Assembly (NCBI GenBank): GCA_017536695.1
Contig: JAFXGX010000008.1
Location: 1 to 54,643, forward strand
Reading direction: 5' to 3'
From: Bacteroidaceae bacterium
GTDB taxonomy: Bacteria > Bacteroidota > Bacteroidia > Bacteroidales > Bacteroidaceae
DNA: 54,643 nt
The notes below the pieces were generated by a model. It searched no databases. It was not told the DNA's origin and saw nothing but the letters and a program-made list of their open reading frames with translations. This document shows positions 1-54,643 of this stretch, piece after piece (positions within the stretch are counted from its first letter, which is position 1; each line of letters starts with the position of its first letter). The position numbers and the translations under genes are program-made.

Positions 1-1
1 C

Positions 2-3000
2 CATACTATGTATATACAGACCGAACAATATGCTGTATCCAAAGCAATTGCACATAGTTTCATAAAAGTACCACAAACAGAATCTATCGGTGCTTTGACC
101 TGCCTTATATTTATTGATGATAAACTTTATCTAAAAGAAAATATAGAACCACAGGCAGGAATCTTAAACCTTGATATAGATGTGGAATCATTATCACAAG
201 GTGTACACACATTACAAACGCTTGTTGTCACACCAACAGGTGCCGCCACTAAAATAAGCAACCATTTCTTTATACGTTCTACAACTGACAACGAAATGGC
301 AAACCTTAAATGTTTCTACAATGTTGACGGTGATGACAATTATATTCAAGCAGGAACATACAGTTATGGTACATACCACTTTGATGTTGATGTCTCTTCA
401 TTTGATAACGGCATACATCAACTGAATTATATGTTAGTAGGCGATAACGGAGTGAGTTCCGAGGCACGTACATCGTTTTTTGTAAAGACACCGGTCGGCG
501 GCAATGGAATTATGCAATATGAGTATTGGCTCAATGATAATGACAGAGCCAAAATCGTGAAAAGGCTGCAAGAACGTACCGACCCGCTCAAGCTGATAAC
601 ACTGCTGCCTGTGGAGAGTGTACCTATACGCTCATCACAATTCCATTTTGAGGTGAAGGGTAATAAACCTATGATTTATGCGAAGAACACGCTTAATATG
701 AGATTCTTCGATGTAAGTACAAGGTTTACCGACTTCTCGCGTGAATACATTGACTACAATGTGTCGCAGGAGGTAACAGATATTACACCTATTGCGCGCG
801 ATGAAAAGAGCAAGACCTTTGAAGCGCCTGGCGAAAACGAAATCAAGTGGTTCAGTATTGAAGCACAAGATGGTGACACATTGGCCTTCAGAAGCAGCCA
901 GGCTACATCTATGCAGCTATTTTCACCAACAGGCAAAGAGATGTTCACCGCAAAAGGTGCTGAATCGACACAAATTAGAGGTTGCCACACTTGGGAGAAC
1001 GGAACACATTATATTGCTGTCCACGATGTAACGGGAACAAAGCAGAACATAACACTGGATATCCTGCACATGGACAAGTATGATATTGTAGACCAGGACA
1101 TCAGAGTTGTTGGTGATGCCGGGGCAAGTACTATCACATACAAGGGCAACGGATTCAAGTCTCTATGCGAGGTAAGATTCATTAATGCGCAGAATGACAC
1201 TATAGTTGCTGAATATATCGAACGTACAAGCGATGCCGAGGTTGGTGTTATCGCCGATTTCAACACAGCCGCACACGGTGATTATGATGCATTCTTCATA
1301 TTCAGCGGCTACGAATACAAGACTGTTAAAAACAGTGTTACTGTTGAAGAAGCTACTGAAATAAACCTGGAGACAGAGGTAAAATTTGCAAGTTCTTTCT
1401 TGCGTGGAACAGCGAACACATATAACATTAATATTACCAATACAGGCAATATGACTGCATATTATGTTCCTTTGGAAATAAAATTGATAACAGGTTCAAT
1501 TGATAATATTACTGATATAAAATTTTGCGACGAACTAAAATCAATAAATCACATTGACAATTTCGAGTTTATTGATTTCTGTGATGATGAAGAAAAACAA
1601 GCAGTACTTGATGTTATCAATTCGGCTAGTAATATCTCTCAATTCATAGTACTAAGAGATTGTATTAGTAAAAAAGATTATGGACTAGCTAACTTTTTAG
1701 TATCAATACCACCAAGAAGCACAAAAGGATTTAGTGTCACTATAAATAATTCAGAAACAATTGAATTATATGCTTACACAAGTCGTTATTGGTTTCCGGT
1801 CAGCGGAAAAAATATACTTCAAAAAAGTAGTAGCAGAATTAATAGAGAAACAATGTGTTGCTATAAAGATAGAATACAGTGTATTGCTGATATTGTCGGA
1901 TATGTACCACGTTTACCAGGCGGTTGTGTTATAGACTTTGCAATGACAGGATTAAATACGGCATATGATGTATGGTGCTCTAATGGAAATAATGTTTCAG
2001 AACGATGGAACAATTATTTAGAGAACAACAAAAGTAGTCTTACAAGAACTTTAATACAAAATGCTGTAAGCTGTGTTATTGGACACTTCTCAAATCAATT
2101 GAAAAAACTTAAAGAAGATAGAGAATTAGCCAGGAAACTTGGCAGTCAATCAGAAATAGACCGTATAACATCAGAAATAATGGCTTGTAGAAAGGCTGAA
2201 ACAAGTGCTATAAGAACCATATACGAAGGTGTTTCTGCTATAATTACTGGGAGTGATTGCTATACCGCATTTACAGAAAAGAAACCAAACTGCCCACCTA
2301 ACCCCGGTGGCGGCGGTGGAAAGTCGGAACCTGTAAACTCATTCGACCCCAATGACATTGTAGGATTCACAGCCGAAAGTGGCAGCAAGCATGTTCCGAA
2401 TGACTTTGAAAATACATACTACACAATACGTTGCGAGAATGACCCAGAGTTTGCGACAGCATCGGCTCATACAGTGGTAGTGTGCGATACCCTTGACGGA
2501 AGCAAACTCAACCTTTCTACATTTGCAGCACGTAGCGTGAAGATTGGTGACAAGGTTATGGAACTCAACGGCGAAAAGTCGTTTGTAAAAACATTGGATT
2601 TGCGTACCGAAATTGATGTTATAGCCGAGGTTACACTTGACTACAACGAACAGAGCGGTATTGCACAATGGACCATAAAGTCGCTCGACCCTATGACTAT
2701 GGAACCTACTGATGACCCGATGCAGGGTGTGTTACCAATAAACAACAACGGTAACGGCGAGGCTGAGTTCTGTTTTGACATTGAACTGAAAGCAGGACTT
2801 GCCCATGGCGAAAAGATTGACAACGTGGCTTCAATTGTATTTGACAGCGAAAATGCCATACGTACTCCCGTATGGACCAACATCATTGACAACACTAAGC
2901 CGGCATCGGCAATAACAGGAATTGAAGAGGTAAGCGACTCAACAATACTTGTCAACTGGGAAGGAAGTGATGAAGGTTCGGGCATATACAGGTACCAGCT

Positions 3001-3427
3001 TTATGTCCAGCCGGGCCAAGATGCAGAATGGAAACCTCTGCTTGGCGACACGTTGAGGACATCGTGCAAACTGCGTTATTCACGTGATGTAAACTTTGGA
3101 TTCTGCGTGCTGGCTACCGACTCTGCCGGTAACGTTGAGGCTAAGGAAATGACACGCGAATTCGAATTCAGCCGAAGCTTTATTCCTGGCGATGCCGACA
3201 AGAGCGGTAATGTGGACATCCTTGATATCAATGCTACATTGAACCATATCCTTGGCAATGAAAGCACGGGGTGTGACATGATGCAAATGGATTCAAACAG
3301 TGATGGCGAAATTGACCTGCTCGATATCAACACTACTCTTGATATTATTCTCAATGGCAGTGCAGCCAACTCCAACTACAGGAGAAGGACAAATGTCATA
3401 AGAATAGTGAATAGTCCAACACTTTAG
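2..3427 (+). CDS. Large secreted surface protein with C-terminal dockerin-like repeats (5' partial)
   Basis: The frame is open to the window edge and the first visible Met (position 8) is not followed by a signal peptide, so the gene probably starts upstream. About 1,139 residues are visible. Residues 1-450 are beta-rich with repeated extracellular modules. Residues about 455-760 are an AT-rich, Cys-containing stretch ending in PNPGGGGGK. Residues about 775-960 start SFDPNDIVGF and match a module I recall from large Bacteroidales secreted proteins. An Fn3-like segment follows (about 970-1055). The C-terminus has two calcium-loop repeats, GDADKSGNVDILDINATL and MDSNSDGEIDLLDINTTL, typical of type I dockerins. 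A cell-surface role is inferred; substrate and partner are unknown. The next gene may encode a matching cohesin-like domain. Confidence 0.8.
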   Translation, partial: HTMYIQTEQYAVSKAIAHSFIKVPQTESIGALTCLIFIDDKLYLKENIEPQAGILNLDIDVESLSQGVHTLQTLVVTPTGAATKISNHFFIRSTTDNEMANLKCFYNVDGDDNYIQAGTYSYGTYHFDVDVSSFDNGIHQLNYMLVGDNGVSSEARTSFFVKTPVGGNGIMQYEYWLNDNDRAKIVKRLQERTDPLKLITLLPVESVPIRSSQFHFEVKGNKPMIYAKNTLNMRFFDVSTRFTDFSREYIDYNVSQEVTDITPIARDEKSKTFEAPGENEIKWFSIEAQDGDTLAFRSSQATSMQLFSPTGKEMFTAKGAESTQIRGCHTWENGTHYIAVHDVTGTKQNITLDILHMDKYDIVDQDIRVVGDAGASTITYKGNGFKSLCEVRFINAQNDTIVAEYIERTSDAEVGVIADFNTAAHGDYDAFFIFSGYEYKTVKNSVTVEEATEINLETEVKFASSFLRGTANTYNINITNTGNMTAYYVPLEIKLITGSIDNITDIKFCDELKSINHIDNFEFIDFCDDEEKQAVLDVINSASNISQFIVLRDCISKKDYGLANFLVSIPPRSTKGFSVTINNSETIELYAYTSRYWFPVSGKNILQKSSSRINRETMCCYKDRIQCIADIVGYVPRLPGGCVIDFAMTGLNTAYDVWCSNGNNVSERWNNYLENNKSSLTRTLIQNAVSCVIGHFSNQLKKLKEDRELARKLGSQSEIDRITSEIMACRKAETSAIRTIYEGVSAIITGSDCYTAFTEKKPNCPPNPGGGGGKSEPVNSFDPNDIVGFTAESGSKHVPNDFENTYYTIRCENDPEFATASAHTVVVCDTLDGSKLNLSTFAARSVKIGDKVMELNGEKSFVKTLDLRTEIDVIAEVTLDYNEQSGIAQWTIKSLDPMTMEPTDDPMQGVLPINNNGNGEAEFCFDIELKAGLAHGEKIDNVASIVFDSENAIRTPVWTNIIDNTKPASAITGIEEVSDSTILVNWEGSDEGSGIYRYQLYVQPGQDAEWKPLLGDTLRTSCKLRYSRDVNFGFCVLATDSAGNVEAKEMTREFEFSRSFIPGDADKSGNVDILDINATLNHILGNESTGCDMMQMDSNSDGEIDLLDINTTLDIILNGSAANSNYRRRTNVIRIVNSPTL

Positions 3428-3483
3428 TTTAATAGAGGCTTGCCCGGATGGTTAGCATCCGGCAGCCTCATAAATATTTTTTT

Positions 3484-4575
3484 ATGAACAAGACAATAAG
3501 ACTTATAACAATAATTACTCTTTTACTGGTTACAAATGCAAAAGCACAGGAAATTGCGACACTCACGGTTAGTGATTTCGAGATTACAGTAGGAGAAAAT
3601 AATACTATTACAATTGAAAGCGATATTGCACTGAATGACTATTGCAGTTTCCAGTTCGACCTGCTTTTACCCGAAGGGATAACAATACCATACAATATGA
3701 ACCCTGATGAAGAGGAAGAACAGTTCGGATATTTTGACAGTGAGGCAGAAGAGTGGATTCCTGCAATTGAAAGTGGAATTACAAAAAGCAGCCACACACT
3801 TGCATGCAGCAAAATAGATGGCGGTTACCGCTTTGTATGTTATCACCCTAAATTCACATATTTCAAGTCGGGAAGCAAGAATGTACTTACAATCATACTG
3901 CAAGCCGACAATGAAGCTGTGAATGGTGTTTATCGCCCCACATTAGGAGGAACAATGTTCATAGCCAACAAAGACGAACATTTTACGCCCGAAGTGAATG
4001 CCGGCACGGCAATTGTAAAAGGGAGTGACAAGAGTATAACATTTGAATTTACTATGAGCGATGCAATATGGGGAACACTTATGTTACCATTTGATGCAAA
4101 TGTACCGGCAGGCATTGTTGCATACAGCTGTACCGGTGTTGATGGTAATTCTGTAATTCTTAATGAAAGCAGTACGATATATGCCAATACACCATATCTG
4201 CTTAACGGAATTCCTGGAACATACAGTTTTACCGGAATTCCAAATGCAGAAAAGAACGAGTACAGTAGTGGTTGCATGAATGGAGTACATTCGGCAACAA
4301 CCATATATAGCGGATATGTATTGCAGGAGAACGATGGTATAGTGGCTTTCTACAGAGTCAACGAGAATAAACCGATAGAAGTTCCTGCAGGACACTGTTA
4401 TATAAACGTAACAGGAGATGCAATGTATATAAGAATTGACCGTACAACAGGAATCAATGAAATGGATTACAATACCGAAGGTTCAGAGATTTATTACATT
4501 AACGGAATAAATGTTGAATCAACAGAGAACAACAGGATTTACATCATTAACAATAAGAAGAAATATATAAAGTAA
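3484..4575 (+). CDS. Secreted protein with cohesin-like N-terminal domain and short Bacteroidales C-terminal tail
   Basis: I place the start at the ATG at 3484 because MNKTIRLITIITLLLVTNAKA is then a clean signal peptide ending AKA-QE; an in-frame ATG at 3448 gives a poor leader. Residues about 23-180 are a beta-sandwich-like stretch (SFQFDLLLPEGI, then NVLTIILQADN) resembling cohesin or carbohydrate-binding folds. The C-terminus (TGINEMDY, then IYYINGINVES and IYIINNKKKYIK) has the Y-x-x-x-G...I-Y-I-I-x-x-K-K pattern often seen at the end of exported Bacteroidales proteins. It lies 56 bp after the dockerin-bearing gene on the same strand, so the two are probably co-transcribed. The cohesin assignment is by shape only. 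Confidence 0.75.
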   Translation: MNKTIRLITIITLLLVTNAKAQEIATLTVSDFEITVGENNTITIESDIALNDYCSFQFDLLLPEGITIPYNMNPDEEEEQFGYFDSEAEEWIPAIESGITKSSHTLACSKIDGGYRFVCYHPKFTYFKSGSKNVLTIILQADNEAVNGVYRPTLGGTMFIANKDEHFTPEVNAGTAIVKGSDKSITFEFTMSDAIWGTLMLPFDANVPAGIVAYSCTGVDGNSVILNESSTIYANTPYLLNGIPGTYSFTGIPNAEKNEYSSGCMNGVHSATTIYSGYVLQENDGIVAFYRVNENKPIEVPAGHCYINVTGDAMYIRIDRTTGINEMDYNTEGSEIYYINGINVESTENNRIYIINNKKKYIK

Positions 4576-4577
4576 TT

Positions 4578-4736
4578 ATGAAAAAAGAGTATAATTTTCC
4601 AATATGTGAAGTTATTGAAATAGACAGCTTGAACTGTATAGCAAGTTCACAGCCTGAACTCAATGATAATGATGCTGATAATAATAAGCCGGTTCTTAGC
4701 CCCAAAAGAGGCGAATGGGGAAATTTATGGAAGTAA
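4578..4736 (+). CDS. 52-residue peptide of the MKK-Y-x-x-P family, unknown function
   Basis: A short frame begins two bases after the stop of the upstream gene and ends just before a strong terminator, so it is the last cistron of this operon. The peptide starts MKKEYNFPICEVIEIDSLN, continues CIASSQPELNDNDADNN, and ends SPKRGEWGNLWK. The layout (basic N-terminus with an aromatic and Pro, an I-A-S-S segment, an acidic middle, an aromatic/Trp end) matches small Bacteroidales peptides that I recall following secreted-protein genes. There is no signal peptide or membrane segment. Function is unknown. Coding is supported by family resemblance and tight spacing. Confidence 0.65.
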   Translation: MKKEYNFPICEVIEIDSLNCIASSQPELNDNDADNNKPVLSPKRGEWGNLWK

Positions 4737-4743
4737 TATAAAC

Positions 4744-4775
4744 AAAAAATGCTCTTCGGATGAAGAGCATTTTTT
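4744..4775. terminator. Bidirectional intrinsic terminator
   Basis: A perfect 14-bp stem (AAAAAATGCTCTTC) with a GGAT loop, flanked by A and T runs. It can stop the plus-strand operon ending at 4736 and the minus-strand tRNA whose 3' end is at 4777. Confidence 0.9.
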
Positions 4776-4776
4776 G

Positions 4777-4850
4777 TAGCGAGACCCGGGATTGAACCGG
4801 GGACCTCATGATTATGAATCATGCGCTCTAACCAGCTGAGCTATCTCGCC
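4777..4850 (-). tRNA. tRNA-Met (CAT anticodon)
   Basis: On the minus strand the sequence folds as a standard cloverleaf. The acceptor stem is GGCGAGA/TCTCGCT, the D arm GCTC...GAGC, the anticodon stem CATGA/TCATG with loop TTCATAA (anticodon CAT), and the T arm contains GGTTCAATCC. The discriminator base is A and the CCA end is not encoded. The anticodon stem resembles an elongator tRNA-Met, but an Ile2 tRNA with lysidine-modified CAT cannot be excluded by eye. Confidence 0.95.
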
Positions 4851-4867
4851 ATTGCATTTTTGCGGTG

Positions 4868-4899
4868 CAAAGATATGTCTATAATTTCAAACAGACAAA
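4868..4899 (-). promoter_or_regulatory. Promoter of the tRNA gene
   Basis: On the minus strand: TTTG (4899-4896), a 20-bp spacer, then TATCTTTG (4875-4868), an exact fit to the Bacteroidetes -33/-7 consensus. The -7 element ends 17 bp before the tRNA 5' end. Confidence 0.75.
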
Positions 4900-5088
4900 T
4901 TTTTTTAATGTTTTTCGCAAAAAAACTTATCCTTAAACCATTTATTGTCACTTTTTATTGAGCAGAAAAGCATGTTCGCACGAACCGAACATCATTTTTG
5001 TACGAATACCAGATACACAGGAATGATATATTTCAATTTGAAAAAAAAGTCAATTTTGCATAATATATTCAATATTTCATAAACAATA

Positions 5089-5120
5089 ATTGCAAAAATA
5101 AATTTTAATTTATATCTTGC
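5089..5120 (+). promoter_or_regulatory. Candidate promoter of the START-like gene
   Basis: ATTGC at 5089-5093 and TATCTTGC at 5113-5120 are 20 bp apart, close to the Bacteroidetes consensus, 51 bp before the start codon. The rest of the 4900-5171 gap is AT-rich with no other feature seen. Confidence 0.45.
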
Positions 5121-5171
5121 ACCTGAGATACAAAGAGTTACACACTTATAGTAAACTGTTTTTTAAAGATA

Positions 5172-5552
5172 ATGGGTAAAGAGAAAATCTACATTGAATA
5201 TCCTATGAAGGGAAGTGCATCAATGATATGGAAATACATTGGTACATCTGCCGGGCTTTCGCCATGGTTTGCCGACAGGGTTGAGAATTTTGACAAGACT
5301 TTCAATTTCTATTGGGGAAAGACCGAACATAGGGTAGCACATCTCATTGCGCAGCGTAATGGTGTGTATGTCAAGTTCCGCTGGGATGATGAGAACCAGA
5401 ACACCTACTTCGAAATGAGGATTGCCTACAACGAACTGACACGTGAGCATACTCTCGAGGTCACTGACTTTGCCGACAAGAATGAGGTTGATGACCAGAA
5501 GGACCTTTGGGATTCTCAGATTGAGAATCTGAGACGCCAGTCGGGAATGTAG
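5172..5552 (+). CDS. START-like (SRPBCC / AHSA1-type) domain protein
   Basis: A 126-residue single-domain protein. The start MGKEKIYIEYPMKGS, the GLSPWFAD helix segment and a C-terminal helix (DDQKDLWDSQIENLRRQSG) match small Bacteroidetes proteins of the helix-grip START-like fold. Such proteins may bind a hydrophobic ligand; none is known here. No signal peptide or membrane segment is seen, so it should be cytoplasmic. It appears monocistronic with its own promoter and is followed by a 280-bp leader of the lptF/lptG operon. Confidence 0.75.
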   Translation: MGKEKIYIEYPMKGSASMIWKYIGTSAGLSPWFADRVENFDKTFNFYWGKTEHRVAHLIAQRNGVYVKFRWDDENQNTYFEMRIAYNELTREHTLEVTDFADKNEVDDQKDLWDSQIENLRRQSGM

Positions 5553-5719
5553 TCCCAATGATTATCAATGCGCATAATTCAATATTGTAAAACACATACG
5601 TCAATTGTGTTTCGTGTAACTTTGCCCGAAAATCAATGATAACAGTCCGTTTTTGAGTTATTTTAATAAAATTAAAATAGTTTCTCTATCTGTAGGGAGT
5701 AAAATCACTTATTTTATAC

Positions 5720-5772
5720 TAACTTTGTACAGAAAAGCATTCTCTTGCATTTTGAGAGCATGTTTTTCTGTA
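5720..5772 (+). promoter_or_regulatory. -7 element followed by leader hairpin upstream of lptF/lptG
   Basis: TAACTTTG at 5720-5727 fits the Bacteroidetes -7 element, though no clear -33 TTTG lies at the right distance. An imperfect hairpin follows directly: TACAGAAAA...CTC at 5728-5744 pairs with 5754-5772 (loop TTGCATTTT). A second TAACTTTG is at 5617-5624. The hairpin would lie at or just after the transcription start. Confidence 0.4.
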
Positions 5773-5834
5773 TAATTTTTGTAAATGACTACTGTCGGCG
5801 CATATAACGGCGTCAGTGGAACCGTTTACAGGAA

Positions 5835-7778
5835 ATGTTTGTTAGCCCGCGGTATATGAGATTTCTTGACCACTTCAAAATAAAGAAGCTTGATCTTTTC
5901 ATAATAAAGACCTTTGCCACAAACCTTGTGGGAACCTTCTTTATTTGCCTGTTTATCTTCATAATGCAGTTATTGTGGAGATGGATTGATGACTTCGTTG
6001 ATAAAGGTCTCGACTTTACTGTACTTGCCAAATTCTTCATGCTTGGCTCAATCACTCTTGTATCCCAAGCACTCCCTCTTGCAATACTCCTGGCATCACT
6101 GATGACATTCGGTAACTTCGGCGAGAAGCTCGAGCTGCTTGCCATGAAGGCTGCCGGTATACCTTTGTTCAGGATAATGACACCGCTGATAATATGCTGT
6201 ACCATATTGGGCGGCGTATCATTCTATTTCCAGAATGTGGTGAGCCCCTATGCCCAGATGCAGCTATACACGCTGATGTACTCAATCAAGCAGACATCGC
6301 CTGAAAGCGAGATACCCGAGAAGACATTCTATGACAGGCTCGAGGGGTATAATATTTATGTGGGAGAGAAAGACAAGGAGACCGGTGTTCTGTACGATGT
6401 TGTCATATATGATGTATCGGGAGGTTTCGAGAACACAAACATCCTGCTTGCCGACTCGGCTACCATTACAAGCAGTGCCGATGAAAGGAATATGATACTC
6501 AGCATGCACTCGGGAGAGCAGTTCTCAAACCTTCAGGAACAGAGCATACAGAAGAAGAACGTACCTTATCGTCGCGAGACTTTCAGGCAGAAGGATGTAG
6601 TCATTGAGGTTGAAGGCGGGTTCGAGATGAAGGATGCATCCATAATGAAATCCAATGCCGACAGCAAGAACATAAAGGAGCTTGAGGTTTCGATAGATAC
6701 TCTTTCAATGCAGAGTGACAGCATAGCCGACAGCAATTGGGTAAACCTAAAACGCACTACATACAACGTAAATACCAAGTTGAACAAAGAAGACTCGGTA
6801 AGGATGCAGAAAAACAACCTGTTCAGCATCAATGCCGACAGCGTCTACAACATGGCGACCAAAAAATCGAAGCTCGCATGGAAGAAATCCCAACTCAACA
6901 GAGTAAAACAGCTGAAGGTAGACTACGAGATAAAACATAATATTCTGCATGCACGCGAGAAGAACCTGAACAAGCACAAGATATCGTGGTGGAACAAGTT
7001 TACACTGTCGGTAGGCTGTCTCATATTCTTCTTTATCGGAGCACCGCTGGGAGCAATTGTAAGAAAGGGAGGATTGGGTTACCCTGTGCTCATATCGGTA
7101 GCCACATTCATCCTCTACTACATTTTCAACACATCGGGCTACAAGATGTCGCGTGAGGGAGAATGGCACATATGGTTCGGAGCATGGCTCAGCACCATGG
7201 TCCTTGCACCGCTGGGAGCATTCTTCACACTGCAGTCGAACAAGGATTCCGAGATTTTCAACAGCGATTCGGTGAACAAATTCTTCAGGATGCTCTTCGC
7301 TATTCCCGAAAAGAGAGTGGTTACACTCAAGGAGGTTGTTATTGATGACCCCGACTATAGAAAGTCGGTAAACATTCTTTCCGAACTCCATAACGAGGCG
7401 CGGGAGTACAGAAAGAAAAACAGGCTAAAGAGAATACCTTCAATTAAAAGTGTATTCTTCAAAGAGGATGACCACACCCTTGACAATTTCAATGAAAAGA
7501 TGGAAGCACTCATCGAGGAGATGGGAAACAGCAAGAACAGAAAGGTCATCATTATGCTCAACGGATTCCCCATACTGTCGCCTCACGCAACCGTTTCACC
7601 ATTCAAGAAAAGGTGGCTCAATATACTCTCCGTTATTATATTCCCAATAGGAATAATCATATACATGAGAGCTGTCAAATTCCGCCGCAGGCTTGTGAAG
7701 GACCTTGTAAAGATTGAAAAGATTACAAAACAGACAATAGATACAATAAAGAAGGAAAAACTTATAGAAACTATATAA
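5835..7778 (+). CDS. LptF/LptG family lipopolysaccharide-export permease
   Basis: 647 residues, YjgP/YjgQ family. The N-terminal part has membrane helices (residues about 30-55, 70-100, 110-135); the C-terminal part has more (about 390-465 and near 590-605). A large periplasmic, partly coiled region lies between. In Gram-negative bacteria LptF and LptG form the inner-membrane LptB2FG complex that extracts LPS. Bacteroidales proteins of this family are longer than the Proteobacterial ones (about 360 residues), as here. The start could also be the ATG at 5856, giving [15 protein letters not shown]. It lies 7 bp upstream of ribBA, an arrangement I recall as common in the order. Confidence 0.85.
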
Positions 7779-7785
7779 ACATAAT

Positions 7786-9000
7786 ATGGATAATTTCAAA
7801 TTAAATAGTATAGAAGAGGCTCTCGATGATTTCAGAGAGGGTAAATTTGTTATCGTGGTAGATGATGAAGACCGCGAGAATGAGGGTGACTTCATCATCG
7901 CAGCCGAGAAGATTACGCCGGAGGCTGTCAACTTTATGCTGAAGAACGGACGCGGAGTACTATGCGCACCTATCACGCTGTCACGTTGCAAGGAGCTGGA
8001 ACTCGACCCGCAGGTAAGTTCAAACACCAGCCTTCTCGGTACACCGTTCACAGTTACTATTGACAAGGTAGAAGGTTGCACCACTGGTGTATCTACAGCC
8101 GACCGCGCCGCTACCATAAAGGCACTTGCCGACCCTGCAAGCAAACCCGAGACTTTCGCACGTCCGGGACATATAAACCCCTTGTATGCTCAAGACAACG
8201 GAGTACTTCGCCGTGCCGGACACACCGAGGCCAGCATTGACCTCGCACGTCTGTCGGGCCTCTACCCTGCCGCTGCACTCATAGAGATAATGAATGAGGA
8301 CGGCACCATGGCACGTATGCCACAACTTGTAGAGATAGCAAAGAAACATAACCTGAAGATTATATCAATAAAGGACCTCATTGAATACCGACTGAAGCAG
8401 GAATCACTTGTTGAAAAGGGTGAAGAGGTAGACATGCCTACAGCTCATGGACATTTCCGTCTTATCCCGTTCCGCCAGAAATCGAACGGACTAGAGCATA
8501 TAGCACTTATCAAGGGAGAGTGGAAAGAGGATGAACCCATTCTTGTACGTGTACACTCATCGTGCATGACAGGCGATATTTTCGGTTCACAACGCTGCGA
8601 CTGCGGTGCACAGCTTCACGAAGCAATGGAACTCATAGACAAGGCCGGAAAGGGTGTAATTGTATACCTGAACCAGGAGGGACGCGGCATTGGACTCATG
8701 AACAAGATGCGCGCATACAAGCTCCAGGAGGAGGGTATGGACACAGTCGATGCCAACCTATGTCTTGGTTTCAAGGCCGATGAGAGAGATTACGGTGTAG
8801 GAGCGGAGATTCTGCGTCAGGTAGGTGTACACAAGATGCGCCTAATTACAAATAACCCTGTAAAACGTATTGGGCTCGAGAGCTACGGACTTACCATTAC
8901 CGAGAATGTGGGTATTGAGATTGCGCCTAACAGCCATAACTCACGCTATCTGCACACCAAAGCAGAGCGCATGGGACATACGTTGCACTTTGAAAACTGA
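7786..9000 (+). CDS. ribBA: Bifunctional DHBP synthase / GTP cyclohydrolase II
   Basis: 404 residues with both riboflavin entry enzymes. Residues 1-205 are 3,4-dihydroxy-2-butanone-4-phosphate synthase, with the acidic [11 protein letters not shown] loop and [14 protein letters not shown]. Residues about 210-404 are GTP cyclohydrolase II, with the zinc motif [14 protein letters not shown], the GRGIGL turn and [15 protein letters not shown]. It makes the two precursors of riboflavin from ribulose-5-phosphate and GTP in the cytoplasm. It starts 8 bp after lptF/lptG and is probably in the same transcript. No FMN riboswitch was seen upstream. Confidence 0.97.
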
Positions 9001-9027
9001 GCCGAAGGCGAAGTTTCGATATCACTT

Positions 9028-9080
9028 GCAGCGATAGGTCACGTGAAGCACCGCACTCGTGGCGCCGCGTGGGGCGCGAA
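9028..9080. repeat. Structured dispersed repeat (GCAGCGAT..GGTCACG type)
   Basis: GCAGCGATAGGTCACGTGAA, then GTGGCGCCGCGTGGGGCGCG, matches a second copy near 52961-53012 with small changes. Both can fold because the GGTCACG arm pairs with CGTGGG. No frame fits. Confidence 0.55.
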
Positions 9081-9155
9081 AAGCAAGGGATGTCAAAACG
9101 GAAAGGAGAAAACTGAACCTAAGGCGCAGCGAAGCATCCCATAAAAAAGTGAGCT

Positions 9156-9235
9156 TGTCATCCCGACAGAGCACAGCGACGAGGGATCTAAAAAACCGCA
9201 AATGATATAGATTCTTCGCTTTGCTCAGAATGACA
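9156..9235. repeat. Hairpin-forming dispersed repeat
   Basis: The left arm TGTCATCCCGACAGAGC continues through GACGAGGGATCT. After about 20 bp, the inverted arm AGATTCTTCGCTTTGCTCAG ends in AATGACA. Related units lie at 24170, 49053 and 53171. An isolated arm (GATGTCATGCTGGAGCGCAG) follows at about 9260. The gap 9001-9336 holds only these repeats. Confidence 0.7.
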
Positions 9236-9336
9236 ATTATATGAAAAGTACAATACTTTGGATGTCATGCTGGAGCGCAGCGAAACATCTGAAAAAAAGA
9301 AGAATATAACTAACTACAAAATAAGAAACTTCTAAA

Positions 9337-10530
9337 ATGAACAAGTTATCAGACCGCGTTAACCGATTGGCGCCGTCGGCAACACTGGCAATGTCACAGA
9401 AAAGCCAGGAACTTAAAGCACAAGGCGTAGATGTTATCAACATGAGTGTCGGCGAACCCGACTTCAACACCCCCGATGCCATCAAGACTGCAGCAAAGCA
9501 GGCAATCGATGACAACTGGTCACGTTACTCTCCCGTTCCGGGCTACCCTACCCTGCGTAAGGCTATAGTAGAAAAACTTAAGAATGAGAACGGTCTTGAG
9601 TTTACCGAGGCACAGATTTCTGTTTCAAACGGTGCAAAGCAGGCTGTCTGCAACGCTATCATGGCACTTGTTAACCCGGGCGATGAGGTAATTGTACCTG
9701 CACCCTACTGGGTAAGCTACCCCGACATGGTAAAGCTCGCCGACGGTACACCGGTAATCGTAAGCGCAGGCATTGAGCAGAACTTCAAGATTACAGGCGC
9801 ACAGCTCGAGGCTGCCATTACACCGAAGACAAAGATGCTCATCCTCTGCTCTCCGTCAAACCCTACAGGTTCGGTATATACAAAGGAGGAGCTAAAGGAT
9901 CTTGCCGACGTACTTGCAAAGTACCCCAATATATTTGTAGTGGCCGATGAGATTTATGAACACATCAGCTACGTGGGTAAACACCAGAGCATTGCACAAT
10001 TCCCAGAGATTAGAGATCGTGTAATAATAATCAACGGTGTTTCAAAGGCATATGCCATGACAGGCTGGCGCATTGGTTATCTTGCAGCTGCCGACTGGAT
10101 TGTAAAGGGATGCAACAAGCTCCAGGGACAGTACACCAGCGGACCATGTTCTGTGTCACAGATGGCCTCGCTCGAGGCATACACAGGTTCTCAGGAGCCT
10201 GTAGAGGAGATGCGTAAGGCGTTCCAGCGCCGTCGCGACCTCATTGTCAAGCTCGCAAAGGAGATTCCTGGACTTGAGGTAAATGTTCCAGAAGGTGCAT
10301 TCTACCTGTTCCCGAAATGCAGTTCGTTCTATGGAAAGAGCTATAACGGAACAGTTATCAACAACAGCGATGACCTTGCAATGTACTTGCTTACCGAGGC
10401 ACATGTTGCGGCTGTCGGAGGAACATCATTCGGTGCACCCGAGTGTTTCAGAATGAGTTACGCCACAAGCGACGAGAATATCATCGAAGCTATACGCCGT
10501 ATAAAGGAGGCTCTTGCAAAGCTCGCATAA
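9337..10530 (+). CDS. Pyridoxal-phosphate aspartate aminotransferase (class I)
   Basis: 397 residues, normal length for the subgroup Ib aspartate aminotransferases. Visible signatures are SVGEPDFNTP near the N-terminus, YSPVPGYPTLRKAI, the substrate/PLP segment CSPSNPTGSVY, VADEIYEHI, and the PLP lysine in GVSKAYAMTGWRIGY (residue about 234). It interconverts aspartate plus 2-oxoglutarate with oxaloacetate plus glutamate in the cytoplasm; some members also act on prephenate or aromatic substrates. It follows a repeat-filled gap and ends in its own terminator, so it is probably monocistronic. Confidence 0.9.
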   Translation: MNKLSDRVNRLAPSATLAMSQKSQELKAQGVDVINMSVGEPDFNTPDAIKTAAKQAIDDNWSRYSPVPGYPTLRKAIVEKLKNENGLEFTEAQISVSNGAKQAVCNAIMALVNPGDEVIVPAPYWVSYPDMVKLADGTPVIVSAGIEQNFKITGAQLEAAITPKTKMLILCSPSNPTGSVYTKEELKDLADVLAKYPNIFVVADEIYEHISYVGKHQSIAQFPEIRDRVIIINGVSKAYAMTGWRIGYLAAADWIVKGCNKLQGQYTSGPCSVSQMASLEAYTGSQEPVEEMRKAFQRRRDLIVKLAKEIPGLEVNVPEGAFYLFPKCSSFYGKSYNGTVINNSDDLAMYLLTEAHVAAVGGTSFGAPECFRMSYATSDENIIEAIRRIKEALAKLA

Positions 10531-10557
10531 TAAGACTTAACAATTATAACATAATAA

Positions 10558-10596
10558 AACAATGGCTGGTGTTGAGAACACCGGCCATTGTTTTTA
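10558..10596 (+). terminator. Intrinsic terminator after the aminotransferase gene
   Basis: The stem AACAATGGCTGGTGTT / AACACCGGCCATTGTT (one G-T pair, loop GAG) is followed by TTTTTA, 28 bp after the stop codon. Confidence 0.88.
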
Positions 10597-10599
10597 TAC

Positions 10600-11290
10600 T
10601 TGATATGCATTAAGTCACTATATTTGAATTGGGGCTATTCTTTAAAAAAGAAAACTCAATTGTTACACATTAAACATTACACACTAAACATTAAACACTC
10701 ATCGTTGAACAAATGTTGATAACCTGTTGAAAACAGAATAATAAATAAAACAAAAAAAGTGGCATTTAAATTTTGTCATATGCAATTTTAAAATAAGTCA
10801 TGTCGATAATTAAAACACCAAATTATTTCACCACTTTTTAACCTTTATTTTTCAATTGGGTTTTGAACAGTTTTAAACATGTCAACAAGCTTAAGTTTTC
10901 AAATAAAATGCATAGACATCAATTGTTGATAAACATACATAACGCACTGGTATACAATAAAAACATCTTGTTTATAAAATATGAATAACTTATTCTCTTC
11001 TACTAATAAACTAAAAAGCAAATTTGACCGCAGTTTTTTCTCTACACTTTCAACTGACTTTATTGTTGTTTTTATCTTTTTAAATTTTTAAAAAGGATAT
11101 ATATATAAATAAAACCGGTTGAAACGGTGGAAGGATGAATGTTTAATGTTTAATGTTTAATGTGTAATGAGGAACATATTCTGAATATTAAACAATAGTA
11201 GCTTAACGTTTAGGCAAGCGCAATCATTTCAAAACTGCCTCATTGAGTTTATTTAACTCTCACTAGGGTCCCATTTGTACGTTTTGTAGT
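10600..11290. other. AT-rich geneless region with short repeats
   Basis: About 690 bp very rich in A and T with no convincing gene. TTTAATG-type repeats lie at 10661-10700 (minus orientation) and 11137-11172 (plus orientation), inverted with respect to each other. Two copies of TGTTGATAA (10714-10722 and 10924-10932) are one base off the canonical DnaA box in reverse. No other structure was recognised. Confidence 0.6.
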
Positions 11291-11298
11291 TATCTTCG
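11291..11298 (+). promoter_or_regulatory. Candidate -7 element of the metallophosphoesterase gene
   Basis: TATCTTCG, 19 bp before the ATG at 11318, is close to TAnnTTTG. The same octamer lies upstream of mutS and ychF in this window. No well-spaced -33 element is visible. Confidence 0.4.
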
Positions 11299-11317
11299 CA
11301 AATAATAATAGAACACA

Positions 11318-12493
11318 ATGACCAAAATAATAACTACTGTATTGGCGCTTTTGATAGCTTTGCTCGATTTCATCGCTTACAGGCGTCTAAAGCGTGAAGG
11401 AGCGGGCAAGGCAGTGCGATACTCATTTGCAGGAGTTATACTTTTCTCTTACCTTCTTATAATACTTGTTCCTCTGTTTATGTTTGCATTAATAAATGCC
11501 GGGAACAGCCAGCCGATGATGAAATTATCAATGGCAATATTGACCGGGTATCTCTTCTTTACCATATCGAGATTGTTCCTTTATATTTTCTGGTTGCCTA
11601 CAAAGAGGAAGTGCTGGATGTGGACAGGTGTTGCAGTGTCATCATTCCTTTTGCTCTCATTCGCCTATGGAGCGTTCGTTACACGTACCGATTACAAAGT
11701 GAAAGAGGTGGAACTCTCTTTTAAAGGTCTGCCCGAATCGTTCGACGGTTACAGGATAGCCTTTATTTCCGACATACATATAGGTTCAATGTGGAACCCC
11801 GAGTCAGAGCTTGAAAAACTTTCATCGGTAGTGAATTCTACAGGTGCCGATGTTATACTTTTTGGCGGGGACCTGGTTAATCTTCATCACAGCGAACTGT
11901 CGCAGCCGATATTGGACAGGCTTTCTTTAATAAAAGCCCGCCATGGCGTTTTTGCAGTCATGGGTAATCATGATACCGGTTCCTATGTGAAAGGCTCTAC
12001 AAAGGAGTTTAGAGCGGAAAATATGGCATCTTTGGCAAGAAGTGTATCATTCAGAGGGTGGACCTATCTTAGGGATAGTACCGTATATATAAATAACGGT
12101 ACCCATTCAATAGCGATAACAGGAATAGACTATTCCGAAAAACTCCAGGAGTACAAGCACTCTTTCAAGGCGATAGACAACTTCGATGTCAGCCATATAT
12201 ATGAAAATGTTCCCGATTCGGTATTCAATATAACAATATCACATCTGCCTCAGTTGTGGTATTCACTCTGCGACAGCGGTTACAGCGACCTTACCCTCGC
12301 CGGCCACATACACGCCATGCAGATGAAGGTGGCAACTCTTTCTCCTGCAGCGCTGGTGTACGATGAGTGGAGCGGCCTTTACGAACGTGAAAAGGGTAAG
12401 CTTTATATCAATGACGGAATAGGCAGCGTGGGCTTCTTTGCCCGCATTGGTGCCCGCCCTGAGGTAACAGTGATTACGCTTAAGAAACCATAA
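11318..12493 (+). CDS. Membrane-anchored metallophosphoesterase (YkuE/YaeI-like)
   Basis: 391 residues. The first ~130 contain four hydrophobic helices (for example VLALLIALLDFIAY and SSFLLLSFAYGAF), placing the catalytic domain at the membrane. The catalytic part has the calcineurin-like metal motifs in order: SDIHIGS (about residue 151), FGGDLVNLHH, MGNHDTG, ISHLPQLW and AGHIHAMQM. It should be a two-metal phosphohydrolase; YaeI/YkuE relatives act on lipid or wall-linked phosphates, and the substrate here is unknown. A fragment of a diverged paralogue lies at 15512-15897. Confidence 0.85.
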   Translation: MTKIITTVLALLIALLDFIAYRRLKREGAGKAVRYSFAGVILFSYLLIILVPLFMFALINAGNSQPMMKLSMAILTGYLFFTISRLFLYIFWLPTKRKCWMWTGVAVSSFLLLSFAYGAFVTRTDYKVKEVELSFKGLPESFDGYRIAFISDIHIGSMWNPESELEKLSSVVNSTGADVILFGGDLVNLHHSELSQPILDRLSLIKARHGVFAVMGNHDTGSYVKGSTKEFRAENMASLARSVSFRGWTYLRDSTVYINNGTHSIAITGIDYSEKLQEYKHSFKAIDNFDVSHIYENVPDSVFNITISHLPQLWYSLCDSGYSDLTLAGHIHAMQMKVATLSPAALVYDEWSGLYEREKGKLYINDGIGSVGFFARIGARPEVTVITLKKP

Positions 12494-12499
12494 CGTACA

Positions 12500-12575
12500 T
12501 GCCATTGTCATTCCGACACAAGGAGGAATCTCAAAAAACGTGGACTTGTCATGCTTGAGCGAAGCGAACCAACGG
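12500..12575. repeat. Partial dispersed repeats
   Basis: TGTCATTCCGACACAAGGAG and, further on, TTGTCATGCTTGAGCGAAGC are diverged arms of the hairpin repeat family found at 9156, 24170, 49053 and 53171. The remaining gap to 12671 shows nothing further. Confidence 0.5.
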
Positions 12576-12671
12576 TCGATGCCAGAGGCTTTAAAGCCGG
12601 AGGAAAGTCAAGTATCTCTTCATTCGTAAAATCTGTAATTTTCCCGGTTTTTAGTCTCTCGCCAAAAAAAA

Positions 12672-13286
12672 TTATTTAGTATAATCTATGTATACAATAT
12701 ACACCTTTGATTTATCAAAACATTGTTCTTTAGTATATTCAATAACAGATGGATTATTTGTTTTATTTATTTTCTTGATTATTTTTTGCATTGCTTCTTC
12801 TGTTTTATCAGTACGAAGTACAACCATAAACTTGTAATATAGGTTAAGATCGCATTCTGAAATATCAACTTTGTTTTTACCTTCTCTGCTTAAAAGCCCA
12901 TTAATATCTTTTATAATAGTATATTCTTGCGCTGCACCATACGAATTATCGTTAACAGGAATATTACATTTTACCTCTGCAATTATTTTCTTCTTATCAT
13001 ATCTAACATCATACCCATTAGTGTTTACATCTGTAGAATTAATATCATTATTAATTTCCTCATGTTCGTATTTGTCTATTATTCCCTCATGTAATAAAAA
13101 ATCGACAAATAATCTTGTTACACGTAATGTTATTATATTATTGATATCTGACAGAATCAGTTTGAGTTGAAGAATCTTGTCTATTGATAACTTTGAGTAA
13201 AAATCTTCTAAGCCAAAGTTATACATAAACCCATTCAGTGCCTGAGCTAATTTAACTTCACGATATTTATTCTTGTTTTCATTCAT
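12672..13286 (-). CDS. Hypothetical protein with PD-(D/E)XK nuclease-like motif
   Basis: A 204-residue, AT-rich gene that I do not recognise by family. Residues about 92-110 read GYDVRYDKKKIIAEVKCN, an Asp followed ten residues later by E-V-K, which is the pattern of PD-(D/E)XK nucleases such as restriction enzymes and Holliday junction resolvases. A helical N-terminal region precedes it; the C-terminus ends in a beta strand (VYIVYIDYTK). No methylase or partner is nearby, so a restriction role is not supported by context. Base composition below its neighbours suggests acquisition. It lies in a disrupted zone beside an IS element. Confidence 0.55.
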   Translation of the reverse strand: MNENKNKYREVKLAQALNGFMYNFGLEDFYSKLSIDKILQLKLILSDINNIITLRVTRLFVDFLLHEGIIDKYEHEEINNDINSTDVNTNGYDVRYDKKKIIAEVKCNIPVNDNSYGAAQEYTIIKDINGLLSREGKNKVDISECDLNLYYKFMVVLRTDKTEEAMQKIIKKINKTNNPSVIEYTKEQCFDKSKVYIVYIDYTK

Positions 13287-13369
13287 ATAGTGAAACTTTA
13301 ATCAGTGTAAGATTATAAAGTTTTCTATTTTTGCGTATGTATTCTCTAATATAAGAAGTGTTAGATTTA

Positions 13370-13876
13370 TTAAGATTTAATCTTTTTGATACACCATTTT
13401 ATAAGTAGCCACAAAATATAGTATGGAAAAAATAAAATTTTAAAACAACAACCTAATACTTTTAGGCAACCTTCATTGTTTCTTGTATTATTGTTGTCTG
13501 TGTTTTGGTAATCAAAATAACTGCTCTCGATGTTATTTGAACTGTTTGAAGATTTTCTTGAATTTCTATTATAGCTTACAGAACTGCTTTCATGTTTCTT
13601 TTCTTTGACTTTAGTCTGTTTTTCAGGTTTTTTTTGATTTTTCTTTACTTCTGCTAAATGTTCTTTAGCTTTCTTTAAAGATTCTTGTGCAATCCAGACA
13701 TTAATATCGTAGCAATTCCCTTTTTTACCATTATGTACACTATTCTTAGCAGTATTCCTATAATTACCGTTCTCTATAGCCTGCTTTTTACTGAATTTCA
13801 TTGAATCAAGAAATAATTCCGCTCTTCTTACAGCTGCTTCGGCATGATTTAAATCTATTTTGTCATAAGATCTCAT
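13370..13876 (-). CDS. Hypothetical lysine-rich protein with C-terminal membrane anchor
   Basis: I choose the ATG at 13876 (168 residues, MRSYDKIDLNHAEAAVRRAE) because the longer reading to 13978 runs into the IS element at 13915. Residues 5-35 are helical and 65-105 are a Lys/Glu-rich probable coiled coil (SLKKAKEHLAEVKKNQKK). A Ser/Asn-rich linker follows. The last 30 residues contain a hydrophobic stretch (ILFFPYYILWLLIKW) with a basic end, fitting a tail-anchored membrane protein. No family was recognised. The gene is strongly AT-rich, like its neighbour at 12672, and the two may have arrived together. Confidence 0.5.
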   Translation of the reverse strand: MRSYDKIDLNHAEAAVRRAELFLDSMKFSKKQAIENGNYRNTAKNSVHNGKKGNCYDINVWIAQESLKKAKEHLAEVKKNQKKPEKQTKVKEKKHESSSVSYNRNSRKSSNSSNNIESSYFDYQNTDNNNTRNNEGCLKVLGCCFKILFFPYYILWLLIKWCIKKIKS

Positions 13877-13914
13877 AATTGTTTTTTTTATGATTTCACT
13901 ACTCTTAGTATATA

Positions 13915-14988
13915 TTATGCGAATCAGTAGTTGAAAAATCAACCATTGATTCATTGTTAAGTTATTGATTTTTAACAAACTATCTCTAAAAATATTTTGT
14001 AATCTCCTTGAAAATCAGTAAATTAGAAGAAAGAAACCACTCATTTTTTCTAATTATTATTCCCAAGAAGAAAGAGTTAAAACTCGTAAGTTTGTATATG
14101 TATATCTGTGATGTCTATAAAAATTCTTTGCAATACTACTTCCAAAGATTCAGTAACAACACTGTTCCGGTATTTACGGACGAGAAGGTTCTTACTGTAT
14201 ATCTTTTCTGTGGTGCTTATCAAAGATATTTCAGCATCAAAGAGATACACACTTTCGCCAAGGAGTATCTGTTGTCATGGTTTCCTAAGTTGCCATCTTA
14301 CCGAACGTTTAATGTACGTCTTAACATGCTTTCGGAAGCATTGAGAGTACTTGTAAAAACAATGACAGACTCATTCAGGCCCGATGATTGTGATGCAATG
14401 CTCTTTATTGTAGATTCAATGCCTATTGTTACATGCAAGAGCAAAAACATAGAGGGAAAGGTTGCCAAGGAAATAACATCCAAAGGATACTGCTCGACGA
14501 AAAACATGTACTACTATGGAATGAAACTTCATCTGGTTGGCCAAAAGAGGAAAAGAGCCTTGCCTTTCCCTGAAATAATAACATTGACCGATGCTGCGAA
14601 GAATGACCTTACTGCTCTTAAAAGAGAATGTATGTCTCATCTTAATGGAAAAACCATCTTAGGAGATAAGATATACAGCGATTTCACATTCTTTAATGAT
14701 GCATGTCCCAAGAAAATGCTTACACCATGCAAGAAGGTAAAAGGAGAAGCGGAAATAATCACTCAAAGAGAAAAAGCGACAAGAGACTTGTTCTCTACTG
14801 CGGTTTCAAAAGTTAGGCAACCTATTGAATCATTTTTCAATTGGTTGAACGAGAAAACAGAAATTCAAAGATAAAGTAAGAGCTACCAAAGGACTGCTGG
14901 TACATATCTTTGGAAAGTTGGCGATTGCTCTACTTGCATTTGCAAAGTTATAAAATTTTAATCAGTTGCCAACTACTGATTTGCATAA
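13915..14988 (+). mobile_element. IS982-like insertion sequence
   Basis: Terminal inverted repeats of 19 bp with one mismatch bound the element: TTATGCGAATCAGTAGTTG at 13915-13933 and its complement form, CAACTACTGATTTGCATAA, at 14970-14988. The single transposase gene lies between and fills most of the element (about 1.07 kb, normal for this family). No clear target duplication is visible in the AT-rich flanks. Confidence 0.75.
14098..14953 (+). pseudogene. IS982-family transposase, frameshifted near the C-terminus
   Basis: The likely start is the ATG at 14098 (MYICDVYKNSLQYYFQRFS). The DDE catalytic residues are visible in FIVDSMPIVTCKS, LGDKIYSDF and QPIESFFNWLNE, and GYCSTKNMYYYGMKLHLVG is typical of IS982. 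The reading frame stops at 14872-14874 after EKTEIQR. In another frame the expected C-terminus continues as DKVRATKGLLVHIFGKLAIALLAFAKL (written here as two segments: DKVRATKGLLVHIF and GKLAIALLAFAKL), ending at 14953. One indel near 14870 explains this. The transposase core is complete, so residual activity cannot be ruled out. Confidence 0.8.
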
Positions 14989-15027
14989 AATACTATTATA
15001 AATAGTGATTCACTGTATTGTGTATAT

Positions 15028-15063
15028 AACAGCAAGAGGGTGACATGTCACCCTCTTGCTGTT
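15028..15063. terminator. Perfect palindromic terminator
   Basis: A 36-bp perfect palindrome whose half is AACAGCAAGAGGGTGACA, 3 bp past the stop of the truncated porZ copy. It is probably the original terminator of porZ. Confidence 0.8.
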
Positions 15064-15066
15064 TCT

Positions 15067-15511
15067 TTATCTTGTGATGAGTATCTTGGTTGCTACTCCT
15101 TCATCGCCGTTGCTGTCGTATGTTAGTACATAATAGACTCCGCTTGCGACTTTCTCACCACGGTTATTTCTTCCGTTCCAGTTATACTGCCCTCCGTTGG
15201 ATGTGCCCTCATTGATTAAAAATCCTGCCGTATCAACGATTTTGACGTTGCAGTCGTGTGTTAGTCCAACGATTGAGATATTTCCGCTGTAATCGGACCT
15301 AACAGGGTTCGGGTAGGCATAAACATTACTCTCCTTAAGGATCTCCTCCGGGCGCGTTGCATCACTCTTGTAGCTTGCCATTCCCTTGTCGGTACCGATG
15401 AACACTTCGCCGCTCTTTCCGTTGATTGCTATGCTTTCTATGCAGTCTGACGGCAGCGGGGAGTTCTCTGTCGTAAAATGATGTATCGTCTCAAGTCCGT
15501 CGGCACTGATT
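15067..15511 (-). pseudogene. Duplicated 3' end of porZ
   Basis: This stretch repeats 17357-17799, the last ~148 codons of the intact porZ, with 11 differences in about 445 bp by my count. It keeps the C-terminal sorting domain ([18 protein letters not shown] ... [19 protein letters not shown]) and the stop codon. Homology ends abruptly at 15511, where a metallophosphoesterase fragment begins, so there is no 5' part. The open frame extends to 15564 only by chance. It is a truncated copy and probably untranslated. Confidence 0.85.
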
Positions 15512-15897
15512 CTATTGCCATAACAGGTATTGACTATTCCGAAAAACTTCAGGAATATAAACATTCGTTGAATAAAATAGACGGTTATGATGTAAGCGGT
15601 ATATATAAAAATGTACCCGATTCAATGTTCAATATAACACTATCTCATTTGCCTCAGTTGTGGCATTCCATAAGCGATAAAGGCTATAGTGACCTCACAT
15701 TATCAGGGTACATTCATGGAATGCAGATGAAAATAGGTTCATTATCCCCTGCTTCCCTTATGTATGACGAATGGAGCGGGCTTTATGATAACGGGAAAGG
15801 CAAGCATTATATAAATGACGGAATAGGTTCTGTAGCCTTTATAGCCAGGTTCGGTGCGAGGCCCGAAATAACTGTAATTAACCTATACAGGGAGTGA
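15512..15897 (+). pseudogene. C-terminal fragment of a second metallophosphoesterase
   Basis: About 128 codons from SIAITGIDYSEKLQEYKHS to the end match the C-terminal third of the gene at 11318-12493, including the final metal-binding region, here SGYIHGMQMK where the intact gene has AGHIHAMQM. The first His of the GHxH motif is replaced by Tyr. Divergence from the 11.3 kb gene is clear, so this is a remnant of an older paralogue. The catalytic N-terminal motifs are absent. It is fused head-on to the porZ fragment at 15511. Confidence 0.8.
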
Positions 15898-15944
15898 TTA
15901 CAGCTCTATCCCCATTATGTAATTGTTCATACAGTATACTTTGC

Positions 15945-15964
15945 TTATATCGAACTCACGTTAA
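15945..15964. repeat. Solo end of the MITE-like repeat
   Basis: TTATATCGAACTCACGTTAA matches the ends of the unit at 49014-49171 and the repeat end at 53273-53291. No partner end is seen nearby. Confidence 0.6.
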
Positions 15965-15975
15965 GATAATAATTA

Positions 15976-17340
15976 TTAATTCAAATATGTATCAATATAT
16001 CTCAGCAGTTCTGTTAATGTATATTTTTTTCTATCGATAATATATATTCCTGGTTTGCTTGGAATTCCATTTATACGTTGACCGTAGATGTTGTATATAT
16101 CTATATTGTCTTTAGTTTTTCCTTCCTCTATTTCATTTATCAATGTATTATACTCTGATAAAATATTATCAAGCCACTTATAATGCTCTATAAAAAAAGT
16201 TTTAGAGTGTTCTATCTCTTTTTCCCAACTTCCTAAAGGTGTTGATAGAGCTATTTCTTTGTCAAGAATATCCCACCTTATAAAGTTTTCTTCCTGTGAC
16301 TTTTTTAAAGAATCGGTAAGGATATCATAGTATGATAGTATCTCTGAATAGATATTTGCACCATATTTAGAGTGTATTAACGCTACTTTTCTCATGAATT
16401 GGTCGTCATCACATATCCGGTTGAAGTAAAGCTTGTTCTCAAGATAATGTTCAGGATTTATACGGTTTCCAGCATTGGCAAGACACCATTCAAAATCCCA
16501 CAAAGGACCAATTTTCAGCTTAGTATCTTCAGTATTGTCAAATTTGTGATAGTATCTGTTGCATTCATCCATCTGAAGGAGATTTTTTTGATAATACCAT
16601 TTTGCAAAGGATTCTTCATCAATAAACTCTGCATATGACCTTTTTTCTTTGAAATCATCTGAATATAGGCAGTTCTCAAATTTATTCATATACTCCTTGG
16701 CATAATAGAAATTCTCTTCCATCATTTCGTCGTCATCAGGGTATTTAAAAGTGAAATACCAATTATTGAGGTCTGTGGCAAAGTAATGTAAAGAACTCTT
16801 ATAGTCAAAATCGAATTCTATAAGGAATCCGCTATCATCTACATCTACCCTTGATTTACCTTCTTTGATATCCTCTGTCAGCTGGTAGTTTCCAAGAAAC
16901 TCTTCATTAACGACAACCTCTACGAACTCACTTCTTGGAACCCAACCATTGTCAAGCATGCTACCTATCTTAAAACCTATCGCTGTGTTCATTAATGAAC
17001 GGTCGGTATAGTTTGCCAGGAGAGCAAAGGATTTATTTTTATTCATTCCTGGAAGAGGAGATGTCTTTTCTGGGAATTTTATCTTATATGGTTTCTTGGG
17101 ATAATTAGCTGTTGCATTGCCTCTTATTCTTATTTCTATTTCAGAATCGGGCAAAATAACCCTATTGTTATGAATTATCCTGATTGTGGCTGCAATATAG
17201 TATTCTTTTGAGTCTATAAGGCAGCTATCCTTTGTTGTTATATAGCATATAGGCAATCCTGTATTCTCATAATTGTAATATTGAGCATATAGGTTTAATT
17301 TGAGAAACAATCCTATAATAACAATCAGAAATGGTTTCAT
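15976..17340 (-). CDS. Secreted CotH-family protein
   Basis: 454 residues with a signal peptide (MKPFLIVIIGLFLKLNLYAQ). The body matches the CotH kinase-like family: IRIRGNATANYPKKPYKIKF, LLANYTDRSLMNTAIGFKIG, VVNEEFLGNYQLTEDIKEG, and IGPLWDFEWCLAN with the conserved WDFEW acidic site. CotH proteins are atypical kinases or spore-coat/surface proteins; here the protein is exported and its substrate unknown. The C-terminus (IYNIYGQRINGIPSKPGIYI, then IDRKK) carries the same tail pattern as the protein at 3484. It follows porZ by 14 bp and appears to have been inserted between two copies of the porZ 3' end. Confidence 0.85.
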   Translation of the reverse strand: MKPFLIVIIGLFLKLNLYAQYYNYENTGLPICYITTKDSCLIDSKEYYIAATIRIIHNNRVILPDSEIEIRIRGNATANYPKKPYKIKFPEKTSPLPGMNKNKSFALLANYTDRSLMNTAIGFKIGSMLDNGWVPRSEFVEVVVNEEFLGNYQLTEDIKEGKSRVDVDDSGFLIEFDFDYKSSLHYFATDLNNWYFTFKYPDDDEMMEENFYYAKEYMNKFENCLYSDDFKEKRSYAEFIDEESFAKWYYQKNLLQMDECNRYYHKFDNTEDTKLKIGPLWDFEWCLANAGNRINPEHYLENKLYFNRICDDDQFMRKVALIHSKYGANIYSEILSYYDILTDSLKKSQEENFIRWDILDKEIALSTPLGSWEKEIEHSKTFFIEHYKWLDNILSEYNTLINEIEEGKTKDNIDIYNIYGQRINGIPSKPGIYIIDRKKYTLTELLRYIDTYLN

Positions 17341-17354
17341 TATTGAGTATATAA

Positions 17355-19667
17355 TTATCTTGTGATGAGTATCTTTGTCGCTACGCCTTCATCGCCGTTG
17401 CTGTCGTATGTTAGTACGTAATAAACTCCGCTTGCGACTTTCTCACCACGGTTATTTCTTCCGTTCCAGTTGTACTGCCCTCCGTTGGATGTGCCCTCAT
17501 TGATTAAAAATCCTGCTGCATCAACGATTTTGACGTTGCAGTCGTGTGTTAGTCCAACGATTGAGATATTTCCGCTGTAATCGGACCTAACAGGGTTCGG
17601 GTAGGCATAAACATTACTCTCCTTAAGGATCTCCTCCGGGCGCGTTGCATCACTCATGTAGCTTGCCATTCCCTTATCGGTACCGATGAACACTTCGCCG
17701 CTCTTTCCGTTGATTGCTATGCTTTCTATGCAGTTTGACGGCAGCGGGGAGTTCTCTGTCGTAAAATGATGTATCGTCTCAAGTCCGTCGGCACTTATAA
17801 GGTATATACCATTGTCGTTTGTTCCCACCCACTTGCGATTTGCTCCGTCAACCTTGATGCTTTTGATATATGTTCCGCTCAACAGGTAGTCGGCAAGGCC
17901 TGTACCGTCGTTGCGGGGCACCTTAATCTGCTTGAATGTGCCATCATTGAAGAATTTCTGCGGGTTGTCAATGACAAACAGTCCTGCATTGGTGCCTACC
18001 CACATCTTGCCGTTGTGGTCCTCGGTAAGGGCATATACCTGATATATATCGTAGCTTGTTCCGTCCTGGTTGGTAAATTTGTTGAGCCATACTTTTGACT
18101 CGTCATCGCTTGTGTCATAAGGTGTGCCGTTGAGCTTTGCACAGAATATTCCAGGCTCTCCCTGCAGTGATGTTATCCACAGCCAGCCTCTTGAGTCTAT
18201 CATCGGTTCAACCATCGTTGGCAGATACTCAATAGGTTTGTAATGTAGTGAAATCCATGTGCCGTCTTTCTTAAGAATCTTGACAATATCTTTTACTCCT
18301 GTATTTATACACCATAGATTTCCTTCCTTATCGAACTTTACCATTGACACTCGTACATATTTGTTCGATCCCGGTACTACAGTCTCAAGAGGGCTGTTAT
18401 GCATACTATAGTGATTTACAAACTTTCCGTCGCGGAACTCATATATACCATAACCAAAGGAACTTGCAAAATAATGACCAGGTTCGGTGGGGTCCTCATC
18501 TATCGAGCATATATTATTATACTTTAACCCTGTTGCCTGTATGATTGTATCCTCGGGAAGATTTATCCATTTGTCATTCTCAAGATGGTATTCCATTAAA
18601 GTGCCGTCATAGAAAGTGGTGCCAAAAAAATTGAGATTACCTCCGGCTACAAGTAGTTTCTCATCGCTTGTGAACTGCATGAACTCGCAATAGTTTCTTA
18701 TGGGGCTGTTGGGGATAATTGGCATTGATGTGCTGGTAATGTTATTATCCTTTATGGCGCACTTCACTACCCCACCGTATCCCTTACAGTCCCAGAAATC
18801 GTTGCCTTCCTTTAAGACGAACATGCTGCCGCTATTGCTGTATACCGCAGCTTCTTGCGGTCCTGTGATTATAGCTGTCTTGCCGGGTGCTGAGGCTATA
18901 ATCTCTTTTCCGTTGCTGTAGACCCTATTGTACTTTTCCCCGTCGTTGTACAGTACATAACGGAGTATGTTCCTGCCTACTTCATAATGTAGTATTCCAA
19001 AGTCGACAAGGTGGCAGTATAGTATTCCGTCGAGCTCGCATATTGCCTTTATGAAGTAATTGTTCTTCTTTTCCCAGTTGTTCTTGTCGAGCATGTTACT
19101 TGTGGTATCGCAACTGTACATTCCAGTCTTTGTACCGCAGAAAAGTTTGTCCTCGTAAAGGTAGGCGCAGTAGGTGTCAAGGCCTGTCGTGTATGTACTT
19201 TCGAACTCAAGCCTGTCGAGATTAAGGACTACTATGCCGAATTCGGTTGACAGGTAGGCTCTGTTGCCTTGCAAGTCTATACCGTTTATCTTCTTCTTTG
19301 GCAGTGACTTGTTTTTGAAGTCGGATATATTGTATACTTGGTCGTTGCCGTATAGTATATCGATATTGGCATTGCTGTACACGATTACAAGCGCGTCAAT
19401 TTCCTTGCTGTAGGCAATATGTGCTATGTCAATGTCGCTCAGGGTGTTTATCTTGTCAAAGAGGCGTACTTCGCTGTCTTCTTCGCTGTATGAGAAAAGC
19501 GCTCCCGAGGCGAGTATATATACTTTGTCGCCTGCAACTTGGCAATAGGTTGCATTGTGGTATGAGGGATAGAGTCTCCAATCATCTATACCGTTAGAAC
19601 TGAATGCCGTAGACTTGAGACTGAAAACCGATAGTAACAGACAAAGTGCTAATATTCTTTTTATCAT
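17355..19667 (-). CDS. porZ: PorZ-like type IX secretion protein
   Basis: 770 residues, close to the length I recall for the Porphyromonas PorZ. It has a signal peptide ([16 protein letters not shown]...), then two beta-propeller-like halves. The N-terminal segments [15 protein letters not shown] and [14 protein letters not shown] are typical of PorZ; the later repeats ([30 protein letters not shown]) are two-component-regulator-type propeller blades. A type IX C-terminal domain ([15 protein letters not shown] ... [11 protein letters not shown]) ends the protein. In known systems PorZ is part of the surface attachment complex that delivers anionic LPS to cargo. It overlaps rdgB by 4 bp. Confidence 0.85.
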
Positions 19668-20248
19668 CCTTTATATTTTTCCTTTAGGTAATTGCTCAGC
19701 TGTTCTGTCGCGCGGTAGCGGTGGCTTATGCTGTTCTTCTGCTCACTGCTCATCTGCGCAAAGCTTTCAGAAAATCCTTCGGGAATGAATATCGGGTCAT
19801 ATCCGAATCCCGAGTCTCCTCTCTTCTCTTCGGTGATACTCCCCTTTACAATTCCGTTGAACAGTTTTTCCTCGCCGTTAATTATTAACGCGATAACTGT
19901 GCGAAATTGTGCGTTGCGGTTACTTTTTCCTGTTAAATTATGCAATAATTTCTGCATGTTTGCCTCGGAACAGCACTCTTCGCCCGCATAACGTGCCGAG
20001 TATACTCCGGGCTCGCCGCCAAGTGCCTCTACCTCGAGCCCTGTGTCATCGGCAAAGCAGTCAAGGCCGTACTTGTCATATATGTATCTTGCCTTGATGA
20101 GAGCATTGCCCTGAAGTGTGTCGGCTGTCTCGGGTATCTCATCGTGGCACTCGATGTCATTTAGGGACAGCACCTCTACCCTGTCGCCGACAATGGCTCT
20201 TACCTCATCGAGTTTGTGTCTGTTGTTTGTAGCGAATACGAGTTTCAT
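19664..20248 (-). CDS. rdgB: Non-canonical purine NTP pyrophosphatase (RdgB/HAM1)
   Basis: 194 residues, usual for the family. Signatures are [12 protein letters not shown] at the N-terminus, [33 protein letters not shown] and SHRYRA near the C-terminus. It hydrolyses dITP, ITP and XTP to monophosphates, keeping deaminated purines out of DNA and RNA. It overlaps the YitT-family gene upstream and porZ downstream by 4 bp each, so the three are translationally coupled. Confidence 0.96.
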
Positions 20249-21225
20249 TTATTCTCTTCGTTTTTTACAAGTTCTCTGGGTTCGTTTGAATCGAACTTGA
20301 CTTTCCTTGACTTGGCTTTTATCTTGTCGAAGCCGAGGCCGTAAACTGCCATGACTTTCGATTGTGACACAAGTGCATTAGGGTCAATCTGCTTTATTGC
20401 ACTGAGCAGCTGGTTCGACTGGTTGGCACGTGCTATGGTGGTCACCACCTTGCTCTCCTTGCCCGAGTAGTAACCTACTGAATCAAGCAGTGTGACACCG
20501 CGTTTAAGGTGACGTGTGATGTAGTATCCTATCTCATCGTACTTGCTCGAGAAGATGAAGAATTGTACTGCCTGACGGTTGCTGTTTACCATGTAGTCGA
20601 GCGACACGTTCACAATCACAAGGTTTATGAATCCGTAGAAGACCTTCTGAAGGCTCAGTGCCGTGTCGGCTGTAGGGATGATGAAGAAACTGCTTGTTAC
20701 GATACATGCGTCCACATAGAGCATGGCGCGGCCGAAGCTTACATCCTTGTACTTGTTTACAATAGCGGCAATGATGTCTACACCACCCGAACTGCCATTG
20801 CTAAGGAAACAGAATGCCAGACCCAGTCCTGTGAAGATTGAACCTACGATACACGACTCGAGCTGCTTGTCAGGTCCTAAAATCTCCGATGCGTTGGGGT
20901 ATACGTCAAACACCATCTGGAACAGTTGCAGGAAGAGCGTTAGGCATATTATCGCATATATTGTCTTTATGCAGAACTTGAGTCCGAGCTGCCAGATAGC
21001 TATTATTATCAGCACCATGTTTATGAGAAAATATGAGTACTGTATGGGTACTCCTGTGGTGTACTGTATAATGGCGCAGACACCGGTTACACCTCCTGTC
21101 ACGAAAGTGTATGGCTCCATGAAAAAGTTCCATGCGAAGGCATAGGATGCAAGTCCGAGAGTAATCATGAAATAGTTCTTTATCTCACTCAGGATGGAAG
21201 GACGCGGAATGAATCGTTTAGCCAT
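20245..21225 (-). CDS. YitT/DUF2179-family membrane protein
   Basis: 326 residues from the ATG at 21225 ([10 protein letters not shown]); an upstream TTG in frame is less likely. It has five to six hydrophobic helices in the first ~200 residues ([48 protein letters not shown] and others), the glycine-rich [13 protein letters not shown] loop and the [13 protein letters not shown] repeat. A cytoplasmic C-terminal domain ([18 protein letters not shown] ... DPNALVSQS) is typical of DUF2179. The family's transport role is not established. It is first of the unit running to rdgB and porZ. Confidence 0.88.
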
Positions 21226-21275
21226 AACCAAACTTTTTTAAAACAATTAATTTATTTAGATGAAATTAATAAGTA

Positions 21276-24107
21276 TCAGATGACTATATTAACAATTTTC
21301 TTAGGCACAATGATGACCTTCCTGATAGGTTTGCCGTCAATGTACTTTTGGCTGTTCTCGTTGGCGAGTACAGCTGCCTCGATGTCAGCATTTGCCGCAT
21401 CTGCCGCAAACTCCATGGTAAAGCGTGCCTTGCCGTTGAACGAGATGGTGTATTTGACTGTATCTTCCTTGAGGTACTCCTCATCGTATGCAGGCCACTC
21501 GGCATCGCATATGGTTGTGTCGTATCCCATGATTTCCCACAACTCCTCGCATATATGCGGTGCGAATGGAGAGAGTACGACAACGACCTTCTCAAGGATA
21601 GCCTTCTTGTTACATTTGAGCGCCGAGAGCTCGTTCAAGCATATCATGAAGGCACTCACTGTAGTGTTGTATGAGAATGCCGGGATGTCCTCAGTCGTCT
21701 TCTTTATGAGCTTGTGCAGTGACTTGAGTTCATCTTTTGTAGGCTCCTCATCTGTTATTATGCAGTTGTCGTTCTTGTCGAAGAACATACCCCACAACTT
21801 GCGCAGGAAGCGGTGGCAACCGTCAATACCGTTTGTATCCCATGGCTTCGACTGCTCGATGGGGCCGAGGAACATCTCGTACATGCGCAGTGTGTCGGCA
21901 CCGTACTTCTCTACAATGACGTCGGGGTTCACTACATTGAACATTGACTTGCTCATCTTCTCCACTGCCCAACCGCAGATGTATTTCCCGTCCTCAAGTA
22001 TGAACTCGGCATCGGCATACTCGGGACGCCATGCGCGGAAAGCGTCAATGTCAAGAATGTCATTGGCAACGATGTTCACGTCGACATGCAGCGGTGTTAC
22101 ATCGTACTGCTTCGATAGGTTGAGTGATACGAATGTGTTCGTGTCCTTGATGCGGTAAACGAAGTTGCTTCGTCCCTGAATCATACCCTGGTTGATGAGC
22201 TTCTGGAACGGCTCTTCCTTCGTGCTCACACCTGTGTCGAAGAGGAACATGTTCCAGAAACGGGAGTAGATGAGGTGGCCTGTAGCATGCTCCTTTCCGC
22301 CTACATACAGGTCTACATTCTGCCAGTAGCCGTTGGCCTCCTTTGAAACGAGCGCATTACTGTTGCGTGGGTCCATGTAGCGCAGATAATATGCGCTTGA
22401 GCCTGCGAAGCCTGGCATTGTGTTGAGCTCAAGAGGGAATATTGTCGTGTTGTCGATGTTCTCCTTGCTTGTTACACAGTTGTTCACTGTATCCCAAGCC
22501 CACATCTTGGCGTGTCCCAAAGGTGGTTCTCCGCTCTCTGTAGGAAGGAACTTCTCTACCTCGGGAAGCTCAAGAGGCAGACACTCCTCGGGAATGGGGT
22601 AAGGTACTCCGTTCTTGTAGTAGATGGGGAACGGCTCGCCCCAGTAGCGCTGACGGCTGAAGATTGCGTCGCGCAGACGGTAGTTAACTTTCACGCGACC
22701 GAGTCCTGTCTCGGTAACGAACTGCTTTGTCTTTGCAATAGCCTCCTTGACGGTAAGTCCGTTCAGGTTGAGCTTGCAGTCGCTGAATGAGGCTGCAGGC
22801 GAGTTGGTCATGATGCCTTCTTTTGCATCGAAACTCTCTTCGCTGACGTCGCAGCCCTCGATGAGCGGGCGTATCTCGATGCCGAAGTGCTTTGCGAATG
22901 CGTAGTCGCGGCTGTCGTGTGCAGGAACGGCCATTATGGCTCCGGTTCCGTAGCCCGAGAGTACATAATCGCTAACCCATACAGGGATATCCTCGCCTGT
23001 GATTGGGTTAATGGCATATGAACCTGTGAACACTCCTGTTACGTTGCGGTCAATCATACGCTCGCGCTCGGTACGTTTCTTCGTGCGGTCAAGGTATGCC
23101 TCGACAGCCTCTTTCTGCTCTGCTGTGGTAAGCTGTGCAACAAGCTCGCTTTCGGGAGCAAGCACCATAAATGTGACACCGAAGATTGTGTCGGCACGTG
23201 TGGTGAATATTGTGAACTGTACGTCGCTATCCTTTACGCGGAACTGCATCTCGGTACCTTCGCTGCGGCCAATCCAGTTGCGCTGTGTCTCTTTGAGCGA
23301 CTCGGTCCAGTCAATCTTCTCAAGGCCGTCGAGCAGACGCTGCGAGTATGCCGATACTCTCAGGCACCACTGTTTCATCTTTTTCTGTACGACGGGGTGT
23401 CCGCCACGCTCCGAAACACCGTCAACCACCTCATCGTTGGCAAGTACCGTGCCCAGTGCAGGACACCAGTTTACCATTGTCTCGTTTAGGAATGCTATGC
23501 GCCAGTTCATAAGCAGCTCCTGCTGTGCGGTCTCGCTCATGCTGTTCCACTCATCGGCGGTGACCTCTATCTCCTCGGTGCATGCTGCGTTGAAGCCCGC
23601 ACTACCCTCCTTCTCCAACTTTGCGACAAGTTCGGCTATAGGCTTAGCGCACTTTGCATCGTTGTCGTAATAGCTGTTGAACATCTTGATGAATGTCCAC
23701 TGTGTCCAGTGGTAGTACTCGGCATCGCATGTCCTTATCTCTCGGTCCCAGTCGAAGCAGAAACCTATCTTGTCGAGCTGCTCGCGGTAGCGGTTGATGT
23801 TCTGTTCGGTTGTTATTGCAGGGTGCTGGCCTGTCTGTATGGCATACTGCTCGGCAGGGAGTCCGTATGCATCGTAACCCATAGGGTTTAGCACATTGAA
23901 GCCCTGAAGGCGTTTGAAACGTGCAAAAATGTCCGATGCTATGTAACCAAGCGGGTGGCCTACATGCAATCCCGCACCTGACGGATAGGGGAACATGTTC
24001 AGTACATAGAATTTCTTCTTCTCCTCATTCTCGACTACGCGATAGGTCTTCTCGTCCTTCCATCGCTTCTGCCACTTCTGTTCAATCTCGTTAAAGTTGT
24101 ATGCCAT
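21276..24107 (-). CDS. leuS: Leucyl-tRNA synthetase
   Basis: 943 residues from the ATG at 24107 ([16 protein letters not shown]); an upstream in-frame start adds eight unlikely residues. It has the class I HIGH-type motif in [16 protein letters not shown] (about residue 40), the CP1 editing domain, and the KMSKS loop in [11 protein letters not shown] (about residue 715). It attaches leucine to tRNA-Leu in the cytoplasm. It stands alone on this strand, 50 bp upstream of the YitT-family gene, with no terminator seen between, so read-through into that unit is possible. Confidence 0.97.
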
Positions 24108-24169
24108 ATGTTTTTTGTTTATTATTTCCAAATTAGCAATTATAATTCTGTAATTTAATCAATATGCAT

Positions 24170-24244
24170 TGTCATTTCGAACGGATGTGAGAAATCTCCA
24201 TTAACGTTTAAGATTCCTCGTCGCTTTGCTCTGTCGGAATGGCA
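24170..24244. repeat. Hairpin-forming dispersed repeat
   Basis: The left arm TGTCATTTCGAACGGATGTG continues to AAATCTC. After about 14 bp the opposing arm GATTCCTCGTCGCTTTGCTC ends in GGAATGGCA. It has the same architecture as 9156-9235. Confidence 0.7.
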
Positions 24245-24257
24245 AAACTTAATTTTG

Positions 24258-24302
24258 TTATATGACTTTGAAGTCATAACAACATCTACATAGTAGATGC
24301 AA
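24258..24302. repeat. Two small adjacent hairpins
   Basis: ATGACTTTGAAGTCAT and CATCTACATAGTAGATG are self-complementary and separated by a few bases. Function unknown; they lie between divergent leuS and mutS. Confidence 0.45.
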
Positions 24303-24410
24303 TATCTTGCAAAAATATATAAAATTCGGATGATTATTTGTTTTATGCCATTAATTTGTCGGCTAAAGTTCTTTTTTCTTTTTTCTCCCCTGAAATCGGA
24401 TAAAAATCGC

Positions 24411-24418
24411 TATCTTCG
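24411..24418 (+). promoter_or_regulatory. Candidate -7 element of mutS
   Basis: TATCTTCG, 34 bp before the mutS start, is close to the Bacteroidetes -7 consensus. No clear -33 TTTG is present. Confidence 0.4.
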
Positions 24419-24452
24419 CATAATTATTTCAAAGTGAAAACAAAAGCGATAT

Positions 24453-27080
24453 ATGGCAGAAAAAGATATAGCTGCAACGCCAATGATGCGTCAGTTTTAT
24501 GACCTCAAGGCAAAGCACCCCGATGCGATACTGCTGTTCCGTTGCGGCGACTTCTATGAGACATACTGTTCCGATGCTGTGATAGCCTCGGAGATTCTCG
24601 GAATAACACTTACCAAACGCTCTAACGGAAAGAGTGATGCCTCAAAGGCTATTGAGATGGCGGGATTCCCTTTCCATGCGCTCGACAACTATCTTCCAAA
24701 ACTTGTGCGTGCAGGAAAGCGTGTGGCCATCTGTGACCAGCTCGAAGACCCCAAGATGACGAAGAAACTCGTCAAGCGCGGTATTACCGAACTTGTCACT
24801 CCGGGAGTCTCAATCAATGACAATGTGCTTGACTACAAGGAAAATAACTTCCTTGCTGCCGTTCATTTCGGTAAGCCTATGTGCGGTGTGTCGTTCCTTG
24901 ACATATCAACAGGCGAGTTCCTTGTTGCCGAGGGTACATTTGACTACATCGAGAAACTGCTCATCAACTTCAACCCCAAGGAGGTACTCTTTGAGCGTGG
25001 ATTGAAAAAACGTTTCGAGGAGTGTTTCGGCAGCAAATACCTTACCTTTGAACTTGATGACTGGGCCTTTACCGATGAGTTCGCGAATGAGAAGCTGACA
25101 AAACATTTCGAGACAAAGAACCTCAAGGGATTCGGTATCTCGCATCTTCGCAGCGGAGTGGTGGCGGCAGGTGCCGTGCTTCATTACCTAAGTGTCACGC
25201 TACATACACAGATATCGCACATACGCAACATATCACGCATTGAGGAGGAGCGCTATGTGCGTCTCGACAAATTCACAATCCGCAGTCTTGAGCTGCTTGG
25301 CAGCATGCACGACGGCGGCTCATCGCTGCTGTCGGTAGTGGACCGTACCCTGACAGCCATGGGAGCGCGTCTCCTGAAACGTTGGATGGTTTTTCCGCTT
25401 AAGGACAAGAAACCCATTGAGGAGCGTCTGGATATTGTGGAATACTATTTCCGCGAGCCTGAATTCCGCGAGCTTGTCGAGGAGAATCTTCAGATGATAG
25501 GCGACCTTGAACGTATAATCGCAAAGGTTGCAGCGGGACGTGTCTCTCCGCGTGAGCTTGTGCAGTTGAAACTGGCCCTTATGGCTGTTGAGCCCATAAA
25601 GAGAGCTTGTGAGGCATCGGGTAATCAGGTACTCAAGCAGATAGGAGCACAGCTTGACTGTTGTGCCGATATACGTGACAGGATAGCCAATGAGATTGTC
25701 CCCGAGCCGCCGTTGCTTCTCAACAAGGGCGGGGTAGTGGCCGACGGAGTAAACGAACAGCTCGATGAGCTGCGTGCCATAGCATATCATGGCAAGGATT
25801 ACCTAATGCAGCTGCAGCAGCGTGAGAGCGAGCGTACAGGTATTCCGAGCCTTAAAATCTCGTTCAATAATGTCTTCGGTTACTATATCGAAGTAAGAAA
25901 TACCTACAAGGAGAATGTGCCGGCCGAGTGGATACGAAAGCAGACTCTTGTCAATGCCGAGCGCTACATAACGCAGGAACTGAAGGAGTATGAAGAGAAA
26001 ATCCTCGGTGCCGAGGAGAAGATTCTCGCTCTCGAGACACAGATATTCAACAGCCTGGTGGTTGACCTTGCGTCATATATCCCATCGATACAGCTTGATG
26101 CGTCGCATCTTGCAAGGCTCGATGTACTGCTGTCGTTTGCCAACGTGTCGCGTGCCAACAAATATATACGTCCTGTGATAAGCGAGGATGATGTACTTGA
26201 CATCAAGCAGGGGCGTCATCCGGTCATAGAGCGCCAGATGGCGGTAGGGGAGAACTATATTCCCAACGACCTCTATCTTGACAGCGAGAAGCAGCAGATT
26301 ATCATAGTCACCGGTCCGAATATGGCGGGTAAGTCTGCTCTTCTGCGACAGACAGCGCTTATCACTCTACTTGCGCAGATAGGCTGTTTCGTGCCAGCCG
26401 ACAGCGCTCATGTGGGTCTTGTCGACAAGATATTCACACGTGTCGGGGCAAGTGACAACATCTCGGCGGGTGAGTCTACCTTCATGGTCGAGATGACCGA
26501 GGCTGCAAATATCCTCAATAACCTTTCCGAAAAGAGCCTTGTTCTCTTCGATGAGCTTGGACGCGGAACATCCACATATGACGGTATGTCAATCGCATGG
26601 GCTATCGTGGAGCACATCCATGAGAGCGCAAAGGGTAGGGCACGCACTCTGTTCGCTACTCATTATCACGAGCTTAACGAGATGGAGAAGAGTTTCTCCC
26701 GCATAAAGAATTTCAATGTCTCAGTGCGCGAGATTGACGGCAAGGTCATCTTCCTGCGCAAGCTCATGCCGGGCGGCAGCGAGCACTCGTTCGGTATTCA
26801 TGTGGCAAAGCTTGCAGGTATGCCCAAAAGCATCGTGAAACGCTCCGAGCAGATACTGCAGAAGCTTGAGGCAAGCAATTACCGTGGTGAGCTCAAAGGT
26901 GCTCCTACAGTGGAGATAGCCGACAGCCGCGAGGGTCTGCAGCTCAACTTTTTCCAGCTTGATGATCCTGTGCTATCGCAGGTGCGTGATGAGATTCTTG
27001 GTATTGATGTCAATAATCTCACTCCGCTCGAGGCGTTGAACAAGTTGAATGAAATAAAGAAAATCGTCAGAGGAAAATAA
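24453..27080 (+). CDS. mutS: DNA mismatch repair protein MutS
   Basis: 875 residues. The N-terminal mismatch-recognition domain includes [16 protein letters not shown], the usual GDFYE clamp region with its Phe and Glu. The core and lever domains follow, then the ABC-type ATPase with Walker [14 protein letters not shown] (about residue 620), the signature [11 protein letters not shown], Walker [14 protein letters not shown] and the H-loop ATHYHEL. It recognises mismatches after replication and recruits MutL. It appears monocistronic. Confidence 0.97.
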
Positions 27081-27157
27081 CTAAAAAGCAAACTGCCGCG
27101 CAAGCCTTGCATTTTATCTTTTTATTCATTTCCCAATCAAGGGTCGTTATGGGAAAA

Positions 27158-27165
27158 TAACTTTG
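27158..27165 (+). promoter_or_regulatory. Candidate -7 element of katA
   Basis: TAACTTTG fits TAnnTTTG exactly. It predicts a transcript starting near 27172, immediately before the hairpin at 27178. Confidence 0.5.
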
Positions 27166-27177
27166 AACAAATTGCAG

Positions 27178-27221
27178 TATAAGGGTGTTGAGAATTCAAT
27201 TGAATACTTGACACCCTTATA
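27178..27221 (+). promoter_or_regulatory. Long 5'-leader hairpin directly before the katA start
   Basis: TATAAGGGTGT (27178-27188) pairs with ACACCCTTATA (27211-27221). The interior continues pairing (TTGAG with CTTGA through G-U pairs, then ATTCA with TGAAT around AT). The stem ends 3 bp before the ATG. No T run follows, so it is not a terminator. It may protect the mRNA 5' end or control translation; an operator palindrome is the alternative. Confidence 0.65.
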
Positions 27222-27224
27222 TTT

Positions 27225-28730
27225 ATGGATGAAAAATTCTTGACAAATGAGGTCGGTGCTCCTGTTACCGACAACACCAATTCCCTTACTGCGGGGAAGC
27301 GTGGTCCGCTGCTGGTTGAGGATAACTGGCTGCTTGAGAAACTGGCACATTTCGACCGTGAAGTAATTCCCGAGAGACGTATGCATGCCAAGGGAAGCGG
27401 TGCGTTCGGAACATTTACCGTCACTCACGACATTACGCACTACACATGTGCATCGCTATTCTCGAAGATAGGTAAGACAACAGATGTGTTCGTGCGCTTC
27501 TCGACAGTTGCAGGCGAGCGCGGAGCCGCCGATGCCGAGCGTGATATCCGCGGCTTTGCAGTAAAATTCTACACCGATGAGGGTAACTGGGACCTTGTGG
27601 GCAACAATACTCCTGTCTTCTTCCTGCGTGACCCGTTGCAGTTCCCTGACCTTAACCATGCAATCAAGCGTGACCCTCAGACCAATCTGCGCTCGCCGCA
27701 GAGCAACTGGGATTTCTGGACAATGCTTCCCGAGGCTCTGCATCAGGTGACGATTGTAATGTCCGACAGGGGTATTCCTGCTTCGTACAGACATATGCAT
27801 GGCTTCGGTTCTCACACCTTCAGTATGATAAATGCAAGCGGCAAACGTGTGTGGGTAAAGTTCCATTTCCGCACAGAACAGGGTATAAAGAACCTGAGCA
27901 ATGCCGAGGCTGCAGCAATCATAGCCAAGGACCGCGAGAGTCATGGACGCGACCTTTTCAATGCCATAGCTGATGGCGATTTCCCGCGCTGGAAGTTGTA
28001 TATCCAGGTTATGACCGAAGAGCAGGCAGCGACTTACCGCGAGAATCCTTTCGATGTCACCAAGGTGTGGAGTCATAAGGATTTCCCGCTTATAGAGGTC
28101 GGTGTATTGGAGCTTAACCGTAATCCGCAGAACTATTTCGCCGATGTGGAGCAGGCAGCCTTCAATCCTTCGCACATAGTTCCCGGTATAGGCCTCTCGC
28201 CCGACAAACTGTTACAGGGGCGTCTTTTTTCCTATGGCGATGCGCAGCGCTACCGTCTGGGAGTGAACCACGACCAGATTCCCGTCAATCGTGCCCATTG
28301 CGATGTTCATAGCTATCATCGTGACGGTTTGATGCGTGTTGACGGTAACAGTGGTGCTACAAAGGGATATTCTCCTAACAGCATAGGGGAGTGGGGTGTC
28401 ACACAGGCGCAGTATGCCTATTCTCCGGTGGCGGGGGAATCAATGCGATACAATCCTTATGAAGAGCGCAACGATGATTGTTTCTATCAGCCCGGCAACC
28501 TCTACAGGCTTATGAGCAGGGATAAACGCACGCTGCTCATTGCCAATACTGCCGAGGATATGATGCCTGTCACGCTTAATATAAAATACCGCCACACGGC
28601 TCACTGTTATCTGGCCGATGAGGAGTACGGAACACTTTTGGCCGATGCCATGAAGCTTGATATGAACGAGGTAAAGAGGCTGGCGGCGTTGAGCGAGAAG
28701 GAGAGGCTTGAGGAAACAGTTAGCAGATAA
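27225..28730 (+). CDS. katA: Monofunctional heme catalase
   Basis: 501 residues, small-subunit catalase. Signatures are [15 protein letters not shown] with the catalytic His (about residue 53), the [16 protein letters not shown] loop, [12 protein letters not shown] with the catalytic Asn region, and the proximal-heme segment [15 protein letters not shown] with the axial Tyr. It converts hydrogen peroxide to water and oxygen in the cytoplasm. A hairpin leader touches the start codon and a terminator follows directly, so it is a single-gene unit. No OxyR-type site was identified. Confidence 0.97.
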
Positions 28731-28731
28731 C

Positions 28732-28760
28732 AAAAAAGACTCCCGTCGGGAGTCTTTTTT
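28732..28760. terminator. Bidirectional terminator between katA and lgt
   Basis: AAAAAAGACTCCCG and CGGGAGTCTTTTTT form a near loopless stem with A and T runs, between two convergent genes. Confidence 0.9.
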
Positions 28761-28761
28761 G

Positions 28762-29595
28762 TCATTCGGTAGCTTTCCACCTGAAACTGCGGTAGATTAG
28801 ATATCCGCCCGCAATGATAAGCGGAATACTGAGTATCTGTCCCATGTTTATGAGCATGCCGTTCTCAAAGTCCACCTGAACCTCCTTTATATACTCTATA
28901 AAGAAACGGAATGTAAAAATAGTGAACAGGGTAAATCCCGAGAAGAGTCCTGAACCGACTTTGTTGCGGAATTTCCTGTAGAGGAATATGATGACAATGA
29001 ATATCACAAGGTATGCCATTGACTCGTACAGCTGCGCGGGGTGGCACGGTACCGTTATTCCTGTCTTTGCAAAGATGACACCCCATGGCGCATCGGTCGG
29101 CAGGCCTATGATTTCACTGTTCATGAAGTTGCCGAAACGTACCATTGCCGCGAAAATGGGTGCTGCAATGCCCAAGCAGTCAAGAACCCACATGAACGAC
29201 AGCTTTGTCTTCCTTATGTAGAGCAACAGTCCTATTATAACACCTATTGTTCCTCCATGGCTTGCCAGTCCGGCATATCCTGTAAACTTCCAGGCACCAT
29301 TGATTTCCTTGATGGGCAACAGCATCTCTATCGGGCGTGCAAGGTAATATTCCGGTTCGTAGAACAGGCAGTGTCCCAGGCGTGCTCCTATAAGTATACC
29401 GAAGAAACAATAGAAGAACAAGGGGTCGAAAAGCTCTTCCTTTACATTGGAGTCGTTGTAAATTTTCTTTACAACGAAGTATGCCGAAAGCAGTCCCACC
29501 AGCCAGCAGAGAGCGTAGTAACGTATCTCGAAACTGCCTATTGAGATTATGCTTTCTGACGGTGCCCAGACAATGGCATTGAAAATGGGATTCAT
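28762..29595 (-). CDS. lgt: Prolipoprotein diacylglyceryl transferase
   Basis: 277 residues with about seven membrane helices. The family core is present: HGGTIGVIIGLLLYIRK (with the conserved His), then MVRFGNFMNSEIIGLPTD, the Lgt signature with Arg, Asn and Glu, and VPCHPAQLYES. It transfers diacylglycerol from phosphatidylglycerol to the lipobox cysteine of prolipoproteins in the inner membrane. It is the host gene adjoining the left end of the integrated element; its upstream region (29596-29679) is all that separates it from that end. Confidence 0.96.
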   Translation of the reverse strand: MNPIFNAIVWAPSESIISIGSFEIRYYALCWLVGLLSAYFVVKKIYNDSNVKEELFDPLFFYCFFGILIGARLGHCLFYEPEYYLARPIEMLLPIKEINGAWKFTGYAGLASHGGTIGVIIGLLLYIRKTKLSFMWVLDCLGIAAPIFAAMVRFGNFMNSEIIGLPTDAPWGVIFAKTGITVPCHPAQLYESMAYLVIFIVIIFLYRKFRNKVGSGLFSGFTLFTIFTFRFFIEYIKEVQVDFENGMLINMGQILSIPLIIAGGYLIYRSFRWKATE

Positions 29596-29679
29596 GGCTT
29601 ATACATTAAAGCGGAAATGTGTAATTATTTGTTTAATACCTTAGTTTCCAATAATTTACAAGTTTATATTTTTTTTATA

Positions 29680-29698
29680 AGTAACAAACTAGTAACAA
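29680..29698. repeat. Candidate attL direct repeat
   Basis: AGTAACAAACTAGTAACAA matches the right copy at 36209-36227 except for one base. Each copy contains two AGTAACAA units, so it could be a core site or paired recombinase-binding sites. Confidence 0.55.
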
Positions 29699-29706
29699 TT
29701 TGTTCT

Positions 29707-29776
29707 AAAAACCCCGCTAGCGCTGGAGTGGTAACAACGGGCGGCAAGGCCCATAAATCCAGGCTAACGGGTTTTT
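29707..29776. terminator. 70-nt long multi-step hairpin at the element's left end
   Basis: AAAAACCCCGCTAGC at 29707-29721 pairs with GCTAACGGGTTTTT at 29763-29776 (one bulge, G-T pair). Inside, CTGGA pairs with TCCAG and ACGGGC with GCCCAT. Both strands end in T runs. It lies 28 bp beyond the last element gene and can act as a terminator; a site or RNA role is also possible. Confidence 0.6.
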
Positions 29777-29803
29777 GTTGCGGCAAAGGTAATAAATTAT
29801 TTT

Positions 29804-30088
29804 TTAATCTTCCACGTATTTAGTATAAGTTGAGGCGCAGAGCGTGTAAATATCCCAATAGGGTATAAGTTCGCTATAATTGGCCCGCAAGATCATAAGC
29901 CCGGCCGCCGTTGCTTTGAATTGCTTTTGTAACTCTTTACCTGGCGGGGCTGACGCAATTTGTATAGGGAATAAGTGGCCGCGTGTTTTTGCGCTAATTA
30001 TTCCGTATTGGGTTGGGTTCTCTTTCTGCATTTCTTCCAGCTGGGCGGCCATTTCATTAAATGCAGCACCAAAAGAATAATTATTCAT
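29804..30088 (-). CDS. Hypothetical 94-residue element protein
   Basis: Starts MNNYSFGAAFNEMAAQLEEM and ends TLCASTYTKYVED. The N-terminal 25 residues are helical and acidic; the middle has SAPPGKELQKQFKATAAG. No signal peptide, membrane segment or known motif is seen. It is the last gene of the element, about 240 bp from the next, with a long hairpin beyond it. Function not recognised. Confidence 0.6.
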   Translation of the reverse strand: MNNYSFGAAFNEMAAQLEEMQKENPTQYGIISAKTRGHLFPIQIASAPPGKELQKQFKATAAGLMILRANYSELIPYWDIYTLCASTYTKYVED

Positions 30089-30331
30089 ATTTCTTTACTT
30101 TACGTTTGTTGAGGTTATCAAAAAGGGGCTATAAGGCCCAAAGTTCCGCAATTTCAAAAAATTGCTTACGTTCGCGCGAGGGTGGGGGCGAGGTTTAACA
30201 GCATACCCCCCTTTTAAAAAACACCCCCCCCGGGTGGCTCAATGTTTTATGATTAAGGCGGCCGGGTGTGTGCTGCAAAATGATATAAAATATAATGTTT
30301 TTTGCCTTTCATTTGCGCTATTTCCTTTGAT
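30089..30331. other. Intergenic spacer in the element with C/G tracts
   Basis: No gene seen. It holds runs such as ACACCCCCCCCGGG (eight C) and GAGGGTGGGGGCGAGG, with AAAATTGCTTACGTTCGCGC just left of them. This could hold a promoter for the 94-residue gene or a cis-acting site; nothing definite was recognised. Confidence 0.4.
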
Positions 30332-30922
30332 TTAAACTATATATTCGGTTTGTTTTGTTCTCCTTATGGCGTGCGTTAAATCCATTTGCATAACGGCCGG
30401 GGTTCTACCTAAATAGCCTATATGTTCCCCGGGATAATACACCCGCCGCCCTACATAATGCCAAAAGGGAGTATCTTTTAAATCCGTGCTTTGCATCAAA
30501 CAGCCGCTTATATCCTTAATATCGGAATACGGGATAAAATAAGTATTTCCGTTCTTTTTGGTAATTGTTAGCCCACTTTCTCCGGCTATGAATGTGTTTT
30601 CAATGTCTGCGGCAAATTGTTTGTATGCACTTACTGGCGGCGTGGATATACAATAAACATCTTGCGTCTCATAGCCATTATAAACAACATCGTTAAAAAT
30701 ATAGACGCCGTTTTTCTTTTTCGCCTTGCATCTGATCGCATAGAAAAAATATTGATCCCAGCTAGGAATGCGCGCGCCGTGTTGTTGTTGGTAATTGTCA
30801 TTTGCTTGCTTGTTTAAGTATGCAAATACACCTACGCCAACCTCTTTAATATTTCCGTGTTCGTCATATATAATGCGGTCGGATTCATATATAAGTTTAT
30901 CTAAAAATTGTTGCTTTGTCAT
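30332..30922 (-). CDS. Hypothetical 196-residue element protein
   Basis: Begins MTKQQFLDKLIYESDRIIYD and is rich in Tyr, Asn and Gln, with segments IPSWDQYFFYAIRCKAKKK and FWHYVGRRVYYPGEHIGYLG. No recognised family, signal peptide or membrane helix. It starts one base after the stop of the 92-residue gene, so the two are co-transcribed with the primase-like gene. A role in element maintenance is inferred only from position. Confidence 0.65.
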   Translation of the reverse strand: MTKQQFLDKLIYESDRIIYDEHGNIKEVGVGVFAYLNKQANDNYQQQHGARIPSWDQYFFYAIRCKAKKKNGVYIFNDVVYNGYETQDVYCISTPPVSAYKQFAADIENTFIAGESGLTITKKNGNTYFIPYSDIKDISGCLMQSTDLKDTPFWHYVGRRVYYPGEHIGYLGRTPAVMQMDLTHAIRRTKQTEYIV

Positions 30923-30923
30923 A

Positions 30924-31202
30924 TTATTTCCTTTGATTTATATTAGTTTTTATTGTCAAATTGCTATTATCCGGGAGCGTTCCCCATTCCTCTAATAGGT
31001 CAAACATTCTTTTAATTTCCTCCGCTATTGCTGGCGGTGTCCGCGGCGTTTTCTTATACTTAGCGGCATAATCACAATAAACCTCTATAAGAGCGCACAC
31101 AAGAGCGCAAGCGCCATTAAATCCGCACTTTTTAGCTAGTGCATTTATGGCGTTATAGTCCTTTTCACTTAGTGAAAGATTTAGCCTTTTTCGTGCGCTC
31201 AT
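30924..31202 (-). CDS. Small protein with ribbon-helix-helix-like N-terminus
   Basis: 92 residues. MSARKRLNLSLSEKDYNAI, then NALAKKCGFN, resembles a ribbon-helix-helix DNA-binding start: a basic N-terminus, an RLNLSLSE strand, and two helices. The C-terminal half (PPAIAEEIKRMFDLLEEWG) is helical. It overlaps the primase-like gene by 4 bp, which suggests coupled translation and a possible role as a repressor or copy-control protein. The fold is judged by eye. Confidence 0.6.
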   Translation of the reverse strand: MSARKRLNLSLSEKDYNAINALAKKCGFNGACALVCALIEVYCDYAAKYKKTPRTPPAIAEEIKRMFDLLEEWGTLPDNSNLTIKTNINQRK

Positions 31203-32119
31203 AGTCCTATATTATCAAAATCGTGCTTTCCTATTTCGGTGCGTGCGATATAAAAGAAAGTGCCTATTTGTGTCTTATATTCCGGGTGCTTTAGTAGGTT
31301 GTTATATTTGCTTTCCGTTTGGCTGTAATCATAGCCGCTATATAGTGCGCTAATCCTATGCGCATAGCTTCGCCCGCTTTCTCCAAACGTTGAGGCCAGC
31401 GCGGAAAGTAGGCGCACCCAATCCCCGTAACTTTCCGTAATATCCCATTTGTTGGCCTCACAAGCTGAAATAACGGCCTCAACCTTTGCGGCTGTTTCGC
31501 TGGCGTTCAGTTCGCGGCCCAGGGTTTCCCGTGTGGTGTGTTCCCGTTCCGGCAAGGTATAGGCCCAGGGCTTGGCGGCTGTGTTTATATACGGGCTTTC
31601 ATCCCAGGAAATAAAACGCTTTCGGCTTATATCCTTGCACGCTTTATCAATCTCCAGCCCGGCGCGTTCAAAGTGATAGGCCAGGGCGCGGAAATATTCC
31701 CGGTGTTTGCTTGGATCTGCAATAGGAATTATTAAAACATACCCAGCCCCGCGGCAAGATTTGCCACAATATGCCACGTGCGGCACGGCTGAAATTATCT
31801 TCTTTAGATCCGTTCCGGCAAGGGCTGTATTTATTCCCTTTTCCGGCTTATAGTCAATATCTACACTAATAAAGCCGCTATGTTTTATAAGTCCAGCGCG
31901 GGAAACGTGGCTAAAAGTCCCGGAGGGTGTAAAGCAAGGCAAGGCGTCTTTTAGTGCTTGTTGTTTCGCCGGATCTTGTTCGGCCCTTAGTTCCTCAACC
32001 TTTTTCCGCCAGGTATCGGCCACAAGGGCACGGCCCAGGGAAATAGTTTCTATTTCGGTATCATCGCAATTTACGCAAGGTAAAAATGATACTTGCGCGT
32101 CAAAAATAGATTGATTCAT
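31199..32119 (-). CDS. Primase-like replication protein (BT4734/VirE_N-type with PriCT-2-like C-terminus)
   Basis: 306 residues. The N-terminal ~200 match the BT4734-like/VirE N-terminal domain found in Bacteroidales plasmids and elements, a relative of archaeo-eukaryotic primases. HSGFISVDIDYKP holds a D-x-D that could bind metal, and YCGKSCRGAGYVLIIPI and FISWDESPYIN follow. The C-terminal ~80 (SYGDWVRLLSALASTFGES) resemble primase C-terminal domain 2. It should act at the adjacent iteron array in priming replication. Catalytic completeness is not proven by eye. It begins immediately beside the iterons. Confidence 0.7.
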   Translation of the reverse strand: MNQSIFDAQVSFLPCVNCDDTEIETISLGRALVADTWRKKVEELRAEQDPAKQQALKDALPCFTPSGTFSHVSRAGLIKHSGFISVDIDYKPEKGINTALAGTDLKKIISAVPHVAYCGKSCRGAGYVLIIPIADPSKHREYFRALAYHFERAGLEIDKACKDISRKRFISWDESPYINTAAKPWAYTLPEREHTTRETLGRELNASETAAKVEAVISACEANKWDITESYGDWVRLLSALASTFGESGRSYAHRISALYSGYDYSQTESKYNNLLKHPEYKTQIGTFFYIARTEIGKHDFDNIGL

Positions 32120-32146
32120 AGAGGGTTATATATATGCGTTAAACGT

Positions 32147-32388
32147 GTGCAATATGTGCAATTGCACCTATCGCAAAAAGACGCTAAAGAGGTGCAAAGT
32201 ATATTATAAATATGTGCAATTGATTTAGGGGGATAATTAAAGCGCTGTAAATTATTAAACCTCAACGAATTAACTATATAGGTGCAAAGGTGCAAAATAG
32301 GTGCAAAATAGGTGCAATTGCACCAATTGCGGCCCATAGGTGCAAATGTGCAGCGCGCTATATATATAGCGCTGCACCTATATTGCAC
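32147..32388. repeat. Iteron array, candidate replication origin of the element
   Basis: Twelve copies of GTGCAA or its complement TTGCAC lie in 242 bp: forward at 32147, 32156, 32192, 32214, 32282, 32290, 32301, 32312 and 32340, reverse at 32162, 32318 and 32383. Two one-mismatch copies flank a 14-bp palindrome GCTATATATATAGC (32357-32370). The 32290, 32301 and 32312 copies are 11 bp apart, one helical turn. The array lies between the helicase-like and primase-like genes. Confidence 0.8.
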
Positions 32389-32407
32389 CAAACCGCTAGA
32401 GCTTATT

Positions 32408-33442
32408 TTATATATTATCCTCATCGGTGTTAATTTCGTTAAAAGGCAAAGAGTAATAAACGCGTTTTCCTTTTACCTCTCTTTCAAGGGCGCGGGTATC
32501 CGTTGCGGCTTTTATTGCGTCTTGCGCTGTTCGCTTGCTCTTTCCGTAATAGTCCATATATGCCGCCGCGAGTTCCCCAGCTGTTAAGCGTTCTTCATCT
32601 TTGAAAAGAGGTGTAAAAGCTTTAGAAAGTGCGGCCCATTTTTCAAGCTCTGTATTTCCCTCAGCTGGTGGCATTATCTTGAAATCCTCCGAGAATGTGA
32701 AAGAAAAGGCCGGAACGGGTGCAAAACGGCTGAAAGGCTGTGTAACTTTTGCCGTGTTGGTGTCCTTGTTTACCTGGTATATTTCCGCGCTCTTTTGCTG
32801 CATAATAGCGCCCAGGTGTCCGCGTGCCTCATCATTATATTTGTTAGTATGAATTAGCCCCAGGATAGCCGCCCCGCGTTGTTCTGCGTGGCTTTCCAGC
32901 TGGCGCACTACATCGCGGCTTTTTTCCTCATCGTTGAAAGATTGGCAAAGATCTACAACGCCGTCAAGAAATACGAAATCCGCGGCGTTTTCCTCAATAG
33001 CTTGCAACGTTGCGGCCAGGGCGTCCGCTGGGCCTCCATATCCGCGCAAGGTTACTATTTTAACACGTTCCGGCATAACGTTGAGGCCAGCCATAGAAAG
33101 CACGGCGCGGGCCTTTTGGCGTAACGTGTTTTTATCTTGTTCCGTATCAATCCACAAAACGGCCAAATTTTCCCGGCTGGGTGTTATGCCTATAAATTCC
33201 CCCTTTAGAGCTGCGACAATTAGAGCAAGGCCCGCCGCACTCTTTCCCGCTTTTTTAGGCCCTTGCAATGTGTGCAAGTTAGCCCGGGCAATAAGTCCGT
33301 ATTTGCCGCCCAGGGTAAAAAGAAAATCTATCGGCACATCTTCCCCCGCTACGTCTAGGTACGGCACAACGTGCCCGCCCTCCGCTGGTGTGTCTTGCTT
33401 AGGCCAATAGGTAAAATCTATTTTCTTGTTTTCTTTCATCAT
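32408..33442 (-). CDS. RecA-fold ATPase, RepA-like helicase candidate
   Basis: 344 residues. Walker A is GPKKAGKSAAGL (about residue 62), and Walker B is DFVFLDGVVDLC (about residue 145). AILGLIHTNKYNDEARGHLG resembles the sensor region of the AAA_25/RepA hexameric helicase family. The last ~80 residues (LTAGELAAAYMDYYGKSKRT) look like a winged-helix domain. Proteins of this group unwind origin DNA in plasmids and phages. It overlaps the Xis-like gene by 4 bp and lies next to the iterons. Confidence 0.8.
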   Translation of the reverse strand: MMKENKKIDFTYWPKQDTPAEGGHVVPYLDVAGEDVPIDFLFTLGGKYGLIARANLHTLQGPKKAGKSAAGLALIVAALKGEFIGITPSRENLAVLWIDTEQDKNTLRQKARAVLSMAGLNVMPERVKIVTLRGYGGPADALAATLQAIEENAADFVFLDGVVDLCQSFNDEEKSRDVVRQLESHAEQRGAAILGLIHTNKYNDEARGHLGAIMQQKSAEIYQVNKDTNTAKVTQPFSRFAPVPAFSFTFSEDFKIMPPAEGNTELEKWAALSKAFTPLFKDEERLTAGELAAAYMDYYGKSKRTAQDAIKAATDTRALEREVKGKRVYYSLPFNEINTDEDNI

Positions 33443-33720
33443 TTAAGGGGATTTGCTGCGCAATAACTAGTGGCACGGGCGGCCGCCTCTGCTTTGGTTG
33501 GTATCGGTTGCATCCTTTCGGCCCTCCATTGTTCCAGGGCCGCACGATCAAAGAGCACACGCCGCCCGCCGTATTTGAAAAATGGTATTTGCCGGGTGCT
33601 GGTTAGCTTATATAAATAGCTTTCTTTGAGGCCTAGAAATGCCGCCGCCTCTGCAAGGGATAAAAAGCCCGCCGCCATTTCTTCCGTTTGTGCTCTTTGG
33701 GTGTTCTTTTCTTCGTTCAT
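33439..33720 (-). CDS. AlpA/Xis-like helix-turn-helix protein
   Basis: 93 residues from the ATG at 33720; a longer frame upstream crosses the promoter at 33750-33781, so it is rejected. The motif FLSLAEAAAFLGLKESYLYK and FKYGGRRVLFDRAALEQW is the MerR-like excisionase/AlpA winged-helix fold. Such proteins bend att DNA to direct excision or act as activators. It is first in the operon with the helicase-like gene, opposite in role to the integrase operon to its right, which fits control of excision and replication together. Confidence 0.8.
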   Translation of the reverse strand: MNEEKNTQRAQTEEMAAGFLSLAEAAAFLGLKESYLYKLTSTRQIPFFKYGGRRVLFDRAALEQWRAERMQPIPTKAEAAARATSYCAANPLK

Positions 33721-33749
33721 ATTTTGACGCTTTATAGGTTTATTGAGCG

Positions 33750-33781
33750 CAAAAGTATAACGTAAGTAAAAGTAAATCAAA
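33750..33781 (-). promoter_or_regulatory. Promoter of the Xis/helicase operon
   Basis: On the minus strand TTTG (33781-33778), a 20-bp spacer, TACTTTTG (33757-33750): an exact Bacteroidetes promoter. It places the transcript start near 33743, 23 bp before the ATG at 33720. Confidence 0.8.
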
Positions 33782-33782
33782 A

Positions 33783-33829
33783 AGATAAACCCCCGCAAAA
33801 GTCCTTTGTTAACTTTTACGGGGGGGGGG
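33783..33829 (-). terminator. Terminator of the integrase operon with a G10 tract
   Basis: CCCCCGTAAAAGT pairs with ACTTTTGCGGGGG on the minus strand and TTTATCTTTTT follows. The right side includes ten consecutive G on the plus strand (33820-33829), likely to vary in length. It separates the integrase unit from the Xis unit. Confidence 0.7.
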
Positions 33830-33855
33830 ATAGCTTTAAAATTATTAGGTCGGTT

Positions 33856-34074
33856 TTATTCTGCGTTTTCTACGCCGTTAAGATCTTTGAAATAGGCTAA
33901 AATAGCCCTTGCCTTTCCGTCATTCCTTGCAAATAGGCGGTTGAAAAAATCTTCTAATATATCATAGTTTTCTTCATCGTTATAAAGCCATTCAGTTACT
34001 AACTTTTTACGATCTGCGTAATTTTCTAGTGCCTGGATCTCTTCCAAATGCTTTTGATATTCGTTATTATTCAT
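33856..34074 (-). CDS. Hypothetical 72-residue acidic element protein
   Basis: Starts MNNNEYQKHLEEIQALENYA and ends LNGVENAE; strongly acidic and helical throughout, with no known motif. It lies 5 bp after the 293-residue gene and before the terminator at 33783, so it is the last gene of the integrase operon. Small acidic proteins of elements can be DNA mimics, but nothing in the sequence shows this here. Function unknown. Confidence 0.6.
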   Translation of the reverse strand: MNNNEYQKHLEEIQALENYADRKKLVTEWLYNDEENYDILEDFFNRLFARNDGKARAILAYFKDLNGVENAE

Positions 34075-34079
34075 ATTCG

Positions 34080-34961
34080 TTATTTATTTAGGGTTTCAAA
34101 AATACTCTTTATTTGTTCGCTGCCTTTGCAGCTGTCCCGCGATCCTCCGCGAAAATCCGATATATACGGATCTATAACGTTACGGGCTTTGCGCTGATCT
34201 ATCCCAAAAGCTAAATAAAGCGCCTTTCTACGTATTGCATAGCCAAACGGGCCGGGTTGCATCGCATATATTGAAAACCTCCAGGCAAAAAAGGCAAATT
34301 GCGCGGCCGTTCCAAGCCAGGAAAGGCCCGTATTTGGGCGTTTTGGCTTAGGTGTAGATACTTGCCCCAAGTGATAAATAAAAGCCTCTAGCGGGCCGGA
34401 AATAAGCCCCGCACGTGTTAAGCTTTCATATAGTGCGGCCGCATCCTCAACGTTTAGGCGTTCAGCTTGTGGAATTGTGGCAATTTTTCCCCTTTTTATT
34501 GTGTCCAGCTCAACCGCCAGGCGTTGAGGTATCGTATAACGTTTAAGGGCTGAAATTTCCCCGCTTGTTATACTTAGCCCCTCAAAATCCAGGGCGCGGC
34601 ATATCTCACAAAATAAAAGATCCAGGGCGGAAATAACGGCCTCAACCTCAACGCGGGTGTTTTCCGCCTCAGCTTGTGCGGCTTTCTCTGCCTCAATGTT
34701 TGCCAGCTGTGCGCCCTTGTTTGGTTTTGGTGTTCCTGGAATATCCGCGAAATCTTGCCAGGCTTTGCGCTTTTCTCCCATTTCCTCCGCTATGCGTTCA
34801 AGATCCGCCGCCAGCTGTGCCCGGCGTTCCAGGATCGCGGAAAGTTCCCGGCCAATTTCGGCCCGGTTTGCTGCTGGATCGTGGCGCACATATTCCGCAA
34901 AGTTTCCGGCAAGATCTGCCGGGCTTGCGTTCATATATTCTAAACGTTCGTGTAGTTTCAT
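34080..34961 (-). CDS. Hypothetical coiled-coil element protein
   Basis: 293 residues. Residues about 30-110 are a predicted coiled coil (ILERRAQLAADLERIAEEMG, then EAEKAAQAEAENTRVEVEAV). The C-terminal half has TGLSWLGTAAQFAFFAWRFS and an alanine/lysine-rich end KALYLAFGIDQRKARNVI. I do not recognise a family. It starts 13 bp after the integrase stop on the same strand and is probably co-transcribed. A structural or accessory recombination role is a guess from position only. Confidence 0.6.
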   Translation of the reverse strand: MKLHERLEYMNASPADLAGNFAEYVRHDPAANRAEIGRELSAILERRAQLAADLERIAEEMGEKRKAWQDFADIPGTPKPNKGAQLANIEAEKAAQAEAENTRVEVEAVISALDLLFCEICRALDFEGLSITSGEISALKRYTIPQRLAVELDTIKRGKIATIPQAERLNVEDAAALYESLTRAGLISGPLEAFIYHLGQVSTPKPKRPNTGLSWLGTAAQFAFFAWRFSIYAMQPGPFGYAIRRKALYLAFGIDQRKARNVIDPYISDFRGGSRDSCKGSEQIKSIFETLNK

Positions 34962-34974
34962 AAGGCCCGGCGCT

Positions 34975-36153
34975 TTAATCTAGTATTCCGTTAAGAAGAT
35001 TTACGGCGGCTTGTTTCTTTTGGTCTATGATTGCCGCATAAATTTGTGTAGTCTGCACGTTTGTATGTCCTAAAAGCTTTGAAATACTATATAAGTCCGC
35101 GCCCTGGGTTAGTGCTAACGTTGCGAATGTGTGGCGGGCACAATGAAATGAAATCTTTTTAGTAAGCCCCGCACGTTTTACCCAGGTTCTTATATCGCAT
35201 TGGGTTGTAACTCTTTTAGGTAGAGTAAAAACAAGATCTTGCGGCCCTTTGTTTCCCCGTTCCGGCATAAAGCGGCGGGCCTCAGCGCTCAAAGGTAAAT
35301 ATATAATTTGGCGGGTTTTCTGCATCCTGGTTTCAATTTGCCACGTGTCCCCGTCCAGGTGTACGGCGTCCCAGGTTAAGCCCTCAATATCGGAAAGGCG
35401 CAAGCCGCAAAAGCAAGAGAAAAGAAAAGCGGCCTTTACTTGTTCGTTAGGGCATTTTGCAGCCGCAAGGGTTCTTAATTCCTCAGCTGTTAGATAGTCC
35501 CTTTCTGACGGCTGGGCTTGTGGCTTTTCGTTATCCTCAACAAGTGCCGCCGGATTTACTGAAATAAGGCCCTTTTTATATGCCTCATTCAATGCCGCCT
35601 CAAAGTTGCTGTAATAAAGCGCGCTTGTGTTTTTGGAAAGAGTGCCAGCGCCCCAACGCTGCGGCGCGTCTTTAAGGTAAGCGGCAAAACCCGCGCAAAA
35701 ATCCTTATCAATAGCGGCCAGGGTTACGGCGCGCCCTTTATATTCGCTTTCAATGTAGCGGCGCAAATGTGCGGCCGCGGTCTTTATTCCCTCCGCGGTG
35801 TTGCTGGTTTTGCGTCCGGCGTCCTTTGCGGCTTTTTCGGCTCTATCCTGGCGCTGCTGCATCCAATCCAATATAAGCACATAGCCGCCCTTGCGGTTTT
35901 TTATTCCGGCCTCCCCGTTTACGATCTCTTTAATCCTTTGGGCCTTGATCGCGTTCGCCGCGTCCATTGTTACGGCGTTTGCGTTCTTATCTTCTGCGGA
36001 TTTTTCCGGGATAATATAGAGCTTTAAAAATTCATAGGATCGCACCCCGTCCCGGTATATGTCAAGATAAATTGACTTGCTGCCTTTCGCCAGCTCTTTA
36101 AAACGAATTGTTACGGGTTCTTTAGCCCGTATCTGCTTTTTAGGCCTTGCCAT
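34975..36153 (-). CDS. Tyrosine recombinase (integrase)
   Basis: 392 residues from the ATG at 36153 (MARPKKQIRAKEPVTIRFKE); a longer reading to 36258 runs beyond the attR candidate and is rejected. A core-binding domain (residues about 100-210) precedes the catalytic domain. The catalytic residues are visible: Arg in FCGLRLSDIEGLTW, a Lys in the beta region, His-x-x-Arg in FHCARHTFATLA, His in LLGHTNVQTTQIYA with the nucleophilic Tyr. It recombines the att sites. Its promoter overlaps the right direct repeat, implying possible autoregulation. Confidence 0.93.
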   Translation of the reverse strand: MARPKKQIRAKEPVTIRFKELAKGSKSIYLDIYRDGVRSYEFLKLYIIPEKSAEDKNANAVTMDAANAIKAQRIKEIVNGEAGIKNRKGGYVLILDWMQQRQDRAEKAAKDAGRKTSNTAEGIKTAAAHLRRYIESEYKGRAVTLAAIDKDFCAGFAAYLKDAPQRWGAGTLSKNTSALYYSNFEAALNEAYKKGLISVNPAALVEDNEKPQAQPSERDYLTAEELRTLAAAKCPNEQVKAAFLFSCFCGLRLSDIEGLTWDAVHLDGDTWQIETRMQKTRQIIYLPLSAEARRFMPERGNKGPQDLVFTLPKRVTTQCDIRTWVKRAGLTKKISFHCARHTFATLALTQGADLYSISKLLGHTNVQTTQIYAAIIDQKKQAAVNLLNGILD

Positions 36154-36183
36154 ATCGTTAAATTTTATTGTTGTTACCGGGTA

Positions 36184-36217
36184 CAAATATAGGCATTTTT
36201 TCAATGCGAGTAACAAA
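36184..36217 (-). promoter_or_regulatory. Candidate integrase promoter overlapping attR
   Basis: On the minus strand TTTG (36217-36214), 22-bp spacer, TATATTTG (36191-36184). The -33 region lies within the direct repeat at 36209-36227, so bound recombinase could repress transcription. Confidence 0.55.
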
Positions 36218-36227
36218 CGAGTAACAA
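36209..36227. repeat. Candidate attR direct repeat
   Basis: AGTAACAAACGAGTAACAA, one mismatch from the left copy at 29680-29698. It lies 56 bp upstream of the integrase start. Confidence 0.55.
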
Positions 36228-36273
36228 AAAACGCGAAAAGTAACGTAAATTTTGGCAAGGTGTGGAAAGTAAA

Positions 36274-36303
36274 GTAAAAAAGAAAAGCGGCCTAAAAGCC
36301 GCT
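36274..36303 (-). terminator. Terminator of ychF
   Basis: On the minus strand AGCGGC pairs with GCCGCT (loop TTTTAG), followed by TTTTCTTTTTTACTTT. It lies 45 bp past the ychF stop, between ychF and the element. Confidence 0.75.
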
Positions 36304-36347
36304 ATATCAATGATTTATTTTTACTTTATTTTACTTACTTTTCTATC

Positions 36348-37451
36348 TTATACGTTAAAGAGGAAGTGCATGATGTCACCGTCCTGAACAACATATTCCT
36401 TGCCTTCTACACCCATCTTTCCGGCCTCTTTAACGGCTGCCTCCGAGCCATAGGCAATGTAGTCATCGTATTTTATAACCTCGGCGCGGATGAAACCTTT
36501 CTCAAAGTCAGTGTGTATTACTCCGGCGCACTGCGGTGCCTTCCAGCCCTTGCGGAATGTCCATGCCTTAACTTCCATTTCGCCGGCTGTGATGAATGTC
36601 TGAAGGTTCAGCAGGGTGTATATTGCCTTGATAAGGCGGTCGCAACCCGACTCCTTCAGTCCCATGTCCTCAAGGAACATCTGCTTCTCTTCATAACTTT
36701 CGAGTTCGGCAATGTCGGCTTCGGTCTGTGCCGATATAATCAGCAACTGTGCATTCTCGTCCTTGATTGCTTCGCGCACAGCCTCTACATACTTGTTGCC
36801 GCTTGCAGCCGATGTATCATCTACGTTGCATACATAGAGTACAGGCTTCGATGTGAGCAGAAAAAGGTTCTTTGCAACCTGTTGCTCATCCTCGGTCTCA
36901 AAAACCACTGTACGGGCCGATTTTCCCGCTTCCAGGGCCTCTTTGTACTGCATGAGTACATCGTATTCCAACTTGGCCTGCTTGTCGCCGCCCACGCGTG
37001 CCTGTTTCTCGACACGCTTTATGCGGTTCTCTATTGTCTCAAGGTCCTTGAACTGCAACTCAAGGTCAATGATTTCCTTGTCGCGTACAGGGTTCACAGA
37101 GCCGTCAACATGTACAATGTTGTCATTGTCGAAACAGCGCAGAACGTGTATGATTGCATCGGTCTCGCGTATGTTTCCGAGGAACTGGTTGCCGAGACCC
37201 TCGCCCTTGCTCGCACCCTTTACAAGGCCTGCGATGTCAACGATGTCGCATGTTGCTGGAACAATGCGTCCCGGGTGTACCAGTTCGGCGAGCTTGTTCA
37301 GTCGCTCATCGGGTACGGTAATCTGTCCCAGCTGCGCGTCGATGGTGCAGAAAGGGAAGTTTGCTGCCTGTGCCTTTGCACTTGACAGACAGTTGAAAAG
37401 TGTCGATTTTCCTACGTTGGGCAAGCCAACGATACCTGCTTTCAAAGCCAT
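36348..37451 (-). CDS. ychF: YchF (OLA1-type) P-loop ATPase
   Basis: 367 residues. P-loop GLPNVGKSTLFNCLSS, the G3 region DIVDIAGLVKGASKGEGLGN, a G4-type NVDDTS in place of NKxD (consistent with ATP preference in this family), a coiled-coil insertion, and the C-terminal TGS domain ending KEYVVQDGDIMHFLFNV. It is a ribosome-associated cytoplasmic ATPase linked to stress response. It is the right-hand host neighbour of the integrative element; the element sits beyond its terminator and does not interrupt it. Confidence 0.96.
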   Translation of the reverse strand: MALKAGIVGLPNVGKSTLFNCLSSAKAQAANFPFCTIDAQLGQITVPDERLNKLAELVHPGRIVPATCDIVDIAGLVKGASKGEGLGNQFLGNIRETDAIIHVLRCFDNDNIVHVDGSVNPVRDKEIIDLELQFKDLETIENRIKRVEKQARVGGDKQAKLEYDVLMQYKEALEAGKSARTVVFETEDEQQVAKNLFLLTSKPVLYVCNVDDTSAASGNKYVEAVREAIKDENAQLLIISAQTEADIAELESYEEKQMFLEDMGLKESGCDRLIKAIYTLLNLQTFITAGEMEVKAWTFRKGWKAPQCAGVIHTDFEKGFIRAEVIKYDDYIAYGSEAAVKEAGKMGVEGKEYVVQDGDIMHFLFNV

Positions 37452-37492
37452 AGATATTTATTTTTATATTAGTCTTACTTATAATTTGACCG

Positions 37493-37500
37493 CGAAGATA
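37493..37500 (-). promoter_or_regulatory. Candidate -7 element of ychF
   Basis: TATCTTCG on the minus strand, 41 bp before the start, the same octamer as upstream of mutS and the metallophosphoesterase. Confidence 0.4.
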
Positions 37501-37551
37501 GTGAATAATTTCGGTACTGCGAAATATGGCAAGGCTTTGTGTTCTCTCAGC

Positions 37552-38631
37552 TCATTCCCTATTGATGCCTAAAATTCTTGAAATTCTGGGGAAATGATGT
37601 CTGGCAACCGTGTCAATAACGGCCGCAAGCGCAACTATTGCCAAAATTGTGGTGATGTATATTGCAAGCAATGCAGCAGGGTTGCCATTGTGAGGAACAT
37701 GGTAATAGAGTGTTTTTATTATGGGTCCTACAACTATGCCATGCAAGGCGTACAGGACGAAGCATAACCTTGTGAGCCTTGGGGTAGGGGAGAGTTTGTT
37801 TTTCCTGAAAAGCACAGATACTATGTAGAAAGTAGCGGTTATCTTTATTATGGCGGTTGCCATGTATGCAGCGTTGATATATGCAGAGCCTTCACTGATA
37901 TTGTCAAGTGCAAACTGGGAAGGGATGTATAATATTGACGTGACTATCCCTATGTAGTCAGGTATTCTTGAGATATCAATATTATGGATGGCCAGATATA
38001 CTCCAATAGAGAAGAATACAATTGATGTGTTGCTGAACCCTGGCGCCGGTATTGCTATGTCCATTGCGTTCATCAGTATCACGAAAGCAAGGAAGAGAAT
38101 TCCGGTTGTCTTTTTTCTGAGGAATATGTAAAACAGTGGCGATGCAAGTGAAACAACCATAAGGTCGCGTACATACCATAGCGGGCCGTCGGCCGGGTCT
38201 CCGCCTATGCGTGGCAAAAAACTCCAGTAGCCGCTAAGATAGTCTGAAACCGTATAGCTTTCACCCTCTATAATGCTGAATCTTACAAATAGTATTACTA
38301 TGGCAATGGTATTCCATGCCAGATAGGGAACCAGCAAGGAATGTACCCTGCGCTTATATTTGTATATGAAGAATGACTTGTCACGCGGTGCCTGTGACCT
38401 GAAGAACAGATATCCTGAAATAACGAAAAGTGCAGGGACTATTGCTGGCAGTGCTACTAGGTAGAGGTCGTTGAATATGAATATGAGCCAACTTGGCCAT
38501 TCCGGGAATGTCCCTTCCCAGGAGGCGATAAGGGCATACAGGTTGCAGTGTGTCAGTAGGACTCCCATAATCAATGGGAACCGCAACCAGGAAATTACAT
38601 CGGTCAGTCCAACGCCGTATGGTTGTTTCAT
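37552..38631 (-). CDS. Acyltransferase family 3 membrane protein
   Basis: 359 residues with about ten membrane helices. The N-terminus has TDVISWLRFPLIMGVLLTHC with the conserved helix-1 region and a His of this family (usually R..H). WYVRDLMVVSLASPLFYIF and YALHGIVVGPIIKTLYYHV follow. Family members O-acylate cell-surface glycans at the inner membrane; the acceptor here is unknown. It lies 60 bp downstream of polA on the same strand and may be co-transcribed. Confidence 0.85.
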   Translation of the reverse strand: MKQPYGVGLTDVISWLRFPLIMGVLLTHCNLYALIASWEGTFPEWPSWLIFIFNDLYLVALPAIVPALFVISGYLFFRSQAPRDKSFFIYKYKRRVHSLLVPYLAWNTIAIVILFVRFSIIEGESYTVSDYLSGYWSFLPRIGGDPADGPLWYVRDLMVVSLASPLFYIFLRKKTTGILFLAFVILMNAMDIAIPAPGFSNTSIVFFSIGVYLAIHNIDISRIPDYIGIVTSILYIPSQFALDNISEGSAYINAAYMATAIIKITATFYIVSVLFRKNKLSPTPRLTRLCFVLYALHGIVVGPIIKTLYYHVPHNGNPAALLAIYITTILAIVALAAVIDTVARHHFPRISRILGINRE

Positions 38632-38691
38632 ATTCCTTTCAATTCAATATATGCGATATCAGTGGGGCAGTCTATGGATAAAGTTGCTTTA

Positions 38692-41520
38692 TCAATGTGC
38701 CTCAAGCCAATTGTTTCCCCAACCATGCTCGGCAATGAGCGGTACGCTCATTGTAAAGGCATTCTGCATCTCCTCAAGGACCAATGCCTGCATCCTCTCT
38801 TTCTCCTGTGGAACGACATTGAAGTTCAATTCATCGTGTACCTGCAGAATCATTGTCGAGCGCATGCCTTCTGCTTTCATGCGGCGGTAGATATTTACCA
38901 TTGCTACCTTGATGATGTCAGCTGCGCTTCCCTGGATGGGGGCATTCACTGCATTCCGTTCGGCATATCCGCGCACCACGGCATTGTGCGAGTTTATGTC
39001 GGGCAGGTAGCGCTTGCGGTGGAATATGGTCTCAACGTATCCTTTTTCCTTTGCCTCTTGTTTACATTTTTCAATGTATTGCTGCACCCCGCTGTAGGTT
39101 GCAAAATAGTTCTCTATGAGCTCTTTTGCCTCGCGGCGGTCTACGTTCATCCTCTCGGCAAGCCCGAACACAGATATACCGTATATTATGCCGAAATTGG
39201 CTACCTTTGCTTTGCGACGCTCATCCTTTGTTACCTCTTCAATAGGTTTCTTGTAAACCTTTGCGGCTGTGGCTGCATGAATGTCGTACCCGCTGCGGAA
39301 GTCCTCAATCATGTTCTTATCCCCGCTCAGATGTGCCATAATGCGCAATTCTATCTGTGAATAGTCGGCCGAGAGGAACAGGCATCCCTCATCGGGAACG
39401 AATGCCTTGCGCACCTCCTTGCCGTCCTCATCGCGTATGGGAATGTTCTGCAGGTTGGGGTTGCTTGAACTCAGGCGGCCTGTAGCGGTCACTGTCTGAT
39501 TATACGATGTATGTATCTTCCCTGTTCTTGGGTTGACCAGTTCGGGCAGTGCATCGACATATGTGCTGAGCAGCTTCTTCAGTCCGCGGTATTGTAAAAT
39601 ATTTTTAACGATAGGGTGGCGGTTCTGCAACTGTGCGAGAACATCCTCTGATGTCACATATTGTCCTGTCTTTGTCTTCTTGGGCTTGTCGACAATCTTC
39701 AGTTTCCCGAACAGAATCTCACCCACCTGCTTCGGTGATGCTATGTTGAATGACTCCCCGGCAAGTGAATATATTTGTCCTTCAATCTCTGCAAGGCGTT
39801 TTGTGAATAGGGTAGAGGTCTCTTTCAGCGATGCGGTGTCTATGCGTGCACCGTTGCGCTCCATGTAGGCAAGTACAGGCACAAGCGGCATCTCAATGTT
39901 GTAGAAGAGTTCTTCTATTTTCTCTTTTTTGAGCTCCTGTTGCAGGATATTCTTCAGCTTGAGTGTGACATCGGCATCTTCGCAAGCGTAGTCGCATACA
40001 AGGGTGGGGGGGACGTCACGCATGTTCTTCTGTCCACGTCCTTTCTCGCCTATGAGTTCTTCAATCTTTATAGTTTCGTAATTGAGGTAAATTTCGGCAA
40101 GGTAGTCCATTCCGTGATAAAGCTCGGGTTGCAGAACATAATGAGCAATCATGGTGTCGAAAAGAGGACCTCTTACCTCAATGCCGTAATTGGCTAACAC
40201 TGTGATGTCATATTTCATGTTCTGTCCCACCTTTTCGCTCTCTTCATTTTCGAAGAGTTCTCTTAAAATCTGAAGTCTCCTTTCGGTTGCCTCTCTTTCG
40301 GCAGGCATGGGTATATAGAACGCTTCGTTCTCCTTTACCGAGAGGCTGATTCCCACCAATTCGGCATCAAGAGCGTTTGTGCTTGTGGTTTCTGTGTCAA
40401 AGCACACAGATTTGCAATTTTTTAAAGCAAAGACTAAAGAGGTAATATCTTCCTCTGTATCAATGAGTTTGTAGGTGTGATTGACCTCTTTTAACGTCAA
40501 ATGGCTCGATTTTTTTTCTTCGCCCGCATCTTCGGTCGGAAAAAAATCAAAGAGAGAGCCTTGAAGAGCCGTACTTTTCGGCTCTTTCTTCTCCTCCCGG
40601 GTCTGCATTGCGGTTTCCTCTTCGGCCGCATCAAAAAGTGACGGAGCGAGGTTTGTCTTTTTTACTCTCTCCTTTAGGGCGCGCAGTTCGTAGAAGTCGA
40701 GCAGTCGGGTAAGTTCTTCCTCGTTGGGCGCTTCTCTCTTCAAGGCTTCCATGTCAAGTTCGATGGGAACATCGGTCTTAATGGTAGCAAGGAATTTGCT
40801 GAAAATAATTTTCTCCCTGTTCTCCTCGACTTTTGTCTTGAGCGCTCCTTTCAGTTCGCCGGTGTTCTCGAGCAGATTCTCGATGCTGCCGAACTGGGCT
40901 ATGAGTTTCTGTGCCGTCTTCTCTCCGACGCCGGGGCATCCGGGTATGTTGTCGCTGGAGTCGCCCATGAGTCCAAGAAGGTCTATTACCTGCAGTGTCG
41001 ATTGTATGCCGAATTTCTCTTTTACCCTTTCAACACCCATAATCTCGAACTCCTTGTCGCCGTACTTGGGACGGTATATGAAAGTTGTCTCCGAAACCAG
41101 TTGTCCGTAGTCTTTATCCGGGGTCATCATATATGTAATAATTCCCCTTTTCTCCGCGGTTTTTGCCAATGTCCCTATGACGTCATCAGCCTCATACCCC
41201 GGAACCTCGAAAATGGGGATATTATAGGCCTTTATGAACTCTTTTATGACAGGTACCGATTCCCTGATTACCTCGGGTGTCTCTTCGCGCTGTGCCTTGT
41301 ACTGCTCATAGGCCTCGTGTCTGAAGGTGGGGCCTTTAGGGTCGAAGGCGATTCCGATGTGTGTGGGATTCTCCTTCTTGAGCACATCCTCAAGGGTGTT
41401 GATGAAACCGAGTATTGCCGACGTGTTGAACCCTTTTGAGTTTATTCTCGGGTTCTTGATGAAGGCATAATATGCACGGTATATGAGCGCGTAAGCGTCT
41501 AATAAAAACAGTTTCTCCAT
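38692..41520 (-). CDS. polA: DNA polymerase I
   Basis: 942 residues from the ATG at 41520 (MEKLFLLDAYALIYRAYYAF); the longer open frame upstream has no family match and is rejected. Residues 1-290 are the 5'-3' exonuclease/FEN domain (DSSDNIPGCPGVGEKTAQKL). Residues about 370-540 are the 3'-5' exonuclease, with CFDTETTSTNALDAELVG keeping the DxE metal site. Residues about 560-942 are the polymerase with FLSADYSQIELRIMAHLSG, RRKAKVANFGIIYGIS and LQVHDELNF. All three activities seem intact. It processes Okazaki fragments and fills repair gaps. Confidence 0.97.
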   Translation of the reverse strand: MEKLFLLDAYALIYRAYYAFIKNPRINSKGFNTSAILGFINTLEDVLKKENPTHIGIAFDPKGPTFRHEAYEQYKAQREETPEVIRESVPVIKEFIKAYNIPIFEVPGYEADDVIGTLAKTAEKRGIITYMMTPDKDYGQLVSETTFIYRPKYGDKEFEIMGVERVKEKFGIQSTLQVIDLLGLMGDSSDNIPGCPGVGEKTAQKLIAQFGSIENLLENTGELKGALKTKVEENREKIIFSKFLATIKTDVPIELDMEALKREAPNEEELTRLLDFYELRALKERVKKTNLAPSLFDAAEEETAMQTREEKKEPKSTALQGSLFDFFPTEDAGEEKKSSHLTLKEVNHTYKLIDTEEDITSLVFALKNCKSVCFDTETTSTNALDAELVGISLSVKENEAFYIPMPAEREATERRLQILRELFENEESEKVGQNMKYDITVLANYGIEVRGPLFDTMIAHYVLQPELYHGMDYLAEIYLNYETIKIEELIGEKGRGQKNMRDVPPTLVCDYACEDADVTLKLKNILQQELKKEKIEELFYNIEMPLVPVLAYMERNGARIDTASLKETSTLFTKRLAEIEGQIYSLAGESFNIASPKQVGEILFGKLKIVDKPKKTKTGQYVTSEDVLAQLQNRHPIVKNILQYRGLKKLLSTYVDALPELVNPRTGKIHTSYNQTVTATGRLSSSNPNLQNIPIRDEDGKEVRKAFVPDEGCLFLSADYSQIELRIMAHLSGDKNMIEDFRSGYDIHAATAAKVYKKPIEEVTKDERRKAKVANFGIIYGISVFGLAERMNVDRREAKELIENYFATYSGVQQYIEKCKQEAKEKGYVETIFHRKRYLPDINSHNAVVRGYAERNAVNAPIQGSAADIIKVAMVNIYRRMKAEGMRSTMILQVHDELNFNVVPQEKERMQALVLEEMQNAFTMSVPLIAEHGWGNNWLEAH

Positions 41521-41556
41521 TTTACAATTCATAAGTGAACGTAAAAATACATATTT

Positions 41557-41591
41557 TTTGCTTTCAAACATATTCTTTTTTATTACTTTTG
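41557..41591 (+). promoter_or_regulatory. Candidate promoter of the polyprenyl synthase gene
   Basis: TTTG at 41557-41560 and TACTTTTG at 41584-41591. The -7 element is exact; the 23-bp spacer is a little long. Confidence 0.5.
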
Positions 41592-41662
41592 TATAATATT
41601 CAGGGAATAGTGGCCGTTGGCCTGTTATTTCTACAGTATGTTTATTTTTCAACTTTCTTGAT

Positions 41663-42631
41663 ATGCTGAATACTATAACGAGACCAATAGAGAAGGAGAT
41701 GGCGATGTTCAACAGCTATTTCGAATCTCAGTTTAAAAGCGACTTGCCGTTGCTTGACTCGGCTTTGAGGTATGTCAACGAGGGTACAGGCAAGAAGATG
41801 CGTCCGATATTGCTGCTTCTTGTAGCCAAGTATCTTGGCAATTTAAATATCAAGATGCTGGCATCGGCGTCGGCAATGGAAATGTTGCATACGGCGAGCC
41901 TTCTCCATGATGATGTAATAGATGAGAGTGACAAACGCAGGGGGCGCCCGTCGGTAAATGTTGCCTACAACAACAGCATAGCGGTTCTTGTCGGTGACTA
42001 TATTCTGTCGCAGTCGCTCAATAATGCGGCCACTACACGTGACTACAGGATAGTGGAGGAACTTTCAATCCTCGGCAAGGCTCTTACACGCGGCGAGCTC
42101 ATGCAGCTCGACTTGCAGCGCAACGGCTCATACAGCGAGGAGAACTATATCAGCGTGATAAAGTACAAGACCGCCTCATTGTTTGTATGCTGTTGTGCAT
42201 GTGCAGTATATTCGGCCGATGCCGATACGGAGATGCTCGAAAGGTTCAAGAAATTCGGTGAAAACATCGGAATATGCTTCCAGATTAAGGATGACCTGTT
42301 CGATTATTATTCCAACGATGTAGGCAAGCCTACAGGCAGTGACATGCGTGAGGGAAAGATTACACTCCCGGCCTTGTATGTATTGGAGAACAGCAACAAC
42401 CCTATTTTGGAGCCTATCCGTGCGAAGCTCACGGCATCGCAGTTCCTCGATGAGAACGAGATAGGGCAGCTGATAAGGATTTCAATAGAGGAGGGTGGCA
42501 TCAGGTATGCCGAGAATATGATTGAACGCTATCGCTCCGAGGCTCTCGCACTGCTTCCCGATGATATTTCCGATGAGTTGAGAGAGGCTCTGACGGCGTA
42601 TATCGATTATGTCATCAAGCGCGACAAATAA
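41663..42631 (+). CDS. ispB: Polyprenyl diphosphate synthase
   Basis: 322 residues of the trans-isoprenyl synthase family. Both aspartate-rich motifs are present: LLHDDVIDESDKRRGRPS (first, about residue 85) and FQIKDDLFDYYSND (second, about residue 210), with GKKMRPILLLL upstream. It elongates farnesyl diphosphate with isopentenyl units, probably for the menaquinone side chain. The small residues before the first motif are compatible with long products, but chain length is not certain. It diverges from polA and converges on deoC across a palindromic terminator. Confidence 0.9.
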   Translation: MLNTITRPIEKEMAMFNSYFESQFKSDLPLLDSALRYVNEGTGKKMRPILLLLVAKYLGNLNIKMLASASAMEMLHTASLLHDDVIDESDKRRGRPSVNVAYNNSIAVLVGDYILSQSLNNAATTRDYRIVEELSILGKALTRGELMQLDLQRNGSYSEENYISVIKYKTASLFVCCCACAVYSADADTEMLERFKKFGENIGICFQIKDDLFDYYSNDVGKPTGSDMREGKITLPALYVLENSNNPILEPIRAKLTASQFLDENEIGQLIRISIEEGGIRYAENMIERYRSEALALLPDDISDELREALTAYIDYVIKRDK

Positions 42632-42641
42632 TTGACGTTAC

Positions 42642-42683
42642 ATATACATATAAAGGCGGCCATGGCCGCCTTTATATGTATAT
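42642..42683. terminator. 42-bp perfect palindrome between convergent genes
   Basis: A perfect palindrome centred at 42662/42663, half ATATACATATAAAGGCGGCCA. It lies 11 bp past ispB and 16 bp past deoC, so it can end both transcripts. Confidence 0.8.
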
Positions 42684-42698
42684 TATTATGCTTGTCTA

Positions 42699-43640
42699 TC
42701 AGAAGAATTTTGTCTCCTCGCCGACAATTTCGCTGAGGCAGAGGTTTGCCAGACGGCTTGTTCCGAGGCGGAAAAGCTCATTGGTCAGCCATTCCTCTCC
42801 TAACAGCTCTTTTACTATCGTGTAGTACACGAGTGCATCGTGGACGGTGTTAATGCCTCCGGCGGGCTTAAAACCGATTTTACGGCCTGTTTTCTGATAG
42901 TAATCCTTGATGGTGCTGCACATTACATAGGCGGCTTCTGGTGTCGCAGCCGGCGATTCCTTGCCGGTTGAGGTCTTTATGAAGTCTGCACCTGAATATA
43001 TCGATAGAATCGATGCTTTCCTGATATTCTCGGCGCTCTTCAGGGCTCCTGTTTCCAGGATGACCTTCAGGTGTTTCTCGCCGCATACGCTCTTGAGCTC
43101 CTGTATCTCATCACACACTCCTTCGTAGTCGCCGCTGAGGAACTTGCCTACGCTCAGTACGATGTCAATCTCTGTAGCGCCGTCGTGTATTGCCATGGCT
43201 GTCTCGGCAACCTTAATCTCCTGGAATGTCTGCGAAGAGGGGAATCCGCCCGATACGCATGCGATGCCTATATTCTCAACCTGCAGTGTCTCGTTGACAA
43301 TCTTTGCGAAGTTAGGATATACGCATATTGCCGCGACATTCTTCAGGTCGGGGTAGGTGTCATCGAACTCGTTTACCTTCTCTGTAAATGCCATTACGCT
43401 CTCCTCGCTGTCGGTGCATTTGAGGGTAGTGAGGTCTATGCAGTTGAAAAGGAACTTCTTTACCTCAAGGGTGTTGTTCTTTTCAACCTTCTCCTCTATC
43501 AGTCGCTTTACATTGGCTGCAACCTCTTCATCGCTCATTGTATTGCCATATTCGGCAATGACAAAATCATATTTGCTTTCCATGTCGGCGTTATGGTGGT
43601 GTTCACCATGGCCGCAGTTACAATTCTCGCTCATTGTCAT
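42699..43640 (-). CDS. deoC: Deoxyribose-phosphate aldolase
   Basis: 313 residues, longer at the N-terminus than many DeoC proteins because of a His/Cys-rich start (NCNCGHGEHHHNADME). The TIM-barrel core has CVSGGFPSSQTFQEIKVAE, GATEIDIVLSVGKFLSG, VILETGAL and the Schiff-base Lys in GADFIKTSTGK (about residue 228). It cleaves 2-deoxyribose-5-phosphate to acetaldehyde and glyceraldehyde-3-phosphate. The ATG overlaps the stop of the MazG-like gene (ATGA), so they are coupled. The CxC-H-rich start may bind a metal, or be removable since an ATG also lies at 43634. Confidence 0.93.
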   Translation of the reverse strand: MTMSENCNCGHGEHHHNADMESKYDFVIAEYGNTMSDEEVAANVKRLIEEKVEKNNTLEVKKFLFNCIDLTTLKCTDSEESVMAFTEKVNEFDDTYPDLKNVAAICVYPNFAKIVNETLQVENIGIACVSGGFPSSQTFQEIKVAETAMAIHDGATEIDIVLSVGKFLSGDYEGVCDEIQELKSVCGEKHLKVILETGALKSAENIRKASILSIYSGADFIKTSTGKESPAATPEAAYVMCSTIKDYYQKTGRKIGFKPAGGINTVHDALVYYTIVKELLGEEWLTNELFRLGTSRLANLCLSEIVGEETKFF

Positions 43641-43960
43641 ATAAGTTTTTTGTTGTTAATATGTCTCTCCTTGTCTCTCTTGGTCTTTTTATCGAGGTTC
43701 TTTTCAAGTGCCTCGGTAAGGTCTACGCCTGTCTGGTTGGCTATGCATATCAGTACCCATAGCACGTCGGCAAGCTCATCGCCGAGTTCTCTCTTCTCGC
43801 CTTCCTTGAACGATTGCTCTCCGTAGGTGCGTGCCATGATGCGCGCGACCTCACCCACCTCCTCGGTAAGGATTGCCATGTTGGTCATCTCGTTGAAGTA
43901 TCGCACTCCATACTCCTTTATCCACCTGTCGACGCGCTCTTGTGCTTCCTTTATGGTCAT
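43637..43960 (-). CDS. MazG-like nucleotide pyrophosphohydrolase
   Basis: 107 residues from the ATG at 43960 (MTIKEAQERVDRWIKEYG). The all-alpha NTP-pyrophosphohydrolase motif is clear: LTEEVGEVARIMARTYGE and KRELGDELADVLWVLICIAN, which supply the E-x-x-E and E-x-x-D metal ligands. It hydrolyses nucleoside triphosphates to monophosphates, possibly cleaning non-canonical ones. It sits between dtd and deoC with overlaps or minimal spacing, so it belongs to the same operon. Confidence 0.88.
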   Translation of the reverse strand: MTIKEAQERVDRWIKEYGVRYFNEMTNMAILTEEVGEVARIMARTYGEQSFKEGEKRELGDELADVLWVLICIANQTGVDLTEALEKNLDKKTKRDKERHINNKKLI

Positions 43961-43961
43961 G

Positions 43962-44414
43962 TCACTCTCTGTTCTTTGAGTCAATGAATATCGTTACCGG
44001 GCCGTCGTTGAGCAAATCGACCTTCATGTCTGCACCAAAAACACCCCTTTTGATCGGTTTGTTCATGGCAATCTCCATTTCGTTGCAGAACTGCTCGTAG
44101 AGCGGTACCGAAATGTCGGGCTTTGCAGCCTTGATGTATGACGGACGGTTGCCTTTTTTTGTGGACGCCATAAGGGTAAACTGGCTCACTGCGAGCACTT
44201 CGCCACCAGTCTCCTGCACCGAAAGGTTCATCACTCCGTTTTCATCGTCAAAAAGGCGTATATTTGATATTTTCTTTGTGAGCCACTCGATATCCTCTTT
44301 GCCGTCATCGTCGCATATGCCGACAAATACCAGCAGTCCTTTTCCAATCTCCGATACAAGCTCTCCGTCGACTGTTACCGATGCTCTCTTAACTCTCTGT
44401 ATAAGTACTCTCAT
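43962..44414 (-). CDS. dtd: D-aminoacyl-tRNA deacylase
   Basis: 150 residues from the ATG at 44414 (MRVLIQRVKRASVTVDGE). Family signatures: SQFTLMAST near residue 75 and the Gly-cisPro-type GNRPSYIKAAKPD (here G-N-R-P-S) that defines Dtd. It removes D-amino acids mis-attached to tRNA. The upstream -7 element at 44433-44440 gives it a possible own promoter inside the end of uvrC. It leads the small block dtd, MazG-like, deoC. Confidence 0.95.
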   Translation of the reverse strand: MRVLIQRVKRASVTVDGELVSEIGKGLLVFVGICDDDGKEDIEWLTKKISNIRLFDDENGVMNLSVQETGGEVLAVSQFTLMASTKKGNRPSYIKAAKPDISVPLYEQFCNEMEIAMNKPIKRGVFGADMKVDLLNDGPVTIFIDSKNRE

Positions 44415-44432
44415 AACGAACTTTGTATTGCG

Positions 44433-44440
44433 CAAAGATA
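44433..44440 (-). promoter_or_regulatory. Candidate -7 element of dtd
   Basis: TATCTTTG on the minus strand between the uvrC stop and dtd, an exact TAnnTTTG match. The -33 position falls within uvrC with no TTTG. Confidence 0.4.
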
Positions 44441-44441
44441 G

Positions 44442-46274
44442 CTAAAGGTTTCCATTTTTGAGTGCATCGAGCACTAATTTTGCCTTTGACTCTCCTATTA
44501 CTGCCGCTACATCCTCAATGGTTGCCTGCCTTATGCGTTTTATGCTCTTGAAGTGTTGCAGGAGCGCCTGCTTGCTCTTCTCGCCTATTCCCTTTATGCT
44601 GTCGAGCTGTGAGGCTGTCTGTCGCTTGCTGCGCTTGTCGCGGTGGAATGTGATGGCAAAGCGGTGTACTTCATCCTGAATCTGCGTCATAAGGCGGAAT
44701 AGGGGAGTGTTCTGCTTTAGTCCAATTACCTCGTTCTCCTTGCCTACAAGCAACTCCGATGTGCGGTGGCGTCCGTCCTTTACCAACCCTGCAATGGGTA
44801 TGCACAGCCCCAGTTCATCCTCTATCACAGAGCGCATGGCCTCCATCTGTCCTTTGCCGCCGTCAGCGATGATAAGGTTAGGCAGTTCTCCCTGCTCCTC
44901 AATAATGCGGCTGTATCGGCGCATTACGACCTCGCGCATCGATGCATAGTCATCGGGACCGCTTACGCTTCTTATGTTATATTTCCTGTAATCCTTCTTG
45001 CTTGGCTTCAGATTGCGGAATACCACACATGCAGCTACTGCATCGCTTCCCTGAATGTTTGAATTATCAAAACACTCAATAATCATCGGCATTTTTTCAA
45101 GATGCAAGGCCTCTTGAATCTCCTTCATCATGCGCGTTGCTTTCTGCTCGGGATTAAGCTTTTCCTCCTGCTTCAGGCGGTCAACCTTGTACTGTTTTAC
45201 ATTGAGCCTCGAGAGCGCCAGCAGACGTGCCTTCTCCCCTTTTTGAGGGACGGTTATAGTGACTCCTTCAATGGGCGATTCAATGGGGAAGGGTAGTATC
45301 ATCTCCTTTGCGTTGCTGCCGAATCTGTTTCTCAATTCGATTATGCCCATTGAAATCAATTCTTCATCGGTTTCATCGAGCCTTTTCTGATATTCAATAG
45401 TGAATGCCTGGTTTATGCAACCGTTTGTGATGTGCAGGAAATTTATGAATGCACTCTTTTCATCGCTCTCTATTGAGAATACATCGATGTTTGTCATTGA
45501 CTGGCTGACTACCTCGCTGCGAGTCCTGAAATTCTCGATAAGTTCGTATCTTTTTTTGATGTTCTGTGCCTCCTCGAATTCAAGTGCAACTGCTTTTTCC
45601 TTCATTTCGACGAGCAGTTTCTCTTGCAGAACCTTTATATCGCCTTTCAGAATTGATGTGACTTCGCTTATATATGTGAGGTAATCATCGCGTGAAATCT
45701 TTGCGATGCAGGGTGCACAGCATTTCTTTATCTGATATTCAAGACATGCACTGTATTTGCCGTCCCTTACGCCCTCGGGTGTTATGTTCAGGTTGCATGT
45801 ACGCAGAGGGTACAGCTCCTTTATCAGTTCCAGCAGTGCGTGAAGTGCGCCGGCGTTTGTGTAGGGGCCGAAGTAACGTCCGGCTCCTTTTACCGTTTTG
45901 CGGGTCTTGAAAATTTTAGGGAAATAGTCGTTCGTTATGCAGATTGAAGGATATGTCTTGTCATCTTTCAACAGAACATTGTAGCGAGGCTTATGCTGCT
46001 TTATGAGGTTGTTCTCAAGAAGCAGGGCATCAGCCTCGCTATTCACTATGACATAGCGTATGTCGGCAATCTTTGCGACAAGCAGCTTTGTCTTTAATGT
46101 CTGTTGTTCTTTATTGAAGTAAGATGAGACGCGACGCTTGAGGTTCTTTGCTTTCCCCACATAGATTATCGTGCCGCTCTCGTTAAGATACTGATAGCAG
46201 CCCGGGGAGTCGGGTAGGTTGTTTACAATCCCTTTCAGATACTCCTCTCTTTCGCTTCTCTTCTCCTTGCTCAT
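44442..46274 (-). CDS. uvrC: Excinuclease ABC subunit C
   Basis: 610 residues. The GIY-YIG domain is at the N-terminus (GCYQYLNESGTIIYVGKAKN, LKRRVSSYFN), the UVR domain near residue 205 (FEEAQNIKKRYELIE), the RNase H-like endonuclease with CFDNSNIQGSDAVAACVVF (about residue 395) and ADGGKGQMEA, and tandem helix-hairpin-helix at the end (LDSIKGIGEKSKQALLQHF). It makes both incisions in nucleotide excision repair. It overlaps apt by one base. Confidence 0.96.
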   Translation of the reverse strand: MSKEKRSEREEYLKGIVNNLPDSPGCYQYLNESGTIIYVGKAKNLKRRVSSYFNKEQQTLKTKLLVAKIADIRYVIVNSEADALLLENNLIKQHKPRYNVLLKDDKTYPSICITNDYFPKIFKTRKTVKGAGRYFGPYTNAGALHALLELIKELYPLRTCNLNITPEGVRDGKYSACLEYQIKKCCAPCIAKISRDDYLTYISEVTSILKGDIKVLQEKLLVEMKEKAVALEFEEAQNIKKRYELIENFRTRSEVVSQSMTNIDVFSIESDEKSAFINFLHITNGCINQAFTIEYQKRLDETDEELISMGIIELRNRFGSNAKEMILPFPIESPIEGVTITVPQKGEKARLLALSRLNVKQYKVDRLKQEEKLNPEQKATRMMKEIQEALHLEKMPMIIECFDNSNIQGSDAVAACVVFRNLKPSKKDYRKYNIRSVSGPDDYASMREVVMRRYSRIIEEQGELPNLIIADGGKGQMEAMRSVIEDELGLCIPIAGLVKDGRHRTSELLVGKENEVIGLKQNTPLFRLMTQIQDEVHRFAITFHRDKRSKRQTASQLDSIKGIGEKSKQALLQHFKSIKRIRQATIEDVAAVIGESKAKLVLDALKNGNL

Positions 46275-46807
46275 TATTTGCCTTCAAGTGTCAAAAGGCA
46301 CTCGATTTCTGCCTCGGCGGGGAAGGTCTCGCGCCCTTTCAGTCCCTCGAGTTCTATAATGAAATTTATCATCACCTTCTTCGGGTTCAGTTTCTTTACA
46401 AGATGGTATGCGGCAAGCATCGTTCCTCCTGTTGCCAGTAGGTCATCGTGTATGAGAACAACATCGTTCTCATCGATTGCATCCTTGTGAATCTCTATTG
46501 TGTCGCGCCCGTACTCCTTGCCGTATGTCTCGCTTATTGTTTCGGCAGGCAACTTGCCCGGCTTGCGAATGGGTACAAAACCTGCGCCCAACTTAACGGC
46601 GAGTGATGACGCCATCACAAAACCGCGTGACTCAATGCCCACAATCTTTGTAATACCTTTGTCTTTGTAAAGTTCATATAGCGCATTGTCCATTTCGCGC
46701 AGGCAATCCGGGTTCTTGAATAGTGATGTTACATCCTTGAACTGGATTCCCGGGATGGGGAAGTCGGGGATGTTCCTCAGGTTCTTAAGCAAAAGTTCTT
46801 TGTCCAT
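46274..46807 (-). CDS. apt: Adenine phosphoribosyltransferase
   Basis: 177 residues. IPGIQFKDVTSLFKNP is the N-terminal family motif, and the PRPP-binding loop is VVLIHDDLLATGGTMLAA (about residue 118). IVGIESRGFVMASSLAVKLG holds the hood-side conserved Arg. It converts adenine and PRPP to AMP (purine salvage). It is immediately upstream of uvrC (one-base overlap) and likely heads that operon. Confidence 0.95.
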   Translation of the reverse strand: MDKELLLKNLRNIPDFPIPGIQFKDVTSLFKNPDCLREMDNALYELYKDKGITKIVGIESRGFVMASSLAVKLGAGFVPIRKPGKLPAETISETYGKEYGRDTIEIHKDAIDENDVVLIHDDLLATGGTMLAAYHLVKKLNPKKVMINFIIELEGLKGRETFPAEAEIECLLTLEGK

Positions 46808-46820
46808 GACTCTGTTGTTT

Positions 46821-46858
46821 ATTGTTTAATTTTAGTGTTTAATGTTTAACGTTTAAGG
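46821..46858. repeat. TTTAATG-type short repeats
   Basis: GTTTATTGTTTAATTTTAGT, then GTTTAATGTTTAACGTTTAA, related to clusters at 10661, 11137 and 53041. It lies just upstream of apt. Confidence 0.45.
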
Positions 46859-46944
46859 GCTACTAAGGGTTACTAAGGGGGCTAATGGTTGCCAAACTTT
46901 TGGTTTCCGGTTTTAACCCCGCAGTGGTTGTTGTTTTAAGGCGT

Positions 46945-46960
46945 TGTTCCACGTGGAACA
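46945..46960. promoter_or_regulatory. parS-like ParB-binding site
   Basis: TGTTCCACGTGGAACA is a perfect 16-bp palindrome and matches the chromosomal parS consensus TGTTNCACGTGNAACA. It lies 5 bp past the mnmG stop, in an intergenic stretch. No ParB gene is in this window. Chromosomal parS sites usually mark the origin-proximal region. Confidence 0.65.
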
Positions 46961-46965
46961 TTTGT

Positions 46966-48837
46966 TTATTTCCGCACGAGTACAAGCAGCACATTTATAT
47001 CGCTTGGCGACACGCCCGGTATGCGGCTTGCTTGCGCAAGCGTCTCGGGGTCTATGGCTGTCAGTTTCTGTCGGGCCTCGGTAGAGAGTGACTCGATGCT
47101 GCTGTAGTCGAACTTGCCCTTGATGCGTATGTTCTCCAAGCGAATCATCCTCTCGGCAAGTTCACGCTCGCGCTGTATGTAGCCTCGGTATTTTATCTCA
47201 ATCTCGGTTGCCTCTACAATCTCCTCTCGGTCACGTCCTATTTTCTCAAGTTCCCGGCCGAGTGCATTTATGTAGTTCGCTATCGATTCTATTGTTACCT
47301 GTGGACGCTCGATTATTGATGCGAGCTTGCATCCGCGAACAAGTGGGGTAGTGCCCAACTCCTCGAGGCCTTTATTGATTAGGTCGGCCTTTACCGAGAA
47401 GTTTTCAATGAAATCTGTCAGCTTGGCAATCTTCTGCTTTTTGATTTGCAGTCTCTCGTAACGCTCCTCGGTCACGAGCCCGATTCCGTATGCCTTTTCG
47501 GTAAGGCGCATGTCGGCGTTGTCCGAGCGGAGCAATATCCTGTATTCTGCTCTTGATGTGAACATGCGGTAAGGCTCATCCACTCCTTTTGTTACAAGGT
47601 CATCGATGAGCACTCCTATGTATGCCTCATCGCGGCGGAGAGTGAAAGGCTCTTTGCCGTCAATCTTGAGGGCTGCGTTTATTCCTGCAATGATGCCCTG
47701 GCCGGCAGCCTCTTCGTATCCCGTCGTTCCGTTTACCTGGCCGGCGAAGTATAGCCCTCCGATTATCTTTGATTCGAGGGTGTGCTTCAACTGTGTCGGG
47801 TCGAAATAGTCATATTCTATCGCGTAGCCGGGGCGGTAGGCAACGGCGTTCTCAAGCGCGGGGATTTTCCTCAGCGCGGTCAGCTGCGCCTCCATTGGGA
47901 GCGATGATGAGAAACCGTTCACATAAATTTCCTGTGTCGTCTCGCCCTCGGGCTCAAGGAACAGGAGATGTCTGTCGCGCTCGGCAAAGGTTACAATCTT
48001 TGTTTCAATGCTCGGGCAATAGCGTGGCCCTATGCTCTGGATTTGTCCGTTGTAGAGTGGAGAGTCGGCAAGGCTGTCATGCAGGATTCTGTGAACCTCG
48101 GGGTTCGTGTAGCACCCCCAGCAGGGTAACTGTTTCAGGCAGCGTTGTGTGTCGCTGTACGAGAAACGGTGGAAATCATTGTCGCCCTCCTGAACCTCGG
48201 TCAGTTCCAGATTTATCGAGCGCCTGTCAAGACGCACCGGTGTTCCAGTCTTCATGCGTCCGGCTGTTATGCCGTGTGCCGTTATTGATTCGGTCAATCC
48301 TTTTGCGGCGGGCTCGGCTACGCGGCCGCCCTCAATCTGTACCTTGCCTATGTGCATCAGTCCGTTGAGGAATGTGCCCGCTGTGATTATTGTGCATGCG
48401 GCGCGGAACTCCGCACCCATCTGTGTCCTCACTCCAACGGCTTTGCCGTCTTCGACGATAAGTTCGGTGGCGATGTCCTGCCACATATCAAGGTTCGGGG
48501 TGTTTTCAAGGATTTCTCGCCAATATTGGCTAAATTTCATCCTGTCGCATTGTGCACGTGGGCTCCACATTGCAGGGCCTTTTGAGCGGTTGAGCATTCG
48601 GAACTGTATGGATGCGCGGTCAGTAACAATGGCCGTATATCCTCCAAGTGCGTCAATTTCACGCACAATCTGTCCTTTCGCTATGCCTCCTATTGCGGGG
48701 TTGCAGCTCATCTGTGCAATCTTGTTCATGTCAATAGTCATCAGGCATGTGCGCTTGCCTATGTTCGCCGCAGCCGCCGCAGCCTCGCATCCTGCGTGCC
48801 CGGCACCAATAACCAATATGTCGTAATTGAAAACCAC
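46966..48837 (-). CDS. mnmG: tRNA uridine 5-carboxymethylaminomethyl modification enzyme
   Basis: 623 residues if the GTG at 48837 ([20 protein letters not shown]) is the start, matching the family's usual length; an ATG at 48876 would add 13 residues. FAD-binding [12 protein letters not shown] at the N-terminus, then [37 protein letters not shown] and the C-terminal helical domain. With MnmE it forms the cmnm5 modification at the wobble uridine of several tRNAs. A purine-rich AAAGGACAAAAGAAGAGAAG lies just upstream of the GTG. Confidence 0.95.
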
Positions 48838-48951
48838 TTCTCTTCTTTTGTCCTTTATCGGGCGGCATGCCGCCATATTACCAACCAACAAAAATAATAC
48901 AACTTTGCGTCAATCACAAAATTTGAAAAAATTATTTGGTGTGATGTTATA

Positions 48952-48993
48952 ATAAGGAGGATGACCCAAAATAGAATGGGTCATCCTCCTTAT
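48952..48993. terminator. Stem-loop upstream of mnmG
   Basis: ATAAGGAGGATGACCCA pairs perfectly with TGGGTCATCCTCCTTAT (17 bp, loop of 8). It lies about 180 bp past the stop of the cysteine desulfidase-like gene, and no T run follows on the minus strand beyond TATTATAACA. It may be that gene's terminator or an mnmG leader structure. Confidence 0.55.
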
Positions 48994-49013
48994 GCTTGAT
49001 TCTAAATCTGAAA

Positions 49014-49171
49014 TTAACGTGAGTTCGATATAAGTGTTGTCTAAAGCATTTTTGTCATGCTGAACATAGTGAAGCATCTCTATAGAATGGGTGCAGAGAT
49101 CCTTCCGCCGCTTCGCTTTGTCAGGATGACAGTTACGCGATTTGGTTGAGTTTATATTGAATTCACGTTAA
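49014..49171. repeat. MITE-like unit with 20-bp inverted ends
   Basis: TTAACGTGAGTTCGATATAA at 49014-49033 and its near complement TTATATTGAATTCACGTTAA at 49152-49171 (two mismatches) bound a 158-bp unit. Inside is the hairpin repeat 49053-49131 (TGTCATGCTGAAC ... CAGGATGACA). The unit ends one base before the stop codon of the next gene. The right 120 bp match 53167-53291. No gene is inside. Confidence 0.7.
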
Positions 49172-49172
49172 A

Positions 49173-50459
49173 TTACTTGTTTGTCATGATTGAAAGAATC
49201 ATCTTGTCGGTCTGCTGCATGCCTTGAGAACCGATAGATGTCAGGTTTCTTATGGACTTGTCCACGTCGTCATCGACAATGCCCTCGAGTGATGTCACGC
49301 AATGGTGCTCCATTGCCATGACAGATGAGAACATTGCGGTGGATACCGCACTCGCAAGCTTGAGAGCGCAGCTTGGCTTGGCACCGTCACAGATGACACC
49401 TGTAAGGTTGGCAACCATGTTCTTTACAGCCATTGCAACCTCATCATATCCGCCGCCCATCAGGTATGTTATACCGCAACTGGAACCTGTTGAAGCAACA
49501 ACGCATCCGCACAGCGCCGACAGACGGCCAAGGCTCTGCTTGATGTATATAACGGTGAGGTGGCTCAGCACCAGGGCGCGTATAAGGCTCTCCTCTGACG
49601 CTTTTGTCTCCTCGGCATATACGACAACTGGGAGTGTAGATGCTATGCCCTGGTTACCGCTGCCCGAGTTGCTCATGACCGGCATCTGCGCACCGCCCAT
49701 GCGTGCGTCACATGCAGCCGAGGTGTAAGAGACCATTCTTGTGAATACGGTGTCACCAAACACCTTGTTGCGTGCATTTCCGCTTATTGTACGGCCCAGG
49801 CAGTGTCCCCACTTGCCTTTGAGCGATTCCTCGGCAACATTCTTGTTCAACCGGCGTGCCTCGAGGATAAAGGATAGCTCCTCTACGGGAGACTCCGTCG
49901 CGAATTCCCATACCTTGCGCATCGACAGCTCTACATCTGCTGCATTTTTACTGACAGCGTCTTTCGCTCTGTTGTTGTCCAGAAGCACCTCATCGTTACG
50001 CTGCAGGAATACGAAGTTCGTATGGCTGCCCGATATTACGGCAACAGCCCTGTCGGTGTCTGTTGCCGCCTCGACCTCAATGTGCAGCACGTCGCATGCG
50101 CCCTCTTTGAGGGATACGTTTATGCGCTTCTCCTCAATCATGCGCCTGCCTTGTTCCACAGCCTGCGGTGTGGTATCTTTCAGTACCTCCAGGCTATATT
50201 CACTGCGTCCTACCAATGCACCAAGAGCTATGGCAATGGGCAAGCCTACCATTCCTGTGCCCGGGATTCCTACTCCCATAGCGTTCTTCAGCACGTTAGG
50301 GCTGAGTCTTACTTCAATGCGCTGTGGCACGCAACCCAGAATCTCCACAGCCTTGGCCGTACACAGCGACACGGCAACAGGCTCGGTACATCCCATTGCG
50401 GGTACAACCTCTCGTTTCAGTAATCCTATAATCTCGTTTCGTGTTTCTATCGGAAGCAT
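49173..50459 (-). CDS. L-cysteine desulfidase / serine dehydratase alpha-like (UPF0597) protein
   Basis: 428 residues, UPF0597/CyuA family. Signatures: VVPAMGCTEPVAVSLCTAKA (about residue 17), GVGIPGTGMVGLPIAIALGA, MSNSGSGNQGIASTLPVVVY, GSSCGITYLMGGGYDEVA and ICDGAKPSCALKLASAVSTA, with the cysteines expected to hold a 4Fe-4S cluster. Homologues degrade cysteine to pyruvate, ammonia and sulfide; serine dehydratase activity is also possible. It is cytoplasmic, single on this strand, and flanked by a MITE-like unit and a palindrome. Confidence 0.85.
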   Translation of the reverse strand: MLPIETRNEIIGLLKREVVPAMGCTEPVAVSLCTAKAVEILGCVPQRIEVRLSPNVLKNAMGVGIPGTGMVGLPIAIALGALVGRSEYSLEVLKDTTPQAVEQGRRMIEEKRINVSLKEGACDVLHIEVEAATDTDRAVAVISGSHTNFVFLQRNDEVLLDNNRAKDAVSKNAADVELSMRKVWEFATESPVEELSFILEARRLNKNVAEESLKGKWGHCLGRTISGNARNKVFGDTVFTRMVSYTSAACDARMGGAQMPVMSNSGSGNQGIASTLPVVVYAEETKASEESLIRALVLSHLTVIYIKQSLGRLSALCGCVVASTGSSCGITYLMGGGYDEVAMAVKNMVANLTGVICDGAKPSCALKLASAVSTAMFSSVMAMEHHCVTSLEGIVDDDVDKSIRNLTSIGSQGMQQTDKMILSIMTNK

Positions 50460-50510
50460 AACTGTTTTCTGTTTATGTCGACTTCAAAGGTACTCTTTTT
50501 TTATAAAAAT

Positions 50511-50544
50511 GTGGGTGTATCAAAAAATTTTTTGATACACCCAC
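50511..50544. terminator. 34-bp perfect palindrome
   Basis: Half GTGGGTGTATCAAAAAA. It lies between the desulfidase-like start (50459) and the hppA stop (50593), so it is probably the hppA terminator, though a gene-control palindrome for the desulfidase-like gene is possible. Confidence 0.7.
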
Positions 50545-50592
50545 TATAGGTTTGTTGAAAAGCCTGTGTATTTACAGACCTCTGTGTAATAC

Positions 50593-52794
50593 TTATCCTA
50601 TCAGGTTAAATGCAAGAGTCAGGCCTGCCATAACAATGGCTACCATACTCATAAGCTTAATAAGAATGTTAAGGCTCGGTCCCGATGTATCCTTGCATGG
50701 GTCGCCGACAGTGTCGCCTACAACTGTAGCCTTGTGCGTGTCGCTGCCCTTGCCGCCGAAGTTACCCTCCTCGACATATTTCTTTGCGTTGTCCCATGCA
50801 CCTCCGGCATTGGCAAGGAATACTGCCAACAGGAATCCCGATGACAAGCTACCGATAAGGAGTCCTATTACGCCAGGAACGCCAAGCACCACACCTGTGA
50901 TGATTGGAGCCGCAATGGCGAGCAGTGAAGGGAGTATCATCTCCTGCTGTGCACCGCGTGTCGAAATCTCTACGCAGCGAGAGTAGTCGGGTTCGGTCTT
51001 TCCTTCGAGGATACCCTTGATTTCGCTGAACTGGCGGCGTACCTCTGCAACCATCTTCTGTGCTGCACGACCCACAGCATTCATTGTAAGACCGCAGAAC
51101 AGGAACGACATCATTGCACCTACAAAGATACCGCAAAGCACCATAGGATTCATCAGGGTCACGTCATAATAGTGCATGAAGTCCACGATGTTTGCACTCA
51201 TGAGAGGCTTGCCGTTGATAAGCACGTCGGGGTTAGTGCGCTCGAGAGCGATTCTAATCTCTTCAATGTATGATGCAAGAAGGGCAAGCGCAGTGAGCGC
51301 TGCTGAACCTATTGCAAACCCCTTGCCTGTGGCAGCTGTTGTGTTGCCGAGTGAGTCGAGAGCGTCGGTACGACGGCGTACCTCAGGCTCAAGACCGCTC
51401 ATCTCGGCATTACCACCCGCATTGTCGGCGATAGGGCCGTAAGCATCTGTAGCCAATGTGATACCCAATGTAGAGAGCATACCTACCGATGCAATGGCAA
51501 TACCGTACAGACCCAAAGATACATGCTCGGCACCAAGCTCAAAGCCTGTAGCAAGCAGGTAAGACAGGATGATTCCCACAACTACTGAGAGCACAGGGAT
51601 AGCTGTTGACAACATGCCCAATCCCATACCGGAAATGATTACTGTTGCAGGGCCGGTCTTTCCTGCCTCGGAAACCTTGCGTGTAGGAGCATAAGACTGT
51701 GATGTGTAATACTCGGTAGAGCGGCCTATAACGATACCTACCAAAAGACCTACAACCACTGCCAATGACAAACCAACCCAGTTCTCAATGCCCAGCATAT
51801 ACAATATTGCGAATGTGGCAGCCACAATCAGCAGCGAAGAGAGGTTTGTTCCACGTGACAACGCACCGATAAGGCTCTTGATGTCGGCATTCTCCTTTGT
51901 GCGGACCGAGAATATACCTATTATAGATAGTACTATACCGATTGCTGCAATGAGCATGGGAGCAAAGACTGCCTTGGTCTGCATTTCCGAACCGTCGGCT
52001 GCAAAGGCAGCAGCACCGAGTGCAGCCGATGAGAGGATAGAGCCGCAATAGCTCTCGTACAGGTCGGCGCCCATGCCGGCCACGTCACCTACGTTGTCAC
52101 CCACATTGTCGGCAATGGTAGCAGGGTTACGCGGGTCATCCTCGGGGATGTTGTATTCAGTCTTTCCAACGAGGTCGGCACCGACGTCGGCAGCTTTTGT
52201 GTAAATACCGCCACCCACACGGGCAAAGAGGGCCTGTGTCGATGCACCCATACCGAAGGTAAGCATTGTGGTCGTGATAATACATAGTTTCATGCCGGTG
52301 TCGTTAATGTCGGCAGGAATAAAGCTGTCGAGGATGAGATACCACACCGAGATATCGAGCAAGCCCAGACCTACCACAACAAGGCCCATGACAGCACCGC
52401 TCCTGAATGCCATGCGCAGACCGCTGTTCATTGAAGAGCGTGCAGCGTTGGCAGTACGTGCCGATGCGTATGTAGCGGTCTTCATGCCCAGGAAACCCGA
52501 CAATCCGCTGAAGAGACCACCGGTGAGGAATGCGAAAGGCACCCACTCGTTCTGGATTTTGAATACATAGGCCATAATGGCAAAAATCAGTGCGAGAGAG
52601 ACAAATACTATTGTCACAACCTTGTACTGCTGCTTCAGATAAGCCATTGCACCTTTGCGCACCGCCTCGGCAATGTATGCCATGCGTTCGGTTCCTTCAC
52701 TCTCTTTTTTCATCTGCCTGTAGAAATACCAGGCAAAGGTAAGTGCCAGCAACGATGCCGCAGGCACAAACCAGAATAGAACATTGTAATCCAT
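50593..52794 (-). CDS. hppA: Membrane pyrophosphatase (ion-translocating)
   Basis: 733 residues, many membrane helices. Catalytic motifs are present: [20 protein letters not shown] and [20 protein letters not shown], which coordinate Mg-PPi, plus a further DxxxxDN(A)GGN-type loop at [40 protein letters not shown] has Ala at the position linked to potassium dependence, and such enzymes often pump sodium. It hydrolyses pyrophosphate to build an ion gradient. Monocistronic with its own terminator. Confidence 0.95.
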
Positions 52795-52960
52795 ATCTTT
52801 TATTTTTGGTTAATATATAAGTCTGAGTATAGTTTTTGTAAATTTAGATTAATTCATTCAAATAGAAATGGATTTTTGAGGAAAATTGTTGAAATAATGA
52901 TGTTGGCTTGATTTGACATGACAATGTCGTTTAATGTTACTTGTAACATCGACAGTGCGA

Positions 52961-53252
52961 GCAGCGATTGGTCACGCGTAGCACGGAGTAATTCGTGCCG
53001 CGTGGGTCGCGGTTAGCGAGTGCTGTCAATGTGTAGCGTGTAACGTTTAATGTTTATTGTTTAATGAGTAATGTTTAATGTGTAATGTTTATTGTGCATA
53101 CCGGAGAATACTGAACAGGGATTTTTCGCTTTGCTCTGTCGGGATGATAGTGCCGGTGTTTTCACGTACTTGTCATTCTGAACGAATGTGAAGAATCTCT
53201 TATTTCGCGATATTTTTGAGATCCCTCGTCGCTTCGCTCTGTCGGAATGACA
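52961..53252. repeat. Cluster of dispersed repeats
   Basis: In order: the structured repeat at about 52961-53012 (GCAGCGATTGGTCACGCGTA, related to 9028), TTTAATG-type repeats at 53041-53094, and the hairpin repeat at 53171-53252 (TGTCATTCTGAACG ... GGAATGACA). The gap 52795-52960 shows nothing else. Confidence 0.65.
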
Positions 53253-53272
53253 GATTCGCGATTCGGTTGAAC

Positions 53273-53291
53273 TTATATCGAACTCACGTTA
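53273..53291. repeat. MITE-like repeat right end
   Basis: TTATATCGAACTCACGTTA, matching the units at 49152 and 15945. It lies 11 bp before the Abi gene fragment. Confidence 0.65.
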
Positions 53292-53302
53292 CATTATCAA
53301 AG

Positions 53303-53701
53303 ATGTACAAGAACTTGAAGAATCAATTGCCTCAAAAGTCAGCCATTGCAAATGATTTTGGACTTTACTCATCGAGAGAGTTTTCTAACTGGATAGAGAT
53401 AATCTCGTTAATGCGAAATATCATAGCACACCATTCTCGTCTATGGAACAGAGCACTCAGCAAGAAAATATCGAATATCAAGGGGCATAGAGACCTTTGG
53501 TTGAATAACAAATTCTCAGAAATGCAGAAGAAAAAGCCCTATGCAGTAACTTGTGCATTGGTTTATATCTGTAGAGCCGTAAGTGGTAGCAAATCTATCC
53601 AAGAAAAAGTAAAGGCTTTGTTTGAGACAAGTTCCCAAGTCATACCTATTCATAAAATTGGTATTCCTATCAACTGGAAGAATGAACCACTTTGGAGGTA
53701 A
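53303..53701 (+). pseudogene. C-terminal half of an Abi (AbiD/AbiF, HEPN) protein
   Basis: About 132 residues remain from MYKNLKNQLPQKSAIANDFG. The Abi_2-family HEPN signature is visible as SLMRNIIAHHSRLWNRAL (R-x4-H, about residue 42). IPIHKIGIPINWKNEPLW is the usual C-terminal region. Full-length members have roughly 300 residues; the N-terminal half is missing where the MITE-like repeat ends, suggesting the repeat replaced it. Abi proteins are phage-defence abortive-infection factors. This copy is probably not functional, though the HEPN core is intact. Confidence 0.65.
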
Positions 53702-53948
53702 ACAGCGAGTCTATCAGGGGTGAGTTTGTAAATGGAGCGAATGCGTCTTATTACATAATTTGGCGCGAATCTTGGCGCGAACAAACAACGCATATTGAAT
53801 ATAAAGAACATATAAAAGTAACCAAGTGCAGGACAAAATGGGAACCAATTAACTAAGTCGAATGGAAAAAGTAACTAAGTCGTTCTAAATTGCAGGAGTA
53901 GTAAGAAAGTTCGAGAAATAGGATTTTGCACCAAATAAAAAATAACAG
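53702..53948. other. Intergenic stretch without a clear gene
   Basis: Contains paired TGGCGCGAA units (near 53761-53780) and two ACTAAGTCG units (near 53853 and 53875). No coding frame or RNA is recognised. Confidence 0.4.
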
Positions 53949-53984
53949 AACCCGTCAGCATCTCGTAAGAACAGCTGACGGGTT
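53949..53984. terminator. Intrinsic terminator
   Basis: AACCCGTCAGC pairs with GCTGACGGGTT (11-bp stem); a T-rich tail follows on both strands (TTGCTTTTTACC on plus, GTTATTTTTTATTT on minus). Confidence 0.75.
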
Positions 53985-54149
53985 GCTTTTTACCGTAATT
54001 CTAAATAAAACTACATCATTGATTGTAGAGCTGTAAAAGTACATTTTTAGAGTAAAGTGGCGACTAATGATTGCTTTAGCAATGGAGGATACTTTTACGG
54101 TATCCTGCCATTGCAGCGTTAGAGTGTTTATAGATTCTGTTATAATTGG

Positions 54150-54521
54150 TAATTGAAATCCGAAGCGAGATGTATCAATCTCTTTGCGAGTTTTATTCTT
54201 ATATCCTTTAAATTTATACGTAAAGCCTATTGTGATATTTCTGCTATATCTAAGTCCCAAATACCTTGTATGGCCGGTGTCCTATAGAATAACATAAGAT
54301 TGGCAGACACCTTTGGTTTCTGTGACAATACAAAAGTATTGTTAGTCATTAACGTTCCTGTCCATTTATTCTCTGAATGTTTTGACAAAAGAAATACTAT
54401 CTTGTAACTCCAAAGAATAATAGCAGTCATCTACTAGTGTTTGAAAATTTTGTTGTGCCATCATTTTTGGTGAGACCAATAAGAGAACTAAAGTCAATAC
54501 TGCTGTATAAATATTCATCAT
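54150..54521 (-). pseudogene. Relic of an outer-membrane beta-barrel (TonB-type) gene
   Basis: A signal peptide starts at 54521 (MMNIYTAVLTLVLLLVSPKM, then MAQQ) and the frame stops at 54366. In a second frame lies NTFVLSQKPKVSANLMLFYR, then TPAIQGIWDL, and in a third lies RNITIGFTYKFKGYKNKTRK, then EIDTSRFG; both match the last strands of outer-membrane beta-barrel proteins of the OMP_b-brl type. Intact genes have about 800 codons, so most of the gene is deleted and the pieces are frame-shifted. It is not functional. The gap beyond 54521 to the window end shows no gene. Confidence 0.65.
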
Positions 54522-54643
54522 AAGAACTAATTTTAATCCAACTATTTTTATAATTCAGTGTAAATCAGCAAGTCTATATCTCCCTTCTAATATAATTAAG
54601 CCAAGATTCAAGATGAAAGATAGAATACATACTCCCAAGAAGA

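Follow-up and report, generated by a model that had tools for sequence, protein, structure and literature searches.

The satellite P4 uses a small immunity RNA. P4 satellites also carry an integrase, an AlpA/Vis-type protein and an initiator and primase of their own (excerpts of PMC6092414 and PMC7145576), while PICIs combine an integrase, an AlpA-type regulator and a primase plus initiator with an origin in which two iteron sets surround an AT-rich stretch, and have no virion genes (excerpt of PMC6092414). In the Bacteroides group, the excerpted account of NBU1 gives a tyrosine integrase acting at the 3' end of a gene and no mating pore of its own (PMC5704250). These features, the immunity RNA aside, recur in an element found in the window (the whole 54,643-nucleotide stretch of Bacteroidaceae DNA analysed here). 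There is good support for a compact integrative element that depends on a helper; the fuller reading, of a complete, recently mobile, helper-dependent integrative element that is most likely phage-packaged and has a replicon and RNA control, we hold with about even confidence. What is new here is probably a conserved structured RNA at the far end, predicted from sequence, whose loop matches the leader of the integrase gene (int). The Bacteroidota rank among the main bacteria of gut and rumen, yet the titles and abstract openings listed in searches of open-access literature described no satellite in them.

Extent, ends and insertion site

The element spans 29598–36365 (6.75 kb) and is set in the 3' end of ychF, splitting ychF and lgt apart; lgt lies directly after ychF in all 30 genomes of the genus that were examined, and a ychF match was found in 39 other genomes. 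Its integration repeats, 29598–29616 and 36347–36365, are equal at 17 of 19 bases and correspond to the ychF 3' end. The first, attR (CTTATACATTAAAGCGGAA), is the far-end copy of the last ychF bases, and on its host side it has the same bases as the empty site of genome G229; the second, attL (36347–36365, CTTATACGTTAAAGAGGAA), assigned by repeat and empty-site comparison, carries the ychF 3' end in the form that the element re-encodes. Because the element re-encodes the last YchF codons, the host gene is left whole. The ychF tail is duplicated at the far end in 9 of 9 loci searched, the window among them. A tyrosine integrase, direct repeats at both ends and an empty site in relatives together identify a site-specific integrative element, whose integrase, as the junction sequences show, joins attP to the ychF 3' end at CA(C/T)TTCC.

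The preliminary description had drawn the edges at 29680 and 36227, on repeats of AGTAACAAA, and these edges proved wrong: the same-genus empty site and the far-end copies of the ychF tail fix the true ends and leave the repeats internal, so they were dropped as att sites. The pair, AGTAACAAA(C) at 29680–29698 inside the right end and its repeat match at 36209–36227 inside the left, probably represents integrase arm sites.

Gene content and putative origin

The minus strand carries all nine genes, and a divergently transcribed regulator pair is absent. Family profiles confirmed the four products that had been proposed from the sequence: a tyrosine integrase (34975–36153; Phage_integrase 1e-25, Arm-DNA-bind_5), a 93-aa HTH_17 excisionase/AlpA-type protein (33439–33720), a RecA-fold ATPase and probable initiator-helicase (32408–33442; AAA_25 2e-16) and a primase-like protein that carries PriCT_2 and falls in the AEP BT4734 family (31199–32119; BT4734-like_N 2e-12, PriCT_2 8e-10). 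The assignment of the last to AEP BT4734-like primases combines the profile match with VDID, an instance of the hhhDhD motif I of AEP primases (PMC5862659), in which D87 and D89 are invariant across 13 aligned rows. The HTH protein scored above the cut-off of TIGR01764 and, at 0.0039, under that of Phage_AlpA; in PHROGs the excisionase/HTH families phrog_25262 (4e-17) and phrog_66 (2e-11) ranked best, ahead of a weak match to the terminase-small-subunit family phrog_57 (6.5e-5), which may be what HTH proteins generally can give.

The other genes encode g1 (29804–30088), a conserved small alpha+beta protein of 94 aa with only a weak Hfq/Sm-like topology; g2 (30332–30922), 196 aa, which family searches and comparison with its relative in L002 (15 nonsynonymous, 3 synonymous differences) indicate to be poorly conserved and cargo-like; g3 (30924–31202), a 92-aa protein of ribbon-helix-helix (RHH) type; a 72-aa protein (33856–34074) without a recognised family in Pfam, PHROGs and NCBIfam; and g293 (34080–34961), a helical protein of 293 aa conserved beside int. 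Foldseek returned no solved structure at E <= 0.001 for g293 and g1, and a profile search of solved structures gave nothing for g3, the ATPase and the primase, and for g293 only a 75-residue chain, Sc-apCC-2-MCL-1-4, at 0.059. PADLOC found nothing among five window proteins and five from relatives. An open reading frame at 32116–32424 was rejected as a gene, as it overlies the iterons, belongs to no family and looks spurious; its relatives are a near-identical one in L002 and otherwise only partial traces (42 and 54%) in L007.

Between the helicase and AEP primase genes lies an iteron region (32130–32390), a probable origin in which sets of GGTGCA stand around GCGCTATATATATAGCGC and are followed by an array with 11-bp spacing. 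The iterons reported earlier are thus borne out, with 10 copies of GGTGCA within 32163–32389 and, for the window as a whole, 40 where 25 would be expected. With iteron sets on both sides of an AT-rich stretch, the region has the layout of a putative origin, and by this layout and its replication genes the element has its own replicon. Other family elements keep the layout with different iteron sequences, and the iteron sequence switches together with the C-terminal domain of the helicase: across iteron types the family ATPases are 77–86% identical over residues 1–262 and 30–49% identical beyond residue 262, from about where the window's ATPase differs by type, and the C-terminal parts are 70% identical between the window and L007, the only cross-lineage pair with a common iteron. 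Primase and g3 showed no such correspondence with iteron type in this family comparison, and the ATPase domain is therefore favoured. In the proposed cycle, the HTH protein would direct excision into a circle, the C-terminal domain of the ATPase would bind the iterons, as the co-variation suggests, the ATPase as initiator-helicase would open the TA-rich palindrome, and the AEP primase would start copying, so that the circle multiplies. The pairing of iterons with a protein domain makes a specific prediction on how replicons are kept apart. A single independent pair lies behind the iteron–ATPase rule.

Predicted small RNA and integrase leader

The earlier gene list missed a conserved predicted RNA gene on the minus strand at 29707–29778 (ends approximate), with a hairpin, the loop GUUGUUACC at 29730–29738 and a terminator T-run. 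The box TAnnTTTG, which we take to be the -7 type promoter consensus of Bacteroidota, lies at 29784–29791 on the same strand and precedes the RNA in 10 of 10 family loci. The predicted RNA itself is present in all 10 (folding z -3.05 in the window), its stems co-vary across the family loci, and its "further pair types" measure falls within shuffles (131 of 500). Its model matched 1 of 201 genomes, the window's own, and, with E allowed up to 1, none of 16 other sources.

The loop matches the int leader over 9–11 bases, with a compensating change; the complementary stretch is GGTAACAAC (on the minus strand) at 36170–36178, placed by sequence complementarity, and int has a -7 type box, TATATTTG, at 36184–36191 on the minus strand, placed by sequence match only. 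Cognate loop–leader duplexes reach -15.7 to -17.7 kcal/mol against -9.0 to -9.7 kcal/mol for swapped ones. Among 1103 aligned windows, the top 7 for loop pairing all go to the int leader; it is not the strongest possible duplex of the element (rank 36–165 of 1343–1557 overlapping windows), and at two further places both loops likewise attain -15.5. The predicted small RNA may restrain the integrase, in that the far-end RNA would base-pair with the int leader and hold integrase low, as the paired change suggests. Loop and leader could instead both be bound as DNA by a single protein (Int or g3), with no RNA–mRNA pairing, which we regard as possible but appreciably short of an even chance: GTAACAA also makes up the motif of the arm repeats and one common regulator would shift both sites together, but the leader site has the opposite orientation to the arm repeats, the 9–11-base match exceeds the arm motif and shows paired changes, and an RNA is indicated by the promoter box, the co-varying stems and the terminator. 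Pairing of the RNA loop with the int leader provides a specific prediction on the control of integration. The RNA–leader rule has one switch behind it.

Relatives, routes of spread and known systems

A search of Bacteroidales, proposed in the preliminary description, recovered the same gene order at ychF in other MAGs, in elements of ~7.7–7.8 kb versus 6.75 kb here. The copy in SIG166 shares 98.3% DNA identity over 5551 bp, and its integrase is, as printed, 100% identical over residues 1–335, while the host proteins are far apart from those of the window (YchF 72%, GltX 60% identical). A near-identical copy in a genome whose GltX is just 60% identical indicates that the element moved recently. 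Decay from a larger element, raised earlier as a possibility, was rejected in view of the open genes, the plan conserved in relatives and the recent move. Sister elements in the window's host family combine int with a DUF3987- or AAA-type ATPase and a BT4734 primase (L084, L086, L090; L088, L089), in a replicon gene order like that of the window element. In L084, L086 and L090 (which begins inside the primase, its upstream genes lying outside the view) a Mob_Pre relaxase, presumably of the MobV class, follows the replicon genes, unlike in the window element, which has no relaxase; Mob_Pre occurs in 3 of 4 sister candidates. The replicon genes are followed in L088 by RusA, a DUF5681-like protein and a tape-measure-like fragment, and in L089 by a gene of RusA length and a phrog_2412 protein.

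The earlier claim that transfer and virion genes are lacking holds: Pfam, PHROGs and NCBIfam searches of the nine genes gave no clear example, with no relaxase, coupling or capsid gene, and fold searches of g293 and g1 gave no relaxase or capsid. Family searches likewise recognised no phage structural or lytic genes, as in a satellite, and among the nine genes no relaxase, which an IME with its own relaxase would have. Having no transfer machinery of its own, the element probably hitchhikes, perhaps in phage particles. Close copies, to be sought in phage collections, did not appear: viral contigs queried with int, primase, ATPase, g1 and g3 gave only distant primases (28–29%) and ATPases (22–30%), phage records gave no close copy of the DNA or of g293 and otherwise only distant primases and ATPases, and plasmid searches found no copy. 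The window's genome holds one TerL-bearing prophage piece, which shares no exact match of >= 14 bases with the element, and no PF03432 relaxase or TraG was found there. Since the phrog_2 search was positive in 11 of 14 controls, matches weaker than 1e-16 were set aside; with TraG in only 1 of 9 carrier genomes and terminase matches in the other eight that may be noise, no helper was identified. These searches found neither a packaging signal nor a particle-borne copy. With defined ends, an empty site, a near-identical mobile pair and a marker RNA, helper dependence is testable.

Among putative helper-dependent hitchers, a phage satellite is more likely than a relaxase-less mobilizable element, as the homologues of the RHH gene adjoin phage packaging genes. 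In a prophage one precedes TerS-TerL by 281 nt, in Bacteroides phage F1 another stands before HNH-TerS-TerL, and reciprocal profiles of g3 and its phage homologues scored 26.7–44.8 bits versus up to 8.5 for shuffles. For a terS or packaging gene in the element, the only pointers are the phrog_57 match of the HTH protein and this homology of g3 to a gene upstream of TerS-TerL. Transfer would use the machinery of another element, most likely a phage that packages copies, and g3 would act in packaging or late control. The satellite reading of the preliminary description is therefore favoured rather than proven: compactness and helper dependence stand, and the published PICI plan is unmatched. Its most specific form, an undescribed Bacteroidota satellite family in ychF in which the RHH protein redirects helper packaging, iterons and the initiator C-terminal domain are swapped together and a co-evolving far-end RNA times the integrase, is tentative and rather doubtful. 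Against a satellite stand the spread between distant genomes, which conjugation would explain no less well, the lack of a close copy in the viral contigs and phage records searched, the lack of an exact match of >= 14 bases to the resident prophage piece, and the sub-threshold MobC_2 and NikA-like scores of g3.

A relaxase-less integrative mobilizable element of iOriT type, whose oriT would be recognised by a relaxase that a resident conjugative element supplies and whose g3 would be a relaxosome accessory, is an unlikely alternative on present evidence. It draws on the sisters with similar replicon genes that carry Mob_Pre, on the near-identical copy in a distant genome and on g3, an RHH protein with MobC_2 (best 0.0094) and NikA-like (best 0.047) scores in 3 of 8 members each; excerpts of PMC5704250 and PMC11389934 describe IMEs that lack a relaxase, some of which carry one accessory factor. 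All these g3 scores are, however, under the cut-off, the g3 homologues found are phage genes, with none in 72,556 plasmids searched with two queries, and the window's genome has no detected PF03432 relaxase or TraG, although helpers need not reside there. We consider it quite improbable that the element is an integrative plasmid that replicates, has no transfer system devoted to it and spreads through generalized transduction, vesicles or DNA uptake; a complete replicon with an integration module, no transfer gene found and no helper found accord with this, whereas the plan and site kept across genera and the recent long-distance move suggest regular transfer.

Compared with PICIs as excerpted in PMC6092414, the window element is transcribed one way with no divergent regulator found, measures 6.75 kb against ~15 kb given for Gram-positive PICIs, has a BT4734-family primase separate from the AAA_25 ATPase and contains no recognised interference or terS gene; the lack of a divergent regulator, the size and the lack of a recognised terS are why it does not match the published PICI plan. 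NBU1 has a MobP relaxase and a tRNA-Leu site (excerpt of PMC5704250), in contrast to ychF and no relaxase here. In contrast to P4, primase and helicase are separate genes (excerpts of PMC6092414 and PMC7145576), family search recognised no P4 morphogenesis gene, and the predicted RNA of the window element matches the leader of int.

Gene content, insertion site and relatives

The genes of the 6.75-kb element (29598–36365) all lie on the minus strand between lgt (28762–29595) and ychF (36348–37451). In order of transcription they are int, g293 (293 aa), a 72-aa gene, an excisionase-type HTH gene, an AAA_25 ATPase gene, the iterons, a BT4734/PriCT_2 primase gene, g3 (92 aa), g2 (196 aa), g1 (94 aa) and an RNA gene at the far end, the last being a new addition to the gene list of the element. 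The set of integrase, Xis-type protein, ATPase and primase-like protein proposed in the preliminary description is confirmed, and its claim that transfer and virion genes are lacking agrees with Pfam, PHROGs and NCBIfam, which detected neither a relaxase nor a coupling protein or virion protein among the nine proteins. The best matches of the HTH protein were to excisionase and HTH families, with a terminase-small-subunit PHROG (6.5e-5) coming after them as a weak match, and PADLOC gave no match for five of the nine element proteins and five proteins of relatives. Judging by the titles and abstract openings listed from the open-access literature, no such element appeared among Bacteroidota or Bacteroides satellites, under ychF attachment sites (where pneumococcal papers were listed) or under antisense control of integrase.

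The empty arrangement, in which the lgt match begins 5–37 nt past the ychF end, was present in all 30 same-genus genomes examined (L052–L080 and L092), with a ychF match in 39 further genomes. Because the empty site of genome G229, TTCCGCTTTAATGTATAAGCCATGAAT, is the host side of attR in the window and attL, TTCCTCTTTAACGTATAAGATAG (the same sequence in the copy of SIG166, the genome of L002), differs, sequence comparison places the crossover at CA(C/T)TTCC. The same comparison shows that the element re-encodes the YchF end, with HFLFNV in place of HFRFNV. A ychF-tail copy stands at the far end of 9/9 loci searched (window, L002–L008 and L010), L009 falling outside this count as its contig stops ~30 bases past the RNA; the near-end copy of L005 is unlike that of other loci and does not match the search expression.

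A primase scan of the genome collection returned 13 loci, nine of which (L002–L010) belong to the same family (primase identity 64–98%). ychF adjoins int in six loci (L003–L008) and also in the L002 genome, but there on a second contig, and the L010 locus end adjoins lgt with one gene in between. The L007 record is titled goat rumen and several other family loci are titled as RUG bins, which we take to be rumen genomes, while L009, a 4.4-kb contig in a bin named Elusimicrobiaceae, is possibly misbinned. The window and L002 copies are 98.3% identical across 5551 bp, and integrase residues 1–335 on another SIG166 contig are, as printed, 100% identical to those of the window; YchF and GltX are 72% and 60% identical between the two genomes. 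The sole close match to the ATPase profile among 393 genomes of the order was the window's own genome, the other 34 matching genomes having E-values of 4e-28 or weaker.

The SIG166 int is interrupted at ~residue 335 (L002 1–2525; end of contig 17 of genome G619); beyond the break lies a different tyrosine integrase, which would fit insertion of a second element into this gene. Between the window and L002, nonsynonymous differences outnumber synonymous ones by 15 to 3 in g2 (30332–30922), the opposite of the ATPase (3 and 15); g293 (7 and 1) and the primase (7 and 2) lean as g2 does, and the eight genes together sum to 35 and 31.

A probable conserved small RNA and the integrase leader

A TAnnTTTG motif (29784–29791 in the window) followed by a hairpin and T-run (29707–29778) occurs in all 10 family loci. 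R1, a model built from nine of them, scored 65–105 bits across the ten, matched only the window's own genome among 201 genomes of the host family and found nothing in 16 other sources at E up to 1. Over eight distinct rows, paired cells reached 91.8% (shuffles 85.1; slid versions ≤59.7) and five pairs changed on both sides (equalled in 17/500 shuffles), and the covariation score was reached by 0/500 shuffles, but the further pair types were matched by 131/500; related rows inflate counts of this kind. Folded one by one, 7/7 RNAs gave z from −3.05 to −4.43.

In all seven elements holding both parts, the loop of the RNA could base-pair with the int leader, over 9 bases in the window and 10–11 in the other six. 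Cognate duplexes have energies of −15.7 to −17.7 kcal/mol, versus −9.0 to −9.7 when swapped. For the window and L003, the seven best cognate-specific scores among 1103 overlapping aligned windows all fell in the int leader. Several points weigh against the pairing of RNA and leader. The loop types number only two, so that one switch lies behind the rule; by absolute duplex energy the leader ranked 36–165 of 1343–1557 windows, and −15.5 with both loops was also reached at two other places; and a single DNA-binding protein shared by both sites could account for this pattern too.

A likely phage link, helper searches and sister elements

The g3 product is an RHH-type protein, with Pfam scores all weak or below cut-off (RHH_1 in 2/8 members, best 0.0011; MobC_2 in 3/8; NikA-like in 3/8). 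Across 200 other host-family genomes its profile had one match outside the element family, in a prophage of genome G064, 281 nt upstream of TerS, after which come TerL, portal and major head genes. With the G064 protein as query, three of 50,697 phage records matched, Bacteroides phages F1, F2 and F4, which were recovered again, at 0.03, with g3 of L007. The gene order in F1 is helicase, g3-like, HNH, TerS, TerL and portal, and the F4 record ends at HNH. No homologues were found in plasmids (two queries) or in viral contigs, and reciprocal g3 and phage profiles gave 26.7–44.8 bits (shuffles ≤8.5). On these results a link of the element to phages is likely.

Neither a PF03432 relaxase nor TraG was found in the window's genome (97% complete). 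A single prophage piece with TerL was found there, at ~33000–44600 of contig 19; its terminase large subunit matches phrog_2 at 5e-21, a virion-structural family is matched weakly, and the piece has no 14-mer in common with the element. In sister elements with similar replicon genes, either a Mob_Pre relaxase or phage-like genes come after them, so that a replicon of this type seems to be used by mobilizable and phage-dependent hitchers alike.

Besides RusA and a small protein of KGTPNK type, a distant element with similar replicon genes (L088; contig 1 of G182, ~3300–14139) encodes a protein of 522 aa that matches residues 1268–1671 of a 1708-residue phage tape-measure family (phrog_9959, 1.3e-56); the element may be a satellite with a tail gene. 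The fecal 'Bacteriophage sp.' contig MT836914.1 (88–8256) is nearly exactly one int-HTH-primase element, bounded by 26-nt direct repeats and containing a restriction-endonuclease-like gene. A Parabacteroides distasonis 'plasmid' record (NZ_OY725764.1) contains housekeeping genes as well as an integrated element similar in broad plan, and looks like a chromosome piece.

Iterons and the ATPase

The ATPase–primase interval has a similar layout in each element with a different repeated word, namely GCACCTATTTT in the window and L007, ACGGATATTTT in L003–L006 and L008, GTCGTA in L009, GCGCATATTT in L010 and TGTACAC in the distant L081. Within the family, ATPase residues 1–262 are 77–86% identical between iteron types (83% for window–L007), whereas beyond residue 262 identity is 30–49% between types and 70% for window–L007, which share an iteron; the L010 ATPase is incomplete. 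The L081 ATPase shows 40–46% identity in residues 1–262 and 22–31% in the rest. Neither the primase halves nor g3 track iteron type. Our reading, behind which stands one independent pair, is that the C-terminal part of the ATPase would recognise the iterons. The iteron words flank a palindrome or TA-rich stretch, an arrangement resembling that of PICI origins, in which iteron sets lie on both sides of an AT-rich stretch (PMC6092414).
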